This document shows, one piece after another, positions 1 to 64,000 of a stretch of 64,000 nt of DNA; positions within the stretch are counted from its first letter, which is position 1; the number at the start of each line of letters is the position of its first letter. A program made the translations under genes and the position numbers. The notes beneath the pieces were generated by a model. The model saw only the letters and a program-made list of their open reading frames with translations, was not told where the DNA came from and searched no databases. The DNA comes from Oscillospiraceae bacterium (GTDB lineage Bacteria; Bacillota; Clostridia; Oscillospirales; Acutalibacteraceae), in NCBI GenBank assembly GCA_015066245.1, contig SVOS01000001.1, positions 1-64,000 on the forward strand. Reading direction: 5' to 3'.

Positions 1-3000
1 GCAGGTGTTGCGTTCTTCTTGTACTCTGCCTTTACTGTGATATCCTTTGTGATATAGTCGATATCATCAGACCAACCTGTGAATGTGTAGCCATCTACTT
101 CGGGTGCAGTGGGAGCTACGGCTGCAAGACCATAATTTACTTTCTGCTCTGAAAGCACATTGCCGTCCTTATCAACAAAGGTTACTGTGAAGGATACAAT
201 CTCAGGGGTTGTAGAATCCTTGGTTGCAACAATGATAAGTTTTGTATCTGCTGAGATTGCCTTGAGTGTATAAACACCATTTTCATCACATGGTAAAGTC
301 TTCATATCTGCTACCACAGCGTTAAGTGTGTAGCCCTCTGCAACTGTTACAGTAAATGTAAAGTCTGTGCCCTCTTCAACGCTGTTTGCGTCAAGGTCTG
401 TAACAACCTCATAAATATCCGATTTATCCCATGTAACCTTGTAGTATACTGGTGTTTCGATGATTTCCCAAAGAGCATTGATTACAAGATTGGATGTAAC
501 ATTTGTAAAATCAGCATTCCAACCTGCAAAGGTATATCCTTCTTTCTCGGGATCAGCGGGAGCAACAGCGGACTTGCCGTATTCTACATTCTGCTCGGAA
601 TAAACTGTACCGTCGCTATCAATAAATACAACAAGATAAGTCTTTACGCTTTCTTCAAACTCAGCTGTTACAGTTAAGTCGGTTGTTACATTTGTAAAGT
701 CTGTATCCCAACCGATAAAGGTGTACTCATATTGAGTTGTGGAGCTGCGGACAGGGTCTTTGGGAGCTGTTGCAGATTTACCATCTTCTACAGTCTGGGT
801 GTCAATAACTGTACCGTCCCAGTTTTTGAATGTTACTGTGTGAGTAACAACAGGTTCGGTCTCAACATAAGTATTCTTAAGGTTGTGATATGTACCGCCC
901 CACTCAAAGAGGAGGATAATCTGGTCTTCAGCATAAGAAACTGACTCTGCTGCCCATTTGCCGTCAGAACCCTTATCCCAGGTCTTCATATCTGTTGCTT
1001 CTGCAGGAATAGTGGTCTTATAAACATTAAATGTCTGCTTTTGGTTGTCCCAATAAGCTGAACCTACTGCATACTGAGCAGTTGCACCTGTTGCAGTAAG
1101 AGTTGCATCCCCTGCAAGGCCGGTAGAATCATTCCAGTAATGGAGTGTGGGTACAAAATCTGTGATGTACTCGATTACACCAACATAAACTGTCTTGGTT
1201 GTAACCACGGGAATATCAGGAAGCTCATCAGAATTCTTAGACACTGTCAGTCTCTTTGCAGCGTTGTCCCAAGCAAAGGTATATGTACCGCCTGTAGCTG
1301 TGAAAGTACAGTTGTCGGATACGGATGTAGACATTTCCCAACGCATTGCACTGTCTGTGAAAGAACCTGCGTTGCCATACCATGAGCCGTTTGAATCAAT
1401 CTTAAAGGTATATGTACCTGCCTCAAATGCCTTGGTAAGAGTATAAACATCCTCTGAGTCTGTCTTCTGGAATGCATCCTTAGCTTCCCAGTTATTGAAT
1501 GTGCCCTTAAGGTAAATTGTAGAATTCTCTAAGGATAAAGTATTTGCAGTATTATAAGTAATCTGATATGTACCGTCTGCCTTCTGTACAAAGGTCATAG
1601 TTCTGTATGTTCCGTCAGAGTTTGCAGTGCCGATAATAGCCTTTGAACCTGCGGGAGCATTTGCGTTAACGGTAACTGTGGTGCCGTCAAGGGTTACAAA
1701 GCCTGCGTTGCTTGTGTGGCCCATAACGATGTCTCCATCCATATTCACGGTATAAGTGTTAACTGTGGATGACATTGTAACTGTTGAACCATCGTTTGCA
1801 ATACCGCCTGCAGCAAGGCTGTTCTCTGTATTGTTTGCATGAAGTGTAAGAGCAAGTCCTTCAAAGGATTCTTCTGTAAGTGCCACTGTGTTTGTGTCGG
1901 GCTTGCTTGCGTTGGAGGAGAATCGGATTGTAGCATCTTTAAGCTTACCGTTATAAACTCTGAATGAGCTGTTAGCACCCAGATTCTCAAGATATGCAAT
2001 AAATTCTGCATCAGCAGTTTCGTCAAACTGAACAGATGCCTTTGCACTTGCACCTACTGCATAATAATGAAGTGTGTTTGTTGTAGAATCAAAGTATACT
2101 CTGCCCTCTCTTGTCAGGTAAGTTGCACCTGAGGAGGGGTCAAGAATACGGTATGTACCGTTTGTCAAAACAGATGTAACACTCTCGGGAGGTGTAACAG
2201 TAAAGTCCTTTTCTGACAAATAGTAGGTTTCTACAGGCTGATAGTTCATACTTGTAACGAGGCTTTCGTACATATCAGAAACCTCTGCTTTGTATGTAAC
2301 ACTTACACCGCCGGGCATAACCTGAGTTTTGTTACGGCTGTCGTCACCTGTAACAAGGAAGATTGTGTTGCCCTTTGACATAACTTTGCCTGTGTCAATA
2401 TTGGGGTTAGTAATACCTACAAGCCAATCGGGAGAAGCGGTAGTTTTGCCGCCCTCTGACTGATTTTCCATAAGCTCGCTATAAACATCTGTAAGCGATT
2501 TGCCTGTGAGGTTGGTGCCTGTGTTTGCATAATAATACGCATAAGCACGCATCCACATGGGACGAAGGGCTGTTTCAATAAGTGCATCCTCTAAGTTTTC
2601 TTTATCCTTATAAAGAGTAGCAAGAACATTTGCAACCTGAGGAGTAATGAAAACTACACGTTTTGTATTTATATAGGTTTCAGAATCAGCCGCACCTAAG
2701 CCGCCTAAGTTTTTCTCTGTAATATCCCATGCAATGATCTTCATAACCTGCTCGGGAAGGTCTGTGGCAGGAGTCACATTGTTGCCCCACATTGAGAAGG
2801 ATGAGGCTGTAACTGTGCTTTCGTTAAGGTCAAAGCCCTGCTGTACGTTATAAGGTTCCCAACCGATATCAAGGCAGGCAGCATCGTTTTCTGAGAACAC
2901 CAGAGGCTGCATATATCCGAAGGAAGTGCTGCGCTCTGAGGCGATACCTGCAAGATTAATCAGTGCAAACTCTATAAATCTGCCCAAAGCAATGTTTGCT

Positions 3001-3617
3001 TCTTCTGTTGTCATACCCTGCTGGTTGTCGATACCAAGCTGGCGTGCAAGAGGACCGTTGACAAATGCCATGGGAGTAAGGCTTCCGTCCTTAAGAGAGT
3101 TTACGTATTCTTCGTTATTCATAGCCTTTGTAAAAGCGATACAAATAGGCATATACTCTGCTGAGCAGCCTGACATAACCGCATTTACTGCTACCTGATA
3201 GGCAGTAATAACCCTGCCTGTTGAAGCAACGGTTGCAACTACATCTGTGTCGCCTTCGGGGATATATCTCATGAATTTTTCAACCTTTAAGGTTGTGGGA
3301 GGAATAACGGTCATTCCGTCTGTCTGTCCCAAGTTTCTGTAATAATCCTGTACCTCATGAAAAGCTCCTGTGAATACTACTTCTGCACAATTTGCATTAG
3401 CAGATGCAGAGCTTACGGGAGAAACTACCTTAAATACGTTTTCATCGGGCTCAAGACAATCACAGTCGTCCTCAGCGCAGTTAAGGTCTTCGTACGAAGT
3501 AATCGTTTCGTCATCGTAATGATAAGCACTTGCACTAAATCCTACTGACATAAGGCTAAGGCCCATTACCAGACAGAGGATTACTGCAACTACACGTTTT
3601 AATAAATTAGTTTTCAT
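1..3617 (-). CDS. Secreted multidomain protein (UGSC-associated domain, carbohydrate-binding-like and InlB-type repeats), 3' end outside window
   Basis: The reading frame is open from ATG at 3617 to the window edge, about 1205 codons, so the C-terminus is missing. The N-terminus MKTNLLKRVV followed by a hydrophobic stretch ending near ASA is a signal peptide. Next comes a domain of about 400 residues (TDGMTVIPPT, YQVAVNAVMSGC, AFVNGPLARQLG, WGNNVTPATD) paralogous to residues 245-640 of the neighbouring product starting at 6363. This copy lacks the N-terminal cysteine-motif domain of that neighbour. It then has the same beta-rich domains (DGTYRI, REGRVYFDS, GTVTV-type strands). A module at about 1535-1210 (YLKGTFNNWEA, GTYTFKIDSNGSW) resembles starch-binding or pullulanase X modules. 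At least three InlB/Listeria-Bacteroides repeats (GYTFTGW, EYTFIGWDTDFTNVT) occupy about 840-1. It is probably an extracellular surface protein. Its enzymatic role is unknown. Confidence 0.7.
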   Translation of the reverse strand, partial: MKTNLLKRVVAVILCLVMGLSLMSVGFSASAYHYDDETITSYEDLNCAEDDCDCLEPDENVFKVVSPVSSASANANCAEVVFTGAFHEVQDYYRNLGQTDGMTVIPPTTLKVEKFMRYIPEGDTDVVATVASTGRVITAYQVAVNAVMSGCSAEYMPICIAFTKAMNNEEYVNSLKDGSLTPMAFVNGPLARQLGIDNQQGMTTEEANIALGRFIEFALINLAGIASERSTSFGYMQPLVFSENDAACLDIGWEPYNVQQGFDLNESTVTASSFSMWGNNVTPATDLPEQVMKIIAWDITEKNLGGLGAADSETYINTKRVVFITPQVANVLATLYKDKENLEDALIETALRPMWMRAYAYYYANTGTNLTGKSLTDVYSELMENQSEGGKTTASPDWLVGITNPNIDTGKVMSKGNTIFLVTGDDSRNKTQVMPGGVSVTYKAEVSDMYESLVTSMNYQPVETYYLSEKDFTVTPPESVTSVLTNGTYRILDPSSGATYLTREGRVYFDSTTNTLHYYAVGASAKASVQFDETADAEFIAYLENLGANSSFRVYNGKLKDATIRFSSNASKPDTNTVALTEESFEGLALTLHANNTENSLAAGGIANDGSTVTMSSTVNTYTVNMDGDIVMGHTSNAGFVTLDGTTVTVNANAPAGSKAIIGTANSDGTYRTMTFVQKADGTYQITYNTANTLSLENSTIYLKGTFNNWEAKDAFQKTDSEDVYTLTKAFEAGTYTFKIDSNGSWYGNAGSFTDSAMRWEMSTSVSDNCTFTATGGTYTFAWDNAAKRLTVSKNSDELPDIPVVTTKTVYVGVIEYITDFVPTLHYWNDSTGLAGDATLTATGATAQYAVGSAYWDNQKQTFNVYKTTIPAEATDMKTWDKGSDGKWAAESVSYAEDQIILLFEWGGTYHNLKNTYVETEPVVTHTVTFKNWDGTVIDTQTVEDGKSATAPKDPVRSSTTQYEYTFIGWDTDFTNVTTDLTVTAEFEESVKTYLVVFIDSDGTVYSEQNVEYGKSAVAPADPEKEGYTFAGWNADFTNVTSNLVINALWEIIETPVYYKVTWDKSDIYEVVTDLDANSVEEGTDFTFTVTVAEGYTLNAVVADMKTLPCDENGVYTLKAISADTKLIIVATKDSTTPEIVSFTVTFVDKDGNVLSEQKVNYGLAAVAPTAPEVDGYTFTGWSDDIDYITKDITVKAEYKKNATP

Positions 3618-3654
3618 ATAGTAACATCCTTTCTGAATTAATGGTTAGCCTCAA

Positions 3655-6363
3655 TCACATGCTGAGAGCTGTATTATAGGTAATTGTATAAGTGTTATCG
3701 GAATTATAGACAACTGTAAGCGCCTTATATGTGCCGTCACCGTTATCTATGCCGATATATGCAACATCTCCTGCAGCAGGAGTTTCATTTACTGTTGCTT
3801 TGCTGCCGCTTAAAGTAATAAAGTCTGCAGTAGAGGACGCACCCATCACAAGAGTGCCTTCAAGGTTAATATCAAAGCTCCTGACGTCACCGTTAAGCTT
3901 GATAACTGCACCGTCCAAAGCTGCCGAGCCTTCTGTAGAGCTGCCTTTTCCGTCTGTATTTGCAGCAATTGTAAGGCTTATATTTTCAAAAACATCAGCA
4001 CCCAGTGTTGTGGCGTCTTTTTCCATGTTTCTTGAACTTGCAGGAACACGTAAGATAACATCCGTTACTTTGCCGCCTGCAACGGTCATTGTGCTGTTAA
4101 GTCCTGCTGCCTCAACAAGAGTAATAAAGTCGGCATAAGTGGCAGAACCCAAAACAGATGCCGCTGAAGCACTGCCGCCTACGGAATAGTATGTAAGAGT
4201 ATCGGATGAAGAATCAAAATACATTCTTCCTTCGCTTGATACCTGATTTGTACTGCTTACGATTCTGTATGTTCCGTCTGTAACGCCTGAGGGTACAGTA
4301 GCACTAAAGGTAGCTACAGGTGTGTCATCGTCGGTATCATCATCTGTATCACCGCCTGTATTACCGCCTGTATTACCACCGGGATTGTAGTTGGGGTTAT
4401 AGTAGCCGTCACCTGTTTCGGCATCAGGCTGAACTTCAGGAGTAATTGTGCCTGCAAGGAGTCCTTCCCAATTCTTGGGAAGCTCGATTTCATAAGAAGC
4501 ACAGTCGCCGCCGGGCATAACCTGGAACTCGCTCTTTGAGTCACCGCCGGTAACAACAAAGCCTGTGTGGCCTTTTTCCATAGTCTGTGCAGTAACCAGA
4601 GAATCAAAGGGAACCACACCCTGAAGCCACTGAGGAACTGCAGTATTGTCAACGATATCTGCTTCTACATTTTCTGTAGAGCCGCCGTTGGCAATAAATG
4701 CATAATGCTCATCAAATGTCTGATTGAGGTGAATCTTACTGCCTGTGTTTGCCCAGTAATGAGCGTATGTACGCATCCACAAAGGACGGCGAGCAGTTGA
4801 GATAAGAGTATCCTCAAGTACATCCTTTGAGGTATAGCCATCTGCCAGGTCTTTGGCAGCTTCGGCAGTTATGAATACCATTCTGGGTACTCTGGGGTTT
4901 GTATTTCCCAAGCCGTTTTGCTGCTTTTCTGTGATATCCCATGCCATGAGCTGCATAATCTTCTCTGCGTTATCTGTTGCAGGAGTTACGCTGTTACCCC
5001 ATGTAATGGTAGAGCCGCAGGTGATAACGTTATCTGTAGACTCAAAGCCCTGCATTACATGATAGGGCTCCCAACCGATTGCTTCGCAGGTTTTTTCGTC
5101 CTCAGCAAATGCAAAGGGCTCCATATAGCCGAATGTTCCCATTCGGTTTTCTTTAATCTTGTAGCCTGCAAGGTTGAGCATTGCAAGAGACATATATCTG
5201 CCCAAAAGCTTGTTTGCTTCTGCGTTTGTCATATTTTCGTCAAAGCTTATGCCAAGCTCCTCGGCAATCGGACCATTTACAAGGATATAAGGAGTCCATG
5301 CGTGGGTGCTCTGCAAAGGCTTGTAGAAGTCGCCGTGACCCAGACACTTTGTAATTGCAATACAAAGGGGCATATACTCGGGAGGACAGCCTGCCATAAC
5401 AGCATTAACTGCAACCTGATATGCAGTAATGGAGCGGTTAGCAGGAGGAACGTCCTGAGCTTCACCGTTGCGGTTTGTGCACACAAGGTCTTCTGCCTCA
5501 TAATCTGTATATGCAAGGTAGTACTCTACCTTTGCCTTTGTGGGAGGAACTACGGGAAGTCCGTCGGTCATTTCATTAACTTCATAGAACTCCTGTATCC
5601 TCTGATAAGAGCCTGTAAAGATTACGTCGTTGTACTTGACGCTTCCTACTGCACCTGCGATTTCGTCAATCTCTGCCTGAGTGATTTCTGTTGTAAGTGC
5701 AGTAACAACCTGACTGTAGAGAATGTCTCGTGCTTTTCTCTCCTGTTCTTCGGTTGTATCAGCCGCAAAAGCACCGGGGTATGCCGCAGTTCTTACAACA
5801 GGAACACCACGGTTAAGACCTGTGGAGCGAATCTGAGCAATAAAGGTTTCGGCACCTACTACAACTGCAGGAATGCCGATATACTCGGCAGCAAGTGCGT
5901 TACCTGTTTCTTTAACTGTACAGATACCGCATCCGCAGTTACCTGAGATTACTGCGTCCACGCCCATAGATATGAGCTTCTGCTGAAATTCTTTGGACTG
6001 AGCACTCTGGTTGTTGGGGTTGAATGTACCACCCTTGCCAATCTCGTCCATGTAATAAGTTTTACAGCCGAATTCTTCCTCCAGCATATCGCGGAGTATT
6101 GCGTGAGTAACAGAAGCACTGAAGCTTCCGCCAACAAGTGCAATGGTCTTGCCCTCAAGGGTATCAAGACGTGCGGGCTGCTCAATAGGCTCAATGGTTG
6201 AACCTGTTGGTACGGGGGATACTACCGCAAATGAATTGTTAAGGGGTTCGATTTCTGACAGCTCAGTAGCAGAAGCAGACGGAATTGCCACCACAGCCAC
6301 AGAAACCAGACACGCCAAACAAAGCACAAGCGACAGTACACGCTTAAAGGTGTTTGATTTCAT
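3655..6363 (-). CDS. Secreted UGSC-like two-domain protein with C-terminal beta-rich repeats
   Basis: A 902-residue protein with signal peptide (residues 1-32, MKSNTFKRVL, SASA cleavage region). Residues 68-235 resemble the UGSC domain family: a Rossmann-like start (GKTIALVGGS), a cysteine cluster GNCGCGICT at 141-149 (Cys143, Cys145, Cys148), then GIPAVVVGAETF. Residues 245-640 match the domain that commonly follows it (TDGLPVVPPT at 266-275, AVNAVMAGCPPEYMP, ILVNGPIAEELG). A Gly/Asn/Thr/Asp-rich linker at about 648-682 leads to two beta-rich modules also found in the downstream paralogue. UGSC-family proteins I know of are cytoplasmic, some with selenocysteine in the motif. This one is exported and has cysteine codons only. 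No sortase motif, dockerin or membrane anchor is visible at the C-terminus. It is 37 bp from the next gene and probably co-transcribed with it. Substrate unknown. Confidence 0.65.
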   Translation of the reverse strand: MKSNTFKRVLSLVLCLACLVSVAVVAIPSASATELSEIEPLNNSFAVVSPVPTGSTIEPIEQPARLDTLEGKTIALVGGSFSASVTHAILRDMLEEEFGCKTYYMDEIGKGGTFNPNNQSAQSKEFQQKLISMGVDAVISGNCGCGICTVKETGNALAAEYIGIPAVVVGAETFIAQIRSTGLNRGVPVVRTAAYPGAFAADTTEEQERKARDILYSQVVTALTTEITQAEIDEIAGAVGSVKYNDVIFTGSYQRIQEFYEVNEMTDGLPVVPPTKAKVEYYLAYTDYEAEDLVCTNRNGEAQDVPPANRSITAYQVAVNAVMAGCPPEYMPLCIAITKCLGHGDFYKPLQSTHAWTPYILVNGPIAEELGISFDENMTNAEANKLLGRYMSLAMLNLAGYKIKENRMGTFGYMEPFAFAEDEKTCEAIGWEPYHVMQGFESTDNVITCGSTITWGNSVTPATDNAEKIMQLMAWDITEKQQNGLGNTNPRVPRMVFITAEAAKDLADGYTSKDVLEDTLISTARRPLWMRTYAHYWANTGSKIHLNQTFDEHYAFIANGGSTENVEADIVDNTAVPQWLQGVVPFDSLVTAQTMEKGHTGFVVTGGDSKSEFQVMPGGDCASYEIELPKNWEGLLAGTITPEVQPDAETGDGYYNPNYNPGGNTGGNTGGDTDDDTDDDTPVATFSATVPSGVTDGTYRIVSSTNQVSSEGRMYFDSSSDTLTYYSVGGSASAASVLGSATYADFITLVEAAGLNSTMTVAGGKVTDVILRVPASSRNMEKDATTLGADVFENISLTIAANTDGKGSSTEGSAALDGAVIKLNGDVRSFDINLEGTLVMGASSTADFITLSGSKATVNETPAAGDVAYIGIDNGDGTYKALTVVYNSDNTYTITYNTALSM

Positions 6364-6408
6364 AGAATCATCCTTTCAATAAATTTTATGCAAACTGAAT
6401 AACCGCCT

Positions 6409-7335
6409 TTATTCAGCATAATATATTTCGTCAGCCGAGGATACGGGAGCCTCGGGGAGATTTTCGGCAGTATAGAATGTATAATCTCCGAAAAATGCAT
6501 CTGCAAAAAGAGAATCCGAAGTTTTGTCATTGCTGAACTTCAGGTTTTGATTTTCGTCTTTTTCATAGCTTACGGTGTACTTTGTATCTTTGTCGGTTAC
6601 AAGGCTGAAAGTAATAACATTGTCCTCGGCGGAATATGCGTAATACATATTTCTGTCAAGGCCCAGCATCTCGCTTTCGTAATGAATAACCATCACGCCG
6701 TTGCTCATAAATTCAACACTCTGCACATAAGGGAATGTATAAAAATAGTAAGAAACAAATCTTTCGTTGCTGGTGTATTCTGTGCCTACAATAGACTTGT
6801 CGGTTTTGTAGCTTTTGTAAGCCTGATTCTCGTAGTCGGGGTCGCTCGCCTGCTCAAAGATATATTCCTGCTCATCATAAGTAACCCCCGTTTCCTCGTC
6901 GGTGTATCGGGGATAAATTATTTTGAGCTTTGCATCACCCAGAAGCTTTGAGCCCGAAATGCTGTACTCCATGTCCTCTGTGCCCAGATTGATTTTGGTG
7001 ACAGAGTCCTTTTCCATAAGCTCATATTCATAAACCTCGACTCCGCCCTGATAACAGGTGCGGTACTCTCCTCTGCCGTATTTATCGGGCTTGTCGAAGA
7101 TATAGTAAACCTTGTCCTTTTCGGGAAGTTCATCTCTTGTTGCCTCAGAAATCTCGGGATTCACCACAAGCTCCCAGGCACCCGAAATATCCTTGGGTAT
7201 AAGATAGGACCCCAATATAACTCCGCCACCTGCAAGCAAAAGTACAACTACTGCAACAATTATCACTATAATGCCCTTTTTGCTTTTGAAAAAAGGTTTT
7301 TTTACACTTACTTTTTCTGACATATTTTCGCTCAT
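6409..7335 (-). CDS. Single-pass membrane protein with extracellular domain, unknown function
   Basis: A 308-residue protein with a short basic cytoplasmic tail (MSENMSEKVSVKKPFFKSKK), one transmembrane helix at about 21-45 (rich in I, V, L and G) and an outside domain beginning DISGAW. The DISGAWEL start and beta-rich, Asp/Tyr/Glu-rich composition resemble small lipocalin-like extracellular domains in Clostridia, but I cannot name a family. The first ATG is preceded by AGAGGAAC in the mRNA sense, a fair ribosome-binding site, and a consensus promoter lies at 7406-7434. The two secreted proteins downstream may be transcribed from the same promoter, since no terminator is seen in the 45-bp gap at 6364-6408. 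Confidence 0.6.
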   Translation of the reverse strand: MSENMSEKVSVKKPFFKSKKGIIVIIVAVVVLLLAGGGVILGSYLIPKDISGAWELVVNPEISEATRDELPEKDKVYYIFDKPDKYGRGEYRTCYQGGVEVYEYELMEKDSVTKINLGTEDMEYSISGSKLLGDAKLKIIYPRYTDEETGVTYDEQEYIFEQASDPDYENQAYKSYKTDKSIVGTEYTSNERFVSYYFYTFPYVQSVEFMSNGVMVIHYESEMLGLDRNMYYAYSAEDNVITFSLVTDKDTKYTVSYEKDENQNLKFSNDKTSDSLFADAFFGDYTFYTAENLPEAPVSSADEIYYAE

Positions 7336-7405
7336 TTTCTGTTCCTCTTTGCATTAATACTCAGCTACACATATTCATGAATAATATATAGCTATACATA
7401 TTAAT

Positions 7406-7434
7406 ATTATATAAAATCCCCTATTATCTGTCAA
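7406..7434 (-). promoter_or_regulatory. Sigma-A promoter for the 7335 gene
   Basis: On the minus strand TTGACA (7434-7429) and TATAAT (7411-7406) are both perfect, with a 17-bp spacer. The promoter lies about 70 bp upstream of the ATG at 7335. Confidence 0.8.
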
Positions 7435-7560
7435 CCGAAATATCACCACTCTGCATAAATCCTACATATTCGGTTTAATATTTTTGTGTATTTTGACAAA
7501 ACAGGGCAAAAAAAGATATCCCGGAAAGCTCCGGGATGTTGTTCTGGATTTTTCTGTTTT

Positions 7561-7811
7561 GAAGAAAAGTAACGGGAGGGCACAGAGGCCCTCCCCTACT
7601 ATATACGTTATTTTTATTTATAATCAACCTGCCGTTGAAGATAGTTTTTTCTCTAAATTATACCTATTCGTAGGTGCTATGCCCTCGGGTGGCTAATCAA
7701 CCTACGATAAAATTTTGATTTAATTTCGACCCGCCGTCAACTGAAGGCTTCATCAAAATGTAACCCATCCAAAGGCGAAATGCCCTCGGGTGGCTAACCC
7801 GTGGCTAACGG
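7561..7811. repeat. Dispersed intergenic repeat, copy 1
   Basis: The stretch starts with the hairpin GGGAGGGC-ACAGAG-GCCCTCCC (7575-7596). It continues through an AT-rich segment to CCAAAGGCGAAATGCCCTCGGGTGGCTAACCC near 7773-7803 (shown here only as landmark words: AAAGGCG, then CTCGGGTGGCTAACCC). An additional CTCGGGTGGCTAA occurs near 7682. The same order of elements recurs at 55795-56018 and parts recur at 19037 and 53.8-54.2 kb. Short open frames within it are artefacts of the repeat. It fills the gap between the 7335 gene and murF. Confidence 0.75.
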
Positions 7812-9170
7812 TCAAAGCTCCTTAATCTGCTCCACAAGCTCGGCGAAGTTCATGGAGTGGCTGGCTTTTACCAGCACTGTATCGCCAATGGTAAGCATCT
7901 CGTACATATAAAGCTTTGCTTCCTCAACGCTCTGATACCACTCGGCATCAATATGCTGACGTGCGGCTTTGTAAATTTCCAGAGCCAGGTCACCTACTGC
8001 AATTACAAGGTCAAGCTTAAGCTCTGCAATAAGCTGACCGATTTCGTAGTGAAGCTGTTTTTCATTCTCCCCCAGCTCCTTCATATCGCCCACAAGGGCT
8101 ACACGTCTGCCGTCAAAGGCACTGAGAGTCTTTAAGGATGCCTTCATGGACTCGGGGTTTGCGTTGTAACAATCGTCGATAATGGTAAGGTTCTCGGTCT
8201 TTATGATATTTGCTCTGCCGCCAATGGTGCGGTAAGCATCAAGCCCCCTTACAATCTCCTCTTTTGTAAGCCCCAGAGTAAGAGCCACCGCCACTGCTGC
8301 CAGAGCATTCTGCACCATGTGCTCGCCTAAATTATGAATGCGGGCTTTAAACTCAAGGTCCTTTGTATGTACGGTAAAATCCGTAAAAGTTTCGTTGTCG
8401 CTGACGATATCCGTGGCGAAAATATCGTTTTGTTCATTAAGTCCGTAGAAAATAACCTTTGCACCCTCGGGAATCTCGGCATTTCTCAGGTTAGAGTCGT
8501 CGCCGTTAAGGACTACGGTGCCACCCTCTTTAAGAAACTTGAGCATCTCGGTCTTTGCCTTTAAGACGCCTTTTAAATCTTTGAGATTTTCAAGGTGGCA
8601 CTTGCCCACATTTGTCAGCACCGCAATGTCGGGCTTTGCCATATTTGCAAGCACGCTCATTTCGCCGAAGTCGGAAATACCCATTTCGATAACCGCGGCA
8701 GTGTGGGTTTCTTCAAGGGCAAAAAGTGTAATGGGCACACCTAAGGCATTGTTGAAATTGCCCTGGGTTTTGTGAGTGTGAAAATGCTCGGAAAGTGTGG
8801 CGGCAATAATTTCTTTGGTGCTGGTTTTGCCGACACTGCCCGAAATGCCCACAAAGGGAATATCAAATTTTTCTCTGTATTTTTCTGCAATCTTAATGAG
8901 TGCCTCCTGGGTATTGTCCACCAGAATATGGGCAGACCCGTCAGCAGGCTCTCTCTCGCAGATGGAGCAGATTGCACCAATCTCAATACACTGAGGAATA
9001 AAACTGTGTCCGTCAACACGCTCGCCTACTATTGCGGCAAAAACCGAGCCCTTGCCAGCTTTGCGGCTGTCGGTGGTTATAGAGTCGACCTCTTTTGAGA
9101 GAATATCCAGATTTCCCGAGAATTTGCCACCGCAGGCATCAAGGATTTCTGCCACTGTAAAGTTCTTCAT
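7812..9170 (-). CDS. murF: UDP-N-acetylmuramoyl-tripeptide--D-alanyl-D-alanine ligase MurF
   Basis: MurF adds the D-Ala-D-Ala dipeptide to UDP-MurNAc-tripeptide in the cytoplasm, the last soluble step of peptidoglycan precursor synthesis. The 452-residue length is normal. The N-terminal Mur domain carries DSRKAGKGSVFAAI. The ATP-binding P-loop is GISGSVGKTSTKE (108-120, Lys115). The central domain shows GNFNNALGVP, EMGISDFGEM and LTNVGKCHLENL. The C-terminal domain begins GGRANI and has the DDCYNANPESM motif that separates MurF from MurC/D/E. It is the last gene of a three-gene operon, 2 bp after yjbQ, and runs into the repeat at 7561-7811. Confidence 0.95.
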   Translation of the reverse strand: MKNFTVAEILDACGGKFSGNLDILSKEVDSITTDSRKAGKGSVFAAIVGERVDGHSFIPQCIEIGAICSICEREPADGSAHILVDNTQEALIKIAEKYREKFDIPFVGISGSVGKTSTKEIIAATLSEHFHTHKTQGNFNNALGVPITLFALEETHTAAVIEMGISDFGEMSVLANMAKPDIAVLTNVGKCHLENLKDLKGVLKAKTEMLKFLKEGGTVVLNGDDSNLRNAEIPEGAKVIFYGLNEQNDIFATDIVSDNETFTDFTVHTKDLEFKARIHNLGEHMVQNALAAVAVALTLGLTKEEIVRGLDAYRTIGGRANIIKTENLTIIDDCYNANPESMKASLKTLSAFDGRRVALVGDMKELGENEKQLHYEIGQLIAELKLDLVIAVGDLALEIYKAARQHIDAEWYQSVEEAKLYMYEMLTIGDTVLVKASHSMNFAELVEQIKEL

Positions 9171-9172
9171 AA

Positions 9173-9589
9173 TTACTCACCTATAATTTTAATGAGGGCA
9201 TGCTTATTACGCATACCGTCAAGTTCATAATAAAAAATCTGCTCCCATGTACCAAAGTCAAGCTTGCCATTTGTTATGGCACATACAACCTCTCTGCCCA
9301 TAATGGTGCGTTTGAGGTGAGCATCGGCATTATCCTCAAAACCGTTGTGGTCATACTGACTGTAGGGCTTTTCGGGAGCAAGTTTTTCGAGCCAACGCTC
9401 GTAATCTCTGTGAAGCCCCGACTCGTCATCGTTGATGAATACGGATGCGGTGATGTTCATGGCGTTGACAAGGACCAAACCCTCTTTAACACCGCTTTCG
9501 TCAATGGCGGCCTGCACATCTCTTGTAATATTTACAAGGCCGCGTCTTTTGGGGACATTAAACCAGAGCTCTTTTCTGAAACTTTTCAT
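9173..9589 (-). CDS. yjbQ: YjbQ family protein (UPF0047, secondary thiamine-phosphate synthase type)
   Basis: The 138-residue length matches the UPF0047/YjbQ family, a small single-domain fold often annotated as a secondary thiamine-phosphate synthase because the E. coli member can suppress thiE loss. Its physiological role is uncertain. Diagnostic parts are the N-terminal strand with [14 protein letters not shown], then [20 protein letters not shown], the metal-site-like [21 protein letters not shown] and [13 protein letters not shown] close to the end. It lies 9 bp after the tautomerase gene and 2 bp before murF on the same strand. Confidence 0.88.
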
Positions 9590-9598
9590 AATTTCACC

Positions 9599-9940
9599 TT
9601 AAAATACAATATTATTATATCCCCAGACATCGGTTTCTGAGAATTTAACATATACTCTGTCGGGAGAAATAGAGAGCTCTCTGTCCATAATATCACAGAT
9701 AGCAGATGTGAGCTTTTCGGCGTTTGCCTTAGTTACGCTGCCCAGAAGAGCAACCTCAACATAGGCGGTATCGCCCTGCTGGTTTCCCTGAAACCAGAGA
9801 CGGCAGTTATCCTCAAAGCCTAACATAAGATAAGCCTCGCCCTTGCCGATAAGGGTGATAGCCTTGCCAAGCTCTGCCTTTAAAATTTCTTCTTTTTCCT
9901 TAGTAATTGTTGTTGTAACTTTAGTATTGATAAAGGGCAT
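9599..9940 (-). CDS. MIF/phenylpyruvate tautomerase family protein
   Basis: A 113-residue protein of the tautomerase/MIF superfamily. Pro2 directly follows the initiator Met (MPFINTKVTT) and would become the catalytic N-terminal proline after Met removal. The rest fits MIF: two beta-alpha-beta units, GKGEAYLMLGFEDNCRLWFQG, VALLGSVTKANAEKLTSAICDIM and a C-terminal segment SPDRVYVKFSETDVWGYNN. MIF homologues act as trimers on keto-enol substrates such as phenylpyruvate, but the bacterial substrate is rarely known. AGGAGG lies just upstream of the ATG, and a promoter is at 9970-9998. First gene of the operon with yjbQ and murF. Confidence 0.85.
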   Translation of the reverse strand: MPFINTKVTTTITKEKEEILKAELGKAITLIGKGEAYLMLGFEDNCRLWFQGNQQGDTAYVEVALLGSVTKANAEKLTSAICDIMDRELSISPDRVYVKFSETDVWGYNNIVF

Positions 9941-9969
9941 AATAAAACCTCCTGAAAAAATCTTATATT

Positions 9970-9998
9970 ATTGTACCATTATATAAAAACCATTGCAA
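9970..9998 (-). promoter_or_regulatory. Promoter of the tautomerase-yjbQ-murF operon
   Basis: Minus-strand TTGCAA (9998-9993) and TACAAT (9975-9970) are separated by 17 bp, about 30 bp upstream of the ATG at 9940. Confidence 0.65.
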
Positions 9999-10013
9999 GA
10001 AAAACAAAGAAAA

Positions 10014-10047
10014 GACACGGCCTTTATGAAAAAAGCCGTGTCCTCTT
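10014..10047. terminator. Hairpin terminator, probably bidirectional
   Basis: GACACGGC (10014-10021) pairs with GCCGTGTC (10035-10042). On the plus strand the run CTCTTTTT follows. On the minus strand TTTTC and TTTG follow, just after the stop of the lipoprotein gene at 10049. Confidence 0.7.
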
Positions 10048-10048
10048 T

Positions 10049-10699
10049 TTATTCGATAGTCATAAATCCAAAGATGTCATCGCAGGTATCTTCGTTGTAA
10101 GAAGTAACTGTAATTGTAACAAGGTAGTTGTTTCTGATTGTTGAAATCTGCTGCTGATACATTCTGAGGTCCTCAAGCTGAGCTGTGCCGTAGTAGGCAT
10201 CGTACTCTTCGCCGTCAACTGTGGCTTTTGATACCTCAAAATCACAGTCTGTATAGCCCATGTTCTCAAAGGTTTCCTCCAAAGCAGGAATTGCCGCTTT
10301 GAAATTTTCTACTGCATCGAATTTCTTGATTTCAGACTTTGACAACTTCTGTGCAGAAATGTTGATATTATCAAAGCCATCATCTGCTGATGCGTACATA
10401 TCTATAAAATTGCCGGATTTCTCATAATACTCTGTAAAATCCTCAGGCAGATAGTCCATTGTAAAATTGTTAAGCTCTGCGATTTCTTCTTCTGAGCTGA
10501 AGCTCCAACCGCTGTCCACCTTGCACTTGATGCCGAAAAATTTATTTTCGTATGTATCGCCCGAAATCTCGCCAATCTGAAACTTTACGTCGTTTTCATA
10601 ATGCTCAGACTTAGCTTCTTCGCCCTTAGCTCCGTCACCACAGGCAAAAAGCGAAAGTGAGAGCACCAAAACCAATAAAACCGCAAATATTCTTTTCAT
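10049..10699 (-). CDS. Lipoprotein of unknown function
   Basis: About 216 residues. The start is placed at ATG 10699 because AGGAGG lies 8 bases before it, whereas the alternative TTG at 10705 is only 2 bases from that site. MKRIFAVLLVLVLSLSLFACG is a lipoprotein signal with lipobox LFAC, so the mature protein starts at the cysteine and is anchored outside the membrane. The rest has no motif I recognise: acidic, with EISGDTYENKFFGIKCKVDSGWSF and a C-terminal LVTITVTSYNEDTCDDIFGF. This pattern is common in small Clostridia lipoproteins with a NTF2-like or PsbP-like fold, but that is a guess. An extended -10 (TGATATAAT) lies about 25 bp upstream, and a hairpin terminator follows the stop. Confidence 0.65.
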   Translation of the reverse strand: MKRIFAVLLVLVLSLSLFACGDGAKGEEAKSEHYENDVKFQIGEISGDTYENKFFGIKCKVDSGWSFSSEEEIAELNNFTMDYLPEDFTEYYEKSGNFIDMYASADDGFDNINISAQKLSKSEIKKFDAVENFKAAIPALEETFENMGYTDCDFEVSKATVDGEEYDAYYGTAQLEDLRMYQQQISTIRNNYLVTITVTSYNEDTCDDIFGFMTIE

Positions 10700-10761
10700 A
10701 ATCAAAACCTCCTAAGTTTTTTACATTATATCACACAGTGTTTCATAAATCCACAACTTTT

Positions 10762-11079
10762 TCAGCTTGTAAACTCACTGAGGGCTTTCTGCATTTCTTC
10801 TTCGCTATCAAAATAAATGCCGTTTTTGATTTTTACCTGCACATCCTTGGGCAGAGAGCTTACTGCACAGGTGGTCTCGAGATATGGTTTCTCTCCTTTT
10901 CCCTTATACACCACAATTCTGTCACCCATAGCCTTTATAATGTATCCGTCATCTGATACAGAGGATGAGTTTTTGGTGTTTTCCACGGTTTTTGACTCTG
11001 AGGTAACAGTGATGATAAATCCCGAAGCAAGAACAGAAGCAATTACAATAAGACAAGTTACATAGTAAAGTTTTTTCAT
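10762..11079 (-). CDS. BofC-like small membrane-anchored protein
   Basis: About 105 residues with an N-terminal transmembrane segment (LYYVTCLIVIASVLASGFII) and an outside part ending GYIIKAMGDRIVVYKG, then VSSLPKDVQVKIKNGIYFDSEEE and a terminal EFTS. The SLP-x(4)-KNGI and terminal [ED][YF]TS pattern resembles the C-terminal domain of BofC (bypass of forespore C) and of short uncharacterised Clostridia relatives. I assign only similarity. The start could be ATG 11079 or GTG 11088; both are weakly supported by GGCGG. It is divergent from the penicillin-binding protein gene at 11279. Confidence 0.5.
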   Translation of the reverse strand: MKKLYYVTCLIVIASVLASGFIITVTSESKTVENTKNSSSVSDDGYIIKAMGDRIVVYKGKGEKPYLETTCAVSSLPKDVQVKIKNGIYFDSEEEMQKALSEFTS

Positions 11080-11177
11080 AATATTCACCGCCGCAGTTAT
11101 TTTTTCACAAAAATTTATGATTATTCACTTATCTTACTGTAGGGATATTAAAAAATACGCAAATCATAAAAAATCCT

Positions 11178-11206
11178 TTGTTTTTTTACTGCACAAGTGG
11201 TATACT
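11178..11206 (+). promoter_or_regulatory. Putative promoter of the PBP-hom-lysC transcript
   Basis: TTGTTT (11178-11183) and TATACT (11201-11206) have a 17-bp spacer. A perfect TATAAT at 11208-11213 with weak TTTACT (11185-11190) is an alternative -10. The gap 11080-11277 holds nothing else I can identify. Confidence 0.5.
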
Positions 11207-11278
11207 GTATAATGTATAGATATTTGCGTATCACAAATTTATGTTAAAATCAAAGTATGATTTAACGGAGGCTCAAAT

Positions 11279-13561
11279 ATGCGTACAACTGACATAAGTA
11301 AATATAAAGAAAAAGACCAAAGCAGAAAAGCTCACGGTTTGCCCTCTCCTGTAAAGACTGTCCTTTCCTGCGTACTTAAAGTTCTTTTGGCTGTTTTTCT
11401 GGTGTGCTTTATTGCAGGCATTATTCTCTGCTTTAATGTCATGCTTTATCTGGTTGAGCTCTCGAGCCATCCTTCGGGCATCGACCTTGACGCACGAAGC
11501 CTTAACCAGTCAAGCTTTGTGTATGTAGAAAATCCCGAAACAGGGGAATTTGAAGAATATCAGGTGCTTTACGGCAGCGAAGACCGCGAATGGGTAGAGT
11601 TTGACAAAATGCCCCCTCACCTTTTCGATGCCATTATCGCCATTGAGGACAGACGTTTTTACGAACATAACGGCGTTGACTGGCTGAGAACAGGCAGTGC
11701 GGTAATTAACCTTGCCACCTCGGGAGATGACTCCTACGGCGGCTCCACGATTACCCAGCAGCTCATCAAAAACCTTACTCAGGACGACGAGGCAAGCATC
11801 AACCGTAAAGTCCGCGAAATCGTCAAGGCTCTTAAGGTTGAGCAGGAATACACCAAGGACGAAATCCTTGAGGCATATCTGAATGTTGTTAACTTCGGCG
11901 GAAGTTGCCAGGGTGTTCAGGCTGCATCAAAGAGATATTTCAACAAAGATATCTCCGACTGCTCCATTGCCGAGTGTGCCGCTATTGTAGGCATCACCCA
12001 GAACCCCTCTGCATGGGACCCCTTCATCTATCCCGACAACAACAAATACCGTCGTGAGATTATTATTGACGAAATGCACTCTCAGGGCAAGATAACAGAC
12101 GAAGAATATGAAGCCGCTTTGAAAGAGTCCGAGAACATGGACTTTGCCGATGCAGACGAAGGAAATGTTGACATTAACTCCGGTGATGTTCAGAACTGGT
12201 ATCAGGACGAGCTGGTTTATGACCTTGCAGCAGACCTTGCAGAACGCTACGATATCTCAGAATCGGCTGCCATTGACAAGCTTTACACCGAAGGATACAA
12301 GATTTACTCTGCTATGGACCCCAAGGCTCAGGAGATTATCGAGGAAGAAGCTCTTAACATCGACAAAGATAGCGACCCCGGTCTTCAGATTGGTATGTCT
12401 ATGGTAGGTCTGGACGGCAGGGTTATTGCTACGGCAGGTTCTTCCGAAAAGAAGGAAGCCAACCTCATCCACAACCGTGCCACAATGTCCTTTTTGCAGC
12501 CCGGCTCATCCATCAAGCCTGTGGTTGCTTACCCCTACGCTATTGAGCGTAACCTTATCCACTACTCATCCTATATCTCTGACCAGCCTCTGGACAGTTG
12601 GATATATTCTGACGGCTCAAAGGGCCCCTACAACTGGTACGATTATCACCACAAAAACGGCCTTATGACCGTTGATGCTATTGAATGGTCATCAAACTGT
12701 TGTGCTGCCCGTTGTATTGATTTAATCGGCGGTCCCGAAGTCGCCTATGACCACGCAACAACCTTCCTGGGACTTAATCATCTCAACGAGGATGACCGCG
12801 GTGCTATTGCCAGCCTTTCCTTGGGCGGTATGAACGGCGGTGTTTCTGTAAGAGAGATGGCTAATGCCTACACCTATGTTGCCAACGGCGGTATGCATTA
12901 TGATACCTATACCTATTATTATGTAACCGACAGACGCGGCAATGTTATTCTCGACAACCGCGACCGCGTAGGTATTCAGGCTTATTCCAAAGAAACCGCA
13001 ACCATCATGAACCGCCTGCTCTATGCAAACTTAAACGCTGAAACCCACCACACAAGTGCTTTCTACGCATCTGTTTACGGCTGGGAAATCTGCGGCAAGA
13101 CAGGTACCACCAACGACGAGTATGACAGCTGGTTCTGCGGTGTATCTCCCTATGCAGCCCTTGCAGTATGGACAGGTTTTGACGACCCTGCAAGCGTTTG
13201 GAATACCGACAATGCAACCATCACATTCTCAAAAGTTATGGGAAGATACCTTGAGGACAAAGAATACAAAGACTATGACCTTTCAGAAGGTGTTATAGAG
13301 GCCGAGTATTGCACAATCACCGGCAAGCTTGCCGAGAAAACCTGCAAGACAAAGGCTACAGGCTACTATACCGAGGACAATATGCCCTCCAAGTGTAAGA
13401 GCCACGCAGGCTTTATCGAAGACGAGACAAAGCCCACAAATCCCGGTCAGGAAAATGACGAACCCTCAACAGCTCCCACAGTAGGAATTGAGATTGATAT
13501 TCCCACTGCACCTGTTGAACCCACAACCACAGACCCTCAGGAGACTGTGGCAGAAAACTAA
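11279..13561 (+). CDS. Class A penicillin-binding protein (PBP1a type)
   Basis: A 760-residue bifunctional cell-wall synthase: one N-terminal transmembrane helix (about 28-57), a glycosyltransferase family 51 domain and a transpeptidase domain. The GT51 motif AIEDRRFYEHNGVDW places the catalytic Glu at 123, followed by GGSTITQQLIKNL and REIVKALKVEQ. The transpeptidase has SSIK (Ser410, Lys413), the SSN motif in EWSSNCCAA and KTGTT (Lys607). The tail from about 700 is Pro/Thr/Glu-rich (TKPTNPGQEND, TAPTVG) and probably unstructured. It polymerises lipid II and cross-links peptides outside the membrane. hom follows after 36 bp with no terminator, so the three genes may share a transcript. Confidence 0.93.
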   Translation: MRTTDISKYKEKDQSRKAHGLPSPVKTVLSCVLKVLLAVFLVCFIAGIILCFNVMLYLVELSSHPSGIDLDARSLNQSSFVYVENPETGEFEEYQVLYGSEDREWVEFDKMPPHLFDAIIAIEDRRFYEHNGVDWLRTGSAVINLATSGDDSYGGSTITQQLIKNLTQDDEASINRKVREIVKALKVEQEYTKDEILEAYLNVVNFGGSCQGVQAASKRYFNKDISDCSIAECAAIVGITQNPSAWDPFIYPDNNKYRREIIIDEMHSQGKITDEEYEAALKESENMDFADADEGNVDINSGDVQNWYQDELVYDLAADLAERYDISESAAIDKLYTEGYKIYSAMDPKAQEIIEEEALNIDKDSDPGLQIGMSMVGLDGRVIATAGSSEKKEANLIHNRATMSFLQPGSSIKPVVAYPYAIERNLIHYSSYISDQPLDSWIYSDGSKGPYNWYDYHHKNGLMTVDAIEWSSNCCAARCIDLIGGPEVAYDHATTFLGLNHLNEDDRGAIASLSLGGMNGGVSVREMANAYTYVANGGMHYDTYTYYYVTDRRGNVILDNRDRVGIQAYSKETATIMNRLLYANLNAETHHTSAFYASVYGWEICGKTGTTNDEYDSWFCGVSPYAALAVWTGFDDPASVWNTDNATITFSKVMGRYLEDKEYKDYDLSEGVIEAEYCTITGKLAEKTCKTKATGYYTEDNMPSKCKSHAGFIEDETKPTNPGQENDEPSTAPTVGIEIDIPTAPVEPTTTDPQETVAEN

Positions 13562-13597
13562 CCAACTAAGGAAAACCAAAGGTAGGAGTGAACTTAA

Positions 13598-14845
13598 ATG
13601 ATATCAGTGGCAATTATGGGACACGGAGTTGTAGGCTCCGGCGTTGATGAGATTATCCGCACCCATAAAGACAGACTCTTTTCCGCTATCGGCGAAGAAC
13701 TTGACGTAAAGTATATCCTGGACTTAAGGGATTTTCCCGACAGTCCTCACGCTGACAGATTCACAAAGAATTTTGAGGATATCGTAAACGACGTAGAAGT
13801 AAGAGTTGTTGCCGAGGCAATGGGCGGTCTTAACCCCGCTTATGACTACACAAAACGCCTTCTTAAAGCAGGCAAAAGCGTTGTAACCTCCAACAAAGAG
13901 CTTGTAGCCCAGCACGGTGCAGAGCTTCTTCAGATTGCAAAGGACAACAACGCAAACTACCTCTTTGAGGCAAGCGTTGGCGGCGGTATTCCCATTATCA
14001 GACCCTTAAGCAAGTGCCTTGCAGCAAACAACGTTGACGAAATCGCAGGTATCTTAAACGGTACAACAAACTTCATCCTCACAAAGATGATTGCTGAGGG
14101 CATGGGCTTTGACGAAGCTCTTAAGATTGCTCAGGAACTTGGCTATGCCGAGAAAGACCCCACCGCAGACGTTGAAGGTCATGATGCTTGCAGAAAAATC
14201 TGCATCCTGGCATCTCTCGCCTACGGCAAGCATGTTTATCCCGACAATGTACATACAGAGGGTATCACAAAGATCACTCTTGAGGATGTTCAGTACGCCG
14301 CAAACTACGGATGTGTTATCAAGCTCATCGGCAGATGCAAGGTAGAAGAAGGCGGCATGATGGATATCGGCGTTGCTCCCATGTTTGTTCCCTGCTCAAG
14401 CCAGCTTGCAAACATCAACGATGTATTCAACGGTATTATGGTACGCGGTGACTGCACAGGCGACGTAGTATTCTACGGCAAGGGCGCAGGCAAGCTTCCC
14501 ACTGCTTCTGCAGTTGTTGCTGACGTTATCGACTGTGCTCTCCACTTAAAGCGCAGAAAGCTTATTTTCTGGGCTGACTCAAAAGAGCAGAACATCCTTC
14601 CTATGGAAGAAAGCAAAACAGCTCTCTACATCCGCATCAACACCGAGGATAAAGAGGCTGCATATAATACATTAACCTCTGCTTTGGGCGAGGTTAAGAC
14701 ACTCAGCCGTGTGGATGCTCCCGAAAACGAGGTTGCTTTCGCTACTGCTAACGAGGTTAAGTACGGTGATGCTCTCAATGCTGTTGAGGCTCTCAAGGCT
14801 CAGGGTGCTGAGGTTATTTCCGTAATCAGAATCGGAAACTTATAA
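13598..14845 (+). CDS. hom: Homoserine dehydrogenase
   Basis: It reduces aspartate semialdehyde to homoserine with NAD(P)H on the branch to threonine and methionine. At 415 residues it is normal for the Gram-positive type. The N-terminal nucleotide-binding loop is GHGVVGSGV. SNKELVAQHG and the substrate-domain signature ILNGTTNFIL are present, as are GYAEKDPTADVEGHDACRK and the catalytic-lysine region. A C-terminal ACT-like regulatory domain covers about 335-415 (YIRINTEDKEAAYNTL, GAEVISVIRIG). The start has a GGAG-type site (GGTAGGAG) 9 bases upstream. It is followed after 22 bp by lysC, the enzyme two steps earlier in the same pathway. Confidence 0.95.
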   Translation: MISVAIMGHGVVGSGVDEIIRTHKDRLFSAIGEELDVKYILDLRDFPDSPHADRFTKNFEDIVNDVEVRVVAEAMGGLNPAYDYTKRLLKAGKSVVTSNKELVAQHGAELLQIAKDNNANYLFEASVGGGIPIIRPLSKCLAANNVDEIAGILNGTTNFILTKMIAEGMGFDEALKIAQELGYAEKDPTADVEGHDACRKICILASLAYGKHVYPDNVHTEGITKITLEDVQYAANYGCVIKLIGRCKVEEGGMMDIGVAPMFVPCSSQLANINDVFNGIMVRGDCTGDVVFYGKGAGKLPTASAVVADVIDCALHLKRRKLIFWADSKEQNILPMEESKTALYIRINTEDKEAAYNTLTSALGEVKTLSRVDAPENEVAFATANEVKYGDALNAVEALKAQGAEVISVIRIGNL

Positions 14846-14867
14846 TACTGAAAGGGTTATATATACT

Positions 14868-16082
14868 ATGAGTTTAATTGTTCAGAAGTTTGGCGGCTCA
14901 TCTGTAGCCGACAAAGACAGAGTAATGAATGTTGCATCCATTGTTGCAGACACATACAAAAAAGGCAACGACGTTGTAGTTGTTGTTTCTGCACAGGGCG
15001 ACACAACAGACGACCTTATTGCAAAATATAAGGAAATCGACGAGAACGCAAGCAACCGCGAAAAGGATATGCTCTTAGCTGCAGGCGAGCAGATTTCTAT
15101 CTCTCTCCTTGCTATGGCTCTCCACAAGCTGGGTTGTCCCGCAATCTCTCTTTTAGGCTGGCAGGCAGGCTTTGCTACCTCATCTTCTCACACAACTGCA
15201 AGAATCAAAAAGGTAGACACATCCCGTCTTAAGGCAGAAATCGCCAAGAAGCAGATTGTTGTTGTAGCAGGCTTCCAGGGCCTCAACAAATACGACGACA
15301 TCACAACCTTAGGCCGCGGCGGCTCTGACACAAGTGCTGTTGCTATTGCCGCTGCAATGCACGCTGACCTCTGCCAGATTTACACTGACGTTGAAGGCGT
15401 TTACACAGCAGACCCCAGAAAAGTTCCCAACGCTCAGAAGCTTGAGGAAATCTCTTACGATGAGATGCTTGAGCTTGCATCCTTAGGTGCACAGGTTCTT
15501 AACAACCGCAGCGTAGAGCTTGCAAAGAAATTCGGAATCGAGCTTGAGGTACTTTCAAGCTTAACACATAAACCCGGTACAATAGTAAAGGAGAAACCTA
15601 AAATGGAAAAAATTCTTATCAGCGGTGTAGCTAAAGACACAGATATAGCACGTATTTCAGTTACAAACATCCCCAACGAGCCCGGCTTTGCTTTCAAGAT
15701 GTTCTCACTTCTTTCAGCAAAGAACATCAACGTTGACATCATCCTTCAGTCCATCGGCAGAAACAACACAAAGGATATCACTTTCACAGTTGCTAAGGAC
15801 AACGGTGCAAAGGCTGTAGAAATCCTTGAGAAGAACTACATCAACAAGTATGACGGTGCTCAGGTTCTTCTTGATGATTCCGTTGCAAAGGTTTCTATCG
15901 TTGGTTCAGGTATGGAGAGCCATCCCGGCGTTGCTTCCGATATGTTCGAGGCTCTTGCTGATGCTCAGATCAACATCTCCATGATTTCCACATCCGAAAT
16001 CAAGATTTCTGTTCTCATCGACGCAGATTACGCAGACAAGGCAGTTCGTGTTCTCCACGACAAGTTCTTCTCTGAGGTTTAA
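14868..16082 (+). CDS. lysC: Aspartate kinase, with internal start for a beta subunit
   Basis: It phosphorylates aspartate, the first step to lysine, threonine and methionine. The 404-residue form has the kinase domain (VQKFGGSSVADKDR at the N-terminus, GRGGSDTSAVA, QIYTDVEGVYTADPR) and two C-terminal ACT domains (EKILISGVAKDTDIARI, and VSIVGSGMESHPGVA) that usually bind a feedback inhibitor, lysine or lysine plus threonine. Inside the gene AAGGAG (15588-15593) sits 9 bases before an in-frame ATG at 15603. Bacillus subtilis LysC is known to make a separate regulatory beta subunit from such an internal start. A strong hairpin terminator follows at 16099. Confidence 0.95.
   Translation: MSLIVQKFGGSSVADKDRVMNVASIVADTYKKGNDVVVVVSAQGDTTDDLIAKYKEIDENASNREKDMLLAAGEQISISLLAMALHKLGCPAISLLGWQAGFATSSSHTTARIKKVDTSRLKAEIAKKQIVVVAGFQGLNKYDDITTLGRGGSDTSAVAIAAAMHADLCQIYTDVEGVYTADPRKVPNAQKLEEISYDEMLELASLGAQVLNNRSVELAKKFGIELEVLSSLTHKPGTIVKEKPKMEKILISGVAKDTDIARISVTNIPNEPGFAFKMFSLLSAKNINVDIILQSIGRNNTKDITFTVAKDNGAKAVEILEKNYINKYDGAQVLLDDSVAKVSIVGSGMESHPGVASDMFEALADAQINISMISTSEIKISVLIDADYADKAVRVLHDKFFSEV
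15603..16082 (+). CDS. Predicted in-frame aspartokinase beta subunit (internal start)
   Basis: ATG 15603 is in frame with lysC (codon 246) and is preceded by AAGGAG at a 9-base spacing, better than many true starts in this window. The product of 159 residues would contain only the two ACT regulatory domains, matching the size of the beta subunit known from Bacillus subtilis aspartokinase II. The separate product is an inference from the ribosome-binding site and homology. Confidence 0.55.
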   Translation: MEKILISGVAKDTDIARISVTNIPNEPGFAFKMFSLLSAKNINVDIILQSIGRNNTKDITFTVAKDNGAKAVEILEKNYINKYDGAQVLLDDSVAKVSIVGSGMESHPGVASDMFEALADAQINISMISTSEIKISVLIDADYADKAVRVLHDKFFSEV

Positions 16083-16098
16083 TATCCCGAATACACTC

Positions 16099-16134
16099 AA
16101 AGCACAGCTTTTATTAAAGGCTGTGCTTTTTTTG
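16099..16134 (+). terminator. Terminator after lysC
   Basis: The 10-bp stem AAAGCACAGC (16099-16108) / GCTGTGCTTT (16120-16129) is followed by a T run. Confidence 0.9.
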
Positions 16135-16238
16135 TTTCTGATATCTTACAAAAATGTTAAAAGGATGAAAATTTTTCACTTATTGATAACTTTTCTATAA
16201 AAAAGGTAAATAAGTGTAACAAAATATGCAAAAAAAGA

Positions 16239-16267
16239 TTGCAATAACCACTACATTTTGATATACT
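16239..16267 (+). promoter_or_regulatory. Promoter for trmB and the following genes
   Basis: TTGCAA (16239-16244) and TATACT (16262-16267) with a 17-bp spacer, 53 bp before the trmB start. The AT-rich stretch 16135-16238 shows nothing else. Confidence 0.65.
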
Positions 16268-16319
16268 TATTTTGTATAAGTGTAATTATAACTCAAAATA
16301 TTGTGTTTAAGGTGATTTT

Positions 16320-16976
16320 GTGCGAATCCGTAAAAAGAAATGGGCTCAGCCTGAGCTTGATGCCTGCAACTTCTATGTCAATAACCCTGCTGAGCTTAAG
16401 GGCAAATGGGCAGATTTCTTTGCTGTAAAGAGGCCTCTGGAGCTTGAGGTAGGCTGTGGCAAAGGCACCTTTGTTGCCGAAAAAGCCCTGAGAAACCCCG
16501 ACATAAACTTCATCGCCATGGATATCAAAAGCGATATGCTGGGCGTTGGCAGACGAAATATTGTTAAACGCTTTGAAGAAGCAGGCAAAACCGTAGACAA
16601 CATCGCACTTGTGGCTCATAATGTTGACAGAATTTTCGAGGTAATAAGCGAAGATGACAAAATTGACAGAATTTATATAAACTTCTGTAACCCATGGCCC
16701 CGAGGCAAGCACAACAAACGCCGACTTACCCACAACACCAAGCTTGAGCTTTACAAGAGCTTTCTCAAAAAGGGCGGAGAAATCCACTTCAAGACCGACA
16801 ACGATGAGCTTTTTGATGATAGCCTCGTATACTTTGAGGAGAGCGGATATGAGCTCAAGAAGGTTGTACGGGATTTGCACCACAGTGACGTAGAGGGCAA
16901 CATCGTCACAGAGCATGAAAAAATGTTCTCTGACGAGGGTATACTCATAAAATATCTTGTGGCAGTTCTGCCTTGA
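16320..16976 (+). CDS. trmB: tRNA (guanine-N7-)-methyltransferase TrmB
   Basis: It methylates G46 in the variable loop of tRNA with S-adenosylmethionine. The 218-residue length is typical. The N-terminal MRIRKKKWAQPEL matches the conserved TrmB start, which supports the GTG at 16320 (AAGGTGAT just upstream). The SAM site is LEVGCGKGTFVAEKA. Also present are FIAMDIKSDMLGVG, the catalytic-region INFCNPWPRGKHNKRRLTH and the C-terminal FHFKTDNDELF-like sequence (IHFKTDNDELF). It is followed after 17 bp by a lipoprotein gene. Confidence 0.95.
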   Translation: MRIRKKKWAQPELDACNFYVNNPAELKGKWADFFAVKRPLELEVGCGKGTFVAEKALRNPDINFIAMDIKSDMLGVGRRNIVKRFEEAGKTVDNIALVAHNVDRIFEVISEDDKIDRIYINFCNPWPRGKHNKRRLTHNTKLELYKSFLKKGGEIHFKTDNDELFDDSLVYFEESGYELKKVVRDLHHSDVEGNIVTEHEKMFSDEGILIKYLVAVLP

Positions 16977-16993
16977 CCTGAAAGGATAAAACC

Positions 16994-18307
16994 GTGAATA
17001 AAAAAATACTGCTTCCTTTAATTGCGGCAGTTTTGTGCCTTGTCTTGGCAGGTTGCTCATCGGTGGGACTTTCTGTTGACACCCTGATGCATCCCCCAAA
17101 GGCAGTCGGCGACAAAGCCGACATCCAGTCTCTTATTGACAAAACCGCCGGCGAAGGATACACCCTTAAATATCCCCAGTCGGGCAATTTCCGCTCGGCT
17201 ATTACAATGCAGGATATAGACTCCGACAATATTGACGAGGCTGTGGCTTTTTATCTGCCTCAGGGCGACATTGCCACCGTCAATATGATGGCAATGGACA
17301 ACATCGACGGCACCTGGCAGGTTGTGGGCAACTTCAAAAGCCAGAGCAGTGCAGTTGAGAGCCTTAATTTCTGCGATATAGACGGTGACGGTTTTTCAGA
17401 GATTATCCCATCTTACAAAACCTACACCCCAAATATAAATCAGCTTGCTGTTTTTACCTATGACGGCACCTCTCTCAGAGAAGTCCCCTCAGATTACACC
17501 TGCTCAAGTCTTGTAACAGGCGATTTTGCTGACGGCGGCAAAGACGAGCTTATGCTTCTCTCCCTTTTCTCTACCGAAAAAGAAGCAATGGCAACACTTC
17601 TTACTTTAAATGAAACCAAAAGCGAGCTCTCTGAGCTTGGCTCCTCTCCACTTGACCCTGACGTTGCCTCTTTTGCTCAGCTTTTGACCGGTGAGGTTTT
17701 TGAAAGTCAGCGAGGTCTTGTAATCGACGGATGCACCACCTCGGGCGAATACAACACCCAGATTGTTTACTATAATAAATATTTCAAATCCCTTGAGCGT
17801 ATCGCCTTTACCGAGAACATCTCTTACAATCAGGCAAAGCGAGCTTATGCCGTTATGTCAAAGGATGTAAATGACGACTCGGTTATTGAGGTACCCTCGG
17901 TTTTCAAGCTGAAGATTGAAGAAGACCGTGCAGACGTTGCTCCTTGTGCTGAAATATACTGGTGTCAGCAGACCGAAGAAGGCACAGTACACCTTATTTC
18001 TCACGAAGCCGTCAGCTTTTCTTACAAATTCTCCTTTGATATTCCTGCTGAATGGGACGGCAAGTTCACCGCCCACACCAACCACGACGAAAACGAAGTT
18101 ACTTTTTATACATGGAACAAAGTAAAAATCGGTGATGAGCTTCTGAAAATCAGAATCACCGACAAAAACACCCAGGAAATTCCCGAAGGATACAAGTCTC
18201 TTGCCGAAAACGAGAGCCGCGTATACTCCTACAAGGTTCCTGAGACTTCAGACAAAATGATACTTGGCGACGATGAAATTATTGGAGCCTTTGAATTGAT
18301 GCAATAA
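16994..18307 (+). CDS. Lipoprotein with FG-GAP/VCBS-like repeats
   Basis: 437 residues from GTG 16994, with AAAGGA 7 bases upstream. A lipoprotein signal (LPLIAAVLCLVLAGC, lipobox LAGC) puts it outside the membrane. Three Asp-rich repeats, TMQDIDSDNIDEAVAFYL, NFCDIDGDGFSEIIPSY and VTGDFADGGKDELMLLSL, have the D-x-D-x-D-G-x-x-E calcium-loop pattern of FG-GAP/VCBS beta-propeller blades. The C-terminal third (FDIPAEWDGKFTAHTN) is a separate beta-rich domain. The gene sits 27 bp before a response-regulator gene on the same strand, so it may be an extracellular partner or target of that two-component system. That link is inferred from position only. Confidence 0.7.
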   Translation: MNKKILLPLIAAVLCLVLAGCSSVGLSVDTLMHPPKAVGDKADIQSLIDKTAGEGYTLKYPQSGNFRSAITMQDIDSDNIDEAVAFYLPQGDIATVNMMAMDNIDGTWQVVGNFKSQSSAVESLNFCDIDGDGFSEIIPSYKTYTPNINQLAVFTYDGTSLREVPSDYTCSSLVTGDFADGGKDELMLLSLFSTEKEAMATLLTLNETKSELSELGSSPLDPDVASFAQLLTGEVFESQRGLVIDGCTTSGEYNTQIVYYNKYFKSLERIAFTENISYNQAKRAYAVMSKDVNDDSVIEVPSVFKLKIEEDRADVAPCAEIYWCQQTEEGTVHLISHEAVSFSYKFSFDIPAEWDGKFTAHTNHDENEVTFYTWNKVKIGDELLKIRITDKNTQEIPEGYKSLAENESRVYSYKVPETSDKMILGDDEIIGAFELMQ

Positions 18308-18334
18308 GGATTTAGTGAAACGGAGGTCAAAGAA

Positions 18335-19036
18335 ATGAAGAAAATACTTGTGTGCGAGGACGAAGCAGCTATCCGCGATTTTGTGGTTATCAACCTCAGA
18401 CGTGCAGGCTATGATGTTGTAGAGGCAGACTGCGGAGAAGTCGCACTTCAGAAATACGAGGAGCACGGCGGCGATTTTGACGTTGCTATTCTTGATATTA
18501 TGATGCCCGGTATTGACGGGTTGCAGGTCTGCAAAGAGCTGAGAAACAAAAACGGCTCTATCGGCATTATTATGCTCTCTGCAAGAACTCAGGAGATGGA
18601 CAAGGTTACAGGTCTGATGCTTGGTGCCGATGACTATGTTACAAAGCCCTTCTCTCCCTCTGAGCTTACTGCCAGAGTTGACTCTCTGTACCGCAGAGTG
18701 GCCCTTGCCGAGCAGAAAACCGAGCAGAACTTCAAAGAGGAGCTTAAGTCAGGCATCTTTACCCTTAATCTGAGAAACCGCACACTTACCAAAAACAGTG
18801 CCATTATCGAGCTTACTCAGGTTGAGTTTCAGATTATGGAGTATTTCTTCTCCAATCCCGGCACTGCTCTTGACAGAACCGACATTCTTAACCACGTTTG
18901 GGGCGAGGCTTATGTTGGCGAAGAAAAAATCGTTGACGTTAATATCCGCAGACTGAGAATGAAGGTTGAAGACGAGCCCTCTAACCCCAAGTTTATTGTG
19001 ACAGTCTGGGGTCTGGGCTACAAATGGGACGCTTAA
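18335..19036 (+). CDS. OmpR/PhoB-type response regulator
   Basis: A 233-residue regulator. The receiver domain (about 1-120) has the acidic pocket CEDE, phospho-acceptor Asp54 in AILDIMMPG, and the conserved Thr/Ser and Lys in LSAR and YVTKPF. A C-terminal winged helix (about 135-230) shows LTQVEFQIMEYFFSNPG, ILNHVWGE, VDVNIRRLRMKVE and the final VWGLGYKW, typical of OmpR-family DNA binding. GGAGGTC lies 8 bases before the ATG. The partner histidine kinase follows, separated by about 300 bp of repeat DNA. Confidence 0.93.
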   Translation: MKKILVCEDEAAIRDFVVINLRRAGYDVVEADCGEVALQKYEEHGGDFDVAILDIMMPGIDGLQVCKELRNKNGSIGIIMLSARTQEMDKVTGLMLGADDYVTKPFSPSELTARVDSLYRRVALAEQKTEQNFKEELKSGIFTLNLRNRTLTKNSAIIELTQVEFQIMEYFFSNPGTALDRTDILNHVWGEAYVGEEKIVDVNIRRLRMKVEDEPSNPKFIVTVWGLGYKWDA

Positions 19037-19263
19037 CCGACCGCTAGCCGCGGTGGGCAAGTCTGCCTTTGGAAAGGTTTTATTTAGATTAAAACGTCTG
19101 TCAACGGCGGGTTGATTAATAAATATTAAACATTTACACGTCCCCTTGCCTAAAGGGGGACGGACTCAGTGAGAGGATGTCAGCGAAGCTGACAGGGGGA
19201 TACACGTCTATATGAAAGCTTTATGTAGAGGAATATATCCCTCCACCGCAAGCGGTCCCCTAC
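19037..19263. repeat. Dispersed intergenic repeat, inverted and degenerate copy between regulator and kinase
   Basis: The beginning, CGCTAGCCGCGGTGGGCAAG then CTGCCTTTGG (19044-19073), is the reverse complement of the repeat block at 54.09-54.11 kb. Further on are GTCCCCTTGCC...GGGGGAC and TGTCAGCGAAGCTGACA hairpins and a CCCTCCACCGCAAGCGG segment. It has no coding capacity and interrupts an otherwise tight regulator-kinase pair. Confidence 0.65.
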
Positions 19264-19339
19264 GATGAGGTTGTATTCTATGCCTCCCGTTAACCGCAGC
19301 GGACAATTCTTAACTATTCATTATTATGGAGGACGGCTG

Positions 19340-20749
19340 ATGTTTAAAGGCATTACAAAGCGTTGGGTGCTCAACACCCTGCTTGTTGTTATAGTTGTTG
19401 TTCTGTTTGTCGTGTTCTGCCTTTCATACGCTGTCAGAATTTACTACTACCACTCTGTAACCCAGACACTTAATGCGGCTACTGCCGAATTTCTTAACGT
19501 GCTGGACGATTATGCTTCTGACCCTCAGAGCTTTTCTGCCACTGCACGAAGTTACGTGGAAAATTTTGACGACAAAGAAAAAATGGAGATTACCGCCATT
19601 GATGCCAAAGGCAACGTTATTATCACTTCCACAGGCTTTACACCTGACTCTACTCACCAGATGCCCGATTATATCAAGGCAACAAGCGACAACTTAAGCC
19701 GCTATGAATGGACCGGCAACCTGTCCTCCGGTGAAAATGTAAAGGCAGTTACCCGACTGGTGCGAAATTCTCAGAACGAAGTAATGGGTGCTGTCAGATG
19801 CGTTATCTCTCTTACAGACATTGACTACAATATAACCATGGCTATTGTCATTATCTCTGTTGTAGGTCTTACAATTATCCTGCTTGTGCTTTTCTCGGGG
19901 CTTTACTTTATCCGCTCCATTGTCCGTCCCGTGCGTGAACTTTCGGCAACTGCCAAAAAAATTGCCCAGGGCGACTTCAATACAAGAATCGAAAAATCTC
20001 ACGATGACGAAATCGGCGAGCTTTGTGATTCTATCAACGATATGGCAACAGAGCTTGGAGCAGCTGAAAGACTTAAAAACGACTTTATCTCCAGCGTTTC
20101 TCACGAGCTGAGGACTCCCCTCACCGCCATAAAAGGCTGGGCAGAAACCATGCAGTATTGCGGCTCGGTAGACAAAGAAACCTTTGATAAAGGTATGGAT
20201 ATAATCGTCAAGGAATCCTCACGTCTTACCTCAATTGTTGAGGAGCTTCTGGACTTCTCAAGACTTCAGAGCGGCAGAATGATGCTTATGAAGGAGAAAA
20301 TCGACATCTTAGCTGAGCTTGACGAGGCACTTTACATGATGAAAGACCGTGCCATAAACGAAGAAAAGCATCTTCTCTACGACAAGCCCGAGTCTATGCC
20401 CCCTGTATACGGCGACAAAAACAAACTCAGACAAGTTTTCATCAACATTATCGACAACGCCCTCAAATACACCCAGAGCGGTGGTGTTGTGGGTATTCAG
20501 ATTCTGGATTTTACGCATTCGGTTCATATTGTGGTTACCGACACAGGCTGCGGTATTGCACCCGACGACCTGCCCAGAATCAAAGATAAATTCTACAAGG
20601 CAAACCAGAGTGTCCGCGGCTCGGGCATTGGTCTTGCCATTGCAGACGAGATTATCTCGCTTCACGATGGTACACTTGATATCCAAAGCGGTATCGGTGT
20701 AGGCACTACAGTAACAATCGCAATTCCTGTTTATAAAGAAACAAACTAA
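19340..20749 (+). CDS. Membrane sensor histidine kinase
   Basis: 469 residues. The start is taken as ATG 19340 because GGAGGAC is 6-9 bases upstream; an earlier in-frame ATG at 19265 lies in repeat DNA. The order is: transmembrane helix 1 (about 10-35), an extracellular sensor region (to about 165), helix 2 (about 170-195, IIVSVVGL-like), a HAMP linker (RSIVRPVRELSATAKKIAQG), a HisKA dimerisation helix with phospho-His255 in SHELRTPLTAIKG, and an ATPase domain with DNALKYT, TDTGCGI and GSGIGLAIADEI. It should phosphorylate the regulator encoded at 18335. The signal is unknown. Confidence 0.92.
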   Translation: MFKGITKRWVLNTLLVVIVVVLFVVFCLSYAVRIYYYHSVTQTLNAATAEFLNVLDDYASDPQSFSATARSYVENFDDKEKMEITAIDAKGNVIITSTGFTPDSTHQMPDYIKATSDNLSRYEWTGNLSSGENVKAVTRLVRNSQNEVMGAVRCVISLTDIDYNITMAIVIISVVGLTIILLVLFSGLYFIRSIVRPVRELSATAKKIAQGDFNTRIEKSHDDEIGELCDSINDMATELGAAERLKNDFISSVSHELRTPLTAIKGWAETMQYCGSVDKETFDKGMDIIVKESSRLTSIVEELLDFSRLQSGRMMLMKEKIDILAELDEALYMMKDRAINEEKHLLYDKPESMPPVYGDKNKLRQVFINIIDNALKYTQSGGVVGIQILDFTHSVHIVVTDTGCGIAPDDLPRIKDKFYKANQSVRGSGIGLAIADEIISLHDGTLDIQSGIGVGTTVTIAIPVYKETN

Positions 20750-20762
20750 AGGAAGGTAAATT

Positions 20763-21755
20763 ATGGCTAAAGAACAAACTAAAAAGATTACTTCAATCGG
20801 TGGCAGTGCGCTTATTGAAGGTATCATGATGCGTGGTCCCAAAAAGACCATGATTGCACTGCGTACAGCCCCCGACAAAATCGAAACCGAAGAAATCGAG
20901 GTAAAGACCTTAAGAGAAAAATACAAGTTCTTCCGCATTCCCTTTATCCGCGGAATCGCCGGTATGATTGACTCTCTTAAACTCAGCTACAAGTCCCTTA
21001 TGATTTCTGCCAACAAGGCAATTGATGCCATTGAGGTTGAGGAAGAAGAAATGGGCAAGTTTGAGAAATGGCTCAACGATAAACTGGGCGAAAAATTCAT
21101 GAATGCTGTTATGACTCTTGCTTCGGTTTTAGGTATTATCCTTGCTGTGGTGCTTTTTGTATGGGTACCGGGTCTTCTTTACAGCGGACTTACACCTTTG
21201 CATCCGTTTTTTGACAATCCGTTTCTCCGCTCTGCTTTTGAGGGTATTTTAAGAATCGCTCTTTTCCTGGGCTACATAGTTATTGTATCCCGAATGGAGG
21301 ATATGAAGCGGGTATTTATGTATCACGGTGCCGAGCACAAAACTATCTTCTGCTACGAAGCAGACGAGGAGCTTACAGTAGAAAACGTTAGAAAGCACAG
21401 ACGTTTTCACCCCAGATGCGGCACAAGCTTTATGATTATTATGCTTATTTTAGGCATTGTTATCGGACTTTTTGTTCCTTCATTCACTACCCTTGGTGTT
21501 TGGGGTACTGCGCTCAGAGCCGCAATCAAAATTGTGCTTCTCCCCTTGTCCGTCGGACTCGGCTTTGAGCTTATCCAGCTTTGCGGCAAGCACGACAACT
21601 GGTTTACACGCATAATTGCCGCTCCCGGTATGTGGGCTCAGCGTATCACTACCCGCGAGCCTGATGATGCTATGATCGAAATTGCCATCGCCGCCATTAC
21701 TCCCGTAATTCCCGACGACGGCTCTGACATTGTAAACAATAAATGCTGCAAATAA
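20763..21755 (+). CDS. DUF1385 family membrane protein (YqhQ-like)
   Basis: A 330-residue DUF1385 protein, widespread in Firmicutes and often adjacent to prmC as here (stop 21755, prmC start 21757). Conserved parts: GGSALIEGIMMRGP at the N-terminus, FFRIPFIRGIAGMIDSL, several membrane helices (about 115-145, 165-185, 220-245, 255-275) and the histidine-rich VFMYHGAEHKTIFCYE with HRRFHPRCGTSFM, which looks like a metal site. The family is annotated as a putative metal-dependent enzyme without proven activity. AAGGAAG lies a few bases before the ATG. Confidence 0.88.
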   Translation: MAKEQTKKITSIGGSALIEGIMMRGPKKTMIALRTAPDKIETEEIEVKTLREKYKFFRIPFIRGIAGMIDSLKLSYKSLMISANKAIDAIEVEEEEMGKFEKWLNDKLGEKFMNAVMTLASVLGIILAVVLFVWVPGLLYSGLTPLHPFFDNPFLRSAFEGILRIALFLGYIVIVSRMEDMKRVFMYHGAEHKTIFCYEADEELTVENVRKHRRFHPRCGTSFMIIMLILGIVIGLFVPSFTTLGVWGTALRAAIKIVLLPLSVGLGFELIQLCGKHDNWFTRIIAAPGMWAQRITTREPDDAMIEIAIAAITPVIPDDGSDIVNNKCCK

Positions 21756-21756
21756 A

Positions 21757-22605
21757 ATGAAAATCATCGAAGGCTTTAACTTAATTACAAAAAAGCTCAC
21801 CGAGGCAGGAGCAGAGTCTCCTGCCTTTGATGCATCAGAGCTGATATCCTTTGTACTCGGCACTCCCTACACTCCTGCTCTTGATAAAGAAACTGAAATG
21901 TCAGATAAAGACTATCACAAGCTCCTGACTCTTGCCGAAAGACGTGCAGCAGGTGAGCCTTTGCAGTATATCATAGGCCAGTGGGAGTTTTACGGCTATC
22001 CCTTCAAAGTCGGCAAGGGTGTGCTTATTCCCAGGGACGACACCGAGGTTGCCCTCAGGGCAAGCTTTGAGCATCTTGATAAAACAGAAAATCCAAAAAT
22101 TCTTGATTTGTGTGCAGGCAGCGGTACTCTGGCAGTTACTTTAAAAAAGCTTTATCCAAATGCTGAGGTTACTGCTGTTGAAATATCAGAGGATGCATTT
22201 TTCTATCTCAGAGAAAACGCAAACCTCAACTCAGCTGACATAAATATGATTAATGGGGATATATTTAAAGTATACGGAGATTTTGAGGATAAGTATTTTG
22301 ACCTCATTATCTCAAATCCCCCCTACCTCACCACCCAGGAGCTTAAAAGTATGCAGAGAGAGCTTTATTTCGAGCCTGAGCTTGCTCTTGACGGCGGGGA
22401 TGACGGTATGCTTTTTTACAGAGGGATTATCCCACTTTACACACCTAAGCTAAAATCAGGCGGTCAGCTTATTTTTGAGTTGGACGGCATCGAGGCGGAG
22501 TATACCCGAGAGCTTATGAAAGCCGAAAATTACGGAGATATTGAAATTTTTGACGACTTAGGCGGTATTCATAGGGCGATAAAAGGTACTTTGTTCGAAT
22601 TTTAG
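21757..22605 (+). CDS. prmC: Peptide chain release factor glutamine methyltransferase PrmC
   Basis: It methylates the glutamine of the GGQ motif in release factors RF1/RF2. 282 residues is normal. The N-terminal helical domain holds RRAAGEPLQYIIGQWEFYG. The SAM-binding motif is ILDLCAGSGTLAVTL and the catalytic substrate-binding motif NPPYLT is in LIISNPPYLT. It is translationally linked to the DUF1385 gene (1 bp between stop and start). Usually prfA follows. Here the next gene is recA, after a 98-bp gap with its own promoter. Confidence 0.93.
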   Translation: MKIIEGFNLITKKLTEAGAESPAFDASELISFVLGTPYTPALDKETEMSDKDYHKLLTLAERRAAGEPLQYIIGQWEFYGYPFKVGKGVLIPRDDTEVALRASFEHLDKTENPKILDLCAGSGTLAVTLKKLYPNAEVTAVEISEDAFFYLRENANLNSADINMINGDIFKVYGDFEDKYFDLIISNPPYLTTQELKSMQRELYFEPELALDGGDDGMLFYRGIIPLYTPKLKSGGQLIFELDGIEAEYTRELMKAENYGDIEIFDDLGGIHRAIKGTLFEF

Positions 22606-22637
22606 AAAATTTGTTCGAGGATTTTGCCCTGTTTTTA

Positions 22638-22666
22638 TTGATTTTAAGAAGGGTTTATTTTATAAT
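22638..22666 (+). promoter_or_regulatory. recA promoter
   Basis: TTGATT (22638-22643) and perfect TATAAT (22661-22666), 17-bp spacer, ATG 38 bp downstream. Two GTTCG words (near 22591 and 22613) lie upstream, but no inverted GAAC-N4-GTTC LexA box is seen. Confidence 0.75.
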
Positions 22667-22703
22667 AATGATGTAAATTGAATGGCAAAAAGGAGAAATA
22701 AAA

Positions 22704-23807
22704 ATGGCACTTGATAAAAATAAAGCATTGGAGACCGCTTTAGGTCAGATTGAAAAACAGTTCGGCAAAGGTGCTGTTATGCGTCTGGGTCAGAATTCCA
22801 CACTTAATGTAGAGCATGTTTCCACAGGCTCATTGTCTCTCGACATCGCTCTTGGTATCGGTGGACTTCCCCGAGGCAGAATTATCGAGATTTACGGACC
22901 CGAGTCCTCAGGTAAAACCACACTTTCACTTCACTGTATCGCAGAAGGTCAGAAAGACGGCGGCAACGTTGCATTTATCGACGTTGAGCATGCTCTGGAC
23001 CCTGTTTATGCCGCAAATTTAGGCGTTGACGTTGATTCTCTCTTGGTTTCTCAGCCCGACACAGGCGAAGATGCCCTTGAGATTGCCGAGGCTCTTATCC
23101 GCTCAGGCGCTATTGACGTTATTGTTATCGACTCAGTAGCAGCTCTTGTTCCCAAGGCTGAGATTGAGGGCGAAATGGGCGACAGCCACGTTGGTCTTCA
23201 GGCAAGACTTATGTCTCAGGCTTTAAGAAAGCTCGCAGGTGCAATTTCCAAGTCCAACTGTGTTGCAATTTTCATCAACCAGCTCAGAGAGAAGGTAGGC
23301 GTTGTATACGGCAACCCCGAGGTTACTCCCGGCGGCCGTGCACTTAAGTTCTACAGCTCCGTTCGTCTTGAGGTAAGACGTGGCGAAATCCTCAAGCAGA
23401 ACGGCGAGATGCTGGGCTCACGCACAAGGGTTAAGGTTGTTAAGAATAAGATTGCTCCTCCCTTTAAAGAGGCAGAATTTGATATTATGTACGGAGAAGG
23501 TATCTCCAGAGTAGGCGAGCTTGTGGACTTAGCAGTTAAAGCTGATGTTATCCAGAAGGCGGGTGCTTGGTTCAGCTATGGCGAGAAGCGTCTCGGCCAG
23601 GGCAGAGATAACGTTAAGATTCTTTTCCAGCAGGAGCCTGAGCTTGCCGCAGAGATTGAGAAAAAGCTCTGGGAGAATATCGATAAACTCACCGCAAAGC
23701 CCGGCAAAGCTGCAAAAGCAGTGGCAAAGCCCGTTGAGGTTGCACCTGCCGCTGATGCTCCCAAAGCCGCAAAAGGTGGCAAAATCGACATTTTAGTTGA
23801 AGACTGA
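22704..23807 (+). CDS. recA: Recombinase RecA
   Basis: It forms the ATP-dependent filament on single-stranded DNA for strand exchange and SOS activation. 367 residues. The Walker A motif GPESSGKTT is at 65-73, the Walker B region is [13 protein letters not shown], and loop-2 [23 protein letters not shown] sequence follows (seen as INQLREKVG and [10 protein letters not shown]). The C-terminal tail is Lys/Ala/Pro-rich. AGGAG precedes the ATG. The stop overlaps the recX start by one base, so RecA and its regulator are made from one message. Confidence 0.98.
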
Positions 23808-24427
23808 TGACTATTACCGCTATTGAGCCAAGGCGAAAGTCCCTGTCAGCCATATTCATAGACGGAGAATACGCCTTAAAGCTTGACACCGAAACCGTAC
23901 TGTCACAAAGGCTTAAGGTTGGTGCCGATATTGATGACGACAGACTTCTTCAGCTTATTAAACTCAGCGACGCCAAAAGAGCAAAAGAAAAGGCACTGTG
24001 GCTTATCTCTTATCGTGACCACTCTGAAGGAGAGCTGAGGCAGAAGCTCTCCAAGGATTACGGCGAAGAAGCCGTAGACGCGGCTATCGCAAAGCTTATG
24101 GACTTAGGCTTTATAAACGACGAGAGTTTTGCCCAAAGATACGCCGAAAGCCTAAGCTCAAAGCATCTGTCCGAAAGGCAGATTCAGCAGAAATTAAGGC
24201 TTAAAGGTATCGACAAAGAGCTGTCAAGCCAAGCGGTGGAAAATCTCTGTCTTGACGAAAAAGAAGAACTCCGTGCTCTTATAAACAAAAAATATATCCG
24301 TAAGCTCTCTGACGAGGCAGACCTCAGGCGTACTGTTGCGGCTTTGCAACGCCGCGGTTTTTCTTACACTGACATCAGGTCTGTCATCAGAGAATTTACA
24401 GAGTTCGAGGAATATAACTATGACTGA
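23807..24427 (+). CDS. recX: Regulatory protein RecX
   Basis: 206 residues of three-helix RecX repeats. It modulates RecA filament activity. The N-terminal strand-rich part ([20 protein letters not shown]) precedes helical repeats with the recognisable LISYRDHSEGELRQKL, DLGFINDESFAQRYAES and LSERQIQQKLRLKGID. The start ATG shares a base with the recA stop TGA. The gene end overlaps the rimO start (ATG at 24420 within the last codons), indicating coupled translation. Confidence 0.9.
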   Translation: MTITAIEPRRKSLSAIFIDGEYALKLDTETVLSQRLKVGADIDDDRLLQLIKLSDAKRAKEKALWLISYRDHSEGELRQKLSKDYGEEAVDAAIAKLMDLGFINDESFAQRYAESLSSKHLSERQIQQKLRLKGIDKELSSQAVENLCLDEKEELRALINKKYIRKLSDEADLRRTVAALQRRGFSYTDIRSVIREFTEFEEYNYD

Positions 24428-25751
24428 AAACATCAAAGTTTCCATTGTATCCTTAGGCTGCGCCAAAAACAGAGTTGACGCAGAAATGATGCTTTATAAA
24501 TTAAGAGAAGCAGGCTTTGTCCTCAAGGACGACCCTGCTGACGGCGATGCCGTTATCATCAACACCTGCGGTTTTATCGAAAGTGCAAAGCAGGAAAGCA
24601 TCGAAGAAATCCTGGAGCTTGCAAAGCTTAAGGAAGAAGGCAAAATCAAGGCTCTTATCGTAAGCGGATGCCTTGCCGAAAGATACAAGGAAGATATCAA
24701 GAAAGAAATGCCCGAGGTAGATGCTGTTATTGGCTTAGGTGCCAACGGCGATATAGTAGAAGCAGTAAAAAAAGCCCTTGCCAAAGAGGATTTTATGTCC
24801 TTCCCCGACAAGGAGCTTATGCCACTGGACGACAAGCGTATCGGCTCTACTTTGCCCCACTATGCCTACCTCAAGGTTGCTGACGGGTGCGACAACAAGT
24901 GTACATACTGTGCAATTCCCATGATAAGAGGTCGTTTTCGTTCACGCACAATGGAGAGCATTTTAGCCGAGGCAAAGGAGCTTGCTGAGCGTGGTGTCAA
25001 AGAGCTCAACGTTATTGCTCAGGACACAACCCGCTACGGCGAGGATATCTACGGCAAGCTGATGCTGCCTGAGCTTCTTAAGGAGCTCTGCAAAATCGAG
25101 GGTATAGAATGGATAAGAGTTCTTTACTGCTATCCCGACAGAATCACCGACGAGCTTATTGACACTATTGCAAATGAGGATAAAATCCTCAAATACATAG
25201 ACCTTCCTCTGCAGCACTGCAACCAGCGTGTACTTAAGGCTATGAATCGCAGAGGCAGCAAAGAAAGCCTCAAGGCTTTAATCAACAAAATCCGCGAGAG
25301 AATCCCCTCTGTGGTGCTGAGAACAACCCTTATCACAGGTTTCCCCACAGAAACCGACGAGGAATTTGACGAGCTTGCGGAATTTGCAAAGGAAATGAAG
25401 TTTGAGCGTCTGGGATGCTTCCCCTATTCTACCGAGGAAGATACCCCTGCCGCTGAGCTTGAGCAGGTTGACAAAGACATAAGAGGCTACCGTGCTGATG
25501 CGATTATGCGTAGCCAGGAGCTTGTTATGGAGGACTACTGTCAGTCCAGAATCGGCTCTACCGTCAAGGTTCTTGTAGAGGGCTTTGACAGATATGCCGA
25601 GTGCTTCTTCGGCAGAAGCTACGCAGACGCACCCGAGGTTGACCCCAATGTATTCTTCACAAGCGAAGACAAGGTTACTATTGGTGAATTTGTTAACGTT
25701 GAAATTTCAGATTATCTTGAATGCGACCTTATCGGTGAGGTAGTAAAATGA
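24420..25751 (+). CDS. rimO: Ribosomal protein S12 methylthiotransferase RimO
   Basis: A radical SAM enzyme that adds a methylthio group to Asp of ribosomal protein S12. The start is taken at ATG 24420 (product MTENIKVSIVSLGCAKNRVD, 443 residues); a longer in-frame start would lie deep inside recX. It has an N-terminal MTTase cluster domain with SLGCAKN and NTCGFIESAKQES, the radical SAM cluster CxxxCxxC in DGCDNKCTYCAIP, RGRFRSR and a C-terminal TRAM domain. SLGCAKNRVD and the GFI-type motif favour RimO over MiaB. It overlaps recX and pgsA on both sides. Confidence 0.93.
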   Translation: MTENIKVSIVSLGCAKNRVDAEMMLYKLREAGFVLKDDPADGDAVIINTCGFIESAKQESIEEILELAKLKEEGKIKALIVSGCLAERYKEDIKKEMPEVDAVIGLGANGDIVEAVKKALAKEDFMSFPDKELMPLDDKRIGSTLPHYAYLKVADGCDNKCTYCAIPMIRGRFRSRTMESILAEAKELAERGVKELNVIAQDTTRYGEDIYGKLMLPELLKELCKIEGIEWIRVLYCYPDRITDELIDTIANEDKILKYIDLPLQHCNQRVLKAMNRRGSKESLKALINKIRERIPSVVLRTTLITGFPTETDEEFDELAEFAKEMKFERLGCFPYSTEEDTPAAELEQVDKDIRGYRADAIMRSQELVMEDYCQSRIGSTVKVLVEGFDRYAECFFGRSYADAPEVDPNVFFTSEDKVTIGEFVNVEISDYLECDLIGEVVK

Positions 25752-26332
25752 ATTTACCCAATAAACTTACAGTTCTGAGAATTATCCTTGTGCCCTTTAT
25801 GATTGCGGCACTTCTTATCCCCTTTCCCCACCATATTTTAGTAGCAGGGCTTATTTTTGGTGCGGCATCAATTACCGACTGCCTTGACGGCAAAATCGCC
25901 AGAAAACGCAATTTAATCACTGCCTTCGGCAAGTTTGCCGACCCTCTGGCTGACAAAATCCTTGTTATTGCCGCCTTTATCTGCTTTGTCGCTATCGGCT
26001 GGTGCGACCCTGTGCTGCCTATTATGGTGCTTTTCCGCGAATTTGCCGTTACCTCGGTACGACTTGTGGCGGCTTCAAAGGGCAATGTGGTTGCGGCTAA
26101 CTTCTGGGGCAAGCTCAAGACTGTTTCTCAGATTATTGCTATCGTTGCAATTTTTGTTATGCAGTATTTTCTGGAGCTTTGTGCCATGGGCATCATCCCC
26201 CTTAACACCGCACTTTTCGCAGGAATTTTCTTTATTATCGGCGAGGTGCTTCTGTGGATAACAGGTATTACCGCCATTGTTTCGGGACTTATTTACATAC
26301 TTCAGTGCAAAGAATATATTTCTGATTGTTAA
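25748..26332 (+). CDS. pgsA: CDP-diacylglycerol--glycerol-3-phosphate 3-phosphatidyltransferase PgsA
   Basis: A membrane enzyme that makes phosphatidylglycerol phosphate, the committed step to phosphatidylglycerol. 194 residues, starting with NLPNKLTVLRIILVPFM and carrying the CDP-alcohol phosphotransferase signature D-x2-D-G-x2-A-R-x8-G-x3-D-x3-D in DCLDGKIARKRNLITAFGKF plus ADPLADK. About five hydrophobic segments. The ATGA overlap with rimO shows translational coupling. Last gene of the recA-recX-rimO-pgsA run. Confidence 0.95.
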   Translation: MNLPNKLTVLRIILVPFMIAALLIPFPHHILVAGLIFGAASITDCLDGKIARKRNLITAFGKFADPLADKILVIAAFICFVAIGWCDPVLPIMVLFREFAVTSVRLVAASKGNVVAANFWGKLKTVSQIIAIVAIFVMQYFLELCAMGIIPLNTALFAGIFFIIGEVLLWITGITAIVSGLIYILQCKEYISDC

Positions 26333-26341
26333 TTTCTTCTA

Positions 26342-26370
26342 TTGCATTTTCTTATGAAAGTGTATATAAT
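26342..26370 (+). promoter_or_regulatory. Promoter of the T-box cysE-cysS operon
   Basis: TTGCAT (26342-26347) and perfect TATAAT (26365-26370) with a 17-bp spacer, a few bases upstream of the T-box leader. Confidence 0.85.
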
Positions 26371-26377
26371 GTTATAA

Positions 26378-26640
26378 AATAAAAGCGTTGAGCAGGAGAA
26401 GTAACCGACAAACGAGGCTTTACAGAGATTGTGACAAAGGCTGAAAGTCACAAAAGCGGCGGCGGCGAAATGCACCTGTGAGCTTCCTTGGGGAAATCCG
26501 AGAGGAGAGTATCTGAGGTCGGCTGACCCCGATATCGGTCACAGAGGGCTATGTGTTTTTCATAGCTGAATTTGGGTGGAACCACGGTATAGCCGTCCCT
26601 TTGCGGGGCGGCTATTAATATTTTCTTGAAAATATTAATA
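26378..26640 (+). ncRNA. T-box leader (cysteine specifier)
   Basis: The region has stem I with GAGCAGGAGAAGTA at its 5' side and a probable specifier loop GAAATGCACC, giving UGC (26471-26473), a cysteine codon. The invariant T-box GGGTGGAACCACGG is at 26574-26587. A terminator-like hairpin follows (ATAGCCGTCCC / GGGGCGGCTAT, 26589-26615) with a T-rich tail. In such leaders uncharged tRNA, here tRNA-Cys, stabilises the antiterminator and switches on the downstream genes. The two genes below, cysE and cysS, fit that prediction. Confidence 0.9.
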
Positions 26641-26682
26641 GCCGAACCACAACTTTTCACTTAAAATTCTGGAGGGATTTTT

Positions 26683-27321
26683 ATGTTTGATACCCTCAAA
26701 TCCGACCTTAACGCCTATATGGAACGAGACCCTGCGGCAAGGTCACGCTTTGAGATTTACTTTTTATATTCAGGCTTCAAGGCAGTCCGTGCCTACAGAC
26801 GTGCCAACTGGTTTTACAGACACAACATGAAGTTTATCGCCCGCTGGATTTCCCAGAGTGCCAGACGCAGAACAGGTGTTGAGATTCACCCCGGTGCCAC
26901 CATCGGCTCGGGACTTGTAATCGACCACGGCATGGGCGTTGTAATCGGCGAAACCACCGAAATCGGCAACGACTGCACTATTTATCAGAACGTAACCTTG
27001 GGCGGCACAGGCAAAGACCACGGCAAACGCCACCCTACACTGGGCAACAACGTTCTGGTGGGCACAGGTGCCAAGGTGCTGGGGCCCTTCAAGGTTGGCG
27101 ACAATGCCCGAATCGCCGCAGGTGCCGTTGTGCTTTCGGAAGTCCCCGAAAACGCCACCGCCGTAGGTGTGCCTGCAAGAATTACAAGAATTAACGGAGT
27201 CAAGGTAACTAACGATACTCTTGACCAGATTCATATTTCGGACCCTGTTTCTCAGCAGCTTTGCAAATTGGAGCATGAGATTGCGGTTCTTAAGTCTAAG
27301 TTAAAGGAGTTAGAAAAATGA
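26683..27321 (+). CDS. cysE: Serine O-acetyltransferase CysE
   Basis: It acetylates L-serine with acetyl-CoA, giving the precursor of cysteine. 212 residues, with the short N-terminal helical domain of the Gram-positive form (RDPAARSRFEIYFLYSGFKA) and left-handed beta-helix hexapeptide repeats: GVEIHPGATIGSGLVIDHG (active-site His in the DHG word), GVVIGETTEIGNDCTIYQNV, LGGTGKDHGKRHPTLGNNV. A C-terminal coiled helix (EHEIAVLKSKLKELEK) is unusual only in length. GGAGGG lies upstream. Regulated by the cysteine T-box, and its ATGA overlaps cysS. Confidence 0.95.
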   Translation: MFDTLKSDLNAYMERDPAARSRFEIYFLYSGFKAVRAYRRANWFYRHNMKFIARWISQSARRRTGVEIHPGATIGSGLVIDHGMGVVIGETTEIGNDCTIYQNVTLGGTGKDHGKRHPTLGNNVLVGTGAKVLGPFKVGDNARIAAGAVVLSEVPENATAVGVPARITRINGVKVTNDTLDQIHISDPVSQQLCKLEHEIAVLKSKLKELEK

Positions 27322-28736
27322 TTTTATACAACACTCTCGGTCAGCAAAAGCAGGAGTTTGTCCCCTATGAGGAGGGCAAGGTAAGAATGTATACCTGCGG
27401 ACCTACTGTTTATCACTTTGCTCACATCGGCAATCTCCGCACATATATTATGGAGGACGTGCTTGAGAAGCACCTTCGCTACTCGGGCTATGACGTTAAG
27501 CGAGTTATGAACATCACCGACGTAGGCCACCTCTCCAGCGACGCCGACACGGGCGAGGACAAGATGCTCAAGGGTGCTAAGCGTGAGCACAAGACTGTGC
27601 TTGAAATCGCAGATTTCTACACAAAGGCATTCTTTGAGGATTGCCGAAAGCTTAACATCAAAACCCCCGATGTTGTCGAGCCTGCTACTCAGTGCGTTCC
27701 CGAGTTTATCGAAATGGTTCAGAAGCTTTTGGACACAGGTTACGCCTATATTTCCGAGGGCAACGTGTACTTTGACACCTCAAAGCTTGACAACTACTAT
27801 GTTTTCGGCAACCAGAGCGAAGACGATCTGGCTGTGGGTGTTCGCGAAAGTGTTACAGAGGACACCGCAAAGAGAAATAAAACAGACTTCGTTTTGTGGT
27901 TTACAAAGTCCAAATTTGACGACCAGGAGCTTAAGTGGGACAGCCCCTGGGGCAACGGCTATCCCGGCTGGCATATTGAGTGCTCTGCAATCAGCGTAAA
28001 GCACTTAGGCGGTCATCTTGATATCCACTGCGGCGGCGTTGACAATGCATTCCCCCACCACACCAACGAAATCGCCCAGAGCGAGGCATATCTTGGCCAC
28101 AAGTGGTGCAATCACTGGTTCCACGTTCTTCACCTGCTTGACTCCACAGGCAAAATGAGCAAGTCAAAGGGCGAGTTCCTCACGGTTTCTCTCTTGGAGA
28201 GCAAAGGCTACAATCCCCTTGCATACCGTATGTTCTGCCTCCAGAGCCACTATCGCAAACCTCTTACTTTCACTTACGAAAGCCTTCAGAACACAACCCT
28301 TGCTTACAACAAGCTTATTGCAAAAATTGCGGCTATGGACACAAACGGCGAGGTTGACAGTGCCAAAGCTCAGGAATATATCGCAAAATTCAAGGAAGCA
28401 CTTGATAACGACCTCAACACATCCTTGGCACTTACCTGTGTTTATGATGTTCTCAAGGCAGACACAAACGATGCTACAAAGCTTTATCTCCTCAAGGATT
28501 TTGACAGAGTATTGAGCCTTAATCTTATTGAAGAAGCAGAAAAACTCAGAGCAGAAAAAGCCCAAAAGGCAAGCTCTGTAGATGCCGAGAAGGTAGAGGC
28601 TCTTATTGCAGAGCGTACCGAGGCACGAAAGAACAAAGACTGGGCAACTGCCGACAGAATCCGTGACGAGCTTAACGCAATGCACATTGTTGTTACCGAT
28701 ACCCCCGAGGGCATCAAGTGGCACGTTGCTGAATAA
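27318..28736 (+). CDS. cysS: Cysteinyl-tRNA synthetase
   Basis: It charges tRNA-Cys. 472 residues, a class I synthetase with the HIGH-type motif in GPTVYHFAHIGNLR and KMSKS at 279-283 (TGKMSKSKGEF). The zinc site is indicated by the cysteine in YTCGPTVY, HIECSAIS and the HHTNEIAQSE region. The DALR-like anticodon domain covers the C-terminal third. It overlaps cysE by 4 bases, so the T-box controls both synthesis and charging of cysteine. A strong terminator follows. Confidence 0.97.
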   Translation: MILYNTLGQQKQEFVPYEEGKVRMYTCGPTVYHFAHIGNLRTYIMEDVLEKHLRYSGYDVKRVMNITDVGHLSSDADTGEDKMLKGAKREHKTVLEIADFYTKAFFEDCRKLNIKTPDVVEPATQCVPEFIEMVQKLLDTGYAYISEGNVYFDTSKLDNYYVFGNQSEDDLAVGVRESVTEDTAKRNKTDFVLWFTKSKFDDQELKWDSPWGNGYPGWHIECSAISVKHLGGHLDIHCGGVDNAFPHHTNEIAQSEAYLGHKWCNHWFHVLHLLDSTGKMSKSKGEFLTVSLLESKGYNPLAYRMFCLQSHYRKPLTFTYESLQNTTLAYNKLIAKIAAMDTNGEVDSAKAQEYIAKFKEALDNDLNTSLALTCVYDVLKADTNDATKLYLLKDFDRVLSLNLIEEAEKLRAEKAQKASSVDAEKVEALIAERTEARKNKDWATADRIRDELNAMHIVVTDTPEGIKWHVAE

Positions 28737-28749
28737 TTAAATAAAAATC

Positions 28750-28783
28750 AAAGCTCTCCTCTTAAAAAAGGAGAGCTTTTTTC
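28750..28783 (+). terminator. Terminator after cysS
   Basis: The stem AAAGCTCTCC (28750-28759) / GGAGAGCTTT (28770-28779) is followed by TTTT. It lies between two converging genes and has an A-run on the left, so it may work both ways. Confidence 0.88.
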
Positions 28784-28784
28784 G

Positions 28785-29210
28785 TTAAAAGAAGCCTTTC
28801 ATGGTCTTTATATTATTTTCTTCGGTGCTTAAAAGCTTGTCCGAAAGGCTCATGATATCCTCATCGCTGCCGTCATAATCTCCGCGGTTTTTCATAAGCT
28901 TTGTGACACCCATTGTCGAGCCCTGAATCATCATCTCCGCGATTTTTGCGGCAGAATGGTCTGTCATGGTCTTCATGGCGCTGGTAAATTCCGAGCTTAT
29001 CTTTGCCATGGGGTTTAAATGCTCGGGTTTCATATTTCTGCTTTTAAGCATCTCCTGAGCCTCGGCATATATTTTGTCGTATTCCTTTCCCTGAGTCCTA
29101 AGTGCCTCACGCATCCGCTCATCCTTGGTGTAGTCAATGACCGCGTCAATTCCCACCTTGCCCATTTCGGCATTTTTGGAAATAAGATTAAGAAATTCTT
29201 TGTCGTTCAA
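28785..29210 (-). CDS. Small helical protein of unknown function
   Basis: The start is placed at TTG 29210 (product MNDKEFLNLISKNAEMGKVG, 141 residues) because GAGAGGTGAT lies 5-11 bases before it; frames further upstream have no such site. The protein looks almost all alpha-helical and soluble, with Lys/Glu/Met-rich helices and the conserved-looking segment AKIAEMMIQGSTMGVTKLMKN. I have seen similar small proteins in Clostridia annotated as hypothetical, possibly a four-helix bundle. No catalytic motif is visible. It is downstream of the PLAT-like gene on the same strand. Confidence 0.55.
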   Translation of the reverse strand: MNDKEFLNLISKNAEMGKVGIDAVIDYTKDERMREALRTQGKEYDKIYAEAQEMLKSRNMKPEHLNPMAKISSEFTSAMKTMTDHSAAKIAEMMIQGSTMGVTKLMKNRGDYDGSDEDIMSLSDKLLSTEENNIKTMKGFF

Positions 29211-29259
29211 AAAAATCACCTCTCTGCTATTATCTGCAAGGGGTGATTTTTTATGTATA

Positions 29260-29964
29260 TTATAATCTGACAATAACAGGCTCGCCCTTTTTGCCCCATT
29301 TGTTGATGTCTGCTTTGATGTAGCAAGCCTCGTCAGAGTTGCCACCCAGCATTTTCACGCCTATGCTCTCAAGCCAACAACCTCTTTTGACGGTAAACCC
29401 ATCCCCAAACTCAAACCTGGCAATCTTAAGTGTGCCGAAGTCCTTTGGTACTCCCACAAGAAGCTTTATCTTGTCGCCGAACTCCAGCGCATTGATTGCC
29501 TTTGACATCATGGTGGCGTTAAGCTTTTCTGAGCAGACTCCCTTGTAGTCCTCAAGCGTCACATACACTGTGCCATTGGTGTTTGCTTTCTTTGCGTTTT
29601 TGGCGTTGATTGTTATGGAATATATCTTTGCACTAACTGCAAAATTCACAATTTCTCCCTGATGCACCCATTTTCCACCCATAATATGGGTGGCACTGTC
29701 ACCCTGTCGCACCACTATACTCTTTGGGTACCAGCCGTCATCCCTGTCGCTTTTTACCGAGGCATCTATGCTCACAATATTGTCCACAAAGGGTGCTCTG
29801 AAATTTACATACTCAGAGTAGTCACATCCGCAGATTCTGCCCAGATTTACAAATCCCGTACTGCCCTTGGTGCCGTTAATCTTTACCCAAAGCTCGCCCT
29901 GACATCTGCCTTCTCCCGGAGAGGACTCCACCGCCACCAGATACTCTGTTAAACCGTCTTTCAT
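29260..29964 (-). CDS. Protein with two PLAT/LH2-like domains
   Basis: About 234 residues from ATG 29964, chosen because GAGG is 9 bases upstream; ATG 29970 is an alternative. Two repeats of PLAT-like beta-sandwich pattern are visible: TEYLVAVESSPGEG...GELWVKINGTKGSTGFVNLG with DDGWYPKSIVV, and YSITINAKNAKKANTNGTVYVTLEDYKG with CWLESIGVKML. PLAT domains bind lipids or membrane proteins and are commonly joined to lipases. Here they stand alone, without signal peptide or catalytic domain. Function unknown. Two adjacent cysteines (ICGCDY) are notable. Confidence 0.6.
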   Translation of the reverse strand: MKDGLTEYLVAVESSPGEGRCQGELWVKINGTKGSTGFVNLGRICGCDYSEYVNFRAPFVDNIVSIDASVKSDRDDGWYPKSIVVRQGDSATHIMGGKWVHQGEIVNFAVSAKIYSITINAKNAKKANTNGTVYVTLEDYKGVCSEKLNATMMSKAINALEFGDKIKLLVGVPKDFGTLKIARFEFGDGFTVKRGCWLESIGVKMLGGNSDEACYIKADINKWGKKGEPVIVRL

Positions 29965-30142
29965 ACTCATCAACCTCAAAGTAAAATTTTTATTTTGTCC
30001 TCAATAATACTACACCCTGAGTTTTATCAGTTCAACAAAATGGGATAATAAAAAGTTTTTAGGGATAAAGTGAACAAAGCCGCAGTTTTTGTGCCGATTT
30101 TGTGTTGTTTTGGAGAAAATTATACCAATTCTCCTCAGTCGG

Positions 30143-30171
30143 TTGCAATGGCACATTTTTTCTGTTATGAT
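30143..30171 (+). promoter_or_regulatory. Promoter of the sortase-aroK genes
   Basis: TTGCAA (30143-30148) and TATGAT (30166-30171), 17-bp spacer, 51 bp before the sortase ATG. The region 29980-30140 shows nothing else. Confidence 0.65.
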
Positions 30172-30222
30172 ATAGCATGTCAAACAGTATGCAATAAGAA
30201 ATTTATGAAACGAGGTATAAAA

Positions 30223-31605
30223 ATGGACGAGAAAAACCTGAATCCTCAGGAAGAAACCAATACCCCTGCTTCTGAAGAAACAAAAGCAGAAACTACTGCC
30301 GACACAGAAAACAAGGCAGAGAAAAGCAACACAAGCAATATAGAAAACGCCACCAAAAAAGGCGGCATCTTTGCACTTTGCAAGGAGAAAAAGGGCCTTG
30401 TAATTGCAATCGCAGTGATAGCTGTTGCTCTTGCGGTTATACTTTCTGTTGTGCTTTTAAAATCCTGCGGTACACCTACAGACCCTGCTACTGCTGACGA
30501 GGTTACCACAACCCCCGAAACAGAAGCAGCCACAACCGTCCCCGAGACTCAGCCCGACGGCACCGAGGACACCACCTGGCCTGACGGTACTCCCTACGAA
30601 GAGACTCAGGACTGGAAAGCCCTCAAGGAAGTTAATACAGACATCAAGGGCTGGATTACCATGAAGAATACACCCATCAACTATCCTGTTCTTGTATCTG
30701 AGGAGGATGGCTTCGGCTATCAGTATTATCTCCACCGCGGATATGACAAGTCCTACGATTACGCAGGCAGTATCTTCATTGACTACAGAAGCAAGGAAGG
30801 CGAAAAAAGCCGTAACATCCTTACTCACGGTCACTCTATGAACGACGGCTCCATGTACAAGGCACTTATCGACTTCGGCGAGTACGAGGCTGATATGAAC
30901 TTCTACAAGAAGAACCCCACATTGTTCTTCAACACCCCCGAAGGCAACGAGCAGTGGATTATCTTTGCAGTTGTAAAGACCAACACCCTCGAGGACCACG
31001 GCGACTTCTTCAACTATCTTATGGGCTCCTTCGAATCTGATGCTCAGTACATGAACTACATCTACAACATGAAGGTCCGCTCTATTATTGATATTCCCGT
31101 TCCCATTAACGAGACTGACGATATTATCACACTTTCTACCTGTTCTTATGAATACACTGATTTCCGTACAGTTGTATGTGCAAGAAAGATAAGAAACAAC
31201 GAAAAGGTTAACGATTACATCAACGCTGCAAAGCCTGCAGAAAATCCCCTCTGGCCTGATGTTCACTACAGCTATGACGACAAGCAGCCCGAAATCACAA
31301 CCTTCAAGACCGAGCTCCAGAAGAACAACCTTCCCTGGTATGACGGCAAGGGCGACCTTGAGGGCAGCGAGTGGCTTGTTATGACAACAGGCAGCAAGCG
31401 CTTTACTGTTACATTCATCAACTATGACGGCTCTATCATCAGCACCCAGCAGGTTTCTCAGGGCAAGTCCGCCTCTGCTCCCCCCGACCCTGTAAAGCCC
31501 GACTCTGAAAATTACACCTATCGCTTTGTTGAATGGGGTCTGGATTTCTCAGATGTTGACTGTAATATGACAATCGCTCCCAAATTCGAGGCGATTCCTA
31601 AATGA
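30223..31605 (+). CDS. Class B sortase with C-terminal InlB-type repeat
   Basis: 460 residues. ATG 30223 is chosen for GAGGT 6 bases upstream, and the resulting N-terminus is a charged cytoplasmic segment followed by one membrane helix (about 60-85). Outside lies a Thr/Pro/Glu linker and a sortase domain: WITMKNTPINYPVL, the active-site His region LTHGHSMNDG (His202/204), Cys307 in LSTCSYEYTD and Arg321 in VCARKI. After the sortase fold come WYDGKGDLEG and a Listeria-Bacteroides/InlB-type repeat (FTVTFINYDGSIISTQQVSQ, then EWGLDF). Sortases cut sorting signals and attach proteins to cell wall or pilin. No candidate substrate is adjacent. Its last codons overlap aroK. Confidence 0.88.
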   Translation: MDEKNLNPQEETNTPASEETKAETTADTENKAEKSNTSNIENATKKGGIFALCKEKKGLVIAIAVIAVALAVILSVVLLKSCGTPTDPATADEVTTTPETEAATTVPETQPDGTEDTTWPDGTPYEETQDWKALKEVNTDIKGWITMKNTPINYPVLVSEEDGFGYQYYLHRGYDKSYDYAGSIFIDYRSKEGEKSRNILTHGHSMNDGSMYKALIDFGEYEADMNFYKKNPTLFFNTPEGNEQWIIFAVVKTNTLEDHGDFFNYLMGSFESDAQYMNYIYNMKVRSIIDIPVPINETDDIITLSTCSYEYTDFRTVVCARKIRNNEKVNDYINAAKPAENPLWPDVHYSYDDKQPEITTFKTELQKNNLPWYDGKGDLEGSEWLVMTTGSKRFTVTFINYDGSIISTQQVSQGKSASAPPDPVKPDSENYTYRFVEWGLDFSDVDCNMTIAPKFEAIPK

Positions 31606-32099
31606 GTAGCATCGTCCTGGTAGGAATGCCCGGTTGCGGCAAAAGCACCGTAGGCGTTATCCTGGCAAAAACCCTGGGCATGAAATTTGTTGACACCGAC
31701 CTGCTTATCTGCGAAAAAGAAGAAAATACCCTGCAGAATATTATCGAAAGTAAGGGACTTAAGTACTTTGAGCAGACCGAGTGCAGCATTGGTGCAAACC
31801 TTTCGGCAAAAAACACCGTAATCGCCACAGGCGGCTCTATGATAATGTACGAAAAAGCCATGGCCCACCTCAAAGAAATCGCAACGGTTATCTACATTGA
31901 TGTCAGCCTTGAGGAGCTTAAAAGAAGACTTGTGAATATCAAAACAAGGGGTATCACCTTCTCAAAGGGCGAAACTCTTGATGATATCTTTGATCTTCGT
32001 ACTCCCCTTTACAGACACCACGCTCACATCACCGTAAATGCCGATGAATTCACCATTGAGGAAACCGTCACAAAGCTTACGGAATTATTAAGAAAATAA
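31602..32099 (+). CDS. aroK: Shikimate kinase
   Basis: It phosphorylates shikimate at the 3-hydroxyl in the chorismate pathway. 165 residues, normal size. The P-loop is GMPGCGKSTVG near the N-terminus, the Asp motif FVDTDLLI, the substrate-binding GG motif in IATGGSMIM, and an Arg-rich lid (RRLVNIKTRGI). The ATG shares ATGA with the stop of the sortase gene, so the two are translationally coupled, an odd pairing of a metabolic and a surface enzyme. No other aro genes are in the window. A long hairpin terminator follows. Confidence 0.92.
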   Translation: MSSIVLVGMPGCGKSTVGVILAKTLGMKFVDTDLLICEKEENTLQNIIESKGLKYFEQTECSIGANLSAKNTVIATGGSMIMYEKAMAHLKEIATVIYIDVSLEELKRRLVNIKTRGITFSKGETLDDIFDLRTPLYRHHAHITVNADEFTIEETVTKLTELLRK

Positions 32100-32103
32100 A
32101 ATT

Positions 32104-32138
32104 AACCCGAAGTATTTTTAAAATACTTCGGGTTTTTG
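32104..32138. terminator. Terminator between aroK and the convergent DHHW gene
   Basis: AACCCGAAGTATTTT (32104-32118) pairs with AAAATACTTCGGGTT (32120-32134), followed by TTTTG. A near-perfect 15-bp stem, likely active in both directions. Confidence 0.88.
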
Positions 32139-32169
32139 TTATCGGAAAACTCTCCTGATTTTACTTAAA

Positions 32170-33318
32170 TCACTCTAAAAATGCAAGGCCTGCATCGGTG
32201 CAGAAATTAGAAATGCCGTAAAGCACCAAGCCGTCCTCGATGCCTTCCTGCTTGCAAAGCTCAGAGATGCTCTCTTTGTAATATCTCATATCCACCATTA
32301 CAATCTCGCTGTAATTCTCAGCCAGAAATGGTGTCAGCGCGTGTGCAAAGCTATCCTTAAGCACAAGGAGCTTGCCGCCCTCAGCGTCGGGATTCTGAAT
32401 CTTTACAAGAGGATGGTTGCCGTCTAAGAAAACAGGATACATATCAGGCTCGCTCAGATGCTCCTCAAAGTACATCGAGTCAAATTTCTCAGAGCCTAAG
32501 CCCTCAAAAATCTCCACCGTGATATTCTTGCTTTTCGTGCTCTCCCACACCTCAAGGGTGTCGGCATCCCTCAGAAAATATCCGCTTGAGGAATAGGTTG
32601 TGCCGCAAAAACCATTGTGGACTGTCTTATGGAAGTTTTCCTCATCAAGAGGCTCAAATCCCAGAGTCTCTCCAAGAGCATTATATGCACAGAAAGCACC
32701 CGAGGTAGTCCAGTGGTGGTCGGTTTTGTAGAAGGGAGATGTGCCGTCCTTGTAATAGTCCAGCATGGCTTTTTCCAGGTCGCAGTAATTTATATTTTCC
32801 GAAAGCTTTGCCTTAAGCTCCGCAAACACAAAACTATCGCTATAGCTTGTGTGATTTACTGGGAGCTTGTCAGCCATAACATAACCTGCCGACGGCACCA
32901 CCGCCACAGTCAGGTTAAGATTTTCTGAAAAATCATTGAGAACACCGATGTTTTTCTCAAGCCTTGAGGTATCGTAGGGCTTTGTGACGATATATCCGTC
33001 TTTGCAGTAATAGTAGTCGGAGTTTGCGGTATTGCCAATAATTAGATTGTAGTAGGAATGAAGCCCCACAAAAAAGCTCCTCAACGGAAAATGGTCTGCC
33101 ACATATCCCGAAGTACCCTTTTCGCTGTCGCCGTCGATTTCTTTCACAAGCTCACCCGACATAAGGTTCTGGAAGCTGAAGTTCGGGGTTTCGGCAAGAT
33201 AGCGTTTTTCCATGGCGCTGAAATCGGACTTTGGCAAAACAAAAAACATAATAAAAGCCGAAAAAGTAAAGAGAATAAACACCAGAGCAGGCATAAACCT
33301 GAATATTTTATTTTTCAT
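32170..33318 (-). CDS. DHHW family (AlgX/AlgJ-like) protein partner of MBOAT
   Basis: 382 residues with an N-terminal membrane anchor (about 7-30) and an extracytoplasmic SGNH/AlgX-like domain. The DHHW signature is D200-H201-H202-W203 in TDHHWTTSGA. It is followed by YNALGETLGFEP and a C-terminal LVLKDSFAHALTPFL with the Ser-containing motif seen in AlgJ/AlgX. These proteins act with an MBOAT acyltransferase to O-acylate (usually acetylate) exopolysaccharide or wall glycans outside the membrane. The MBOAT gene lies immediately upstream in the same direction (18 bp), supporting the pairing. Confidence 0.88.
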   Translation of the reverse strand: MKNKIFRFMPALVFILFTFSAFIMFFVLPKSDFSAMEKRYLAETPNFSFQNLMSGELVKEIDGDSEKGTSGYVADHFPLRSFFVGLHSYYNLIIGNTANSDYYYCKDGYIVTKPYDTSRLEKNIGVLNDFSENLNLTVAVVPSAGYVMADKLPVNHTSYSDSFVFAELKAKLSENINYCDLEKAMLDYYKDGTSPFYKTDHHWTTSGAFCAYNALGETLGFEPLDEENFHKTVHNGFCGTTYSSSGYFLRDADTLEVWESTKSKNITVEIFEGLGSEKFDSMYFEEHLSEPDMYPVFLDGNHPLVKIQNPDAEGGKLLVLKDSFAHALTPFLAENYSEIVMVDMRYYKESISELCKQEGIEDGLVLYGISNFCTDAGLAFLE

Positions 33319-33336
33319 AATTTATCCTGCCTTTCT

Positions 33337-34728
33337 TTAAAATCTGAAGTAAATAAAGGGGTTGTAGCTCTCGCTTACAAGAGATGCGGTACACAAAAGC
33401 ATAATAGCAATACAGAACACACTCTCTATCACCCATGCCAACTTAAGGTTGCGGATTTTGCCTGCTGCAAGCTTTGCCACAGGTGCGCTGAGGATACAAC
33501 CGACAACGCACACAGGCGCATAAGAAAGTATCACCGAAAGCTGAGCCTCGCTTGCACCCATACCTCCAAAGCCGAAAAGCGATGAGAACATGGTTGAAAG
33601 CCCCTCTAAAGTATCAAAGCTGAAAATTGCCCAGCCAATCATAATGAGTAAAATTGCGTAGATATGACGCATTGCCTTGGGGAGCTTTTCCAGAAATTTA
33701 AGCAGGAAAAGCTTTTCCATAACCAGAATCAGGAAGAAGTAAAGTCCCCACAACACAAAGTTATAGGCTGCGCCGTGCCACAAACCCGTGAGAAACCACA
33801 CCACAAAAAGGTTGAGAATCTGACGCGGAAAGCCAAGTCTGTTTCCGCCCAGGGGGATATACACATAATCTCTGAACCAAGTGGAAAGAGATATGTGCCA
33901 TCTTCGCCAGAAGTCGGTAATGGAGCGGGAGATATAGGGGTAGTTGAAGTTTTCCATAAACTCAAAGCCAATCATCCTGCCAAGTCCCCGAGCCATATCG
34001 CTGTAGCCCGAAAAGTCAAAATAAATCTGCAGCGAAAGTGCCAGAAGCCCTGCCCATCCCGACACAAAGCCGAGATTCTCCGACACACCGCTTAAGTTTC
34101 TGAACATCAACGCAAACTGATTTGCCAGAAGCACCTTTTTGCCCATACCGCAGAGAAAAAGCACAACACCGCTTTTAAATTTCTCAAGAGAATGAGTACG
34201 TGCTGTAAGCTGAGTCTCAACGTCGGTATATCTGACAATAGGGCCAGCAATAAGCTGAGGAAAAAGTGTAACGTAGGTGCCTAAAAGCATAGGGTTTTTC
34301 TGGACGCTGCACTCTTTTCTGTATACGTCGATGGTGTATGACATCGCCTGAAAGGTGTAAAAGCTGATTCCTATGGGGAGTGCCGGTACCTCAAAGGCAA
34401 TGTTTACAAAGGGCAGCAAATTAAGAGTAGACACAATCATGCCCGAATATTTAAAGAACACAAGAAAAGATAGGTTTAAAACTACCGAAATTATAAGCCA
34501 CGCTCTCTTTGCAGGACGTGAATATACCTTGTTAATTATCATACCTGCACCGTAGTTGATAAGTATGGTAAAAAGCATCAGAAGTATATACATAGGCTCG
34601 CCCCAACCGTAGAAGGCAAGGCTTACAAAAAACAACACCCAGTTTCGTGCCTTAAGGGGTACAATATAGTAGCACAGAAGTACCACGGGCAAATATATAA
34701 ACCAAAAGGTAAGGCTTGAAAATACCAA
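33337..34728 (-). CDS. MBOAT family O-acyltransferase (AlgI/DltB-like)
   Basis: 463 residues from TTG 34728 (MVFSSLTFWF), chosen because AGAGGG lies 6 bases upstream; it agrees with the usual AlgI N-terminus FSSxxFxFxFLP. There are about 10-11 membrane helices. The conserved MBOAT motif with catalytic His is WHG (Trp317, His318) in GLWHGAAYNFVLWG, and the SDMARGLG and WRRWHISLSTWFRDYVYIPLGG segments are classic AlgI landmarks. It should pass an acyl group across the membrane to the DHHW partner. Substrate unknown: acetyl by analogy with AlgI, or a carrier-bound acyl by analogy with DltB. Confidence 0.93.
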   Translation of the reverse strand: MVFSSLTFWFIYLPVVLLCYYIVPLKARNWVLFFVSLAFYGWGEPMYILLMLFTILINYGAGMIINKVYSRPAKRAWLIISVVLNLSFLVFFKYSGMIVSTLNLLPFVNIAFEVPALPIGISFYTFQAMSYTIDVYRKECSVQKNPMLLGTYVTLFPQLIAGPIVRYTDVETQLTARTHSLEKFKSGVVLFLCGMGKKVLLANQFALMFRNLSGVSENLGFVSGWAGLLALSLQIYFDFSGYSDMARGLGRMIGFEFMENFNYPYISRSITDFWRRWHISLSTWFRDYVYIPLGGNRLGFPRQILNLFVVWFLTGLWHGAAYNFVLWGLYFFLILVMEKLFLLKFLEKLPKAMRHIYAILLIMIGWAIFSFDTLEGLSTMFSSLFGFGGMGASEAQLSVILSYAPVCVVGCILSAPVAKLAAGKIRNLKLAWVIESVFCIAIMLLCTASLVSESYNPFIYFRF

Positions 34729-34870
34729 GTTTTTCCCTCTTTTCCGAAATTTTAATCCAAGACTTGACAAAGTCCCCTTCTTTACATAATAATTGTTTTA
34801 TGTCAATAAGTCAATTTACATTTTTGTATTAAGTATTAAAGATTATTTATTAAAAAAGGTGGGAATAGTA

Positions 34871-35947
34871 GTGAAGGAAAGGAAGTCTGTCCGTCGCAGA
34901 ATACTGCGTATAACGACAGTGGTGCTGGTGGCTTTGCTTATTTTAGCCGCAGGTATGCTTGCGGTAACCAAGATTATTCACGACTCTATATACCCGCGTT
35001 TTCAGCGAAATGCAGTAGAAGATGCCCTGAACATAAAAATTTCTGACCAGAGCACAGGATATCCCACCGAAGAAATCGCCTTTAAATCCGGTGACAACAC
35101 CCTCAGAGGCTACATCTCAGGCGACGAGGACGCCACCTCTTTGGTGGTTATTGTGCCGGGGCTTTCGGCTGGTGCCGAGGACTACACCTCGATAGCAATG
35201 GAGTTTATGGATTTGGGATACAAGGTCTTCTCCTTTGATACCACAGGAAGCTTTGAAAGCGAAGGCGAAAACTCCGTAGGCTTTTCTCAGATTGTGGCTG
35301 ACCTTAAATCAGCGCTGGACTATATCACGAAAAATCCTGAGCTTAAAGACCTTGAGCTTAATCTTTTCGGCCATAGCCGAGGAGGCTACGGTGCGGCTAT
35401 GGTGGCAGATGACGGCTACAACCTCAACGCCATTGCAACAGTGGGCGGAGTAAACTCGCCCATGGAAATCACCATGGAATGGAGCGAAAGCTACGTTGGT
35501 GCCTTTGCCTATACGGGCTATCCTGCACTTTACCTCTATCAGAATATGATTTTCGGCTCTGATATTATGGGCACATCGGCCGCCGATGCTCTTGACGAAA
35601 GCGGTGTCAGAGCCCTTGTTATCCACTGCGAAAATGACGCTACCGTAGATGTAGACGGCTCGGCAATTTTTGCTCACAAAGACGAGGTAGAAAGCAAAAA
35701 CGCAGAGTTTATGCTCTACGAAAACCCCCAAAACGCAGGTCACACCACCCTGCTTTACACCCAAAATGCCAACACCTACCGCCAGAAAATCACCCAAGAT
35801 TATGAAAATCTCAGCGAAAAATACGGCGGCAATATCCCCGCGGATATTGAGGAAGATTTTATTAATTCTATTGACTCCCAAAAGGCAAAGGAGCCAAACA
35901 GAGAGCTTATAAAGCTAATCAGCGACTTCTATAAAAACAAAAAATGA
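34871..35947 (+). CDS. Membrane-anchored alpha/beta hydrolase
   Basis: 358 residues from GTG 34871 (VKERKSVRRR), chosen because AAGGTGG lies 8 bases upstream. An N-terminal basic stretch and one membrane helix (about 15-38) put the enzyme outside the cell. The fold shows LVVIVPGLSAGAEDY, the nucleophile elbow GHSRGG with Ser169, and a C-terminal Asp/His region (VIHCENDATVD, NAGHTTLLY). It could be an esterase, thioesterase or peptidase; Ser-Asp-His are present but not the substrate clue. It is transcribed away from the MBOAT pair and towards the PPTase gene, with a bidirectional hairpin after it. Confidence 0.82.
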   Translation: MKERKSVRRRILRITTVVLVALLILAAGMLAVTKIIHDSIYPRFQRNAVEDALNIKISDQSTGYPTEEIAFKSGDNTLRGYISGDEDATSLVVIVPGLSAGAEDYTSIAMEFMDLGYKVFSFDTTGSFESEGENSVGFSQIVADLKSALDYITKNPELKDLELNLFGHSRGGYGAAMVADDGYNLNAIATVGGVNSPMEITMEWSESYVGAFAYTGYPALYLYQNMIFGSDIMGTSAADALDESGVRALVIHCENDATVDVDGSAIFAHKDEVESKNAEFMLYENPQNAGHTTLLYTQNANTYRQKITQDYENLSEKYGGNIPADIEEDFINSIDSQKAKEPNRELIKLISDFYKNKK

Positions 35948-35960
35948 TTATTCATAGCAA

Positions 35961-35995
35961 AAGCGGCGTGAGACACATCACGCCGCTTATATTTT
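35961..35995. terminator. Bidirectional terminator between hydrolase and PPTase genes
   Basis: The 11-bp stem AAGCGGCGTGA (35961-35971) / TCACGCCGCTT (35978-35988) has T-rich tails on both strands. Confidence 0.85.
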
Positions 35996-36004
35996 TTATC
36001 AATA

Positions 36005-36613
36005 TTATTTTTTGCCGATAACCGTACAGACGTAATCCTCTGTTACTTCGCAGAAAATCTCATATCCGCAAGCCGAATTTTCAATAAAAGGCATGGTATT
36101 CACCTTATGAAGCATGGAGAGCCCCTCGCCCGTAAGCTTGAGGTACGCTTCCTTTGCGGTCCAGACTCTCAGGAATTTTGTCCGTTGCTCCTTGCCTCGC
36201 TTGTGAGAGAATTCTCCTACATAAGCCTTTTCATCATCACAAAGAGCTCTGTCTATAAGAGCCTTGCTGATGCTCTCGCGGGTTTCGATATCTATGCCGA
36301 TATCGCTGTCAGCTACCGCCACCGCCACAAAGTTGCCGCTGTGGCTGATGCTTACGCTAAATTTCTTTCCGTTTACTAATGCCAACGGCTTGCCTGAGGG
36401 CAGATTATCCACCTTTACATTCTCCGTCTTTTCGCCCGAAAGCTCTGCTATAAGCTTTTTAAGCCTGCTCTCGGCAGATGCCATACGGAGCTTATCATCA
36501 GAATTTTTATATCTTTCAAGGCGATTTTTACGGCTTTCGCTCATACTTTCACAAGTGAAAATATATTCTTTTTCCGTAAAATCTCTTATGTCAAAAATCT
36601 CAAACTTCATCAT
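36005..36613 (-). CDS. 4'-phosphopantetheinyl transferase (Sfp type)
   Basis: It transfers phosphopantetheine from CoA to a serine of carrier proteins. 202 residues. The metal/CoA motif GIDIETRES and the second motif WTAKEAYLKLTGEGL are clear, as are LPSGKPLAL and the SISHSGNFVAVAV strand with the invariant SHSG. Sfp-type enzymes serve secondary-metabolism or specialised carrier proteins, whereas fatty acid ACP normally uses AcpS. Two carrier domains lie 1.5-5 kb away (39541-39726 and 41129-41383), making them the likely substrates. The start is ATG 36613 or 36610. It is 1 bp after the glycosyltransferase stop, so co-translated. Confidence 0.92.
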   Translation of the reverse strand: MMKFEIFDIRDFTEKEYIFTCESMSESRKNRLERYKNSDDKLRMASAESRLKKLIAELSGEKTENVKVDNLPSGKPLALVNGKKFSVSISHSGNFVAVAVADSDIGIDIETRESISKALIDRALCDDEKAYVGEFSHKRGKEQRTKFLRVWTAKEAYLKLTGEGLSMLHKVNTMPFIENSACGYEIFCEVTEDYVCTVIGKK

Positions 36614-36614
36614 A

Positions 36615-37619
36615 TCAGGTTGTAAGCTTTCGGGTAAAATACTCGCCCACCATAACCAGGAACACCGAAATCACGTAGCAAATCGTCAGCGGCAAAAACC
36701 AAAGCATCGTATGTATGGCAAGAATCACAAGAACATACAGAATCCAGCGTAAAATTGCCGAAAACACAAGTCTTTTGTCGCCTTTGAAGTTAAACCTTCT
36801 GTACCAGACAAAGCGGTTAAGTATCCAGCTTGTGAGGATACAGAGTGTACCCAGTGCATAGACTCTTATGGGCCACATGTGCCAGCCGCAAAGAATATCA
36901 ATAACCAGAATCATCACAAGGCTTATGAAAAATGCAATGAGACTTCCTCCGGCAGAGGCAAACATGTTTTTGTGAATCCTCAGGGTATCTCTGATGGGAT
37001 TGAAGTGGGACGAGCGGTTGTCGTCGATATATATTGTCTTTATGGGAACAGTAAAAATCTTTATTTTCTGCTTGACCGCACAAGTAAGCACATTCATCTC
37101 GTACTCGTATCTGTCGCCCTTGACCTTGAGCATCCAGGGAATATGACACACCCCAAAGCCTCTCAGCCCCGACTGATTGTCCGAGAGATAATGACTGCAG
37201 GACACCGAAAAAACAAACCTTGACATACTGTTGCCTACCCTTGACCTTAAGGGGGTTTTGCCCTTAAAATCGCGGCTGCCCAGCACAAAGTCCTCGCCCA
37301 AACGCATTTTGTCGCGGATGTTGCATATATCCTCGGTTGAGTGCTGGCCGTCAGCATCCGCAGTGATAAACCTCACAGCCTCGGGAAAATGCTCACTTAT
37401 ACGCTCCATGCCGTATCTGAGGGCATAGCCCTTGCCACGGTTTTTCTCATAATCAAGGACAACGGCGTACTTCTTTGCTTCCTCAAAAAGCTCGGCAAAT
37501 TCCGCTATACTGCCGTCATTGACAACAATAACCCCGAAGCCCTCTGCTTTAAGCTCTCTCAGGGTTTTAATCATCAAAATATTAGGATTGTAAGCCGGAA
37601 GCAACACCACCGTGTCCAT
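36615..37619 (-). CDS. GT2 glycosyltransferase fused to GtrA-like membrane domain
   Basis: 334 residues from ATG 37619 (MDTVVLLPAYNP), chosen for AAGGAGAG upstream. The N-terminal half is a GT-A family 2 glycosyltransferase (LLPAYNPNILMIKTL, VIVVNDGSIAEF, ADADGQHSTEDI, LGSRDFKGKTPLRSR), like DPM synthase or polyprenyl-phosphate sugar synthases. The C-terminal half has four hydrophobic helices (about 215-330) resembling GtrA, a family thought to help move polyprenyl-linked sugars. The two are usually encoded separately, although fusions exist. The promoter is at 37647-37675. It shares the transcript with the PPTase gene. Confidence 0.88.
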   Translation of the reverse strand: MDTVVLLPAYNPNILMIKTLRELKAEGFGVIVVNDGSIAEFAELFEEAKKYAVVLDYEKNRGKGYALRYGMERISEHFPEAVRFITADADGQHSTEDICNIRDKMRLGEDFVLGSRDFKGKTPLRSRVGNSMSRFVFSVSCSHYLSDNQSGLRGFGVCHIPWMLKVKGDRYEYEMNVLTCAVKQKIKIFTVPIKTIYIDDNRSSHFNPIRDTLRIHKNMFASAGGSLIAFFISLVMILVIDILCGWHMWPIRVYALGTLCILTSWILNRFVWYRRFNFKGDKRLVFSAILRWILYVLVILAIHTMLWFLPLTICYVISVFLVMVGEYFTRKLTT

Positions 37620-37646
37620 AATATCTCTCCTTACATTAATGATGTT

Positions 37647-37675
37647 ATTATACACAAAACCCCGAAAATTTGCAA
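37647..37675 (-). promoter_or_regulatory. Promoter of the GT2-PPTase operon
   Basis: Minus-strand TTGCAA (37675-37670) and perfect TATAAT (37652-37647), 17-bp spacer, 28 bp before the ATG at 37619. Confidence 0.85.
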
Positions 37676-37688
37676 TATATAAAGATTA

Positions 37689-37727
37689 TTTACAAAATAA
37701 GAGTCTCAATTACTTTTATTTTGTAAA
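37689..37727. promoter_or_regulatory. Candidate operator: perfect 12-bp inverted repeat between divergent promoters
   Basis: TTTACAAAATAA (37689-37700) and its exact reverse complement TTATTTTGTAAA (37716-37727) flank 15 bp. The element lies midway between the -35 boxes of the two divergent promoters (37675 and 37738), where a dimeric regulator could act on both. No regulator gene of the island is identified. It could instead be a structured leader, but neither transcript would include it. Confidence 0.6.
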
Positions 37728-37737
37728 AGCTCTCAAA

Positions 37738-37766
37738 TTGACTGTAGCCCTTTATTGTGGTATTAT
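37738..37766 (+). promoter_or_regulatory. Promoter of the acyl-activation operon
   Basis: TTGACT (37738-37743) and TATTAT (37761-37766), 17-bp spacer, 34 bp before the GTG start at 37801. Confidence 0.8.
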
Positions 37767-37800
37767 ATTTTGTAGATTATTTTTATGATGGGGTGTTTTT

Positions 37801-39726
37801 GTGTATCTGGATAAATACCTTAAACAACTGTCGGATTTAGAAAAAACCCCGAATACCCTCGGGGACATATACACCATTATGAAATCCCGCTTCAGTGGTG
37901 AGGTTTTCGGTGTTGAGTTTTTCTCCGGCATGGAAACCAAAACTACATATTCCGAGTTTTTTGCTCTTACCGAAAGTGTTGCAGGCGGTATCGCAAAGCG
38001 TTTTGAGGGCAAAGAGGACAGTGTCATCGCCATAAGAATGGATAACTCTGTGTTGTGGTGTGCCTGCTTTTTCGGTGTGCTTATGGCAGGATTCAAGCCC
38101 CTTCTTGTCAACACCAGACTTGACGAGGAAAGCATAGCTTCTGCTGTTGCCAGAAGCAAAGCCATTGCAGTTATATCGGATAAAGATACTGCTATTAACG
38201 GCTATGTTCTTGCATCAGAGCTTAAGCATGAGGGCATCAAAAATCCAAAATGGGCAAATGAGATTATCCTCATGACCTCAGGCACCACAGGTGACGCCAA
38301 GCTGGTAATTTACGGCGGCAAGGCAATCTGTGCACAGGTGCTTACTACCCGCGGCATCTTAAAGCAGTCAAAGTCAATTACCCATAACCGCAAGCTTCAG
38401 ATTAAGCTTCTGGCACTTCTGCCTTTCTATCATATTTTCGGCTTAAGTGCAGTTTTTCTGTGGTTTACATTTTTCGGCAGAACATTGGTATTCCCTACTG
38501 CTCTTGATGCAGATGCTATCCGCTTTGCCTGCAAACGCGGTGAGGTTACTCACTTCTTTGCTATTCCTGCGGTGTGGAGCATGGCTGTTAAGGGACTTCT
38601 TGCCGAGGCAAAAAAGCAAGGCAAGGAAGAAAAGCTCAGAAAAGGTGTTAAAATCTCCAACAAGCTTCAGAACATTTCCCCAAAGTTCGGTCTTTTTGTG
38701 GCAAAGAAACTGCTCTTTAAAGACGTCAGAGATAAAATTTTCGGCACAAGTGTAAGCTTTTGCATCAGCGGCGGCGGCTTCCTCACAGATGAGGCAGTTG
38801 AGATTTTAAACGGTATCGGCTACTCTATGCATGTTGGCTACGGCATGACCGAAACAGGCATTACCGCAGTTGAGCTTTCTGACAAGCCCAAGGTGCGAAA
38901 CCTCAACACAGTAGGTCTTCCTCTGGACGGCATTGAATATAAAATCACCGACGATGGTGTGCTTTGTGTCAAAGGCGACCTTCTGCATAAGGCTATTATC
39001 ACCGAAGACGGTATCAAAGAAAGAGACCCCGAAGAATTTTTCGTTACTGAGGATAGCTGCAAGGTTCTTAATTGCGGACGTTGGAGCCTTCAGGGCAGAC
39101 AGGACGACATCATCATCGGTGAAAACGGCGAAAATTTAAGTCCCGATATGATTGCTCTAAAAATCACTCCCCCGGTGTGCCGAGGTTTCTGCGTTACAGG
39201 TCTTAAAAACAAAAATGGCGGCAAAGAGCCTGTTGTTATCATAAGCCTTGCTGAAAATGCAGGTGATTTCGAAAAGACCACGGCGGCAAATTTTGTTTAC
39301 AAGCAGATTGACACCCTGCCTCTTACTCTCAGACCCCGCAGGGTTTATGTTACAGATTCCGAGCTTCCTCAGAATTTAGGCAAAGTAAAGCGAAATCTCC
39401 TCTCAAAGCTTATTGAAAGCGGCGATGTTAAGCTTGAGCTTATTAATCCTGCCACCGATGAGGACGTCAGCCGTATGTATGACGAAAGTTACATCAATAT
39501 GATAAGAAGAATCAAGGCTTTGTTTGCTGATGCTTTAAGCACTGATTCTTCAATAATCGAGGATAATTCCAACTTCATCTACGATTTAGGCGGCAGCAGT
39601 ATGGCATACTACAATCTTTTCTCCCTTATTTCAAAGGAGTTTTCCGTAGAGCTGGAGATGAGCGCCGAAAATCCCCTCTTTACTCCCGCGGATTTTGCCA
39701 AAGCTGTACTTATGTATAACGCCTGA
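37801..39726 (+). CDS. AMP-dependent acyl-acid ligase fused to a C-terminal carrier domain
   Basis: 641 residues from GTG 37801 (GGGGTG upstream). The adenylation domain of the ANL superfamily carries the P-loop-like LMTSGTTGDAKLVIYGG (about 157-173), PFYHIFGLSAVF, CISGGGFL and the A5-type YGMTETG. The later NLNTVGLPLDG and WSLQGRQDDIIIGENGENLSP match the hinge region. The C-terminal 75 residues form a carrier domain with LGGSSMAYYN, predicted phosphopantetheine site Ser600. It should activate a carboxylic acid, probably fatty or hydroxy-acyl, with ATP and load it onto its own carrier. Which acid cannot be read from the sequence. First gene of a five-gene overlapping operon. Confidence 0.88.
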   Translation: MYLDKYLKQLSDLEKTPNTLGDIYTIMKSRFSGEVFGVEFFSGMETKTTYSEFFALTESVAGGIAKRFEGKEDSVIAIRMDNSVLWCACFFGVLMAGFKPLLVNTRLDEESIASAVARSKAIAVISDKDTAINGYVLASELKHEGIKNPKWANEIILMTSGTTGDAKLVIYGGKAICAQVLTTRGILKQSKSITHNRKLQIKLLALLPFYHIFGLSAVFLWFTFFGRTLVFPTALDADAIRFACKRGEVTHFFAIPAVWSMAVKGLLAEAKKQGKEEKLRKGVKISNKLQNISPKFGLFVAKKLLFKDVRDKIFGTSVSFCISGGGFLTDEAVEILNGIGYSMHVGYGMTETGITAVELSDKPKVRNLNTVGLPLDGIEYKITDDGVLCVKGDLLHKAIITEDGIKERDPEEFFVTEDSCKVLNCGRWSLQGRQDDIIIGENGENLSPDMIALKITPPVCRGFCVTGLKNKNGGKEPVVIISLAENAGDFEKTTAANFVYKQIDTLPLTLRPRRVYVTDSELPQNLGKVKRNLLSKLIESGDVKLELINPATDEDVSRMYDESYINMIRRIKALFADALSTDSSIIEDNSNFIYDLGGSSMAYYNLFSLISKEFSVELEMSAENPLFTPADFAKAVLMYNA

Positions 39727-39736
39727 GGTTTTTAAT

Positions 39737-40378
39737 ATGAAACATATTTTCAGAATTTTTGTAAAGTTTATGACGCTGTGGTCCATCGGTCTGGGATACC
39801 GCGTGCGTGTACGCCACGAAAGCAAAGAAAAACGCAAATCCACCTTTGCTTTCAAGGGACCTGCAGTAATAATAAGCAACCACAATCATTTTGTGGACTT
39901 TATTGTGCTTTTCTATGTTTTCGCCTTCAGATACATCCGTTGTATCGTGGGCAAAACCCTGTACGAAAGCAGTAAATTTATAAAATTCCTTCTTTCTGCA
40001 TTAGGCTGTATCAAGGTAGACCGTTTCTCCTTTGATATGGAGTTTTTCTTTGAGTCTATGGATGTACTGAAGAAAAACGGTGTTATCCTGATTTTTCCCG
40101 AAGGCAAGTTTTCAACCGACGGCAAAATCGACAAGTTCAAAAACACCGCCGCACTTCTGGCACTTCAGGCAGGAGTACCCATTATCCCTGTTTATCACAC
40201 CGCAAACTACGGTTTTTTTAAGCGTACTGATGTTATGGTGGGCGACAGAATTTATCTCAAGGACTTCTGCCAGAGCAAAACTCCCAGCGAAAAAGAGCTT
40301 ACTGAGCTTACTGAAATGCTCAGAGACAAGATGATTGAGCTCAAAGACCTTTCCGAGAAAGGCGGCGGAGTTAAATGA
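39737..40378 (+). CDS. PlsC-type acyltransferase 1
   Basis: 213 residues from ATG 39737 (MKHIFRIFVKF), 10 bp after the ligase stop. The glycerophosphate acyltransferase motif HX4D is HNHFVD, with the second motif VDRFSFDMEFF and the FPEGKFS motif (usual FPEGTRS), then GVPIIPVYHT. An N-terminal hydrophobic segment may touch the membrane. Family members move an acyl group from acyl-CoA or acyl-ACP to a lysophospholipid or other alcohol. Here the neighbouring carrier proteins suggest an acyl-ACP donor. The stop overlaps the next gene by 4 bases. Confidence 0.88.
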   Translation: MKHIFRIFVKFMTLWSIGLGYRVRVRHESKEKRKSTFAFKGPAVIISNHNHFVDFIVLFYVFAFRYIRCIVGKTLYESSKFIKFLLSALGCIKVDRFSFDMEFFFESMDVLKKNGVILIFPEGKFSTDGKIDKFKNTAALLALQAGVPIIPVYHTANYGFFKRTDVMVGDRIYLKDFCQSKTPSEKELTELTEMLRDKMIELKDLSEKGGGVK

Positions 40379-41139
40379 GCAATGTAAAAATGCCCAAGGA
40401 CACCGCTTTAAGCCGAGGACTTTTTCGATTTGCTATTGGCGTAGCAACAATTTTCAACGCCCTTATCGGCAGACCGAAGGTTTACTTTGAAAGTGAAAAG
40501 GCAGAGTTTAAGAACATTCCGTCAAACGTGCTTATTATCTCAAACCACACCTACTGGCTTGACCCGCCTAATCTCTCTATCCTTTTCAGAAAAAAGCTTT
40601 GCAACTCCGTTGCGGCCAATGAGGTTTTTGAGGGTGGCAGATATTACCTTATGGCAGGTCTCAGATGCATTCCTCTTGACAGAAACGCCATGGACCTTGC
40701 CTGCATCAAGGAGTGTGTGGCAAGGCTGAAAAAAGACCAGCGTGTGATTATTTTTCCCGAAGGTCAGCTTAACCTTACTGACGAAATTCTTGATTTCAAA
40801 CCCGGTGTTGCACTTATATCCATGCAGGCAAAATGCGGCGTTGTGCCGGTATATACCTCGGGTGTGTACCGCCCCTTCGGCGGACTTAAGCTTATTGTGG
40901 GCAACCCCATCAGCTTCGAGGAGCTTTTCCCGGGTGCTATGGGAGCAAAGGCGGTTGAAAACGCCACCGCTCTTATGCAGGAGCGTATGCAGAAGCTCTC
41001 GGACAATCTTAACAGCAAGCTTTCTGAAAAAGACAAAAAAATCCAGCACAAAGTTCGTCAGAAATTTGCCGAAAAACGAATTAAAATCGAAGAACAAAAA
41101 CAAACCAAACTCTCTGAAGGTGACAATAATGATAATTGA
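40375..41139 (+). CDS. PlsC-type acyltransferase 2
   Basis: 254 residues, a distinct paralogue of the preceding acyltransferase. HX4D motif HTYWLD in ISNHTYWLDPPNL, CIPLDRNAMDLACI, FPEGQLNLTDEILDFKPG and VVPVYTSGVYRPFGG are present. The C-terminal 50 residues are a Lys/Glu-rich coiled stretch (EKDKKIQHKVRQKFAEKRIK) not normal for PlsC. Two different acyltransferases in tandem suggest two successive acylations or two acceptors. Starts in ATGA overlap with gene 1, and its end overlaps the carrier protein gene by 11 bases. Confidence 0.88.
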   Translation: MSNVKMPKDTALSRGLFRFAIGVATIFNALIGRPKVYFESEKAEFKNIPSNVLIISNHTYWLDPPNLSILFRKKLCNSVAANEVFEGGRYYLMAGLRCIPLDRNAMDLACIKECVARLKKDQRVIIFPEGQLNLTDEILDFKPGVALISMQAKCGVVPVYTSGVYRPFGGLKLIVGNPISFEELFPGAMGAKAVENATALMQERMQKLSDNLNSKLSEKDKKIQHKVRQKFAEKRIKIEEQKQTKLSEGDNNDN

Positions 41140-41383
41140 AAAACTCAGAAAAATCACAAAAGCAATTATGGCTGACACCAATAGCGATGTAGATTTTGAC
41201 AAAATCAGTGCCGAGCACAAGCTGGCTGAGGATGTGGGACTGACCTCTATCTCAATGCTTATGCTGGTTATCAGTATCGAAGAAGAATTCTCAATCGAGC
41301 TTCCTATCAAAGAGGCTTCTCAGTGCGTAACTGTAGGCGACATTATTAAGGTTATCGAGGGTTGTCTTGATGCTAAAAAATAA
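41129..41383 (+). CDS. Stand-alone acyl carrier protein
   Basis: 84 residues from ATG 41129 (MIIEKLRKIT), overlapping the end of the upstream acyltransferase gene by 11 bases. It has the four-helix ACP pattern with the phosphopantetheine Ser predicted at position 40 in DVGLTSISM (usual DSLD or GxxS), and a second helix MLMLVISIEEEFSIELP typical of ACPs. It differs from housekeeping AcpP, whose motif is DSLDTVEL. Probably the donor or shuttle for the acyl group activated by the ligase, modified by the Sfp-type transferase at 36005. Confidence 0.9.
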   Translation: MIIEKLRKITKAIMADTNSDVDFDKISAEHKLAEDVGLTSISMLMLVISIEEEFSIELPIKEASQCVTVGDIIKVIEGCLDAKK

Positions 41384-41777
41384 AGGCATAGAAAACCTGC
41401 CCGAAAAATGGGACTATGTGAGTTTTTCAAAGGGCGCTCAGCTGAGAGTCAAGCGAAATCTATATTATCATCACGGAATTTTTGTGGGCGATGGGGTTGT
41501 TCATTTTGGTGAGGGTAATCCCGAAAAAAACATAAACTCCCCCGAAGAAAACCGTATCATGCTTACTTCTCTTGAGGATTTTCTCAAGGGCGGTGTGCCT
41601 GAGGTAAGGGTATACAGCCGTAAGGAAAAGAAGTTTTTGCTTGAGGCGGATGAAATTGCAGAGCGAGCAAAGTCCCGACTGGGCGAAGGCGGCTACAACC
41701 TCTACACCAATAACTGCGAGCATTTTTCTAACTACTGCGCCTTTGGCGTGGCATATTGCAAATCTACAGATAAATAA
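41370..41777 (+). CDS. LRAT-domain (NCEHF) acyltransferase-like protein
   Basis: 135 residues from ATG 41370, with GAGGG 8 bases upstream; it overlaps the carrier gene by 14 bases. The sequence has the LRAT fold signature: the first His in LYYHHGIFVGDG (His34/35), the second in GVVHFGEG (His45) and the hallmark NCEHF with Cys116. LRAT/PLAAT enzymes are NlpC/P60-like thiol acyltransferases that move fatty acyl chains among phospholipids or onto amines and retinol. Bacterial members are poorly studied. No membrane segment is seen. A terminator at 41783-41815 closes the operon. Its role in a carrier-dependent acyl pathway is inferred. Confidence 0.85.
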   Translation: MLKNKGIENLPEKWDYVSFSKGAQLRVKRNLYYHHGIFVGDGVVHFGEGNPEKNINSPEENRIMLTSLEDFLKGGVPEVRVYSRKEKKFLLEADEIAERAKSRLGEGGYNLYTNNCEHFSNYCAFGVAYCKSTDK

Positions 41778-41782
41778 TCTTA

Positions 41783-41815
41783 CGGCACTTTCTTTATGGG
41801 ATTGTGCCGTTTTTC
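41783..41815 (+). terminator. Terminator after the acyl operon
   Basis: The stem ACGGCAC (41783-41789) / GTGCCGT (41805-41811) is followed by TTTT. It lies just upstream of the FliB-like gene. Confidence 0.75.
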
Positions 41816-41831
41816 TAAGTGTGGTGAGCAA

Positions 41832-42782
41832 ATGAACTTGGTTTATCCCGATTATTACAATGATTTTCGATGTATTGCAGACAAGTGCAGACACAGCTGC
41901 TGCATCGGCTGGGAAATCGACATAGATAGCGAAAGCCTCAGCTTTTACAAAACCGTAGAAGGCGACTTTGGCAAAAGGCTCAGAGACAACATCTCCCTTG
42001 AAGACACTCCTCACTTTATTCTGGATAATAACGAGCGTTGTCCCTTCTTAAACTCAAATAACCTCTGCGATATTTACACAAACTTAGGCGATGATAAACT
42101 TTGCTCTATCTGCAGGGAGCATCCCAGGTTTTACAACGAGTTTGACACCCACACCGAAGCAGGACTGGGGCTTTGCTGCGAAGAAGCCGCTCGGCTTATA
42201 ATAACCAAAAAAGACCCCGTAAAGCTAATTAACCTGCCGGATATATCAGGAGATTTTGTTCTAATCACAAGAGAAGAAATCCTGAAAATTTTCCAAAACC
42301 GCAACCTTTCCTTAAACGAAAGAATAGCCTGTGCATGCGAATACTCTCAAAGCCATTTGCAATATCATATAGAGTCCGCAGTAAATCTCCCCATATCTGA
42401 AATCGCAGAGCTTTTCAAAGGTCTTGAGCGGCTTGACGAAAGCTGGACATACTATCTTGAGCTTTTAGAAGGTGTCGAAAGCAACCACGAATTTTCGGGC
42501 TTTGATGCGGATTCGGAGTTTGAGAATTTCATCGCCTATCTGATTATCCGCCATCTGCCCAAGGCTGAGTTTGTGGAGGATGCGGCGGCTCTGACGGCTT
42601 TTGTCATAATCTCTCAACGTCTTATACGCATGATTTTTTCGGCAGTTATCAATGAAAAAGGCGACATAAGCCTTGCAGAGAGACTTGAGGTTATGAGGCT
42701 TTTCTCATCAGAAATTGAATATTCAGACGAAAATCTTGAGGAAATATTCGCCTTTTTCCTAAGCAGAATTTCCGAAAGTTAA
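41832..42782 (+). CDS. FliB family lysine-N-methylase-like protein with cysteine clusters
   Basis: 316 residues from ATG 41832 (MNLVYPDYYNDF), with GGTGAG 5 bases before. The N-terminal 130 residues carry cysteine clusters (FRCIADKCRHSCCIGWEIDI, RCPFLNSNNLCDIYTNLG, LCSICREHPRFY, GLCCEEAARL) that match the flagellin lysine-N-methylase FliB family and its YkgJ-type metal-binding module. The C-terminal part is helical and poorly conserved. Many non-motile Clostridia have such genes, so the substrate need not be flagellin. No flagellar genes are in the window. It is followed by mscS after 31 bp. Confidence 0.8.
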   Translation: MNLVYPDYYNDFRCIADKCRHSCCIGWEIDIDSESLSFYKTVEGDFGKRLRDNISLEDTPHFILDNNERCPFLNSNNLCDIYTNLGDDKLCSICREHPRFYNEFDTHTEAGLGLCCEEAARLIITKKDPVKLINLPDISGDFVLITREEILKIFQNRNLSLNERIACACEYSQSHLQYHIESAVNLPISEIAELFKGLERLDESWTYYLELLEGVESNHEFSGFDADSEFENFIAYLIIRHLPKAEFVEDAAALTAFVIISQRLIRMIFSAVINEKGDISLAERLEVMRLFSSEIEYSDENLEEIFAFFLSRISES

Positions 42783-42813
42783 GTATATACAAATATAAAA
42801 AGGAGATGTTTTT

Positions 42814-43623
42814 ATGGATTGGAACGTAATTTTAAACTATCTGATGGAGTTTGCTACATCCTGGGGTATCAAGCTTTTAGCCGCAATTGTTGTTTTTGTG
42901 GTTGGTGCAAAGCTTATCGGCTCACTGACAAAGTGGATAAGAAAATCCCCTAAGCTTGACAAACTTGACTCGAGCCTTCGCTCATTTTTGGGTAGCTTCT
43001 CAAAAATCGCCCTCTATATCGTGCTTGTAATTACTGTAGCAATGATTCTGGGTATTCCTGCCACATCCTTTATCACAATTCTGGCATCCTGCGGTGTTGC
43101 AGTAGGTCTTGCACTTCAGGGCTCTCTGTCAAACTTTGCAGGCGGTATTATGATTCTGCTTTTCAAGCCCTTTAAGGTTGGCGATTTTATTGAGGCAAGC
43201 GGCGAATCAGGCTCAGTTGCCGAGATTTCTGTGGTTTACACCGTTATCCTCACCACCGACAACAAGCGAATCACAATTCCCAACGGCACATTGACAAATT
43301 CTGTTATCAAGAACTACTCTGCCGAAAACTTAAGACGTGTGGATATGACATTCTCCACCGCTTACGATGCAGACATCGAAAAGGTCAAGAAAATCCTCAC
43401 AGAAGCTGCCACAAGCCACCCCAAAGCTCTCAAGGACCCCGAGCCCACCATCAAGCTTTCTGCTCATGGCGACAGCGCTCTCACCTACATTGTGCGTATC
43501 TGGTGCAAAAACGAGGACTACTGGGATGTAAACTTTGACACTATAGAGAAGGTCAAAAATGCCTTTGACGAAAACGGCATCGAAATCCCCTATCCCCAGA
43601 TGGATGTTCACGTTAAAAAATAA
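42814..43623 (+). CDS. mscS: Small-conductance mechanosensitive channel MscS
   Basis: 269 residues with three N-terminal membrane helices; the pore helix reads ILASCGVAVGLALQGSLSNFAGGIMIL, with the Gly/Ala pattern of MscS TM3. The beta domain motif FKVGDFIEASGESGSVAEISVVYT follows, then the alpha/beta cytoplasmic domain (RIWCKNEDYWDVNFD, FDENGIEIPYPQ). It releases solutes on hypo-osmotic shock as a heptamer. AAGGAG lies upstream of the ATG, and a terminator follows. Confidence 0.93.
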   Translation: MDWNVILNYLMEFATSWGIKLLAAIVVFVVGAKLIGSLTKWIRKSPKLDKLDSSLRSFLGSFSKIALYIVLVITVAMILGIPATSFITILASCGVAVGLALQGSLSNFAGGIMILLFKPFKVGDFIEASGESGSVAEISVVYTVILTTDNKRITIPNGTLTNSVIKNYSAENLRRVDMTFSTAYDADIEKVKKILTEAATSHPKALKDPEPTIKLSAHGDSALTYIVRIWCKNEDYWDVNFDTIEKVKNAFDENGIEIPYPQMDVHVKK

Positions 43624-43633
43624 AGCTATATAA

Positions 43634-43668
43634 AAAGGCTTCTCACCAAAAAGTGAGAAGCCTTTAGT
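43634..43668. terminator. Terminator between mscS and the convergent dockerin gene
   Basis: The 13-bp stem AAAGGCTTCTCAC (43634-43646) / GTGAGAAGCCTTT (43653-43665) followed by AGTTTTG. Confidence 0.85.
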
Positions 43669-43679
43669 TTTGCTTTCGG

Positions 43680-45422
43680 TTAATTCTGAGGAACGTAGTC
43701 CTTAGAGTCAAGAATTTTGAATATATAGTTGTCAGCACCCTCGTAGAATGTGCCTACCTCAAAGTAGCAGGTTTCGCCCTTTTCAAGAGTACCTATGGCA
43801 ACAAAATCTGTGGAGTTAAGCACATAAACATCATCGGCCATCCAGATAGGTGTGCCTTCCTCATCATAAATATAAACCATAGCATCTAAGGAGCCTTCGG
43901 ATAAAATAACTATCTCGCAGTCCTCAGCAGCAGTAAAGGAGAAGGTGTCAAACTCGTTCAGGTAATAGTCAAGCTCAACCTTTACACTGTCACCAATGTT
44001 GAGGGCTATAATTTTTTCATCCTCGGTTGAGGGTTCAATTTCTTCGGGGTGAAGCTCTTCAAACTTCTCTTTGGTTGACTCGGTAATCTTAAACTCTACG
44101 GGGAACTTGATTTCGCCCTCAAGATAATAAGAAATATAATACTCAATACCTGCCTCAAGATAGCGGATTTCTTCGCCTTCTTTTTCGTCCATGTCATTGG
44201 CGTAAACATGGGCATCAGAGTCGTCTTCATTGTTATAAAGCCACTGAACTACAGTAACGGGAAGCATTGCACTGTATTTAAAGCTATAGTAGCCGCTCTT
44301 GTCGGGTACAAACTTAAACACATCCGAAGCAAGGTACGCATCTCCCGAGTCGCCCGAAAACTCCTCCAAGCTTACAAGCATAATCTCATAAGTCTCGTCC
44401 ATTGTAGCTTCTTCGGCTTTAGCTTTAATAAGGTCAAACTCTGTTTCTACACAAAGTGTAAAGTCGCTGCCCTTATCGGAGCACTCAACAATCACATAGA
44501 GCCACTTGCAATCATCACCATAAAAGGGAACCTTCATAAGCTGGTTGGGGTCGTCGGTGGTTTTATAAGGATAACTCTCGCTTACCTTGGCAAAAGTCTC
44601 ATCATAGCAAACCATATACACATCGGGATTTTCGCCCTCGGTATAGAGGCTCCACATATTGTAATAAGAAATATCCTGTGCATTAATCTTATAATATTTC
44701 TTGCCCTCTGAGCCCTTGATATCAATTCTGTCGCCTAACTTAAGCTCGGTGGCCTTGTCTTTGTCAATGGGAAGCTCAGTCTCAGCAAGCACGCCCTTAA
44801 ACTGAACATTTAATTCTTCTGCATAAAATGTGTCAAAATCTGCCCTGTACTCACCCGGAGCCAGCAATGCGTAAACATACTCGTTATTGCCGTCACTTTC
44901 GGAGAACCAGTTTTTGCCGTAGTCATCGCAGTCCTCGATAATAAACTGGAAACCTATCGTATCGCTATGAGAAATCGCCTCAAATTTGTAGTAGCCTTCT
45001 TCCTCAACCTCAAACAAAACATCAGCACCGCCGATATCCTTGATATTAACGGTAATGGTTTCGCCCAGGACATAGTCATACTCGTTGCTTTCGTATTCGT
45101 TGTTAAAGTCGTCAAAATCCTCAATGATATTTGCAAGATACTTCTGAATCAGGGTTGCATCCTTGATAGTTAATTCCGAGTTGTTATCAACATCACCGCA
45201 ATAGATTGCATCCATATTAAGCTCTATAATCTGAGCCAGATGCTTCTGGATTGCAGTAACGTCCTTGATGGTTATCTCGTTGTCAAGGGTTGTGTCACCA
45301 TTAAGAAACAGAGGCTCAAGATAATAATGCTCAAAAGAAACCGCGGCAGCACCCAACGGCACAGATGTAATCAGCATTGCCACAATCATTAATACACTTA
45401 AGATTTTTGCTATGTTTTTCAT
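43680..45422 (-). CDS. Secreted protein with N-terminal dockerin and PPC-like beta domains
   Basis: 580 residues. A signal peptide (MKNIAKILSVLMIVAMLITS, cut near GAAA) is followed directly by a type I dockerin at about 40-100: two calcium loops, NGDTTLDNEITIKDVTAIQ and CGDVDNNSELTIKDATLIQK. The rest consists of about four repeats resembling bacterial pre-peptidase C-terminal (PPC) beta-sandwiches (GYYKFEAISHSD, GYYSFKYSA, DTFSFTAAEDCEIVIL). Dockerins bind cohesins in cellulosome-type complexes, yet I see no catalytic domain and no cohesin. Having the dockerin at the N-terminus is less common than at the C-terminus. AAAGGAGGAC lies before the ATG. Confidence 0.85.
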   Translation of the reverse strand: MKNIAKILSVLMIVAMLITSVPLGAAAVSFEHYYLEPLFLNGDTTLDNEITIKDVTAIQKHLAQIIELNMDAIYCGDVDNNSELTIKDATLIQKYLANIIEDFDDFNNEYESNEYDYVLGETITVNIKDIGGADVLFEVEEEGYYKFEAISHSDTIGFQFIIEDCDDYGKNWFSESDGNNEYVYALLAPGEYRADFDTFYAEELNVQFKGVLAETELPIDKDKATELKLGDRIDIKGSEGKKYYKINAQDISYYNMWSLYTEGENPDVYMVCYDETFAKVSESYPYKTTDDPNQLMKVPFYGDDCKWLYVIVECSDKGSDFTLCVETEFDLIKAKAEEATMDETYEIMLVSLEEFSGDSGDAYLASDVFKFVPDKSGYYSFKYSAMLPVTVVQWLYNNEDDSDAHVYANDMDEKEGEEIRYLEAGIEYYISYYLEGEIKFPVEFKITESTKEKFEELHPEEIEPSTEDEKIIALNIGDSVKVELDYYLNEFDTFSFTAAEDCEIVILSEGSLDAMVYIYDEEGTPIWMADDVYVLNSTDFVAIGTLEKGETCYFEVGTFYEGADNYIFKILDSKDYVPQN

Positions 45423-45564
45423 TTTTGCGTCCTCCTTTGGAAGTTTTGTCTGTATCTTTAAAATACACTTCTTCTTTGATGTCGTCTACCCCTTTTTTAT
45501 TTCTATCTGAAAAAACAGATTTTTGCCATCTGACATTCATTTTATTGTTTATATATGCGTCGAT

Positions 45565-45599
45565 GAAAAAGGGCGCTCACAGACCGCCCCTACATTATG
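45565..45599. repeat. Hairpin element abutting the spoVAC remnant
   Basis: AAAGGGCGCTCACAGACCGCCCCTAC (about 45571-45595; words GGGCG and CGCCC pair). The ACAGA loop and CCCCTAC end resemble the GGGAGGGC-ACAGAG hairpin of the copies at 7575 and 55810. The terminal stop codon of the spoVAC-like fragment lies in its last bases. Confidence 0.5.
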
Positions 45600-45733
45600 G
45601 TATATATCCAATAAATCGCCCCATACACCACACTTGCCAAAGTGCCATACACAATAACAGGGCCTGCGATGGTAAACATCTTTGCACCCATTCCCAGCAC
45701 AAAGCCCTCTGCATGTGTCAACTTAGGACCCAT
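45593..45733 (-). pseudogene. Truncated duplicate of spoVAC 3' end
   Basis: Read on the minus strand from 45733 it encodes about 46 residues (MGPKLTHA, then EGFVLGMGAKMFTIAGPVIV, ending IYWIYTIM) before a stop. From EGFVLG onward it repeats the C-terminus of the SpoVAC gene at 46307-46744. A 50-bp block (45660-45709) is identical to 46377-46426, and similarity falls off toward the end of the gene. The first eight codons are unrelated, so it lacks the N-terminal two thirds. It is most likely a remnant left by a duplication or insertion that put the small gene at 45800 beside spoVAC. Confidence 0.8.
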
Positions 45734-45748
45734 TAGTTTGCAAAAATA

Positions 45749-45777
45749 TTTACATTAAATCAGCAGTGTGGTATAAT
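45749..45777 (+). promoter_or_regulatory. Promoter of the 45800 gene
   Basis: TTTACA (45749-45754) and perfect TATAAT (45772-45777), 17-bp spacer, 22 bp before the ATG. Confidence 0.7.
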
Positions 45778-45799
45778 GAAATAAAGCGAGGTGGCAAAA

Positions 45800-46276
45800 A
45801 TGGATAGATTGGATTTTGATAATCAGTTAAATAAAATACTATCTGAAGCCGAAAACCTTATTCCAAATGAGAAATTACCCGATTTACCCTTTATGCCCGA
45901 AGCCCCTGATGTTCACGATTATTATCGCTTTGAGCTTGATTTATGGGACAAAGGCGAAGAAATCAGACAACTCATTTTGGATAGCAAGAAAAAGCCCAAT
46001 ATTGACCAAATAAAAAGAATTTGCAATATTTGTACCAATCAATTTGCCAAACGTGGCAGGCAAAGTTTTGTTATGCTTTTAGGTAAAAGGTGTTATGCAG
46101 AATATGCCCCCGTTATTGCGCCATTCTTATCCGATGATGATATAGACGGACACGTTGTTGATACACTGTATAAAATGGGAACACCAAACTATGTTTCTCA
46201 AATTCAACCATTTACCAAGCACAACCGCACATGGATAAGAAATATCGCTAAGAAGTATATCAATAAATACAGTTGA
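45800..46276 (+). CDS. Unknown small cytoplasmic protein, probable insert
   Basis: 158 residues from ATG 45800 (MDRLDFDNQ), with GAGGTGG 6 bases upstream. I do not recognise the family. The protein is helical and charged, with WDKGEEIRQLILDSKKKPN, a short CNICTNQF cysteine pair and a HEAT-like C-terminal LYKMGTPNYVSQIQPFTKHN. Its codon use is more A/T-rich than the genes around it. It is bracketed by a truncated and a full copy of the spoVAC 3' region and has its own promoter and terminator, suggesting arrival as a unit. Such lone genes are sometimes immunity proteins, but nothing shows that here. Confidence 0.65.
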   Translation: MDRLDFDNQLNKILSEAENLIPNEKLPDLPFMPEAPDVHDYYRFELDLWDKGEEIRQLILDSKKKPNIDQIKRICNICTNQFAKRGRQSFVMLLGKRCYAEYAPVIAPFLSDDDIDGHVVDTLYKMGTPNYVSQIQPFTKHNRTWIRNIAKKYINKYS

Positions 46277-46306
46277 AACGGCATCGAAATATCGATGCCG
46301 TTTTCG
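46276..46306. terminator. Terminator after the 45800 gene
   Basis: The 12-bp stem AAACGGCATCGA (46276-46287) / TCGATGCCGTTT (46292-46303) with T-rich tail. The spoVAC stop is adjacent at 46307, so it serves both convergent genes. Confidence 0.85.
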
Positions 46307-46744
46307 TTAAAACAATGTCGTTATCCAGTAAATAATCCCATATACCACACTTGCAACTGTACCATAAACAATAACCGGGCCTGCGATGGTAAACATCTTT
46401 GCACCCATTCCCAGCACAAAGCCCTCGCTCTTAAATTCTATGGCGGCAGAGGTTACGGCATTGGCAAATCCCGTAATGGGCACCAAGGTGCCTGCACCTG
46501 CAAACTTTGCAATTTTCGGAAAAACACCGGTCATGGTGAGGACCGAGGCTATTAAAATAAGGCTCAGCGACACCAGGGTTCTTCCCTGCTTTTCCTGAAG
46601 TCCGAAGTACACAAAAGCCTCAAACATCACCTCACCGAAAGCACATATTCCTCCTCCCACCAAAAACGCCTTGAGCAAGTCTTTCAGGGTGTCAGAGTTG
46701 GGAGATTTTTCTTTTACAAGCTCTGAGTATCTCTTTTTGTCCAT
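46307..46744 (-). CDS. spoVAC: Stage V sporulation protein AC (SpoVAC)
   Basis: 145 residues. The start KKRYSELVKEKSPNSDTLKD and FLVGGGICAFGEVMFEAF, then LTMTGVFPKIAKFAGAGTLVPITGFANAVT and SAAIEFKSEGFVLGMGAKMF, match SpoVAC, not the shorter SpoVAE, which lacks the YxELVK head. It has about four membrane helices. SpoVAC is an inner-membrane subunit of the SpoVA channel that imports dipicolinic acid into forespores and releases it at germination. In Bacillus it lies in a multi-gene spoVA operon. Here it stands alone, so either this is an orphan copy or the partners are elsewhere. Confidence 0.85.
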   Translation of the reverse strand: MDKKRYSELVKEKSPNSDTLKDLLKAFLVGGGICAFGEVMFEAFVYFGLQEKQGRTLVSLSLILIASVLTMTGVFPKIAKFAGAGTLVPITGFANAVTSAAIEFKSEGFVLGMGAKMFTIAGPVIVYGTVASVVYGIIYWITTLF

Positions 46745-46802
46745 AAATTTATCACCAGCCTTATTCTTTCCTGAAATTGCTTAAATATAACTAAATAACT
46801 GT

Positions 46803-46831
46803 TTGCTTTCAGAGACATTTCGTAGTATAAT
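46803..46831 (+). promoter_or_regulatory. Promoter of the desulfurase-thiI genes
   Basis: TTGCTT (46803-46808) and perfect TATAAT (46826-46831), 17-bp spacer, 31 bp before the GTG start. Confidence 0.75.
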
Positions 46832-46862
46832 GTAGGGTGAGAAATTATTGAGGAGGGTCAGA

Positions 46863-47996
46863 GTGAGTTTTTGTTATCTTGACAATAGTGCAACAACACA
46901 GGTAAGCCAAGCCGCCGCTCAGAAGGCGCTGGAGCTTATGGTGAAAAATTTCGGCAACCCTTCCTCTCTTCATTCTTTCGGTTTTGAGGCAGAAAAAGAG
47001 CTTGACTCAGCCCGAGCAAGCATTGCTGAGCTTATAAACGCCAAAGAAAACGAGGTTTTCTTTACATCAGGCGGCACCGAGGCAAACAACCTTGCACTTA
47101 TGGGCGCTGCCGAGGCACTGAAGCGCCGCGGCAAAAGAATAGTCACCACCGCCATTGAGCACAGCTCCGTCAAAGACAGTGCAAAGCACCTTGAATCTTT
47201 GGGATTTGAGGTTATTTATATAAAACCTAAGGATAAAAACGGCTTTGACATCAAGGATTTTGAGGATGCAATAGACGAAAACACAATTCTTGTGTCGGTT
47301 ATGATGGCAAACAACGAGACAGGGCTCATGCCGCCTGTCTCTAAAATCCCTGCAATTATCAAACGCAAAGGCTCTCCTGCACTTTTTCATATTGATGCGG
47401 TGCAGGCTCTGGGCAAAGAGGCTGTGAATGTAAGCTTTCTTAAGTGCGATTTGATGAGCATAAGCTCTCACAAAATCCACGGCCCCAAGGGCGTTGGAGC
47501 TTTGTATATAAGAAAAGGCGTTCGTATTCTTCCCCGTACCTTTGGCGGCAAGCAGGAAAATTCCATCCGTCCCGGCACCGAGGCTCTGCCTCTTATCGGT
47601 GCATTCGGCGTAGCCGCAAAGGAAGTTGACGTATTTAAAAATTACGAGAAAATTTCTGCCCTTAACACCTATCTCAGACAAAAACTATCGCGTTTTGATG
47701 ATATAATTATAAACTCACCGGAGGATGCAACCCCCTATATCCTCAATTTTTCGGCAAAAGGCATCCGAAGCGAAACCATGCTTCATCATCTGGCATCGCA
47801 TAATGTCTATGTATCCTCGGGCAGCGCCTGCTCAAAGGGCGGCAAAAGCCACGTTCTTGAGGCTCTGGGACTTGAGGATGACATTGCCGACAGTGCAATC
47901 AGAGTAAGCTTTTCGAAAAACTCCACCACCGAGGACGCAGACATGCTCCTTGACGCCCTTATGCTGGGACTTAATACATTACAGAGGAAAAGATAA
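46863..47996 (+). CDS. Cysteine desulfurase (NifS/IscS-like, partner of ThiI)
   Basis: 377 residues from GTG 46863 (product MSFCYLDNSATTQ), chosen because AGGAGGG (46851-46857) is 5 bases upstream. A fold-type I PLP enzyme with the lysine in SSHKIHGPKGVGALY, the PLP-contact words SGGTEANNLAL, IDAVQALGK, and the active cysteine in SSGSACSKGG. It takes sulfur from cysteine as a persulfide. In Firmicutes a dedicated desulfurase (NifZ) beside thiI supplies 4-thiouridine synthesis. The stop overlaps the thiI start, making that the likely job here. Confidence 0.93.
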   Translation: MSFCYLDNSATTQVSQAAAQKALELMVKNFGNPSSLHSFGFEAEKELDSARASIAELINAKENEVFFTSGGTEANNLALMGAAEALKRRGKRIVTTAIEHSSVKDSAKHLESLGFEVIYIKPKDKNGFDIKDFEDAIDENTILVSVMMANNETGLMPPVSKIPAIIKRKGSPALFHIDAVQALGKEAVNVSFLKCDLMSISSHKIHGPKGVGALYIRKGVRILPRTFGGKQENSIRPGTEALPLIGAFGVAAKEVDVFKNYEKISALNTYLRQKLSRFDDIIINSPEDATPYILNFSAKGIRSETMLHHLASHNVYVSSGSACSKGGKSHVLEALGLEDDIADSAIRVSFSKNSTTEDADMLLDALMLGLNTLQRKR

Positions 47997-49162
47997 TGAA
48001 AGAAGTAGTTTTAATCAAGTTAGGCGAAATCGCCCTTAAGGGACTTAACCGCCGCACATTTGAGGATGTGCTTAAGAAAAACATCAAAAAAGCCCTTTAC
48101 GGCTTAGGATATTTCAAGCTCACCATCGCCCAGTCCACCATTACCGTAACCCCCGAGAGCAAGGGTGTTGACATGGATAAGGTAGAGGACGCAATCTCCA
48201 GAGTTTTCGGTATCGTAAGCTTTTGCAGAGCCTGCGTGTGCGAAAAGGACATGGAGGATATCTACAGAAAGGCTCCCGAATATCTTGAGGATATTCTCAT
48301 GGAGGCTAAGACCTTCAAGGTTGAGGCAAAACGCAGCGACAAAAAGTTCCCACTTAAATCCCCTGAGATTTGTATAGAGCTGGGCGGAGTTATCTTAGAG
48401 AAATTCCCCCATCTTACAGTTGATGTTCACAACCCCGAGGTCAAGGTTACCGTTGAGGTAAGAGACTTTGCGGCATATATTCACGGCAACAGCAAAAAGG
48501 GCGCAGGCGGTATTCCCGTTGGCACAGGCGGTCACGGATGCATACTCATCAGCGGCGGTATCGACTCTCCCGTTGCGGCTTATATGATGGCAAAAAGAGG
48601 CGTAAAACTTACTGCCGTACATTTTCAGAGCCCTCCCTACACCAGCGAGCGTGCTCTCGAAAAAGTAAAAAAGCTTCTTAAGATTGTCAGCCGTTACAGC
48701 GGCAGCATCACCATGGTTACCGTACCCTTTACAAAGCTTCAGGAAAAAATCCGCGACGATTGCCCCGAGGAGCTTTTCACAATTATTATGCGCCGTCTGA
48801 TGATGAAGATTTCAGAGCGTATTGCCAAGGACTACAACTGCACCGCACTGATTACAGGCGAAAGTCTGGGTCAGGTTGCAAGCCAGACAATCCACGCCAT
48901 TGCCTGCACCGACGAAGCAGCAAACATGCCTGTTTTCAGACCTCTTATCGGTATGGACAAAGAAGAAATCATCACAATCTCCCGCAAAATTGACGCCTTC
49001 GAAACCTCTATCGAGCCTTTCGAGGATTGTTGCACAATTTTCACCCCCAAGCACCCCAGAACAAGACCTGTTCTCAAGTTCGTTAAATTTGCCGAGGAAG
49101 AAGCAGGCTTTGACGAGCTTTTGGAGGATGCAATCAAAAACGTAGAAATCACCGAAATCTGA
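47996..49162 (+). CDS. thiI: tRNA 4-thiouridine synthase ThiI
   Basis: 388 residues: an N-terminal ferredoxin-like part (LIKLGEIALKGLNRRTFE), a THUMP RNA-binding domain (about 60-165) and an ATP-pyrophosphatase domain with SGGIDSPVAAYMM and GESLGQVASQT. The C-terminal rhodanese domain of E. coli ThiI is absent, as usual in Firmicutes, where a partner desulfurase is sufficient. It thiolates U8 of tRNA. Overlaps the desulfurase stop by one base. Confidence 0.95.
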   Translation: MKEVVLIKLGEIALKGLNRRTFEDVLKKNIKKALYGLGYFKLTIAQSTITVTPESKGVDMDKVEDAISRVFGIVSFCRACVCEKDMEDIYRKAPEYLEDILMEAKTFKVEAKRSDKKFPLKSPEICIELGGVILEKFPHLTVDVHNPEVKVTVEVRDFAAYIHGNSKKGAGGIPVGTGGHGCILISGGIDSPVAAYMMAKRGVKLTAVHFQSPPYTSERALEKVKKLLKIVSRYSGSITMVTVPFTKLQEKIRDDCPEELFTIIMRRLMMKISERIAKDYNCTALITGESLGQVASQTIHAIACTDEAANMPVFRPLIGMDKEEIITISRKIDAFETSIEPFEDCCTIFTPKHPRTRPVLKFVKFAEEEAGFDELLEDAIKNVEITEI

Positions 49163-49188
49163 TTTTTCACCTATAAACAGGAGGATAT

Positions 49189-51273
49189 ATGAGACGAGTT
49201 GAGCTATTTTCTTTACGACGAACGGAAGACGAAATAAGTCTTTTCAACTCTCAGGCTAAATCTATATTCAGCCAACTGGACAAGGACACAAATGCTCATA
49301 TTATTACCAAAACCGAGGTTGACCGCAACCCCAAAAAGCTCTGTCAGGCTTTTGCGGACAACATCGCCAATGACGATTCTGTTGAGGGATATCTGTTCAT
49401 AAATGCGGTAGATACCGAGGACAGCTCCTCTTTTGTTGACTTGTTCACTCCCATTATGGCCATGCTTGAGGATGCTATGGACTGCTCCATCCCCTACAAA
49501 AATGACGGTATGACTCTTGAGAATCACGTCAACGTCCATTCCTTCAAGTGCAAAGGCACCCCTATCCCCGGCTACTGCTTTTATGCAATCGGCAAGCGGT
49601 TCACCGTTCTGCCTGCATTTGAGACCGTAGAGGACAAGGACATAAGCCTTGGGGACTTTATTGCGGATGCAGTACGCACTGCCGAGCGAATCATCAACGA
49701 AAGCCTCAAGAAATACCCCGAAGGCACCATTATTCTTGATAAAAAAGCTACAAAATACTTAAAGCCAAAAGGAAGAGCCAAAAACTTTTTCCTGAGCTTT
49801 ATTCCCTGCAAGGGCGACACAGCCAAGGATATAGTACGCAAGCTGATTGTCCTGATTGCCATAGGCGTGTTTGTTGCGGGTGCAGTTATGCTGCTTAACT
49901 TCTATGTATTTGCACCTGCTCAGAATCAAAGCATAATAAACGAAATCCAGGATATCTTCTACGCCACCACCGACGAGGTAGTTTACGCTACTAACGACGA
50001 GGGTGAGGTTGTGGTTATCAAGGGTTCTGACAAAAACTGGCCCGGTCTTAAAAAGGTCAACGAAGAAATCGTTGCATGGGTAAAGATTGACGGCACCAAA
50101 ATCGATTATCCCGTCCTTGAGCACAAGGGCGATGACGCCGAAAATCAGTTCTACCTCTACCGCAACTACAAGAAGGACTACTCCGACTTTGGCAGCATTT
50201 TTGTGGACTATCGCTGTCTCGACAGTGTAAAGTCCAAGAATCTTATCCTTCACGGTCACAACATGGGCAGCGACGACTCCATGTTCGGCCAGCTTATAAA
50301 CTACGCCAGAAACGACGGCAGAACAAAGGGCAACCCCAAGTTCTACAAGTCTGCACCTATTGTAACCATTGACACTCCCGAGGGTTCTCAGGATTATGTT
50401 ATCTTCGCGCTGATGAAGATTGACGTATCCAACGAGCTTGACAATGTCTTTGACTACCTTATTGCAGATTTTGACTCCACTGCAAGATTCATGAACTTCG
50501 TTTACAACATCAAAATCCGCTCTTATCTGGACATCAATGTTCCCATTAACGAAAATGACCAGCTCCTTACCCTCTCTACCTGCTCTTATGAAGTAGAGAA
50601 TATGCGTACCATCGCAGTCGCCCGTAAGGTAAGAGACAACGAGGACGTGTCCAAATACATCGAATCTGCCATTGCATCGGCTCCTGTCAATATCGCAAGC
50701 TCATCCTTTGCTTATGAATATGTCGCAGGCAACACCCCCTGGTATGACGGTGAGGGCAAGCTTGAGGGCAACGAAGAAGTTACCTATATGAAGCAGAGCA
50801 GAACCTACACTGTTCAGTTTATGGACGGCAACGGCAAGGTTATCTCCACACAGATTATCAAAGAAGGCAGAGACGCCAAAGCCCCCAAAGAAAATCCACG
50901 TAAAACTGCTGACGGCACATACTACTTTGTGTTCAAGGGCTGGGACAGCAAATACACAAACGTAACCAAGAACCTTGTGGTCAAGCCTATATTTGACAAA
51001 AAGCTTATGCCTAATGCCACCGAGCCTACCACAAAGCCAACCACTGCTCCCACCGAAGCTCCCGAGCCCGAGATTATTGAAACAGAGCCTGAGGTTATTG
51101 TTACCGAGCCCCCTGAAACCGAGGCTCCCACAACCTTGCCTCCTGTAACCGAGGCACCAACCACTGCTCCCGTAACCGAGGCTCCCAAAACCGAACCCAC
51201 CGAGGCAGTAGTGACCACTTCTCCCGTGGTTGATGCCACAGAATTAACAACACAAGCTCAGGAAATTCAGTAA
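49189..51273 (+). CDS. Large class B-like sortase with cytoplasmic N-terminal domain and InlB-type repeat
   Basis: 694 residues, AGGAGG before the ATG. Residues 1-205 form a cytoplasmic domain I do not recognise (MRRVELFSLRRTEDEISLFN start, DTEDSSSFVDLF, GDFIADAVRTAERI). A membrane helix follows at about 217-243. Outside is the sortase domain: WVKIDGTKIDYPVLEH, His357 in LHGHNMGSDDS, Cys465 in LSTCSYEVEN, Arg479 in AVARKVRD. Then WYDGEGKLEGNEE and an InlB-like repeat (YTVQFMDGNGKVISTQII, FKGWDSKYTNVT), and a Pro/Thr/Glu tail (TEAPTTLPPVTEAP). The layout downstream of the membrane helix mirrors the sortase at 30223, and the large inside domain is the difference. It may dock to the cell wall by its tail. 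Confidence 0.85.
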   Translation: MRRVELFSLRRTEDEISLFNSQAKSIFSQLDKDTNAHIITKTEVDRNPKKLCQAFADNIANDDSVEGYLFINAVDTEDSSSFVDLFTPIMAMLEDAMDCSIPYKNDGMTLENHVNVHSFKCKGTPIPGYCFYAIGKRFTVLPAFETVEDKDISLGDFIADAVRTAERIINESLKKYPEGTIILDKKATKYLKPKGRAKNFFLSFIPCKGDTAKDIVRKLIVLIAIGVFVAGAVMLLNFYVFAPAQNQSIINEIQDIFYATTDEVVYATNDEGEVVVIKGSDKNWPGLKKVNEEIVAWVKIDGTKIDYPVLEHKGDDAENQFYLYRNYKKDYSDFGSIFVDYRCLDSVKSKNLILHGHNMGSDDSMFGQLINYARNDGRTKGNPKFYKSAPIVTIDTPEGSQDYVIFALMKIDVSNELDNVFDYLIADFDSTARFMNFVYNIKIRSYLDINVPINENDQLLTLSTCSYEVENMRTIAVARKVRDNEDVSKYIESAIASAPVNIASSSFAYEYVAGNTPWYDGEGKLEGNEEVTYMKQSRTYTVQFMDGNGKVISTQIIKEGRDAKAPKENPRKTADGTYYFVFKGWDSKYTNVTKNLVVKPIFDKKLMPNATEPTTKPTTAPTEAPEPEIIETEPEVIVTEPPETEAPTTLPPVTEAPTTAPVTEAPKTEPTEAVVTTSPVVDATELTTQAQEIQ

Positions 51274-51291
51274 AAGTCAAGGTGATTTACT

Positions 51292-51711
51292 ATGAAATGC
51301 AATCTTGTTTTTTATCTTGCCCGAAAAACCGGATACTCTGAAAAAGCACTGAAAAAAGCTCTCAAGGACATAGGATGCGAGCTGCACACTGTCAGCGCCT
51401 CCACAAATCCTCTGATGCTTGGCGAAAAGCTCACCACCGCACTCAAAACCTGCAATCTGGTATTCATTATCGGCGGCTTAGGCTTCTCAGGCGAAAACAG
51501 GCTCTCAGACGTGCTTTCACGAGCTCTTGCATCTACAAAGGTTACCATAGGCGACGTCAGAAAGCTCTCTAACACCGTTGGCAAAAACGAGGGCTACCTT
51601 ATCCGCTCAGGCAATCAGCTTATTGTTGCTTTGCCCGACAACCCCGAGGAGCTTACTCAGATGCTCTCGCCCAAGCTCAAAGCCTATATTACTGAAATGT
51701 ATAATCTTTAA
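51292..51711 (+). CDS. Short MoCF/CinA-like protein of unknown function
   Basis: 139 residues. The central CNLVFIIGGLGFSGENRLSDVLSRAL resembles the MoaB/CinA N-terminal molybdopterin-binding motif (TGGLGPTxDD), and the C-terminal QLIVALPDNPEELTQML matches the later part of that fold, which has PGNPxEL. The acidic residue pair of the motif is altered and the protein is shorter than CinA (about 400 residues) and similar to MoaB/MogA lengths. It starts 18 bp after the sortase stop in the same direction. Confidence in a real enzymatic role is low. Confidence 0.5.
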   Translation: MKCNLVFYLARKTGYSEKALKKALKDIGCELHTVSASTNPLMLGEKLTTALKTCNLVFIIGGLGFSGENRLSDVLSRALASTKVTIGDVRKLSNTVGKNEGYLIRSGNQLIVALPDNPEELTQMLSPKLKAYITEMYNL

Positions 51712-51719
51712 TAACCCAC

Positions 51720-51755
51720 TCAGCCGCCGGATAAAAACCGACGGCTGAATTTTTT
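51720..51755 (+). terminator. Terminator before the TetR gene
   Basis: TCAGCCG (51720-51726) / CGGCTGA (51742-51748) then TTTTTT. It directly precedes the -35 box of the next promoter. Confidence 0.85.
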
Positions 51756-51757
51756 GC

Positions 51758-51786
51758 TTGACATTTTGTATACCGTTTGGTATACT
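51758..51786 (+). promoter_or_regulatory. TetR gene promoter with overlapping operator
   Basis: TTGACA (51758-51763) and TATACT (51781-51786) have a 17-bp spacer. The inverted repeat GTATACC-GTTT-GGTATAC (51768-51785) covers the spacer and the -10 box, the expected place for auto-repression. The core pattern is TATAC-N6-GTATA. Confidence 0.85.
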
Positions 51787-51808
51787 ATCATCGTCGGAGG
51801 TGACAATC

Positions 51809-52393
51809 ATGACTGAATCAACCGATAACCGTCAGAAAATCCTCAGCACTGCTCTCGCACTTTTTGCCAAAAAAGGCTACGATGCCGTGTCTACTGCCGA
51901 GATTACTCAGGCGGCAGGCATCACAAAGCCTACCATGTACTATTATTTCGGCTCTAAAGAGGGGCTTTTCTCTGAGATACTCAACATCCACTATAACAGA
52001 TTTTTAGAGGATATCCAAAACGCAGCATCTCTGCCCGAGGACATCGCACTGACATTTTTCAGGCTGATGAGGGTTTATTTTGACTATGCACTTAGTAACA
52101 CTGACTTTATGATGTGCAAAATGAGCAACTTCAACCGCATTGGCGAGGATACATCCTATCGTCTTTCTAAGGAATATATCGAGAAGGAGTCGGAAATTCT
52201 CACAAATGTGTTCAATATTGCCGCCATGCACGTTGGCAACATCAAGGGCAAGGAGATTCTGTGCACCACTGCCTTTATCGGCACCGCACATGCCGCTATC
52301 AGCGCATATCTGCACACAGGCGACAAAGATTTTCTCAGTGACGAAATCATTTACCGCTTCAGACAACAGTTTCTTTACGGCATCTATTCTTAA
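51809..52393 (+). CDS. TetR family transcriptional regulator
   Basis: 194 residues from ATG 51809 (MTESTDNRQKIL), GGAGGTGA upstream. The N-terminal TetR helix-turn-helix reads ILSTALALFAKKGYDAVSTAEI plus TQAAGITKPTMYYYFGSKEGL. The C-terminal ligand domain (about 70-194) is divergent, with MRVYFDYALSNTDFMMCKMSN. An inverted repeat covers its promoter, and a second one with the same TATAC-N6-GTATA core lies just before the GH13 gene downstream, so it probably represses both. The ligand is unknown. Confidence 0.9.
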   Translation: MTESTDNRQKILSTALALFAKKGYDAVSTAEITQAAGITKPTMYYYFGSKEGLFSEILNIHYNRFLEDIQNAASLPEDIALTFFRLMRVYFDYALSNTDFMMCKMSNFNRIGEDTSYRLSKEYIEKESEILTNVFNIAAMHVGNIKGKEILCTTAFIGTAHAAISAYLHTGDKDFLSDEIIYRFRQQFLYGIYS

Positions 52394-52439
52394 TCACGGC
52401 TTTTCTATGGGGGATATTCCCCTTATTTTATAATATCAT

Positions 52440-52455
52440 TATACTAATCGGTATA
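52440..52455. promoter_or_regulatory. Second TetR-type operator upstream of the GH13 gene
   Basis: TATAC-TAATCG-GTATA has the same half-sites and spacing as the site at 51769-51784. It sits 4 bases before the AGGAGG of the GH13 gene. A TATAAT word at about 52428 may be the -10 box of its promoter. Confidence 0.7.
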
Positions 52456-52469
52456 TACAGGAGGAAATT

Positions 52470-53765
52470 ATGAAAACTTATATTGCAAATGAGAGTATCT
52501 ATTATCACATCTATCCCCTTGGTTTTACGGGAGCACCCGCAAAAAATGAGGGCGACAAAACTGCCTCTGCCAGGATTTATAAAATATCCGAGCATATCCC
52601 CCATATGAAAAGCTTAGGCATAAACGCTCTTTATCTCGGCCCTGTTTTTGAGTCTGTTTATCACGGCTATGACACCGCAGACTACAGAAAGCTTGATACA
52701 CGTCTGGGAAACAATGAGGACTTTGAGAAAGTCTGCAAAGAGCTTGAGGAAAACGACATAGACCTAATCTTGGACGGTGTGTTCAATCACGTCGGCAGAA
52801 GCTTCTTTGCCTTTAAGGACGTCAAGGCAAAACGAGAGGCATCACCCTACTGCTCTTGGTTTTCGGGACTGAGATTTGATATGAACAACAGCTACAACGA
52901 CGGCTTTCACTATGATGCGTGGCAGGGACACGAGGAGCTTGTAAAGCTTAATCTGAAAAACGAGGACGTTGTAAGATATCTGCTGGACAGTGTGGATATG
53001 TGGATTGACAAATTCGGCATTAAGGGACTTCGACTTGATGCAGCAGATTGCATTGACCGTGATTTCTTCAAGCGACTTCGTCAGCACACCCTTATGAGAC
53101 GCCCCGATTTCTGGCTTATGGGCGAGATTATCCACGGCGACTACCGTATGTGGGCAAATAGCGAAATGCTCCACTCCGTTACAAACTACGAGATGCACAA
53201 GGGCTATTACTCGGGCATCAATGATAAAAATATGTTTGAGCCTGCCCATGGTTTACTCCGCGAATACGGCGACTGGGGACTTTACAAGGATTTAGTGCTC
53301 TATAACTTCGTGGATAACCACGACATCAACCGCCTTGCAAGCTACCTCAAATCCACCGACAATCTCAAGAATATCTACACCATGCTCTTCACTGTGCCGG
53401 GTACTCCCTCTATCTATTACGGCAGCGAGTACGGCATAAAAGGCGAAAAGGCAAACCACTCTGACGCACCTTTAAGACCATGTTGGGATGATATTGAGGT
53501 TACCGAGGAGGGCAAAAAGCTTTTTGAGCATATTGCAGAGCTTTCCGAAATCCGCAAAAATTCCAACGCCCTTAAGTACGGCAACTACAAGCAGCTTCAT
53601 TTGGAGAACGAGGCTCTGGTTTACTCACGCAATACCCAGAGCGAAAGCTGCGTGGTGGCAGTTAACATCTCTGCTTCTGACAAATGCTTCAATGTTTTCG
53701 AAAGAGGCAGAAATCTCCAGATAAACCTCAAACCCTTCAGCTCAGAAATCATCACACTTCAGTAA
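52470..53765 (+). CDS. GH13 alpha-amylase family glycosidase, cytoplasmic
   Basis: 431 residues, no signal peptide. The TIM-barrel regions are region I DGVFNHV (102-108), region II with nucleophile Asp190 in GLRLDAAD, region III with acid Glu219 in LMGEIIHG and region IV VDNHD with Asp285. These are the GH13 catalytic residues. The N-terminus ESIYYHIYPLGFTGAP matches cyclomaltodextrinase, neopullulanase and maltogenic-amylase-like enzymes, but it lacks the N-terminal CBM34 domain, and the C-terminal beta domain is short. Probably acts on imported maltodextrins. AGGAGG precedes the ATG. Transcribed after the TetR gene, with its own operator. Confidence 0.88.
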   Translation: MKTYIANESIYYHIYPLGFTGAPAKNEGDKTASARIYKISEHIPHMKSLGINALYLGPVFESVYHGYDTADYRKLDTRLGNNEDFEKVCKELEENDIDLILDGVFNHVGRSFFAFKDVKAKREASPYCSWFSGLRFDMNNSYNDGFHYDAWQGHEELVKLNLKNEDVVRYLLDSVDMWIDKFGIKGLRLDAADCIDRDFFKRLRQHTLMRRPDFWLMGEIIHGDYRMWANSEMLHSVTNYEMHKGYYSGINDKNMFEPAHGLLREYGDWGLYKDLVLYNFVDNHDINRLASYLKSTDNLKNIYTMLFTVPGTPSIYYGSEYGIKGEKANHSDAPLRPCWDDIEVTEEGKKLFEHIAELSEIRKNSNALKYGNYKQLHLENEALVYSRNTQSESCVVAVNISASDKCFNVFERGRNLQINLKPFSSEIITLQ

Positions 53766-53888
53766 TGGTGTTAAATTTTAATCTACTAACGTAATTTTTC
53801 GGTAGGAATGAAACCCCTCGCTTACAGTAGACATAGGATATAAAATATAGCCCGCCCGTTAGCCACGGGAAGGCATTTTATTAAAATT

Positions 53889-54006
53889 TAAACTATAATC
53901 GCACACGCAGTGTGCCACCAAAATATTTGCGAAAGCAAATACATCATTTTGCAACGCAAAACATCATTAGTGAAACGACATCATTTCGCGTAAGCGATAC
54001 ATCATC
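53889..54006. repeat. Array of short hairpin units separated by ACATCAT
   Basis: At least four related units: ATTTGCGAAAGCAAATACATC, ATTTTGCAACGCAAAACATC, ATTAGTGAAACGACATC and TTTCGCGTAAGCGATACATC. Each has a small palindrome with a 2-4 base loop, followed by ACATCA. An initial CACACGCAGTGTG hairpin precedes them. The hairpin sequence differs from unit to unit while the link stays constant, which is unlike a CRISPR or ordinary satellite. Confidence 0.7.
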
Positions 54007-54046
54007 AAACTCAAACCTCCCCTACAATAAAGGTTGATATAATTTT

Positions 54047-54078
54047 AAACCCCGCCGTTAAGCGGGGTTTGATTTTTC
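54047..54078 (+). terminator. Terminator-like hairpin in the repeat region
   Basis: AAACCCCGC (54047-54055) / GCGGGGTTT (54062-54070), then GATTTTTC. It could end transcription from the GH13 gene 280 bp upstream. Confidence 0.7.
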
Positions 54079-54169
54079 TGTAAGCTTTCCAAAGGCGACT
54101 TGCCCACCGTGGCTAACGGCGACTTGCCCTCGGGTGGCTAACCCGTGGCTAACCCGTGGCTAACCCGAA

Positions 54170-54206
54170 AAAAACGGACACAGCATAAAACTGTGTCCGC
54201 TTTGTT
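54170..54206 (-). terminator. Terminator of the dockerin gene at 54221
   Basis: CGGACACAG (54175-54183) / CTGTGTCCG (54191-54199). On the minus strand TTTTTTCGGG follows. Almost the same hairpin and flank recurs after rpoC at 56019-56058. Confidence 0.8.
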
Positions 54207-54220
54207 ATACTTTAAAAACA

Positions 54221-55603
54221 TTAACTGATTTTTGCCAGATGCTTTTGGATTGCGGTGGCGTCTTTGATGTTAATTTTGCCGTTCAAGTCAAAATCTGCCA
54301 TACCTATAACCACCCAGTCAGGGATACTCGGATCTTTTTTGTCAACGTCAAAACCCTCGAAATTTGCAAGGCTTTTCTGAATATATGTGGCGTCTTTAAT
54401 AGTAATTTTCTGGTCATCGTCCATATCTCCCAAAAGGAAGCCCAGACCATAATCTGTGAACACATTCATAATACCATCAAGCTTTGCGTCATAAGCCGCT
54501 TTGAGGGTGTAAATCCTGTTATCTTTAGGAGTATACACATAATAGGTAATACCTTCGGGAATACCCCAAGAGCTTGACACCACATAACCGCCTATAACCT
54601 CGTGTTTATAAGCAGGAGGACAATGATAGGCAGTCGCATCCACCAACACATAGTCGGGAGTAGACTCAGGCATTTCTATACTGCCGCCTGTTAAGCTGTT
54701 GTAGTAATAAAGCTCTGAATAGCCGTACCAAGGATACTGAGGGTCTGTGATTTCTTCCTCTCTGTAAGGAGCAAAGAACTTCTCAAATTCTTCGGCATAA
54801 AAACCGACCTTTGTGCCTACCTTTGCAAGAGCAATTTCTACATTGGGAAGTCTCAAATCCCAAGCCTCACGGAGAGAATAGCTCTTGTTGTCCTCGAAAG
54901 AATAAATCAGATATCCCAGTCTGTACGGACTGTAGATATTGGGAGAATAAAACGAGTAATTTCCGATTGTCTCCTTAATTTCTGCCGTAGAGAAACAGTT
55001 TACGGTTGCAAACGCAACGGCATAATCCGGCGTTGCACCTTCGTCAACGGTGGAACCGTCGGCATTGTAGGATGTTATAAAATCATAAATATACTCATCA
55101 GAGCTTGCATCCCAGCCAAGCACCCCATAAACTTCCTTAATATATGTGTTGTCATTCTTAATCTTTGTACCAAACATCGCAAAAACATTCTCTATGTTGG
55201 GAAGCTGAGCATCCCAGGCTTCTTCAAAAGAATAGCACTTGTTTTCTGCAGATGAGTAAATTAAATACTTAAGCTTAAAATGCTCGATATAATAGCTCTG
55301 ATAAAAATAATAGTCACCCAGATATAGCTCTACTACCTCATCGTCAGATTTATTTATCGCAAGCTGACCCACAACATAATCAGGCATTTCTTCTCCCTGA
55401 GGAGCAGTGCCGTCAGCATTATAAGCATGCAGGAATTTGTAGTTATAATCCTTAAATCTTTCACCAAGTGTTTCAGAAATAACATCCCTATACAGAATCT
55501 CAGGAGCATCAGTGTCGCGGATTGCCGACACTGCCGGTGACACTGCACCGAAACACATCAAAAGCACAAGTGTTATACATAAGATTTTCTTAAGTTCTTT
55601 CAT
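54221..55603 (-). CDS. Secreted dockerin protein with repeated unknown domain
   Basis: 460 residues; start placed at ATG 55603 because AAAGGAGGC precedes it and MKELKKILCITLVLLMCFG is a signal peptide. The body has about four similar segments (DYNYKFLHAYNADGTAPQG, YIYDFITSYNADGSTVDEG, LYYYNSLTGGSIEMPEST, each followed by PDYxV and YxxxYYxxGYYxYS-like strands), a repeat I cannot name. The C-terminus is a type I dockerin: GDMDDDQKITIKDATYIQK and MADFDLNGKINIKDATAIQK. Contrast with the 45422 protein, which has its dockerin at the N-terminus. Possibly a non-catalytic component of a cell-bound complex. Confidence 0.8.
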   Translation of the reverse strand: MKELKKILCITLVLLMCFGAVSPAVSAIRDTDAPEILYRDVISETLGERFKDYNYKFLHAYNADGTAPQGEEMPDYVVGQLAINKSDDEVVELYLGDYYFYQSYYIEHFKLKYLIYSSAENKCYSFEEAWDAQLPNIENVFAMFGTKIKNDNTYIKEVYGVLGWDASSDEYIYDFITSYNADGSTVDEGATPDYAVAFATVNCFSTAEIKETIGNYSFYSPNIYSPYRLGYLIYSFEDNKSYSLREAWDLRLPNVEIALAKVGTKVGFYAEEFEKFFAPYREEEITDPQYPWYGYSELYYYNSLTGGSIEMPESTPDYVLVDATAYHCPPAYKHEVIGGYVVSSSWGIPEGITYYVYTPKDNRIYTLKAAYDAKLDGIMNVFTDYGLGFLLGDMDDDQKITIKDATYIQKSLANFEGFDVDKKDPSIPDWVVIGMADFDLNGKINIKDATAIQKHLAKIS

Positions 55604-55676
55604 AGCAAAGCCTCCTTTAAATATGTTTTTGCTTTTCATCTGTTAGACGTAATAATCTGCGAAAACTCACACCAAA

Positions 55677-55705
55677 ATTATACGATTTTTAATCTTTTTT
55701 GTAAA
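55677..55705 (-). promoter_or_regulatory. Promoter of the 54221 dockerin gene
   Basis: Minus-strand TTTACA (55705-55700) and perfect TATAAT (55682-55677), 17-bp spacer, about 74 bp upstream of the ATG. Confidence 0.7.
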
Positions 55706-55794
55706 TTCAGAAATTCAAACAAATTCAAAGCATCATAATTGTCTGTTCTGACCAACTATAAACAATGGGTTAAAAACATATGATACATTTACCG

Positions 55795-56018
55795 TTGAGG
55801 AAAAGTAATGGGAGGGCACAGAGGCCCTCCCCTACAATTTACGTATTTTTTATTTATATTCAACCCGACGTTGATGAAGATAAAATATATATTTTACTTT
55901 TCCGTAGTCGGAGTTGCCATGCGGTAGCTAACCGCCCCGCCGTTGATGGAAGGTTGCCTCAAAATTTAATCTATCCGTAGGCGATACGCCCTCGGGTGGC
56001 TAACCCGTGGCTAACCCG
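55795..56018. repeat. Dispersed intergenic repeat, copy 2
   Basis: GAAAAGTAATGGGAGGGCAC then AGAGGCCCTCCCCTAC match copy 1 at 7565-7600 with few differences, and the later GGCGATACGCCCTCGGG and GTGGCTAACCCG (55980-56018) match the end of copy 1. It lies between a dockerin gene promoter and the rpoC terminator. Confidence 0.75.
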
Positions 56019-56058
56019 AAAAAATACGGACACAGCATAAAACTGTGCCCGTATTTTT
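56019..56058 (-). terminator. Terminator of rpoBC
   Basis: AAATACGG-A-CACAG pairs with CTGTG-C-CCGTATTT (one A-C mismatch) around a CATAAAA loop. On the minus strand a T run follows. It directly abuts the rpoC stop. Confidence 0.85.
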
Positions 56059-56063
56059 GTTTA

Positions 56064-59000
56064 TTACTCAGTGGGAGCTGTAGGTGCCTGGGGGATGAAA
56101 TTCTCCTCAAGCTCAACGTCGGTGTAACGACGCATACCTGTACCTGCGGGTACCAGCTTACCGATGATAACGTTCTCCTTGAGGCCGATGAGGGGATCAA
56201 CCTTACCCTTGATAGCGGCATCTGTGAGAACTCTTGTTGTTTCCTGAAAGGAAGCAGCAGAGAGGAAGCTGTCGGTAGCAAGAGAGGCTTTTGTGATACC
56301 AAGGAGGAGCTGAGTCCAGCTTGCTTCCTTGAGGCCTTCTTCGCCTGCTTCGATACGCTTCTTGATTTCTCTGTTTGCGTGGATAACCTCGTTCTTGTCG
56401 TACATCTGACCGCCGAGGAAATCTGTTGAACCGGGATCGTCAACCTTAACCTTCTTCATCATCTGGCGAACGATAACCTCAATATGCTTATCGTTGATAT
56501 CAACACCCTGTAAGCGGTAAGTTGACTGAACCTCGCTGATGAGGTAATCCTGAACAGCCTGAGGACCGAGAATTGCAAGAACATCGTGGGGATTAACCGC
56601 ACCATCGGTGATTTTGTCACCTGCTTTGATAATCTGACCCTCCTGTACCTTAACGCGGAAGCCGAAGGGAATGAGATACTGTCTCTCCTCATTTGTTTCC
56701 TTGTTGTAGATAACAGCGTGACGGTTGTTCTTGATATCCTCAAAGCGAACCTCACCGTCAATCTCGGAGATAATAGCAAGGCTCTTGGGCTTTCTGCTTT
56801 CGAAGAGCTCCTCAACACGGGGAAGACCCTGTGTGATATCTTCTGCAGAAGCAACACCACCTGTATGGAAGGTTCTCATTGTAAGCTGAGTACCGGGCTC
56901 ACCGATGGACTGAGCAGCGATGATACCAACTGCCTCACCAACAGTAACAGGCTGACCGTTTGCAAGGTTAACACCGTAGCACTTGCGGCAAACGCCGTGC
57001 TTAGAGTGACAACCGAGCACTGAACGGATTTCAATTTTCTCGACACCGGAGTTTACGATAAGTGTAGCCTCAGCGTCTGTAATCATTGTATCCTTGGAAA
57101 CAAGAACGTTGCCATTCTCGTCCTTGAAGTCATGAACAAGGTATCTGCCGATAAGACGCTCGTGCATATCCTCGATAACCTGCTTGCCTGACTTGATATC
57201 GAACACCTCGAGACCCTCTGTGGTATGGCAGTCGTCCTCACGGATGATAACTTCCTGAGAAACGTCAACCAGACGACGAGTAAGGTAACCTGAGTCAGCA
57301 GTTCTAAGCGCTGTATCAGCAAGACCTTTACGAGCACCACGGGATGAAATAAAGTATTCGAGAATGTTAAGACCTTCACGGTAGTTAGCTCTGATGGGGA
57401 TTTCGATTGTCTTACCGGATGTGTTGGCGATAAGACCACGCATACCTGCAAGCTGACGAATCTGGCTCATACTGCCTCGAGCACCTGAGTCTGCCATCAT
57501 GAAGATGGGGTTGTAACGGTCAAGGCCCTTCTGAAGTGCAGAAGTAACATCGTTTGTAGCCTTTTCCCAGATTTTGAGTGTCTCGGTGTATCTCTCCTCA
57601 TCGGAACGAAGACCCATCATATACTCGTCACGGATTGCGTCAACATCTACCTCAGCCTGAGCTAAGATTTCCTTCTTCTGGGGAGGAATGATAGCGTCGC
57701 AAACAGCAACGGTAATAGCACCACGGGTAGAGTATTTGTAGCCCTGGCTCTTGATATCATCAAGAACTCTTGCAGTAATCTCTGTGCCGTGATATTTGAT
57801 ACAAGCGTCGATAATCTTTCCAAGCTGCTTTTTGCCAACAAGGAAGTCAATCTCAAACTTGAGCAAATTGTCGGGGTTAGTTCTGTCAACAAAGCCAAGG
57901 TCCTGAGGAATGGGATTGTTGAAGATGATCTTACCCATTGTTGTATCAACTAAAGCAGAACGCTCAACACCGTCAATAACGGCAGTACGTCTTACCTTAA
58001 TCTTGGAATGAAGTGTGATATAGCCTGTGGAGTAAGCCATCATAGCCTCGTCCACATCCTTAAATACCTTGCCTTCGCCCGGCTCACCATCCTTATCAAG
58101 TGTAAGGTAGTAAGAACCGAGAATCATATCCTGTGTAGGAACAGCAACGGGGTGACCGTCAGAAGGCTTTAAGAGGTTGCCTGCAGCAAGCATGAGGAAT
58201 CTTGCCTCTGCCTGAGCCTCTGCAGAAAGGGGAACGTGCACAGCCATCTGGTCGCCGTCGAAGTCAGCGTTGTAAGCTGTACAAACAAGGGGATGGAGCT
58301 TAAGAGCTCTACCCTCAACAAGAACAGGCTCGAATGCCTGAATACCAAGTCTGTGAAGTGTTGGAGCACGATTGAGGAGAACGGGATGGCCCTTGATTAC
58401 AACCTCAAGTGCGTCCCAAACCTCGGGCTTTGCTCTTTCAACTGCTTTTCTTGCAGCCTTGATGTTCTGAACTGCCTTAGTCTCAACAAGACGCTTCATA
58501 ACGAAGGGCTTGAAGAGCTCCAGAGCCATCTCCTTGGGAAGACCGCACTGGTACATCTTAAGCTCAGGACCAACAACGATAACAGAACGTCCGGAGTAGT
58601 CAACACGCTTACCGAGAAGGTTCTGTCTGAAACGGCCCTGCTTACCCTTAAGCATATCAGAAAGTGACTTGAGAGCACGGTTGTTGGGGCCTGTAACAGG
58701 TCTGCCGCGTCTGCCGTTGTCAATAAGTGCATCAACTGCTTCCTGAAGCATACGCTTCTCGTTGCGGATGATGATATCGGGAGCCTGAAGCTCAAGAAGT
58801 CTCTTAAGACGGTTATTTCTGTTAATTACTCTACGGTAAAGGTCGTTAAGGTCAGAAGTTGCAAAACGTCCGCCGTCAAGCTGTACCATAGGTCTGATAT
58901 CCGGGGGAATAACGGGAACAACGTCAAGAATCATCCACTCGGGACGGTTGCCTGACATACGGAAGCTCTCAACAACCTCAAGTCTCTTCTGAAGTCTTAC

Positions 59001-59609
59001 CTTCTTCTGGCCTGATGCATCCTCAAGCTCTTCCTTGAGTTCAGTAGAAAGCTTGTCAAGGTCGATTTCTTTGAGAAGGTCGCGGATAGCCTCAGCACCC
59101 ATACCTGCCTTGAAGTCGTCCTCGTACTTCTCACGCATATCGGAATACTCGCGCTCACTTAAGAACTGCATCTTCATAAGGTCACGGCAATCGCCGGGAT
59201 CTGTAACGATATACTGAGCAAAGTAGAGAACCTTCTCCAGCATTCTGGGAGAAATATCAAGAATAAGAGAGATTCTGGAGGGGATACCCTTGAAGTACCA
59301 GATGTGGGATACAGGAGCAGCAAGCTCGATGTGACCCATTCTCTCACGTCTTACCTTTGCACGTGTAACCTCAACACCGCAGCGGTCACAAACCTTGCCC
59401 TTGAAGCGGATTCTCTTGTACTTTCCGCAGTGGCACTCCCAGTCCTTGGTAGGTCCGAAGATACGCTCGCAGAAAAGACCGTCGCGCTCGGGCTTAAGTG
59501 TACGGTAGTTGATTGTTTCGGGCTTTTTAACCTCGCCGTGTGACCAAGCTCTGATCTGATCAGGAGAGGCCAAGCCGATTTTTATAGAATCAAAAACAGT
59601 ATTATCCAT
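56064..59609 (-). CDS. rpoC: RNA polymerase beta' subunit
   Basis: 1181 residues, the Firmicutes size. An N-terminal zinc site C59-C61-C74-C77 ([23 protein letters not shown] segment), the catalytic NADFDGD at 447-453 in [34 protein letters not shown], the bridge-helix [20 protein letters not shown], the second zinc cysteines [18 protein letters not shown] and the trigger-loop-like region are all present. The C-terminus ends with a short acidic tail. It starts 16 bp after rpoB with AGGTAA-type site, in one transcript. The usual downstream rpsL/rpsG genes are not present; the transcript terminates at 56019-56058. Confidence 0.99.
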
Positions 59610-59625
59610 TAGCTTTTACCTCCAA

Positions 59626-62600
59626 TTAAAATTCGTCACTGCCGTGGTCATCGTAAAAATCAAAGTCGTCGGAGTCATCAATAAGTGAGCTCTCGTCGAA
59701 CATATTGCCTTCTTCGCCTTCTTCATCAAGCATAAAGCCCTCCATATCGGATGTCATTACGCCCTCATCGGGAAGGTCGATATCGGTTGCGGGTATCAGA
59801 TCGTCGTCCTCGTCGAACTTCTGCTTAAGGTCGATTTCCTCGCCATCTCTGTCAAGAACACGAACATCAAGAGAAAGTGACTGAAGCTCTTTGATAAGAA
59901 CCTTGAAGGACTCGGGGATACCGGGCATGGGGATATTCTGACCCTTAACGATTGCCTCGTATGTCTTAACACGTCCTACAACGTCGTCAGACTTAACTGT
60001 CAGAATTTCCTGAAGTGTATAAGCTGCACCGTAAGCCTCAAGTGCCCAAACTTCCATTTCACCGAAACGCTGTCCGCCGAACTGAGCCTTACCGCCCAGA
60101 GGCTGCTGTGTAACGAGAGAGTAGGGACCTGTGCTTCTTGCGTGAATCTTATCGTCAACAAGATGATGGAGCTTGAGGTAGTACATGTAACCAACTGTTA
60201 CGGGATTATCGAAGTAATCACCTGTTCTACCGTCCTTGAGCCATGTCTTGCAGTCTTTTGTGATACCGTTCTGTCTGAGGCACTCGCCAAAGTCGATGCC
60301 TACAACCTCAGACTTGTCGGGATATTCGCCGCGCTCGCTCTTTGCACGCATCTCATCATAAGCGTCAAAGATATCCTGCTCATGAGCACCATCGAATACA
60401 GGAGTCATAACCTTAAGACCAAGTGCCTTTGCAGCATAGCCAAGGTGAACCTCAAGCACCTGACCGATGTTCATACGGGAAGGAACGCCAAGGGGGTTAA
60501 GAACGATGTCAAGAGGAGTACCGTCGGGAAGGAAGGGCATATCCTCAACAGGAAGAATACGGGATACAACACCCTTGTTACCGTGACGACCGGCCATCTT
60601 GTCACCAACGCTAATCTTACGCTTCTGAGCAAGGTAAACACGAACAACCTTGTTAACGCCGGGCTTAAGCTCGTCACGGCTGTCATCGCGTGTGAATACC
60701 TTAACGTCAACAACGATACCGCTTTCGCCATGAGGAACTCTGAGAGAAGTATCTCTAACTTCTCTTGCCTTCTCACCGAAGATAGCTCTGAGGAGTCTTT
60801 CCTCAGCAGTAAGCTCGGTCTCACCCTTGGGAGTAACCTTGCCGACTAAGATATCGTCTGCATGAACCTCAGCACCGATGTGGATGATACCATCCTCATC
60901 AAGGTCTTTGAGCATATCCTCGCCAACGTTGGGGATATCGCGTGTGATTTCCTCAGCGCCCAGCTTTGTGTCTCTTGCTTCGGTTTCATACTCTTCAATA
61001 TGGATAGATGTGTAAACATCATCTCTAACAATTTTTTCGGAAATAAGAACAGCATCCTCGTAGTTATAACCTTCCCAGGTCATAAAGCCGATGAGTGCGT
61101 TCTTACCGAGAGAAATCTCGCCGTCCTTTGTAGCAGGACCATCAGCAAGAACCTCGCCTGCCTTGAATCTCTGGCCACGAACAACAACGGGAATCTGGTT
61201 GATACAAGTGCCCTGGTTAGAACGTAAGAACTTGATAACCTCAAATTCCTTGATTCTGCCGGAGTCGTACTGAACACGGATTGTATCAGCGTCTGCGCTC
61301 ATAACAACACCGTCTTCCTCAGCAAGGATACAAACGCCTGAGTCTGTACCTGCCTTGTACTCCATACCTGTGCCGACAAAGGGGCTCTGTGTAACCATAA
61401 GGGGAACTGCCTGACGCTGCATGTTGGCACCCATCAGTGCTCGGTTTGCGTCATCGTTCTCAAGGAAGGGAATCATGGATGTAGCAACAGAAATAACCAT
61501 TCTTGGAGATACGTCCATGTAGTCAAACTTCTTAACGTCAAGCTCAACGAACTCGTCTCTGTGACGGCCAACTGCACGCTGGTTGATGAAGTGACCTTCC
61601 TCGTCAAGAGGAGTATTAGCCTGAGCTACATAGAACTCGTCCTCCTGGTCAGCAGTCATATATACAACCTCGTCAGTAACAACGCCTGCTGCCTTGTCGA
61701 TTTTTCTGTATGCAGCCTCGATAAAGCCATATTCGTTGATTCTGGAGAAAGTAGCAAGATAAGAAATCAGACCGATGTTGGGACCTTCAGGAGTTTCGAT
61801 AGGACACATTCTGCCGTAGTGGCTGTAATGAACGTCTCGAACTTCGAAGCCTGCACGGTCTCTGGAAAGACCGCCGGGACCAAGAGCTGAAAGTCTTCTC
61901 TTGTGTGTAAGCTCTGCAAGGGGGTTTGTCTGGTCCATAAACTGAGAAAGAGGAGAAGAACCGAAGAACTCCTTGATTGCAGCGGTTACGGGTCTGATGT
62001 TTATAAGTGTGTTGGGAGCAAGAGACTCAACATCCTGTGCCTGAAGAGTCATTCTCTCGCGGATAACACGCTCAAGACGGCTGAAGCCGATTCTGAACTG
62101 ATTCTGTAAGAGCTCGCCTACGCAGCGGATACGACGGTTGCCGAGGTGGTCGATATCGTCAGTTGTACCAACATGCTCAGCAAGGTTGTTCATATAGTTG
62201 ATAGATGCAAAAATATCGTCAAGGATAATGTGGTTGGGCACAAGCTCAGCAGCTCTGAGCTTAATCATTTCCTTGAGCTCTGCCTCATCCTGAGCAGCAT
62301 CTAAAATCTCGCAGAGTACAGGGAAGTATACCTTCTCCTTGATGCCGCACTCAGCGTCAGCGTCAAAATTAACATAGCAAGCGATATCAACCATGTTGTT
62401 GGAGATAACCTTGATCTCCTTGCCCTCAACTGCGATCAAAGCCTCGCGAACACCAGCATTTTCAATTACCATAGCCTTAGCTCTGGAAACTGTCTCGCCG
62501 CGGGTTGCAAGCACCTCGCCTGTTCTGGGGTCTGCAATGGGTGCAGCAAGCACCTGATTTGCAAGTCTCTGGGAGATACCAAGCTTTTTGTTGTATTTGT

Positions 62601-63423
62601 AACGGCCTACTCTGGACATATCATAACGTCTGGGGTCGAAGAAAAGGCCGTTTAAGTGTGCCTGTGCACTTTCAACTGTGGGAGGCTCAGAGGGTCTTAA
62701 TTTGCGGTAAACCTCAATTAAGCCTGTCTCAACGCTGTCGGTTGTGTCCTTCTCAAGGGTTGCCTTGATACGGTCATCATCACCGAAATATTCTAAAATC
62801 TCAGCATTTGTGCCAAGACCTAATGCACGCAAAAATACTGTAATGGGAATCTTGCGGTTTTTGTCGATACGTACGTAGAATACGTTGTTTACGTCGTTCT
62901 CGTACTCAAGCCAGGCACCACGGTTAGGAATAACTGTAGAGGAGAAAAGCTCAAAACCTGTCTTGTCGTGGTCCATCTTGTAGTAAACACCGGGAGAACG
63001 AACAAGCTGAGATACGATAACTCTCTCTGCACCGTTGATAACAAAGGTACCGCTGTCTGTCATAAGGGGGAAGTCGCCCATAAAGACATTGCTCTCTTTG
63101 ATTTCGCCTGTTTCTTTATTCAGGAGTCTTGCTGTAACTCTGAGTGCTGCAGAGTATGTTGCATCTCTCTCTTTACACTCGATTACACTGTAGTTGGGAT
63201 GGTCAACATCCAAGGTATAGTCGATGAAATCAAGCACAAGATTACCTGAGTAATCTGTAATCTCCGATACATCCTTGAATACCTCTTTGAGTCCCTCGTC
63301 AAGGAACCACTGGTAAGACTTCTTCTGAATCTCGATGAGGTTAGGCATCTGGATAACTTCTTCGATATTAGCGAAGCTTACTCTCTCGCTTTTGCCGAGC
63401 TTAACGGGCTTAGCGTTAATCAT
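59626..63423 (-). CDS. rpoB: RNA polymerase beta subunit
   Basis: 1265 residues from ATG 63423 ([20 protein letters not shown]). A longer GTG start at 63435 overlaps the AGGAG site itself, so ATG is preferred. Recognisable parts: the rifampicin region [45 protein letters not shown], seen in shorter pieces, [24 protein letters not shown] segment, [27 protein letters not shown], and the C-terminal [25 protein letters not shown]. Asp/Ser/Glu-rich C-terminal tail. Transcribed from its own promoter at 63618-63646, after a leader of about 190 bases; no ribosomal protein L7/L12 gene precedes it. Confidence 0.99.
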
Positions 63424-63612
63424 TAGGCATATCACTCCTTTTTAAAATTCTCAGCCGACTTACCGCAAACTAAGCCGACTTAGGGGATAAAAAACGGTAA
63501 CAAAAACTTCCATAAAATTAACACTTGACAAGTGCTGATTTATGTGATATATTTCTCATTTCACATCTTTGTGAAATCTGAAAAGGGGTAAATCCCCCCA
63601 TAATGTTACATC
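63424..63612 (-). promoter_or_regulatory. Structured rpoB leader
   Basis: About 190 bases between the promoter and ATG, minus strand. Inverted repeats include GGGGGATTTACCCC (near 63598-63585), ATTTCACAAAGATGTGAAAT (near 63577-63558) and a CACTTGTCAAGTG hairpin (near 63537-63525). A CTAAGTCGGCTTAG hairpin (near 63484-63471) and a second TAAGTCGGCT follow close to the ribosome-binding site. This may be a regulatory leader, but no protein-binding site of known type is recognisable. Confidence 0.5.
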
Positions 63613-63617
63613 TTAGC

Positions 63618-63646
63618 ATTATAGGCGAAAAATCTCCCAAAGTCAA
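63618..63646 (-). promoter_or_regulatory. Promoter of rpoBC
   Basis: Minus-strand TTGACT (63646-63641) and perfect TATAAT (63623-63618), 17-bp spacer. Confidence 0.88.
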
Positions 63647-63853
63647 GGGGCTTTGGCGGATTTTTTGCAATTTTTTTGATTTTAATTCCAATACGCAATC
63701 ATTTTTTGAAATCACTTGTTCTCACAAATTTACGATACACCCGAGTGCGTGTATTATTTACGCTCGCCGTATTTCCCTCTTTTCCCACTTTTTATGGTGT
63801 ATTTTCTGCCCATATCCCCCATATCTTGTATTTATCTTGTGTATATAAAACCA

Positions 63854-63885
63854 AAAGCTCCGCAGAGAATTCTCTGCGGAGCTTT
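63854..63885 (-). terminator. Terminator of the gene ending at 63907
   Basis: A perfect palindrome AAAGCTCCGCAGAGAA / TTCTCTGCGGAGCTTT. On the minus strand TTGGTTTTAT follows, separating this gene from rpoB. Between here and the rpoB promoter (63647-63853) is AT-rich DNA in which I see nothing. Confidence 0.85.
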
Positions 63886-63906
63886 CATATAATCTCAGGG
63901 TAAATT

Positions 63907-64000
63907 TTATTCAACGTCCTCGTAAATAAATCGTGCAACGTCCTGACGCAGTGCGTTCCAGTTTGTAATCTCAAGAACAGAGCCTGCATAATCGTAGTAG
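63907..64000 (-). CDS. C-terminal end of an unidentified gene
   Basis: The last 30 codons of a minus-strand gene that begins beyond the window (reading YYDYAGSVLE, ending ARFIYEDVE and a TAA stop at 63909-63907). It does not match ribosomal protein L7/L12, the gene most often upstream of rpoB. Too short to identify. The strong terminator right after it supports a real gene end. Confidence 0.6.
   Translation of the reverse strand, partial: YYDYAGSVLEITNWNALRQDVARFIYEDVE

Follow-up and report, generated by a model that had tools for sequence, protein, structure and literature searches.

A conserved ligase-carrier, PlsC and acyl carrier protein gene block from an Oscillospiraceae bacterium as a candidate acyl-salvage and phospholipid-building module

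Five genes lying on one strand of an Oscillospiraceae bacterium genome, coding for an AMP-forming (ANL) ligase fused to a carrier domain, two PlsC-type acyltransferases, a free-standing acyl carrier protein (ACP) and an LRAT-type protein, were analysed together with their neighbours and relatives. Their core is probably an acyl-salvage, phospholipid-building module in which fatty acids would be loaded on carriers and re-esterified into phospholipid; we give this reading a probability of roughly 0.55. The best description we can offer is that the module works like Aas/LplT plus FakAB-PlsX, built differently. The genes belong to an island at positions 32170..41777 of the window, the 64,000-nucleotide stretch of DNA analysed here (assembly GCA_015066245.1, contig SVOS01000001.1, positions 1..64,000).

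Pfam searches found every gene that a first-pass annotation had named, in the family and at the place given there (Table 1). Genes for a GT2 protein and an Sfp-type 4'-phosphopantetheinyl transferase (PPTase) are divergent from the core. The core had been described as five overlapping genes; three junctions do overlap, by 4, 11 and 14 nt, while that between the ligase and PlsC1 does not, the likely PlsC1 start codon, an ATG read from the sequence, lying 10 nt past the ligase stop. Similar copies of the promoter-like element upstream of the ligase were seen by eye in the related loci L031, L032, L033 and L034; the inverted repeat between the divergent operons was, also by eye, not found whole in L031, L032 or L033.

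Table 1. Features of the island and its flanks (window positions)
Feature	Position	Strand	Evidence and remarks
DHHW/AlgX-like protein, neighbour	32170..33318	-	Pfam 6.7e-23
MBOAT, neighbour	33337..34770	-	Pfam 5.9e-25; likely start near 34725
Alpha/beta hydrolase (Hydrolase_4, GHSRG motif)	34793..35947	+	Pfam 1.3e-13; N-terminal membrane anchor by eye
Sfp-type 4'-phosphopantetheinyl transferase	36005..36613	-	Pfam ACPS 1.2e-15; 1 nt after GT2
GT2, five C-terminal helices, polyprenyl-phosphate glycosyltransferase-like	36615..37619	-	Pfam GT2 1.4e-10; start most likely 37619, ORF open to 37655
Inverted repeat between divergent operons, 16-nt arms, 94%	37689..37727	.	
Promoter-like TTGACT-17 nt-TATTAT, upstream of ligase	37738..37766	+	By eye
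ANL (AMP-forming) ligase with C-terminal carrier domain	37801..39726	+	641 aa, GTG start; Pfam AMP-binding 5e-43, PP-binding 5.3e-6
PlsC-type acyltransferase 1 (PlsC1; HX4D, FPEG motifs)	39737..40378	+	Pfam Acyltransferase 1e-20
PlsC-type acyltransferase 2 (PlsC2)	40375..41139	+	Pfam Acyltransferase 4.2e-19
Free-standing acyl carrier protein, 84 aa	41129..41383	+	Pfam PP-binding 1.8e-7
LRAT/PLAAT-type protein, 135 aa	41370..41777	+	Pfam LRAT 1.2e-25

Conservation was assessed in 81 loci forming 36 ligase clusters, with neighbourhoods counted in 80 fetched loci, some of them short, and a cluster scored positive if any of its loci had the gene. PlsC was linked to the ligase in 34 of the 36 clusters and ACP in 30. 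A rough estimate puts the chance expectation for FakA, PlsX or PlsC at fewer than 1.2 clusters, and the ligase-PlsC-ACP linkage is far beyond chance. The core is thus kept in distant relatives, the point on which the first-pass annotation had staked its reading, and is an old module. Of the larger acyl-transfer island proposed there, the ligase-carrier fusion, tandem PlsC and ACP hold together as one unit, LRAT belongs to it in part, and the MBOAT-DHHW pair drops out. Searches of the literature, mostly outside subscription papers, listed no title or abstract that describes the whole gene set.

Four recurrent partners had not been listed at first: an MFS_2 transporter, FakA (20 of 36 clusters), DegV/FakB (19) and PlsX (18). 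For the last three, NCBIfam confirmed one protein each from relatives as well as the copies in the window's own genome, and Pfam did so for most of them. None of the three was present in 23 of the 80 loci, the window's three nearest relatives among these. In 8 of 81 loci (seven by script, L110 by coordinates) an MFS_2 gene separates the ligase from PlsC; Pfam was run on those of L079, L106 and L110, and L095 also has one when read with table 4. When a link of the L106 protein to MFSD2A or MelB, both named as Na+-coupled MFS transporters in the accessible part of PMC12851581, which draws no such link itself, was sought among solved structures, no match was obtained at E 0.01; that it moves lysolipids is our guess. 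The uninterrupted gene order ligase, MFS_2, PlsC, PlsC, ANL, ACP, LRAT and PPTase is kept, once TGA is read as Trp, in a Mycoplasmataceae bin of about 1 Mb that gave no FabF match.

The fused carrier domain of the window ligase covers residues 569-621, with the phosphopantetheine site at Ser600, which is conserved in 80 of 81 aligned ligases and falls in a gap in the other. The predicted structure has the ANL fold, and the A10 lysine of ANL enzymes is present as Lys528; this lysine was found in 44 of 81 ligases and not found in 37, of which 31 belong to one cluster. Structure comparison of the model returned general ANL matches (MenE, FadD13, malonyl and aryl ligases); a profile search gave AasS at 1.3e-15, behind MenE and FadD13. 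Over fold and profile matches together MenE ranked first. The predicted fold and the profile matches leave the substrate class unsettled. Extra helices modelled near residues 256-313 recall, we presume, long-chain ligases of the ACSL type.

PlsC (5kym) was the only PDB match of PlsC1 (1.8e-8) and was also matched by PlsC2 (5e-5). The two positions form separate clades: all 76 of 76 domains sort by position (support 0.974), those of the window included. Distances are correlated, with 0 of 999 shuffles as high. The free ACP scored under the acpP equivalog cut-off (44.7 versus 70.45 bits).

The LRAT-type protein scored 90.5 bits against a curated Pfam cut-off of 24.3, and its best PDB match was HRAS-like suppressor 2, i.e. 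PLAAT2 (5.6e-7). A His, a second His and a Cys, which we take to be the catalytic residues, align with those of PLAAT chains. The first His and the Cys were invariant in 19 of 19 aligned sequences; the second His occurred in four (the window, L033, L034 and L035), replaced by Gln in 12, Glu in two and Ala in one. By sequence the protein shares the permuted NlpC/P60 family of PLAAT/HRASLS and LnsA and keeps their His and Cys; unlike PLAAT/HRASLS proteins, it is bacterial and lies within an acyl-activation operon. It is an optional part of the module, found in 17 of 36 ligase clusters but not in L031 and L032, although both are closely related to the window. In the home genus, 10 of 12 species with the ligase also have LRAT, against 0 of 24 without the ligase (p=2.6e-7); outside it, one LRAT occurs in G037, a ligase-negative genome that belongs to another family. 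LRAT and an Aes-type hydrolase nearly exclude each other, occurring together in 2 of 80 loci (p=1.5e-5), a figure that depends heavily on a single cluster of 31 similar loci and carries no weight in the argument here.

Among the flanking genes, hydrolases of the alpha/beta group were found in 60 of 80 loci (23 of 36 clusters), GT2 in 14 clusters and PPTase in 7, making all three recurrent neighbours. The GT2 protein had been annotated as GT2-GtrA. No Pfam GtrA match was obtained, yet to speak of GT2 joined to a GtrA-like membrane part is fair: its model (pLDDT 88.3) shows five C-terminal helices, and the best PDB matches are chains of ArnC, dolichyl-phosphate mannose synthase and GtrB (TM-scores near 0.5, rmsd 8-14, Foldseek E 6.7e-11 to 2.9e-10). 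With a GT2 domain, membrane helices and a matching predicted fold, it appears to be a polyprenyl-phosphate glycosyltransferase. It fits no clear place in a salvage scheme.

No FabF or FabD match was found in the window's genome. The FakA, FakB and PlsX of the FakAB-PlsX salvage route are all encoded, on other contigs; FakA-FakB-PlsY and a second PlsX lie away from the module. At E 1e-100, FabF was unmatched in 192 of 394 genomes of the order. It was matched in 1 of 16 ligase-positive genomes versus 201 of 378 others (p=1.6e-4, kinship ignored) at a ligase line of 1e-75 set after the data were seen, and in 4 of 24 versus 198 of 370 (p=5e-4) when all 24 ligase matches at 1e-30 were taken. Within the home genus FabF was missing in 6 of 12 ligase-positive and 7 of 24 ligase-negative species (p=0.28). 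Ligase presence therefore goes with FabF absence at the level of the order, an association that the home genus does not show. FabF was also unmatched in 24 of 33 genomes behind loci picked from the 80, whose completeness was not told. The linkage to FakA, FakB and PlsX, together with the lack of FabF and FabD matches in the host, points to phospholipid made from salvaged fatty acids and away from an envelope glycan.

We propose that the ligase would adenylate a fatty acid and load its own fused carrier domain, activated by the linked PPTase, and that the acyl group would then move to the free ACP. The two distinct PlsC proteins may acylate a glycerophosphate backbone, either glycerol-3-phosphate and then lysophosphatidate or both positions of a lysophospholipid. 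Together with the anchored alpha/beta hydrolase, the LRAT/PLAAT protein could free or shift acyl chains of lipids that are already present or come from outside. A second entry, via acyl phosphate, might be provided in relatives by FakA, FakB and PlsX, which there often share the locus.

The first-pass annotation itself had favoured the biosynthesis of a special lipid or glycolipid: the ligase would take an unusual acid, the PlsC pair and LRAT would acylate a non-standard backbone, and GT2 would add a sugar. The open substrate class of the ligase, the recurrent GT2 linkage and LicD-family genes in a few loci of one cluster agree with this, as does the presence in the genome of the standard PlsX and PlsY and another PlsC, so that the module is not the sole route. 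We nevertheless regard it as rather unlikely, since the recurring FakA, DegV and PlsX have a known role in ordinary fatty-acid salvage (PMC10146087, accessible part), FabF absence is tracked across the order, and the module is retained in the small Mycoplasmataceae bin. Moreover, no ketosynthase was found among the scanned neighbour clusters, each examined through one representative and covering genes in at least 4 loci (representatives c18, c21, c22 and c25 without a Pfam match).

Less probable still is remodelling of the cell's own phospholipids, in which LRAT would deacylate or transacylate and the ligase and PlsC pair re-acylate, outside uptake not being the main use. Among solved structures LRAT is closest to the PLAAT phospholipase/acyltransferases, E. 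coli LplT-Aas is such a system according to the available text of PMC11416262, and FabF-positive species also carry the module; against this stand the order-wide enrichment of the module in FabF-less genomes, the apparent membrane anchor of the linked hydrolase and the FakAB linkage.

Envelope acylation of the Dlt or AlgI/AlgX type, with MBOAT and DHHW using acyl groups from the ligase-carrier, is very improbable: the two genes, both above their Pfam cut-offs, do form an adjacent AlgI/AlgX-type pair that flanks the island here and in three near relatives, but among the 80 fetched loci these three, L031-L033, are the ones with the pair, which had at first been taken for part of the module. The three are the nearest relatives and also those that carry FliB, and the linkage is indistinguishable from ordinary synteny. 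The Dlt comparison failed as well, with DltB at 132 versus 375 bits, DltC at 15.5 versus 68, and DltA not among the 25 best of 66 ligase models. Lipoprotein N-acylation was considered because LnsA resembles PLAAT proteins and partners LnsB on lipoproteins (PMC7387801, in the part available); it was set aside, no CPBP-family (LnsB-like) protein being present among the neighbour clusters scanned.

The salvage reading was compared with known systems. As in Aas/LplT, the acyl-ACP synthetase/acyltransferase and lysophospholipid flippase of E. coli, an AMP-forming ligase, an ACP and PlsC-type acyltransferases would re-acylate lipids, and some relatives add an MFS transporter in the same operon. Aas joins synthetase and transferase in one protein (PMC11416262, accessible part), whereas in the present loci the ligase has a carrier domain of its own and the PlsC pair is encoded either by separate genes or as one fusion; in the window the genes are separate, and the Aas model PRK08043, with a cut-off of 886 bits, scored 30.1 on PlsC1. 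The transporter of relatives is of the MFS_2/GPH type, unlike LplT, and the window island has none. The logic of FakAB-PlsX-PlsY-PlsC is known, and acyl-CoA/ACP synthetases are generally a Gram-negative strategy, as the available text of PMC10146087 puts it; to the former the module adds the ligase-carrier fusion, a dedicated ACP, two extra PlsC and LRAT. Auxiliary ACPs for outside fatty acids are known in Enterococcus faecalis (AcpB) and Lactobacillus johnsonii (acpB beside plsX), the latter reported to lack fatty-acid synthesis genes save AcpS and the AcpB homologue; the accessible part of PMC6509188 describes no ligase, tandem PlsC or LRAT with them. Chlamydia trachomatis pairs the acyl-ACP synthetase AasC (CT776) with the lysophospholipid acyltransferase CT775 for scavenged lipid; the available portion of PMC5693948 mentions neither a fused carrier nor a second PlsC, a dedicated ACP or an LRAT.

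Fatty-acid synthase appears to be missing from many uncultured bacteria of gut and rumen, and the source of their membrane lipid is not obvious. The conserved block looks like a kit that activates outside fatty acids and builds membrane lipids. More tentatively, it may be a self-contained lipid-salvage island of Clostridia, Bacilli and a Mycoplasmataceae bin (a distribution taken from record titles), which takes up fatty acids or lysophospholipids and, by way of carrier-bound acyl groups and a bacterial PLAAT enzyme, turns them into phospholipid; it would then merge the Gram-negative acyl-ACP-synthetase and Gram-positive FakAB-PlsX routes, and gut and rumen bacteria that lack fatty-acid synthase could subsist on lipid from the diet or from microbes. 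It also places in a bacterial acyl-activation operon a PLAAT-like enzyme, whose group is, by the available text of PMC7387801, known chiefly from vertebrates. The module is a concrete gene set to test and may bear on fatty-acid requirements in culture.

The ligase gene opens a block of five genes, with the GT2 and PPTase genes divergent from it. A promoter-like TTGACT-17-TATTAT element was recognized by eye upstream of the ligase, with similar elements in L031, L032 and L033, the loci most closely related to the window, and in L034. On one side of the island, a sortase-domain protein gene (window 30070-31605; Pfam 3.4e-8) adjoins a shikimate-kinase-like gene, with counterparts close to the island in L031 and L033. 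On the other side, window 43680-45422 encodes a secreted protein with two dockerin-like repeats seen by eye and no Pfam match at 1e-3.

Genes of the island and its flank in the window
Feature	Coordinates	Strand	Position
Ligase-carrier fusion	37801-39726	+	first gene of five-gene block
PlsC1	39737-40378	+	second gene of five-gene block
PlsC2	40375-41139	+	third gene of five-gene block
ACP	41129-41383	+	fourth gene of five-gene block
LRAT	41370-41777	+	fifth gene of five-gene block
GT2 with membrane helices	36615-37619	-	divergent from five-gene block
Sfp-type PPTase	36005-36613	-	1 nt from GT2; divergent from five-gene block
Alpha/beta hydrolase	34793-35947		beyond PPTase; MBOAT and DHHW next

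A ligase search in which 7998 candidates were scored yielded 1163 relatives, 120 of which were listed. Thirty relatives were aligned and used as the query for a single scan of genome contigs. The scan revealed 288 places encoding a ligase relative, and the best 80 of these (L031-L110) were compared together with the window. Neighbouring genes were assigned through profiles built on the window genes and through all-against-all clustering. Grouping of similar loci at 60% ligase identity gave 36 clusters, one containing 31 loci; a cluster was scored positive for a gene when any one of its loci carries it.

The acyl-transfer core proposed in the first-pass annotation was confirmed by this comparison, PlsC being linked in 34/36 ligase clusters (75/80 loci) and ACP in 30/36. 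In 60/81 loci, the 6.5 kb downstream of the ligase contain a free ACP; in 21/81, some of them at contig ends, none was found in this interval. Other linked genes were, by clusters and loci, alpha/beta hydrolase (23/36; 60/80), FakA (20/36; 53/80), DegV/FakB (19/36; DegV in 52/80), PlsX (18/36; 32/80), LRAT (17/36; 22/80), GT2 (14/36; 51/80), MFS (11/36; 12/80), PPTase (7/36; 14/80) and Aes-type hydrolase (7/36; 38/80). None of FakA, DegV and PlsX was found at 23/80 loci. The chance expectation for FakA, PlsX or PlsC is below 1.2 clusters, a rough figure obtained with rounded gene copy numbers, and the labelled partners were absent from three generic ANL loci of relatives (L122-L124). Representatives of FakA, DegV, PlsX, MFS_2 and MarR were confirmed with Pfam or NCBIfam; one representative of each other neighbour cluster present in at least 4 loci was scanned, and neither a ketosynthase nor a CPBP-family protein was found among them.

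Inclusion of the MBOAT-DHHW pair in the island was not borne out. MBOAT and DHHW each occur in 3/80 loci, only L031, L032 and L033. Since FliB is also common to the window and these three loci, and MscS to the window and two of them (the L031 contig stops before the MscS position), the pair is ordinary synteny among close relatives and a neighbour of the core.

Exactly two PlsC domains, fused pairs counted, are encoded downstream of the ligase in 37/44 representative loci; two loci have one domain and five have none, L095 being among the five only when read with the standard code. In the PlsC tree, first- and second-position domains fall on opposite sides of one split (76/76 correct, support 0.974), and the genome's ordinary PlsC groups with the second-position side. 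Distances of ligase, PlsC1, PlsC2 and ACP are correlated (Spearman 0.57-0.78 in five pairs; 0/999 shuffles as high), with a contribution from host relatedness. By sequence comparison, ligase-PlsC-PlsC-ACP appears to be an old, fixed unit. Its most telling distant case is L095, from a contig titled Mycoplasmataceae, where the ligase is fragmented under the standard code and the frames open when TGA is read as Trp. L095:8968-16403 then encodes, consecutively, ligase-carrier, MFS_2, PlsC, PlsC, a second ANL, LRAT and PPTase (Pfam); the ACP was detected by the ACP profile only. FabF had no match in the ~1 Mb genome behind this locus.

Several further genes accompany the module in subsets of loci. 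In L034, L035, L076, L079, L086, L099, L100, L106 and L108, another ANL ligase, ~505 aa long and carrier-less, is encoded between PlsC2 and ACP; the size filter had returned 11/80 loci, two of which (L048, L069) hold other or cut ligases. Next after FakA, many members of the 31-locus cluster encode an 841-aa protein in which a xylose-isomerase-like TIM barrel (AP_endonuc_2) is joined to an ANL ligase (L045:16410-18935 and counterparts). In a few loci of this cluster, a FAD oxidoreductase (DAO + Fer2_BFD), a Pyr_redox_2 protein and DUF1667 are encoded consecutively upstream of GT2 (L058:2874-5932), a row which we take to resemble anaerobic glycerol-3-phosphate dehydrogenase genes. A few loci, all from one cluster, have LicD-family genes in the vicinity of the module (L061:5031-5909, L059, L051). 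MarR-type regulator genes directly 3' of LRAT (L034:8766-9284 and L076:17152-17673 by Pfam, L035:14631-15215 by eye) recall FabT, which regulates fatty-acid genes and is likewise of the MarR type.

The ligase combines an ordinary ANL enzyme with a carrier domain, and in the window it has both the A10 lysine (Lys528) and the carrier serine (Ser600). Structure and profile comparison did not reveal its substrate class. The usual A10 column lacks Lys in 37/81 ligases (Gly in 31), the other ANL motifs checked being largely kept. These ligases belong to the 31-locus cluster (L036-L059 among them) and to L041, L060, L062, L063, L082 and L087; FakA is linked in 33/37 of their loci and PlsX in 14/37. 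The window's free ACP scores below the acpP cut-off and has LTSIS around the serine in place of the usual DSL motif. The closest solved structures to the LRAT protein are HRAS-like suppressors 2 and 3 (PLAAT2 and PLAAT3), with whose residues its His, His and Cys align. In the home genus, LRAT was found in 10/12 ligase-positive and 0/24 ligase-negative genomes (p=2.6e-7); one more is present in G037, which belongs to another family and is ligase-negative. LRAT is missing from L031 and L032 and is, therefore, an optional member of the module. The predicted structure of GT2 is similar to polyprenyl-phosphate glycosyltransferases.

Because neither FabF nor FabD had a match in the window's genome (94% complete), the host is predicted from its gene content to need outside fatty acids. 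A standard ACP is present, as are two FakA, a DegV-FakA-PlsY cluster on another contig and, outside the window, two PlsX, two PlsY and one PlsC. The second, divergent PlsX (genome G000, contig C32, ~19529-20485) adjoins an Epimerase-family (galE-like) gene, likewise in G026. Among 394 genomes of the order, FabF was found in 1/16 with a ligase at E 1e-75 or better, a cut-off set after the data had been seen, versus 201/378 others (p=1.6e-4); with all 24 ligase matches at 1e-30 the numbers are 4/24 versus 198/370 (p=5e-4). No such link was detected in the home genus, where FabF is missing in 6/12 ligase-positive genomes (E of 1e-80 or lower) versus 7/24 ligase-negative ones (p=0.28). FabF was not found in 24/33 genomes behind loci hand-picked from the 80. 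Given the order-wide enrichment, the null result in the home genus and the FabF-positive carriers, the module accompanies fatty-acid synthase loss in the wider group without being limited to such hosts.

What was observed comprises the genes present, their linkage, their motifs and the gaps in the host; from family knowledge we infer every chemical step of the following salvage scheme. A fatty acid would be released outside the cell, or from lipid through the hydrolase or LRAT, then adenylated by the ligase and loaded on the fused carrier. The acyl group would pass to the free ACP, from which the two PlsC would transfer acyl chains to a glycerophosphate backbone. In relatives, linked FakAB-PlsX would supply the same ACP from acyl phosphate.

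In one account (PMC10146087), FakAB-PlsX is the Gram-positive route, acyl-ACP synthetases being generally Gram-negative. The nearest parallels to the island are LplT-Aas (PMC11416262), Chlamydia AasC-CT775 (PMC5693948) and Enterococcus AcpB (PMC6509188). The island's gene set was not found in the consulted parts of the accounts of FakAB-PlsX, LplT-Aas, AasC-CT775 and AcpB (PMC10146087, PMC11416262, PMC5693948, PMC6509188). The defining features of Aas and of Dlt were looked for in the island and not found, which sets it apart from both systems. The acyl-transfer module of the first-pass annotation stands, while envelope acylation, the function proposed for it, gives way with moderate confidence to lipid salvage, on the linkage of FakA, DegV and PlsX and the lack of FabF and FabD matches. 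On this reading, the island is a variant gene set for an already known process, fatty-acid or phospholipid salvage.
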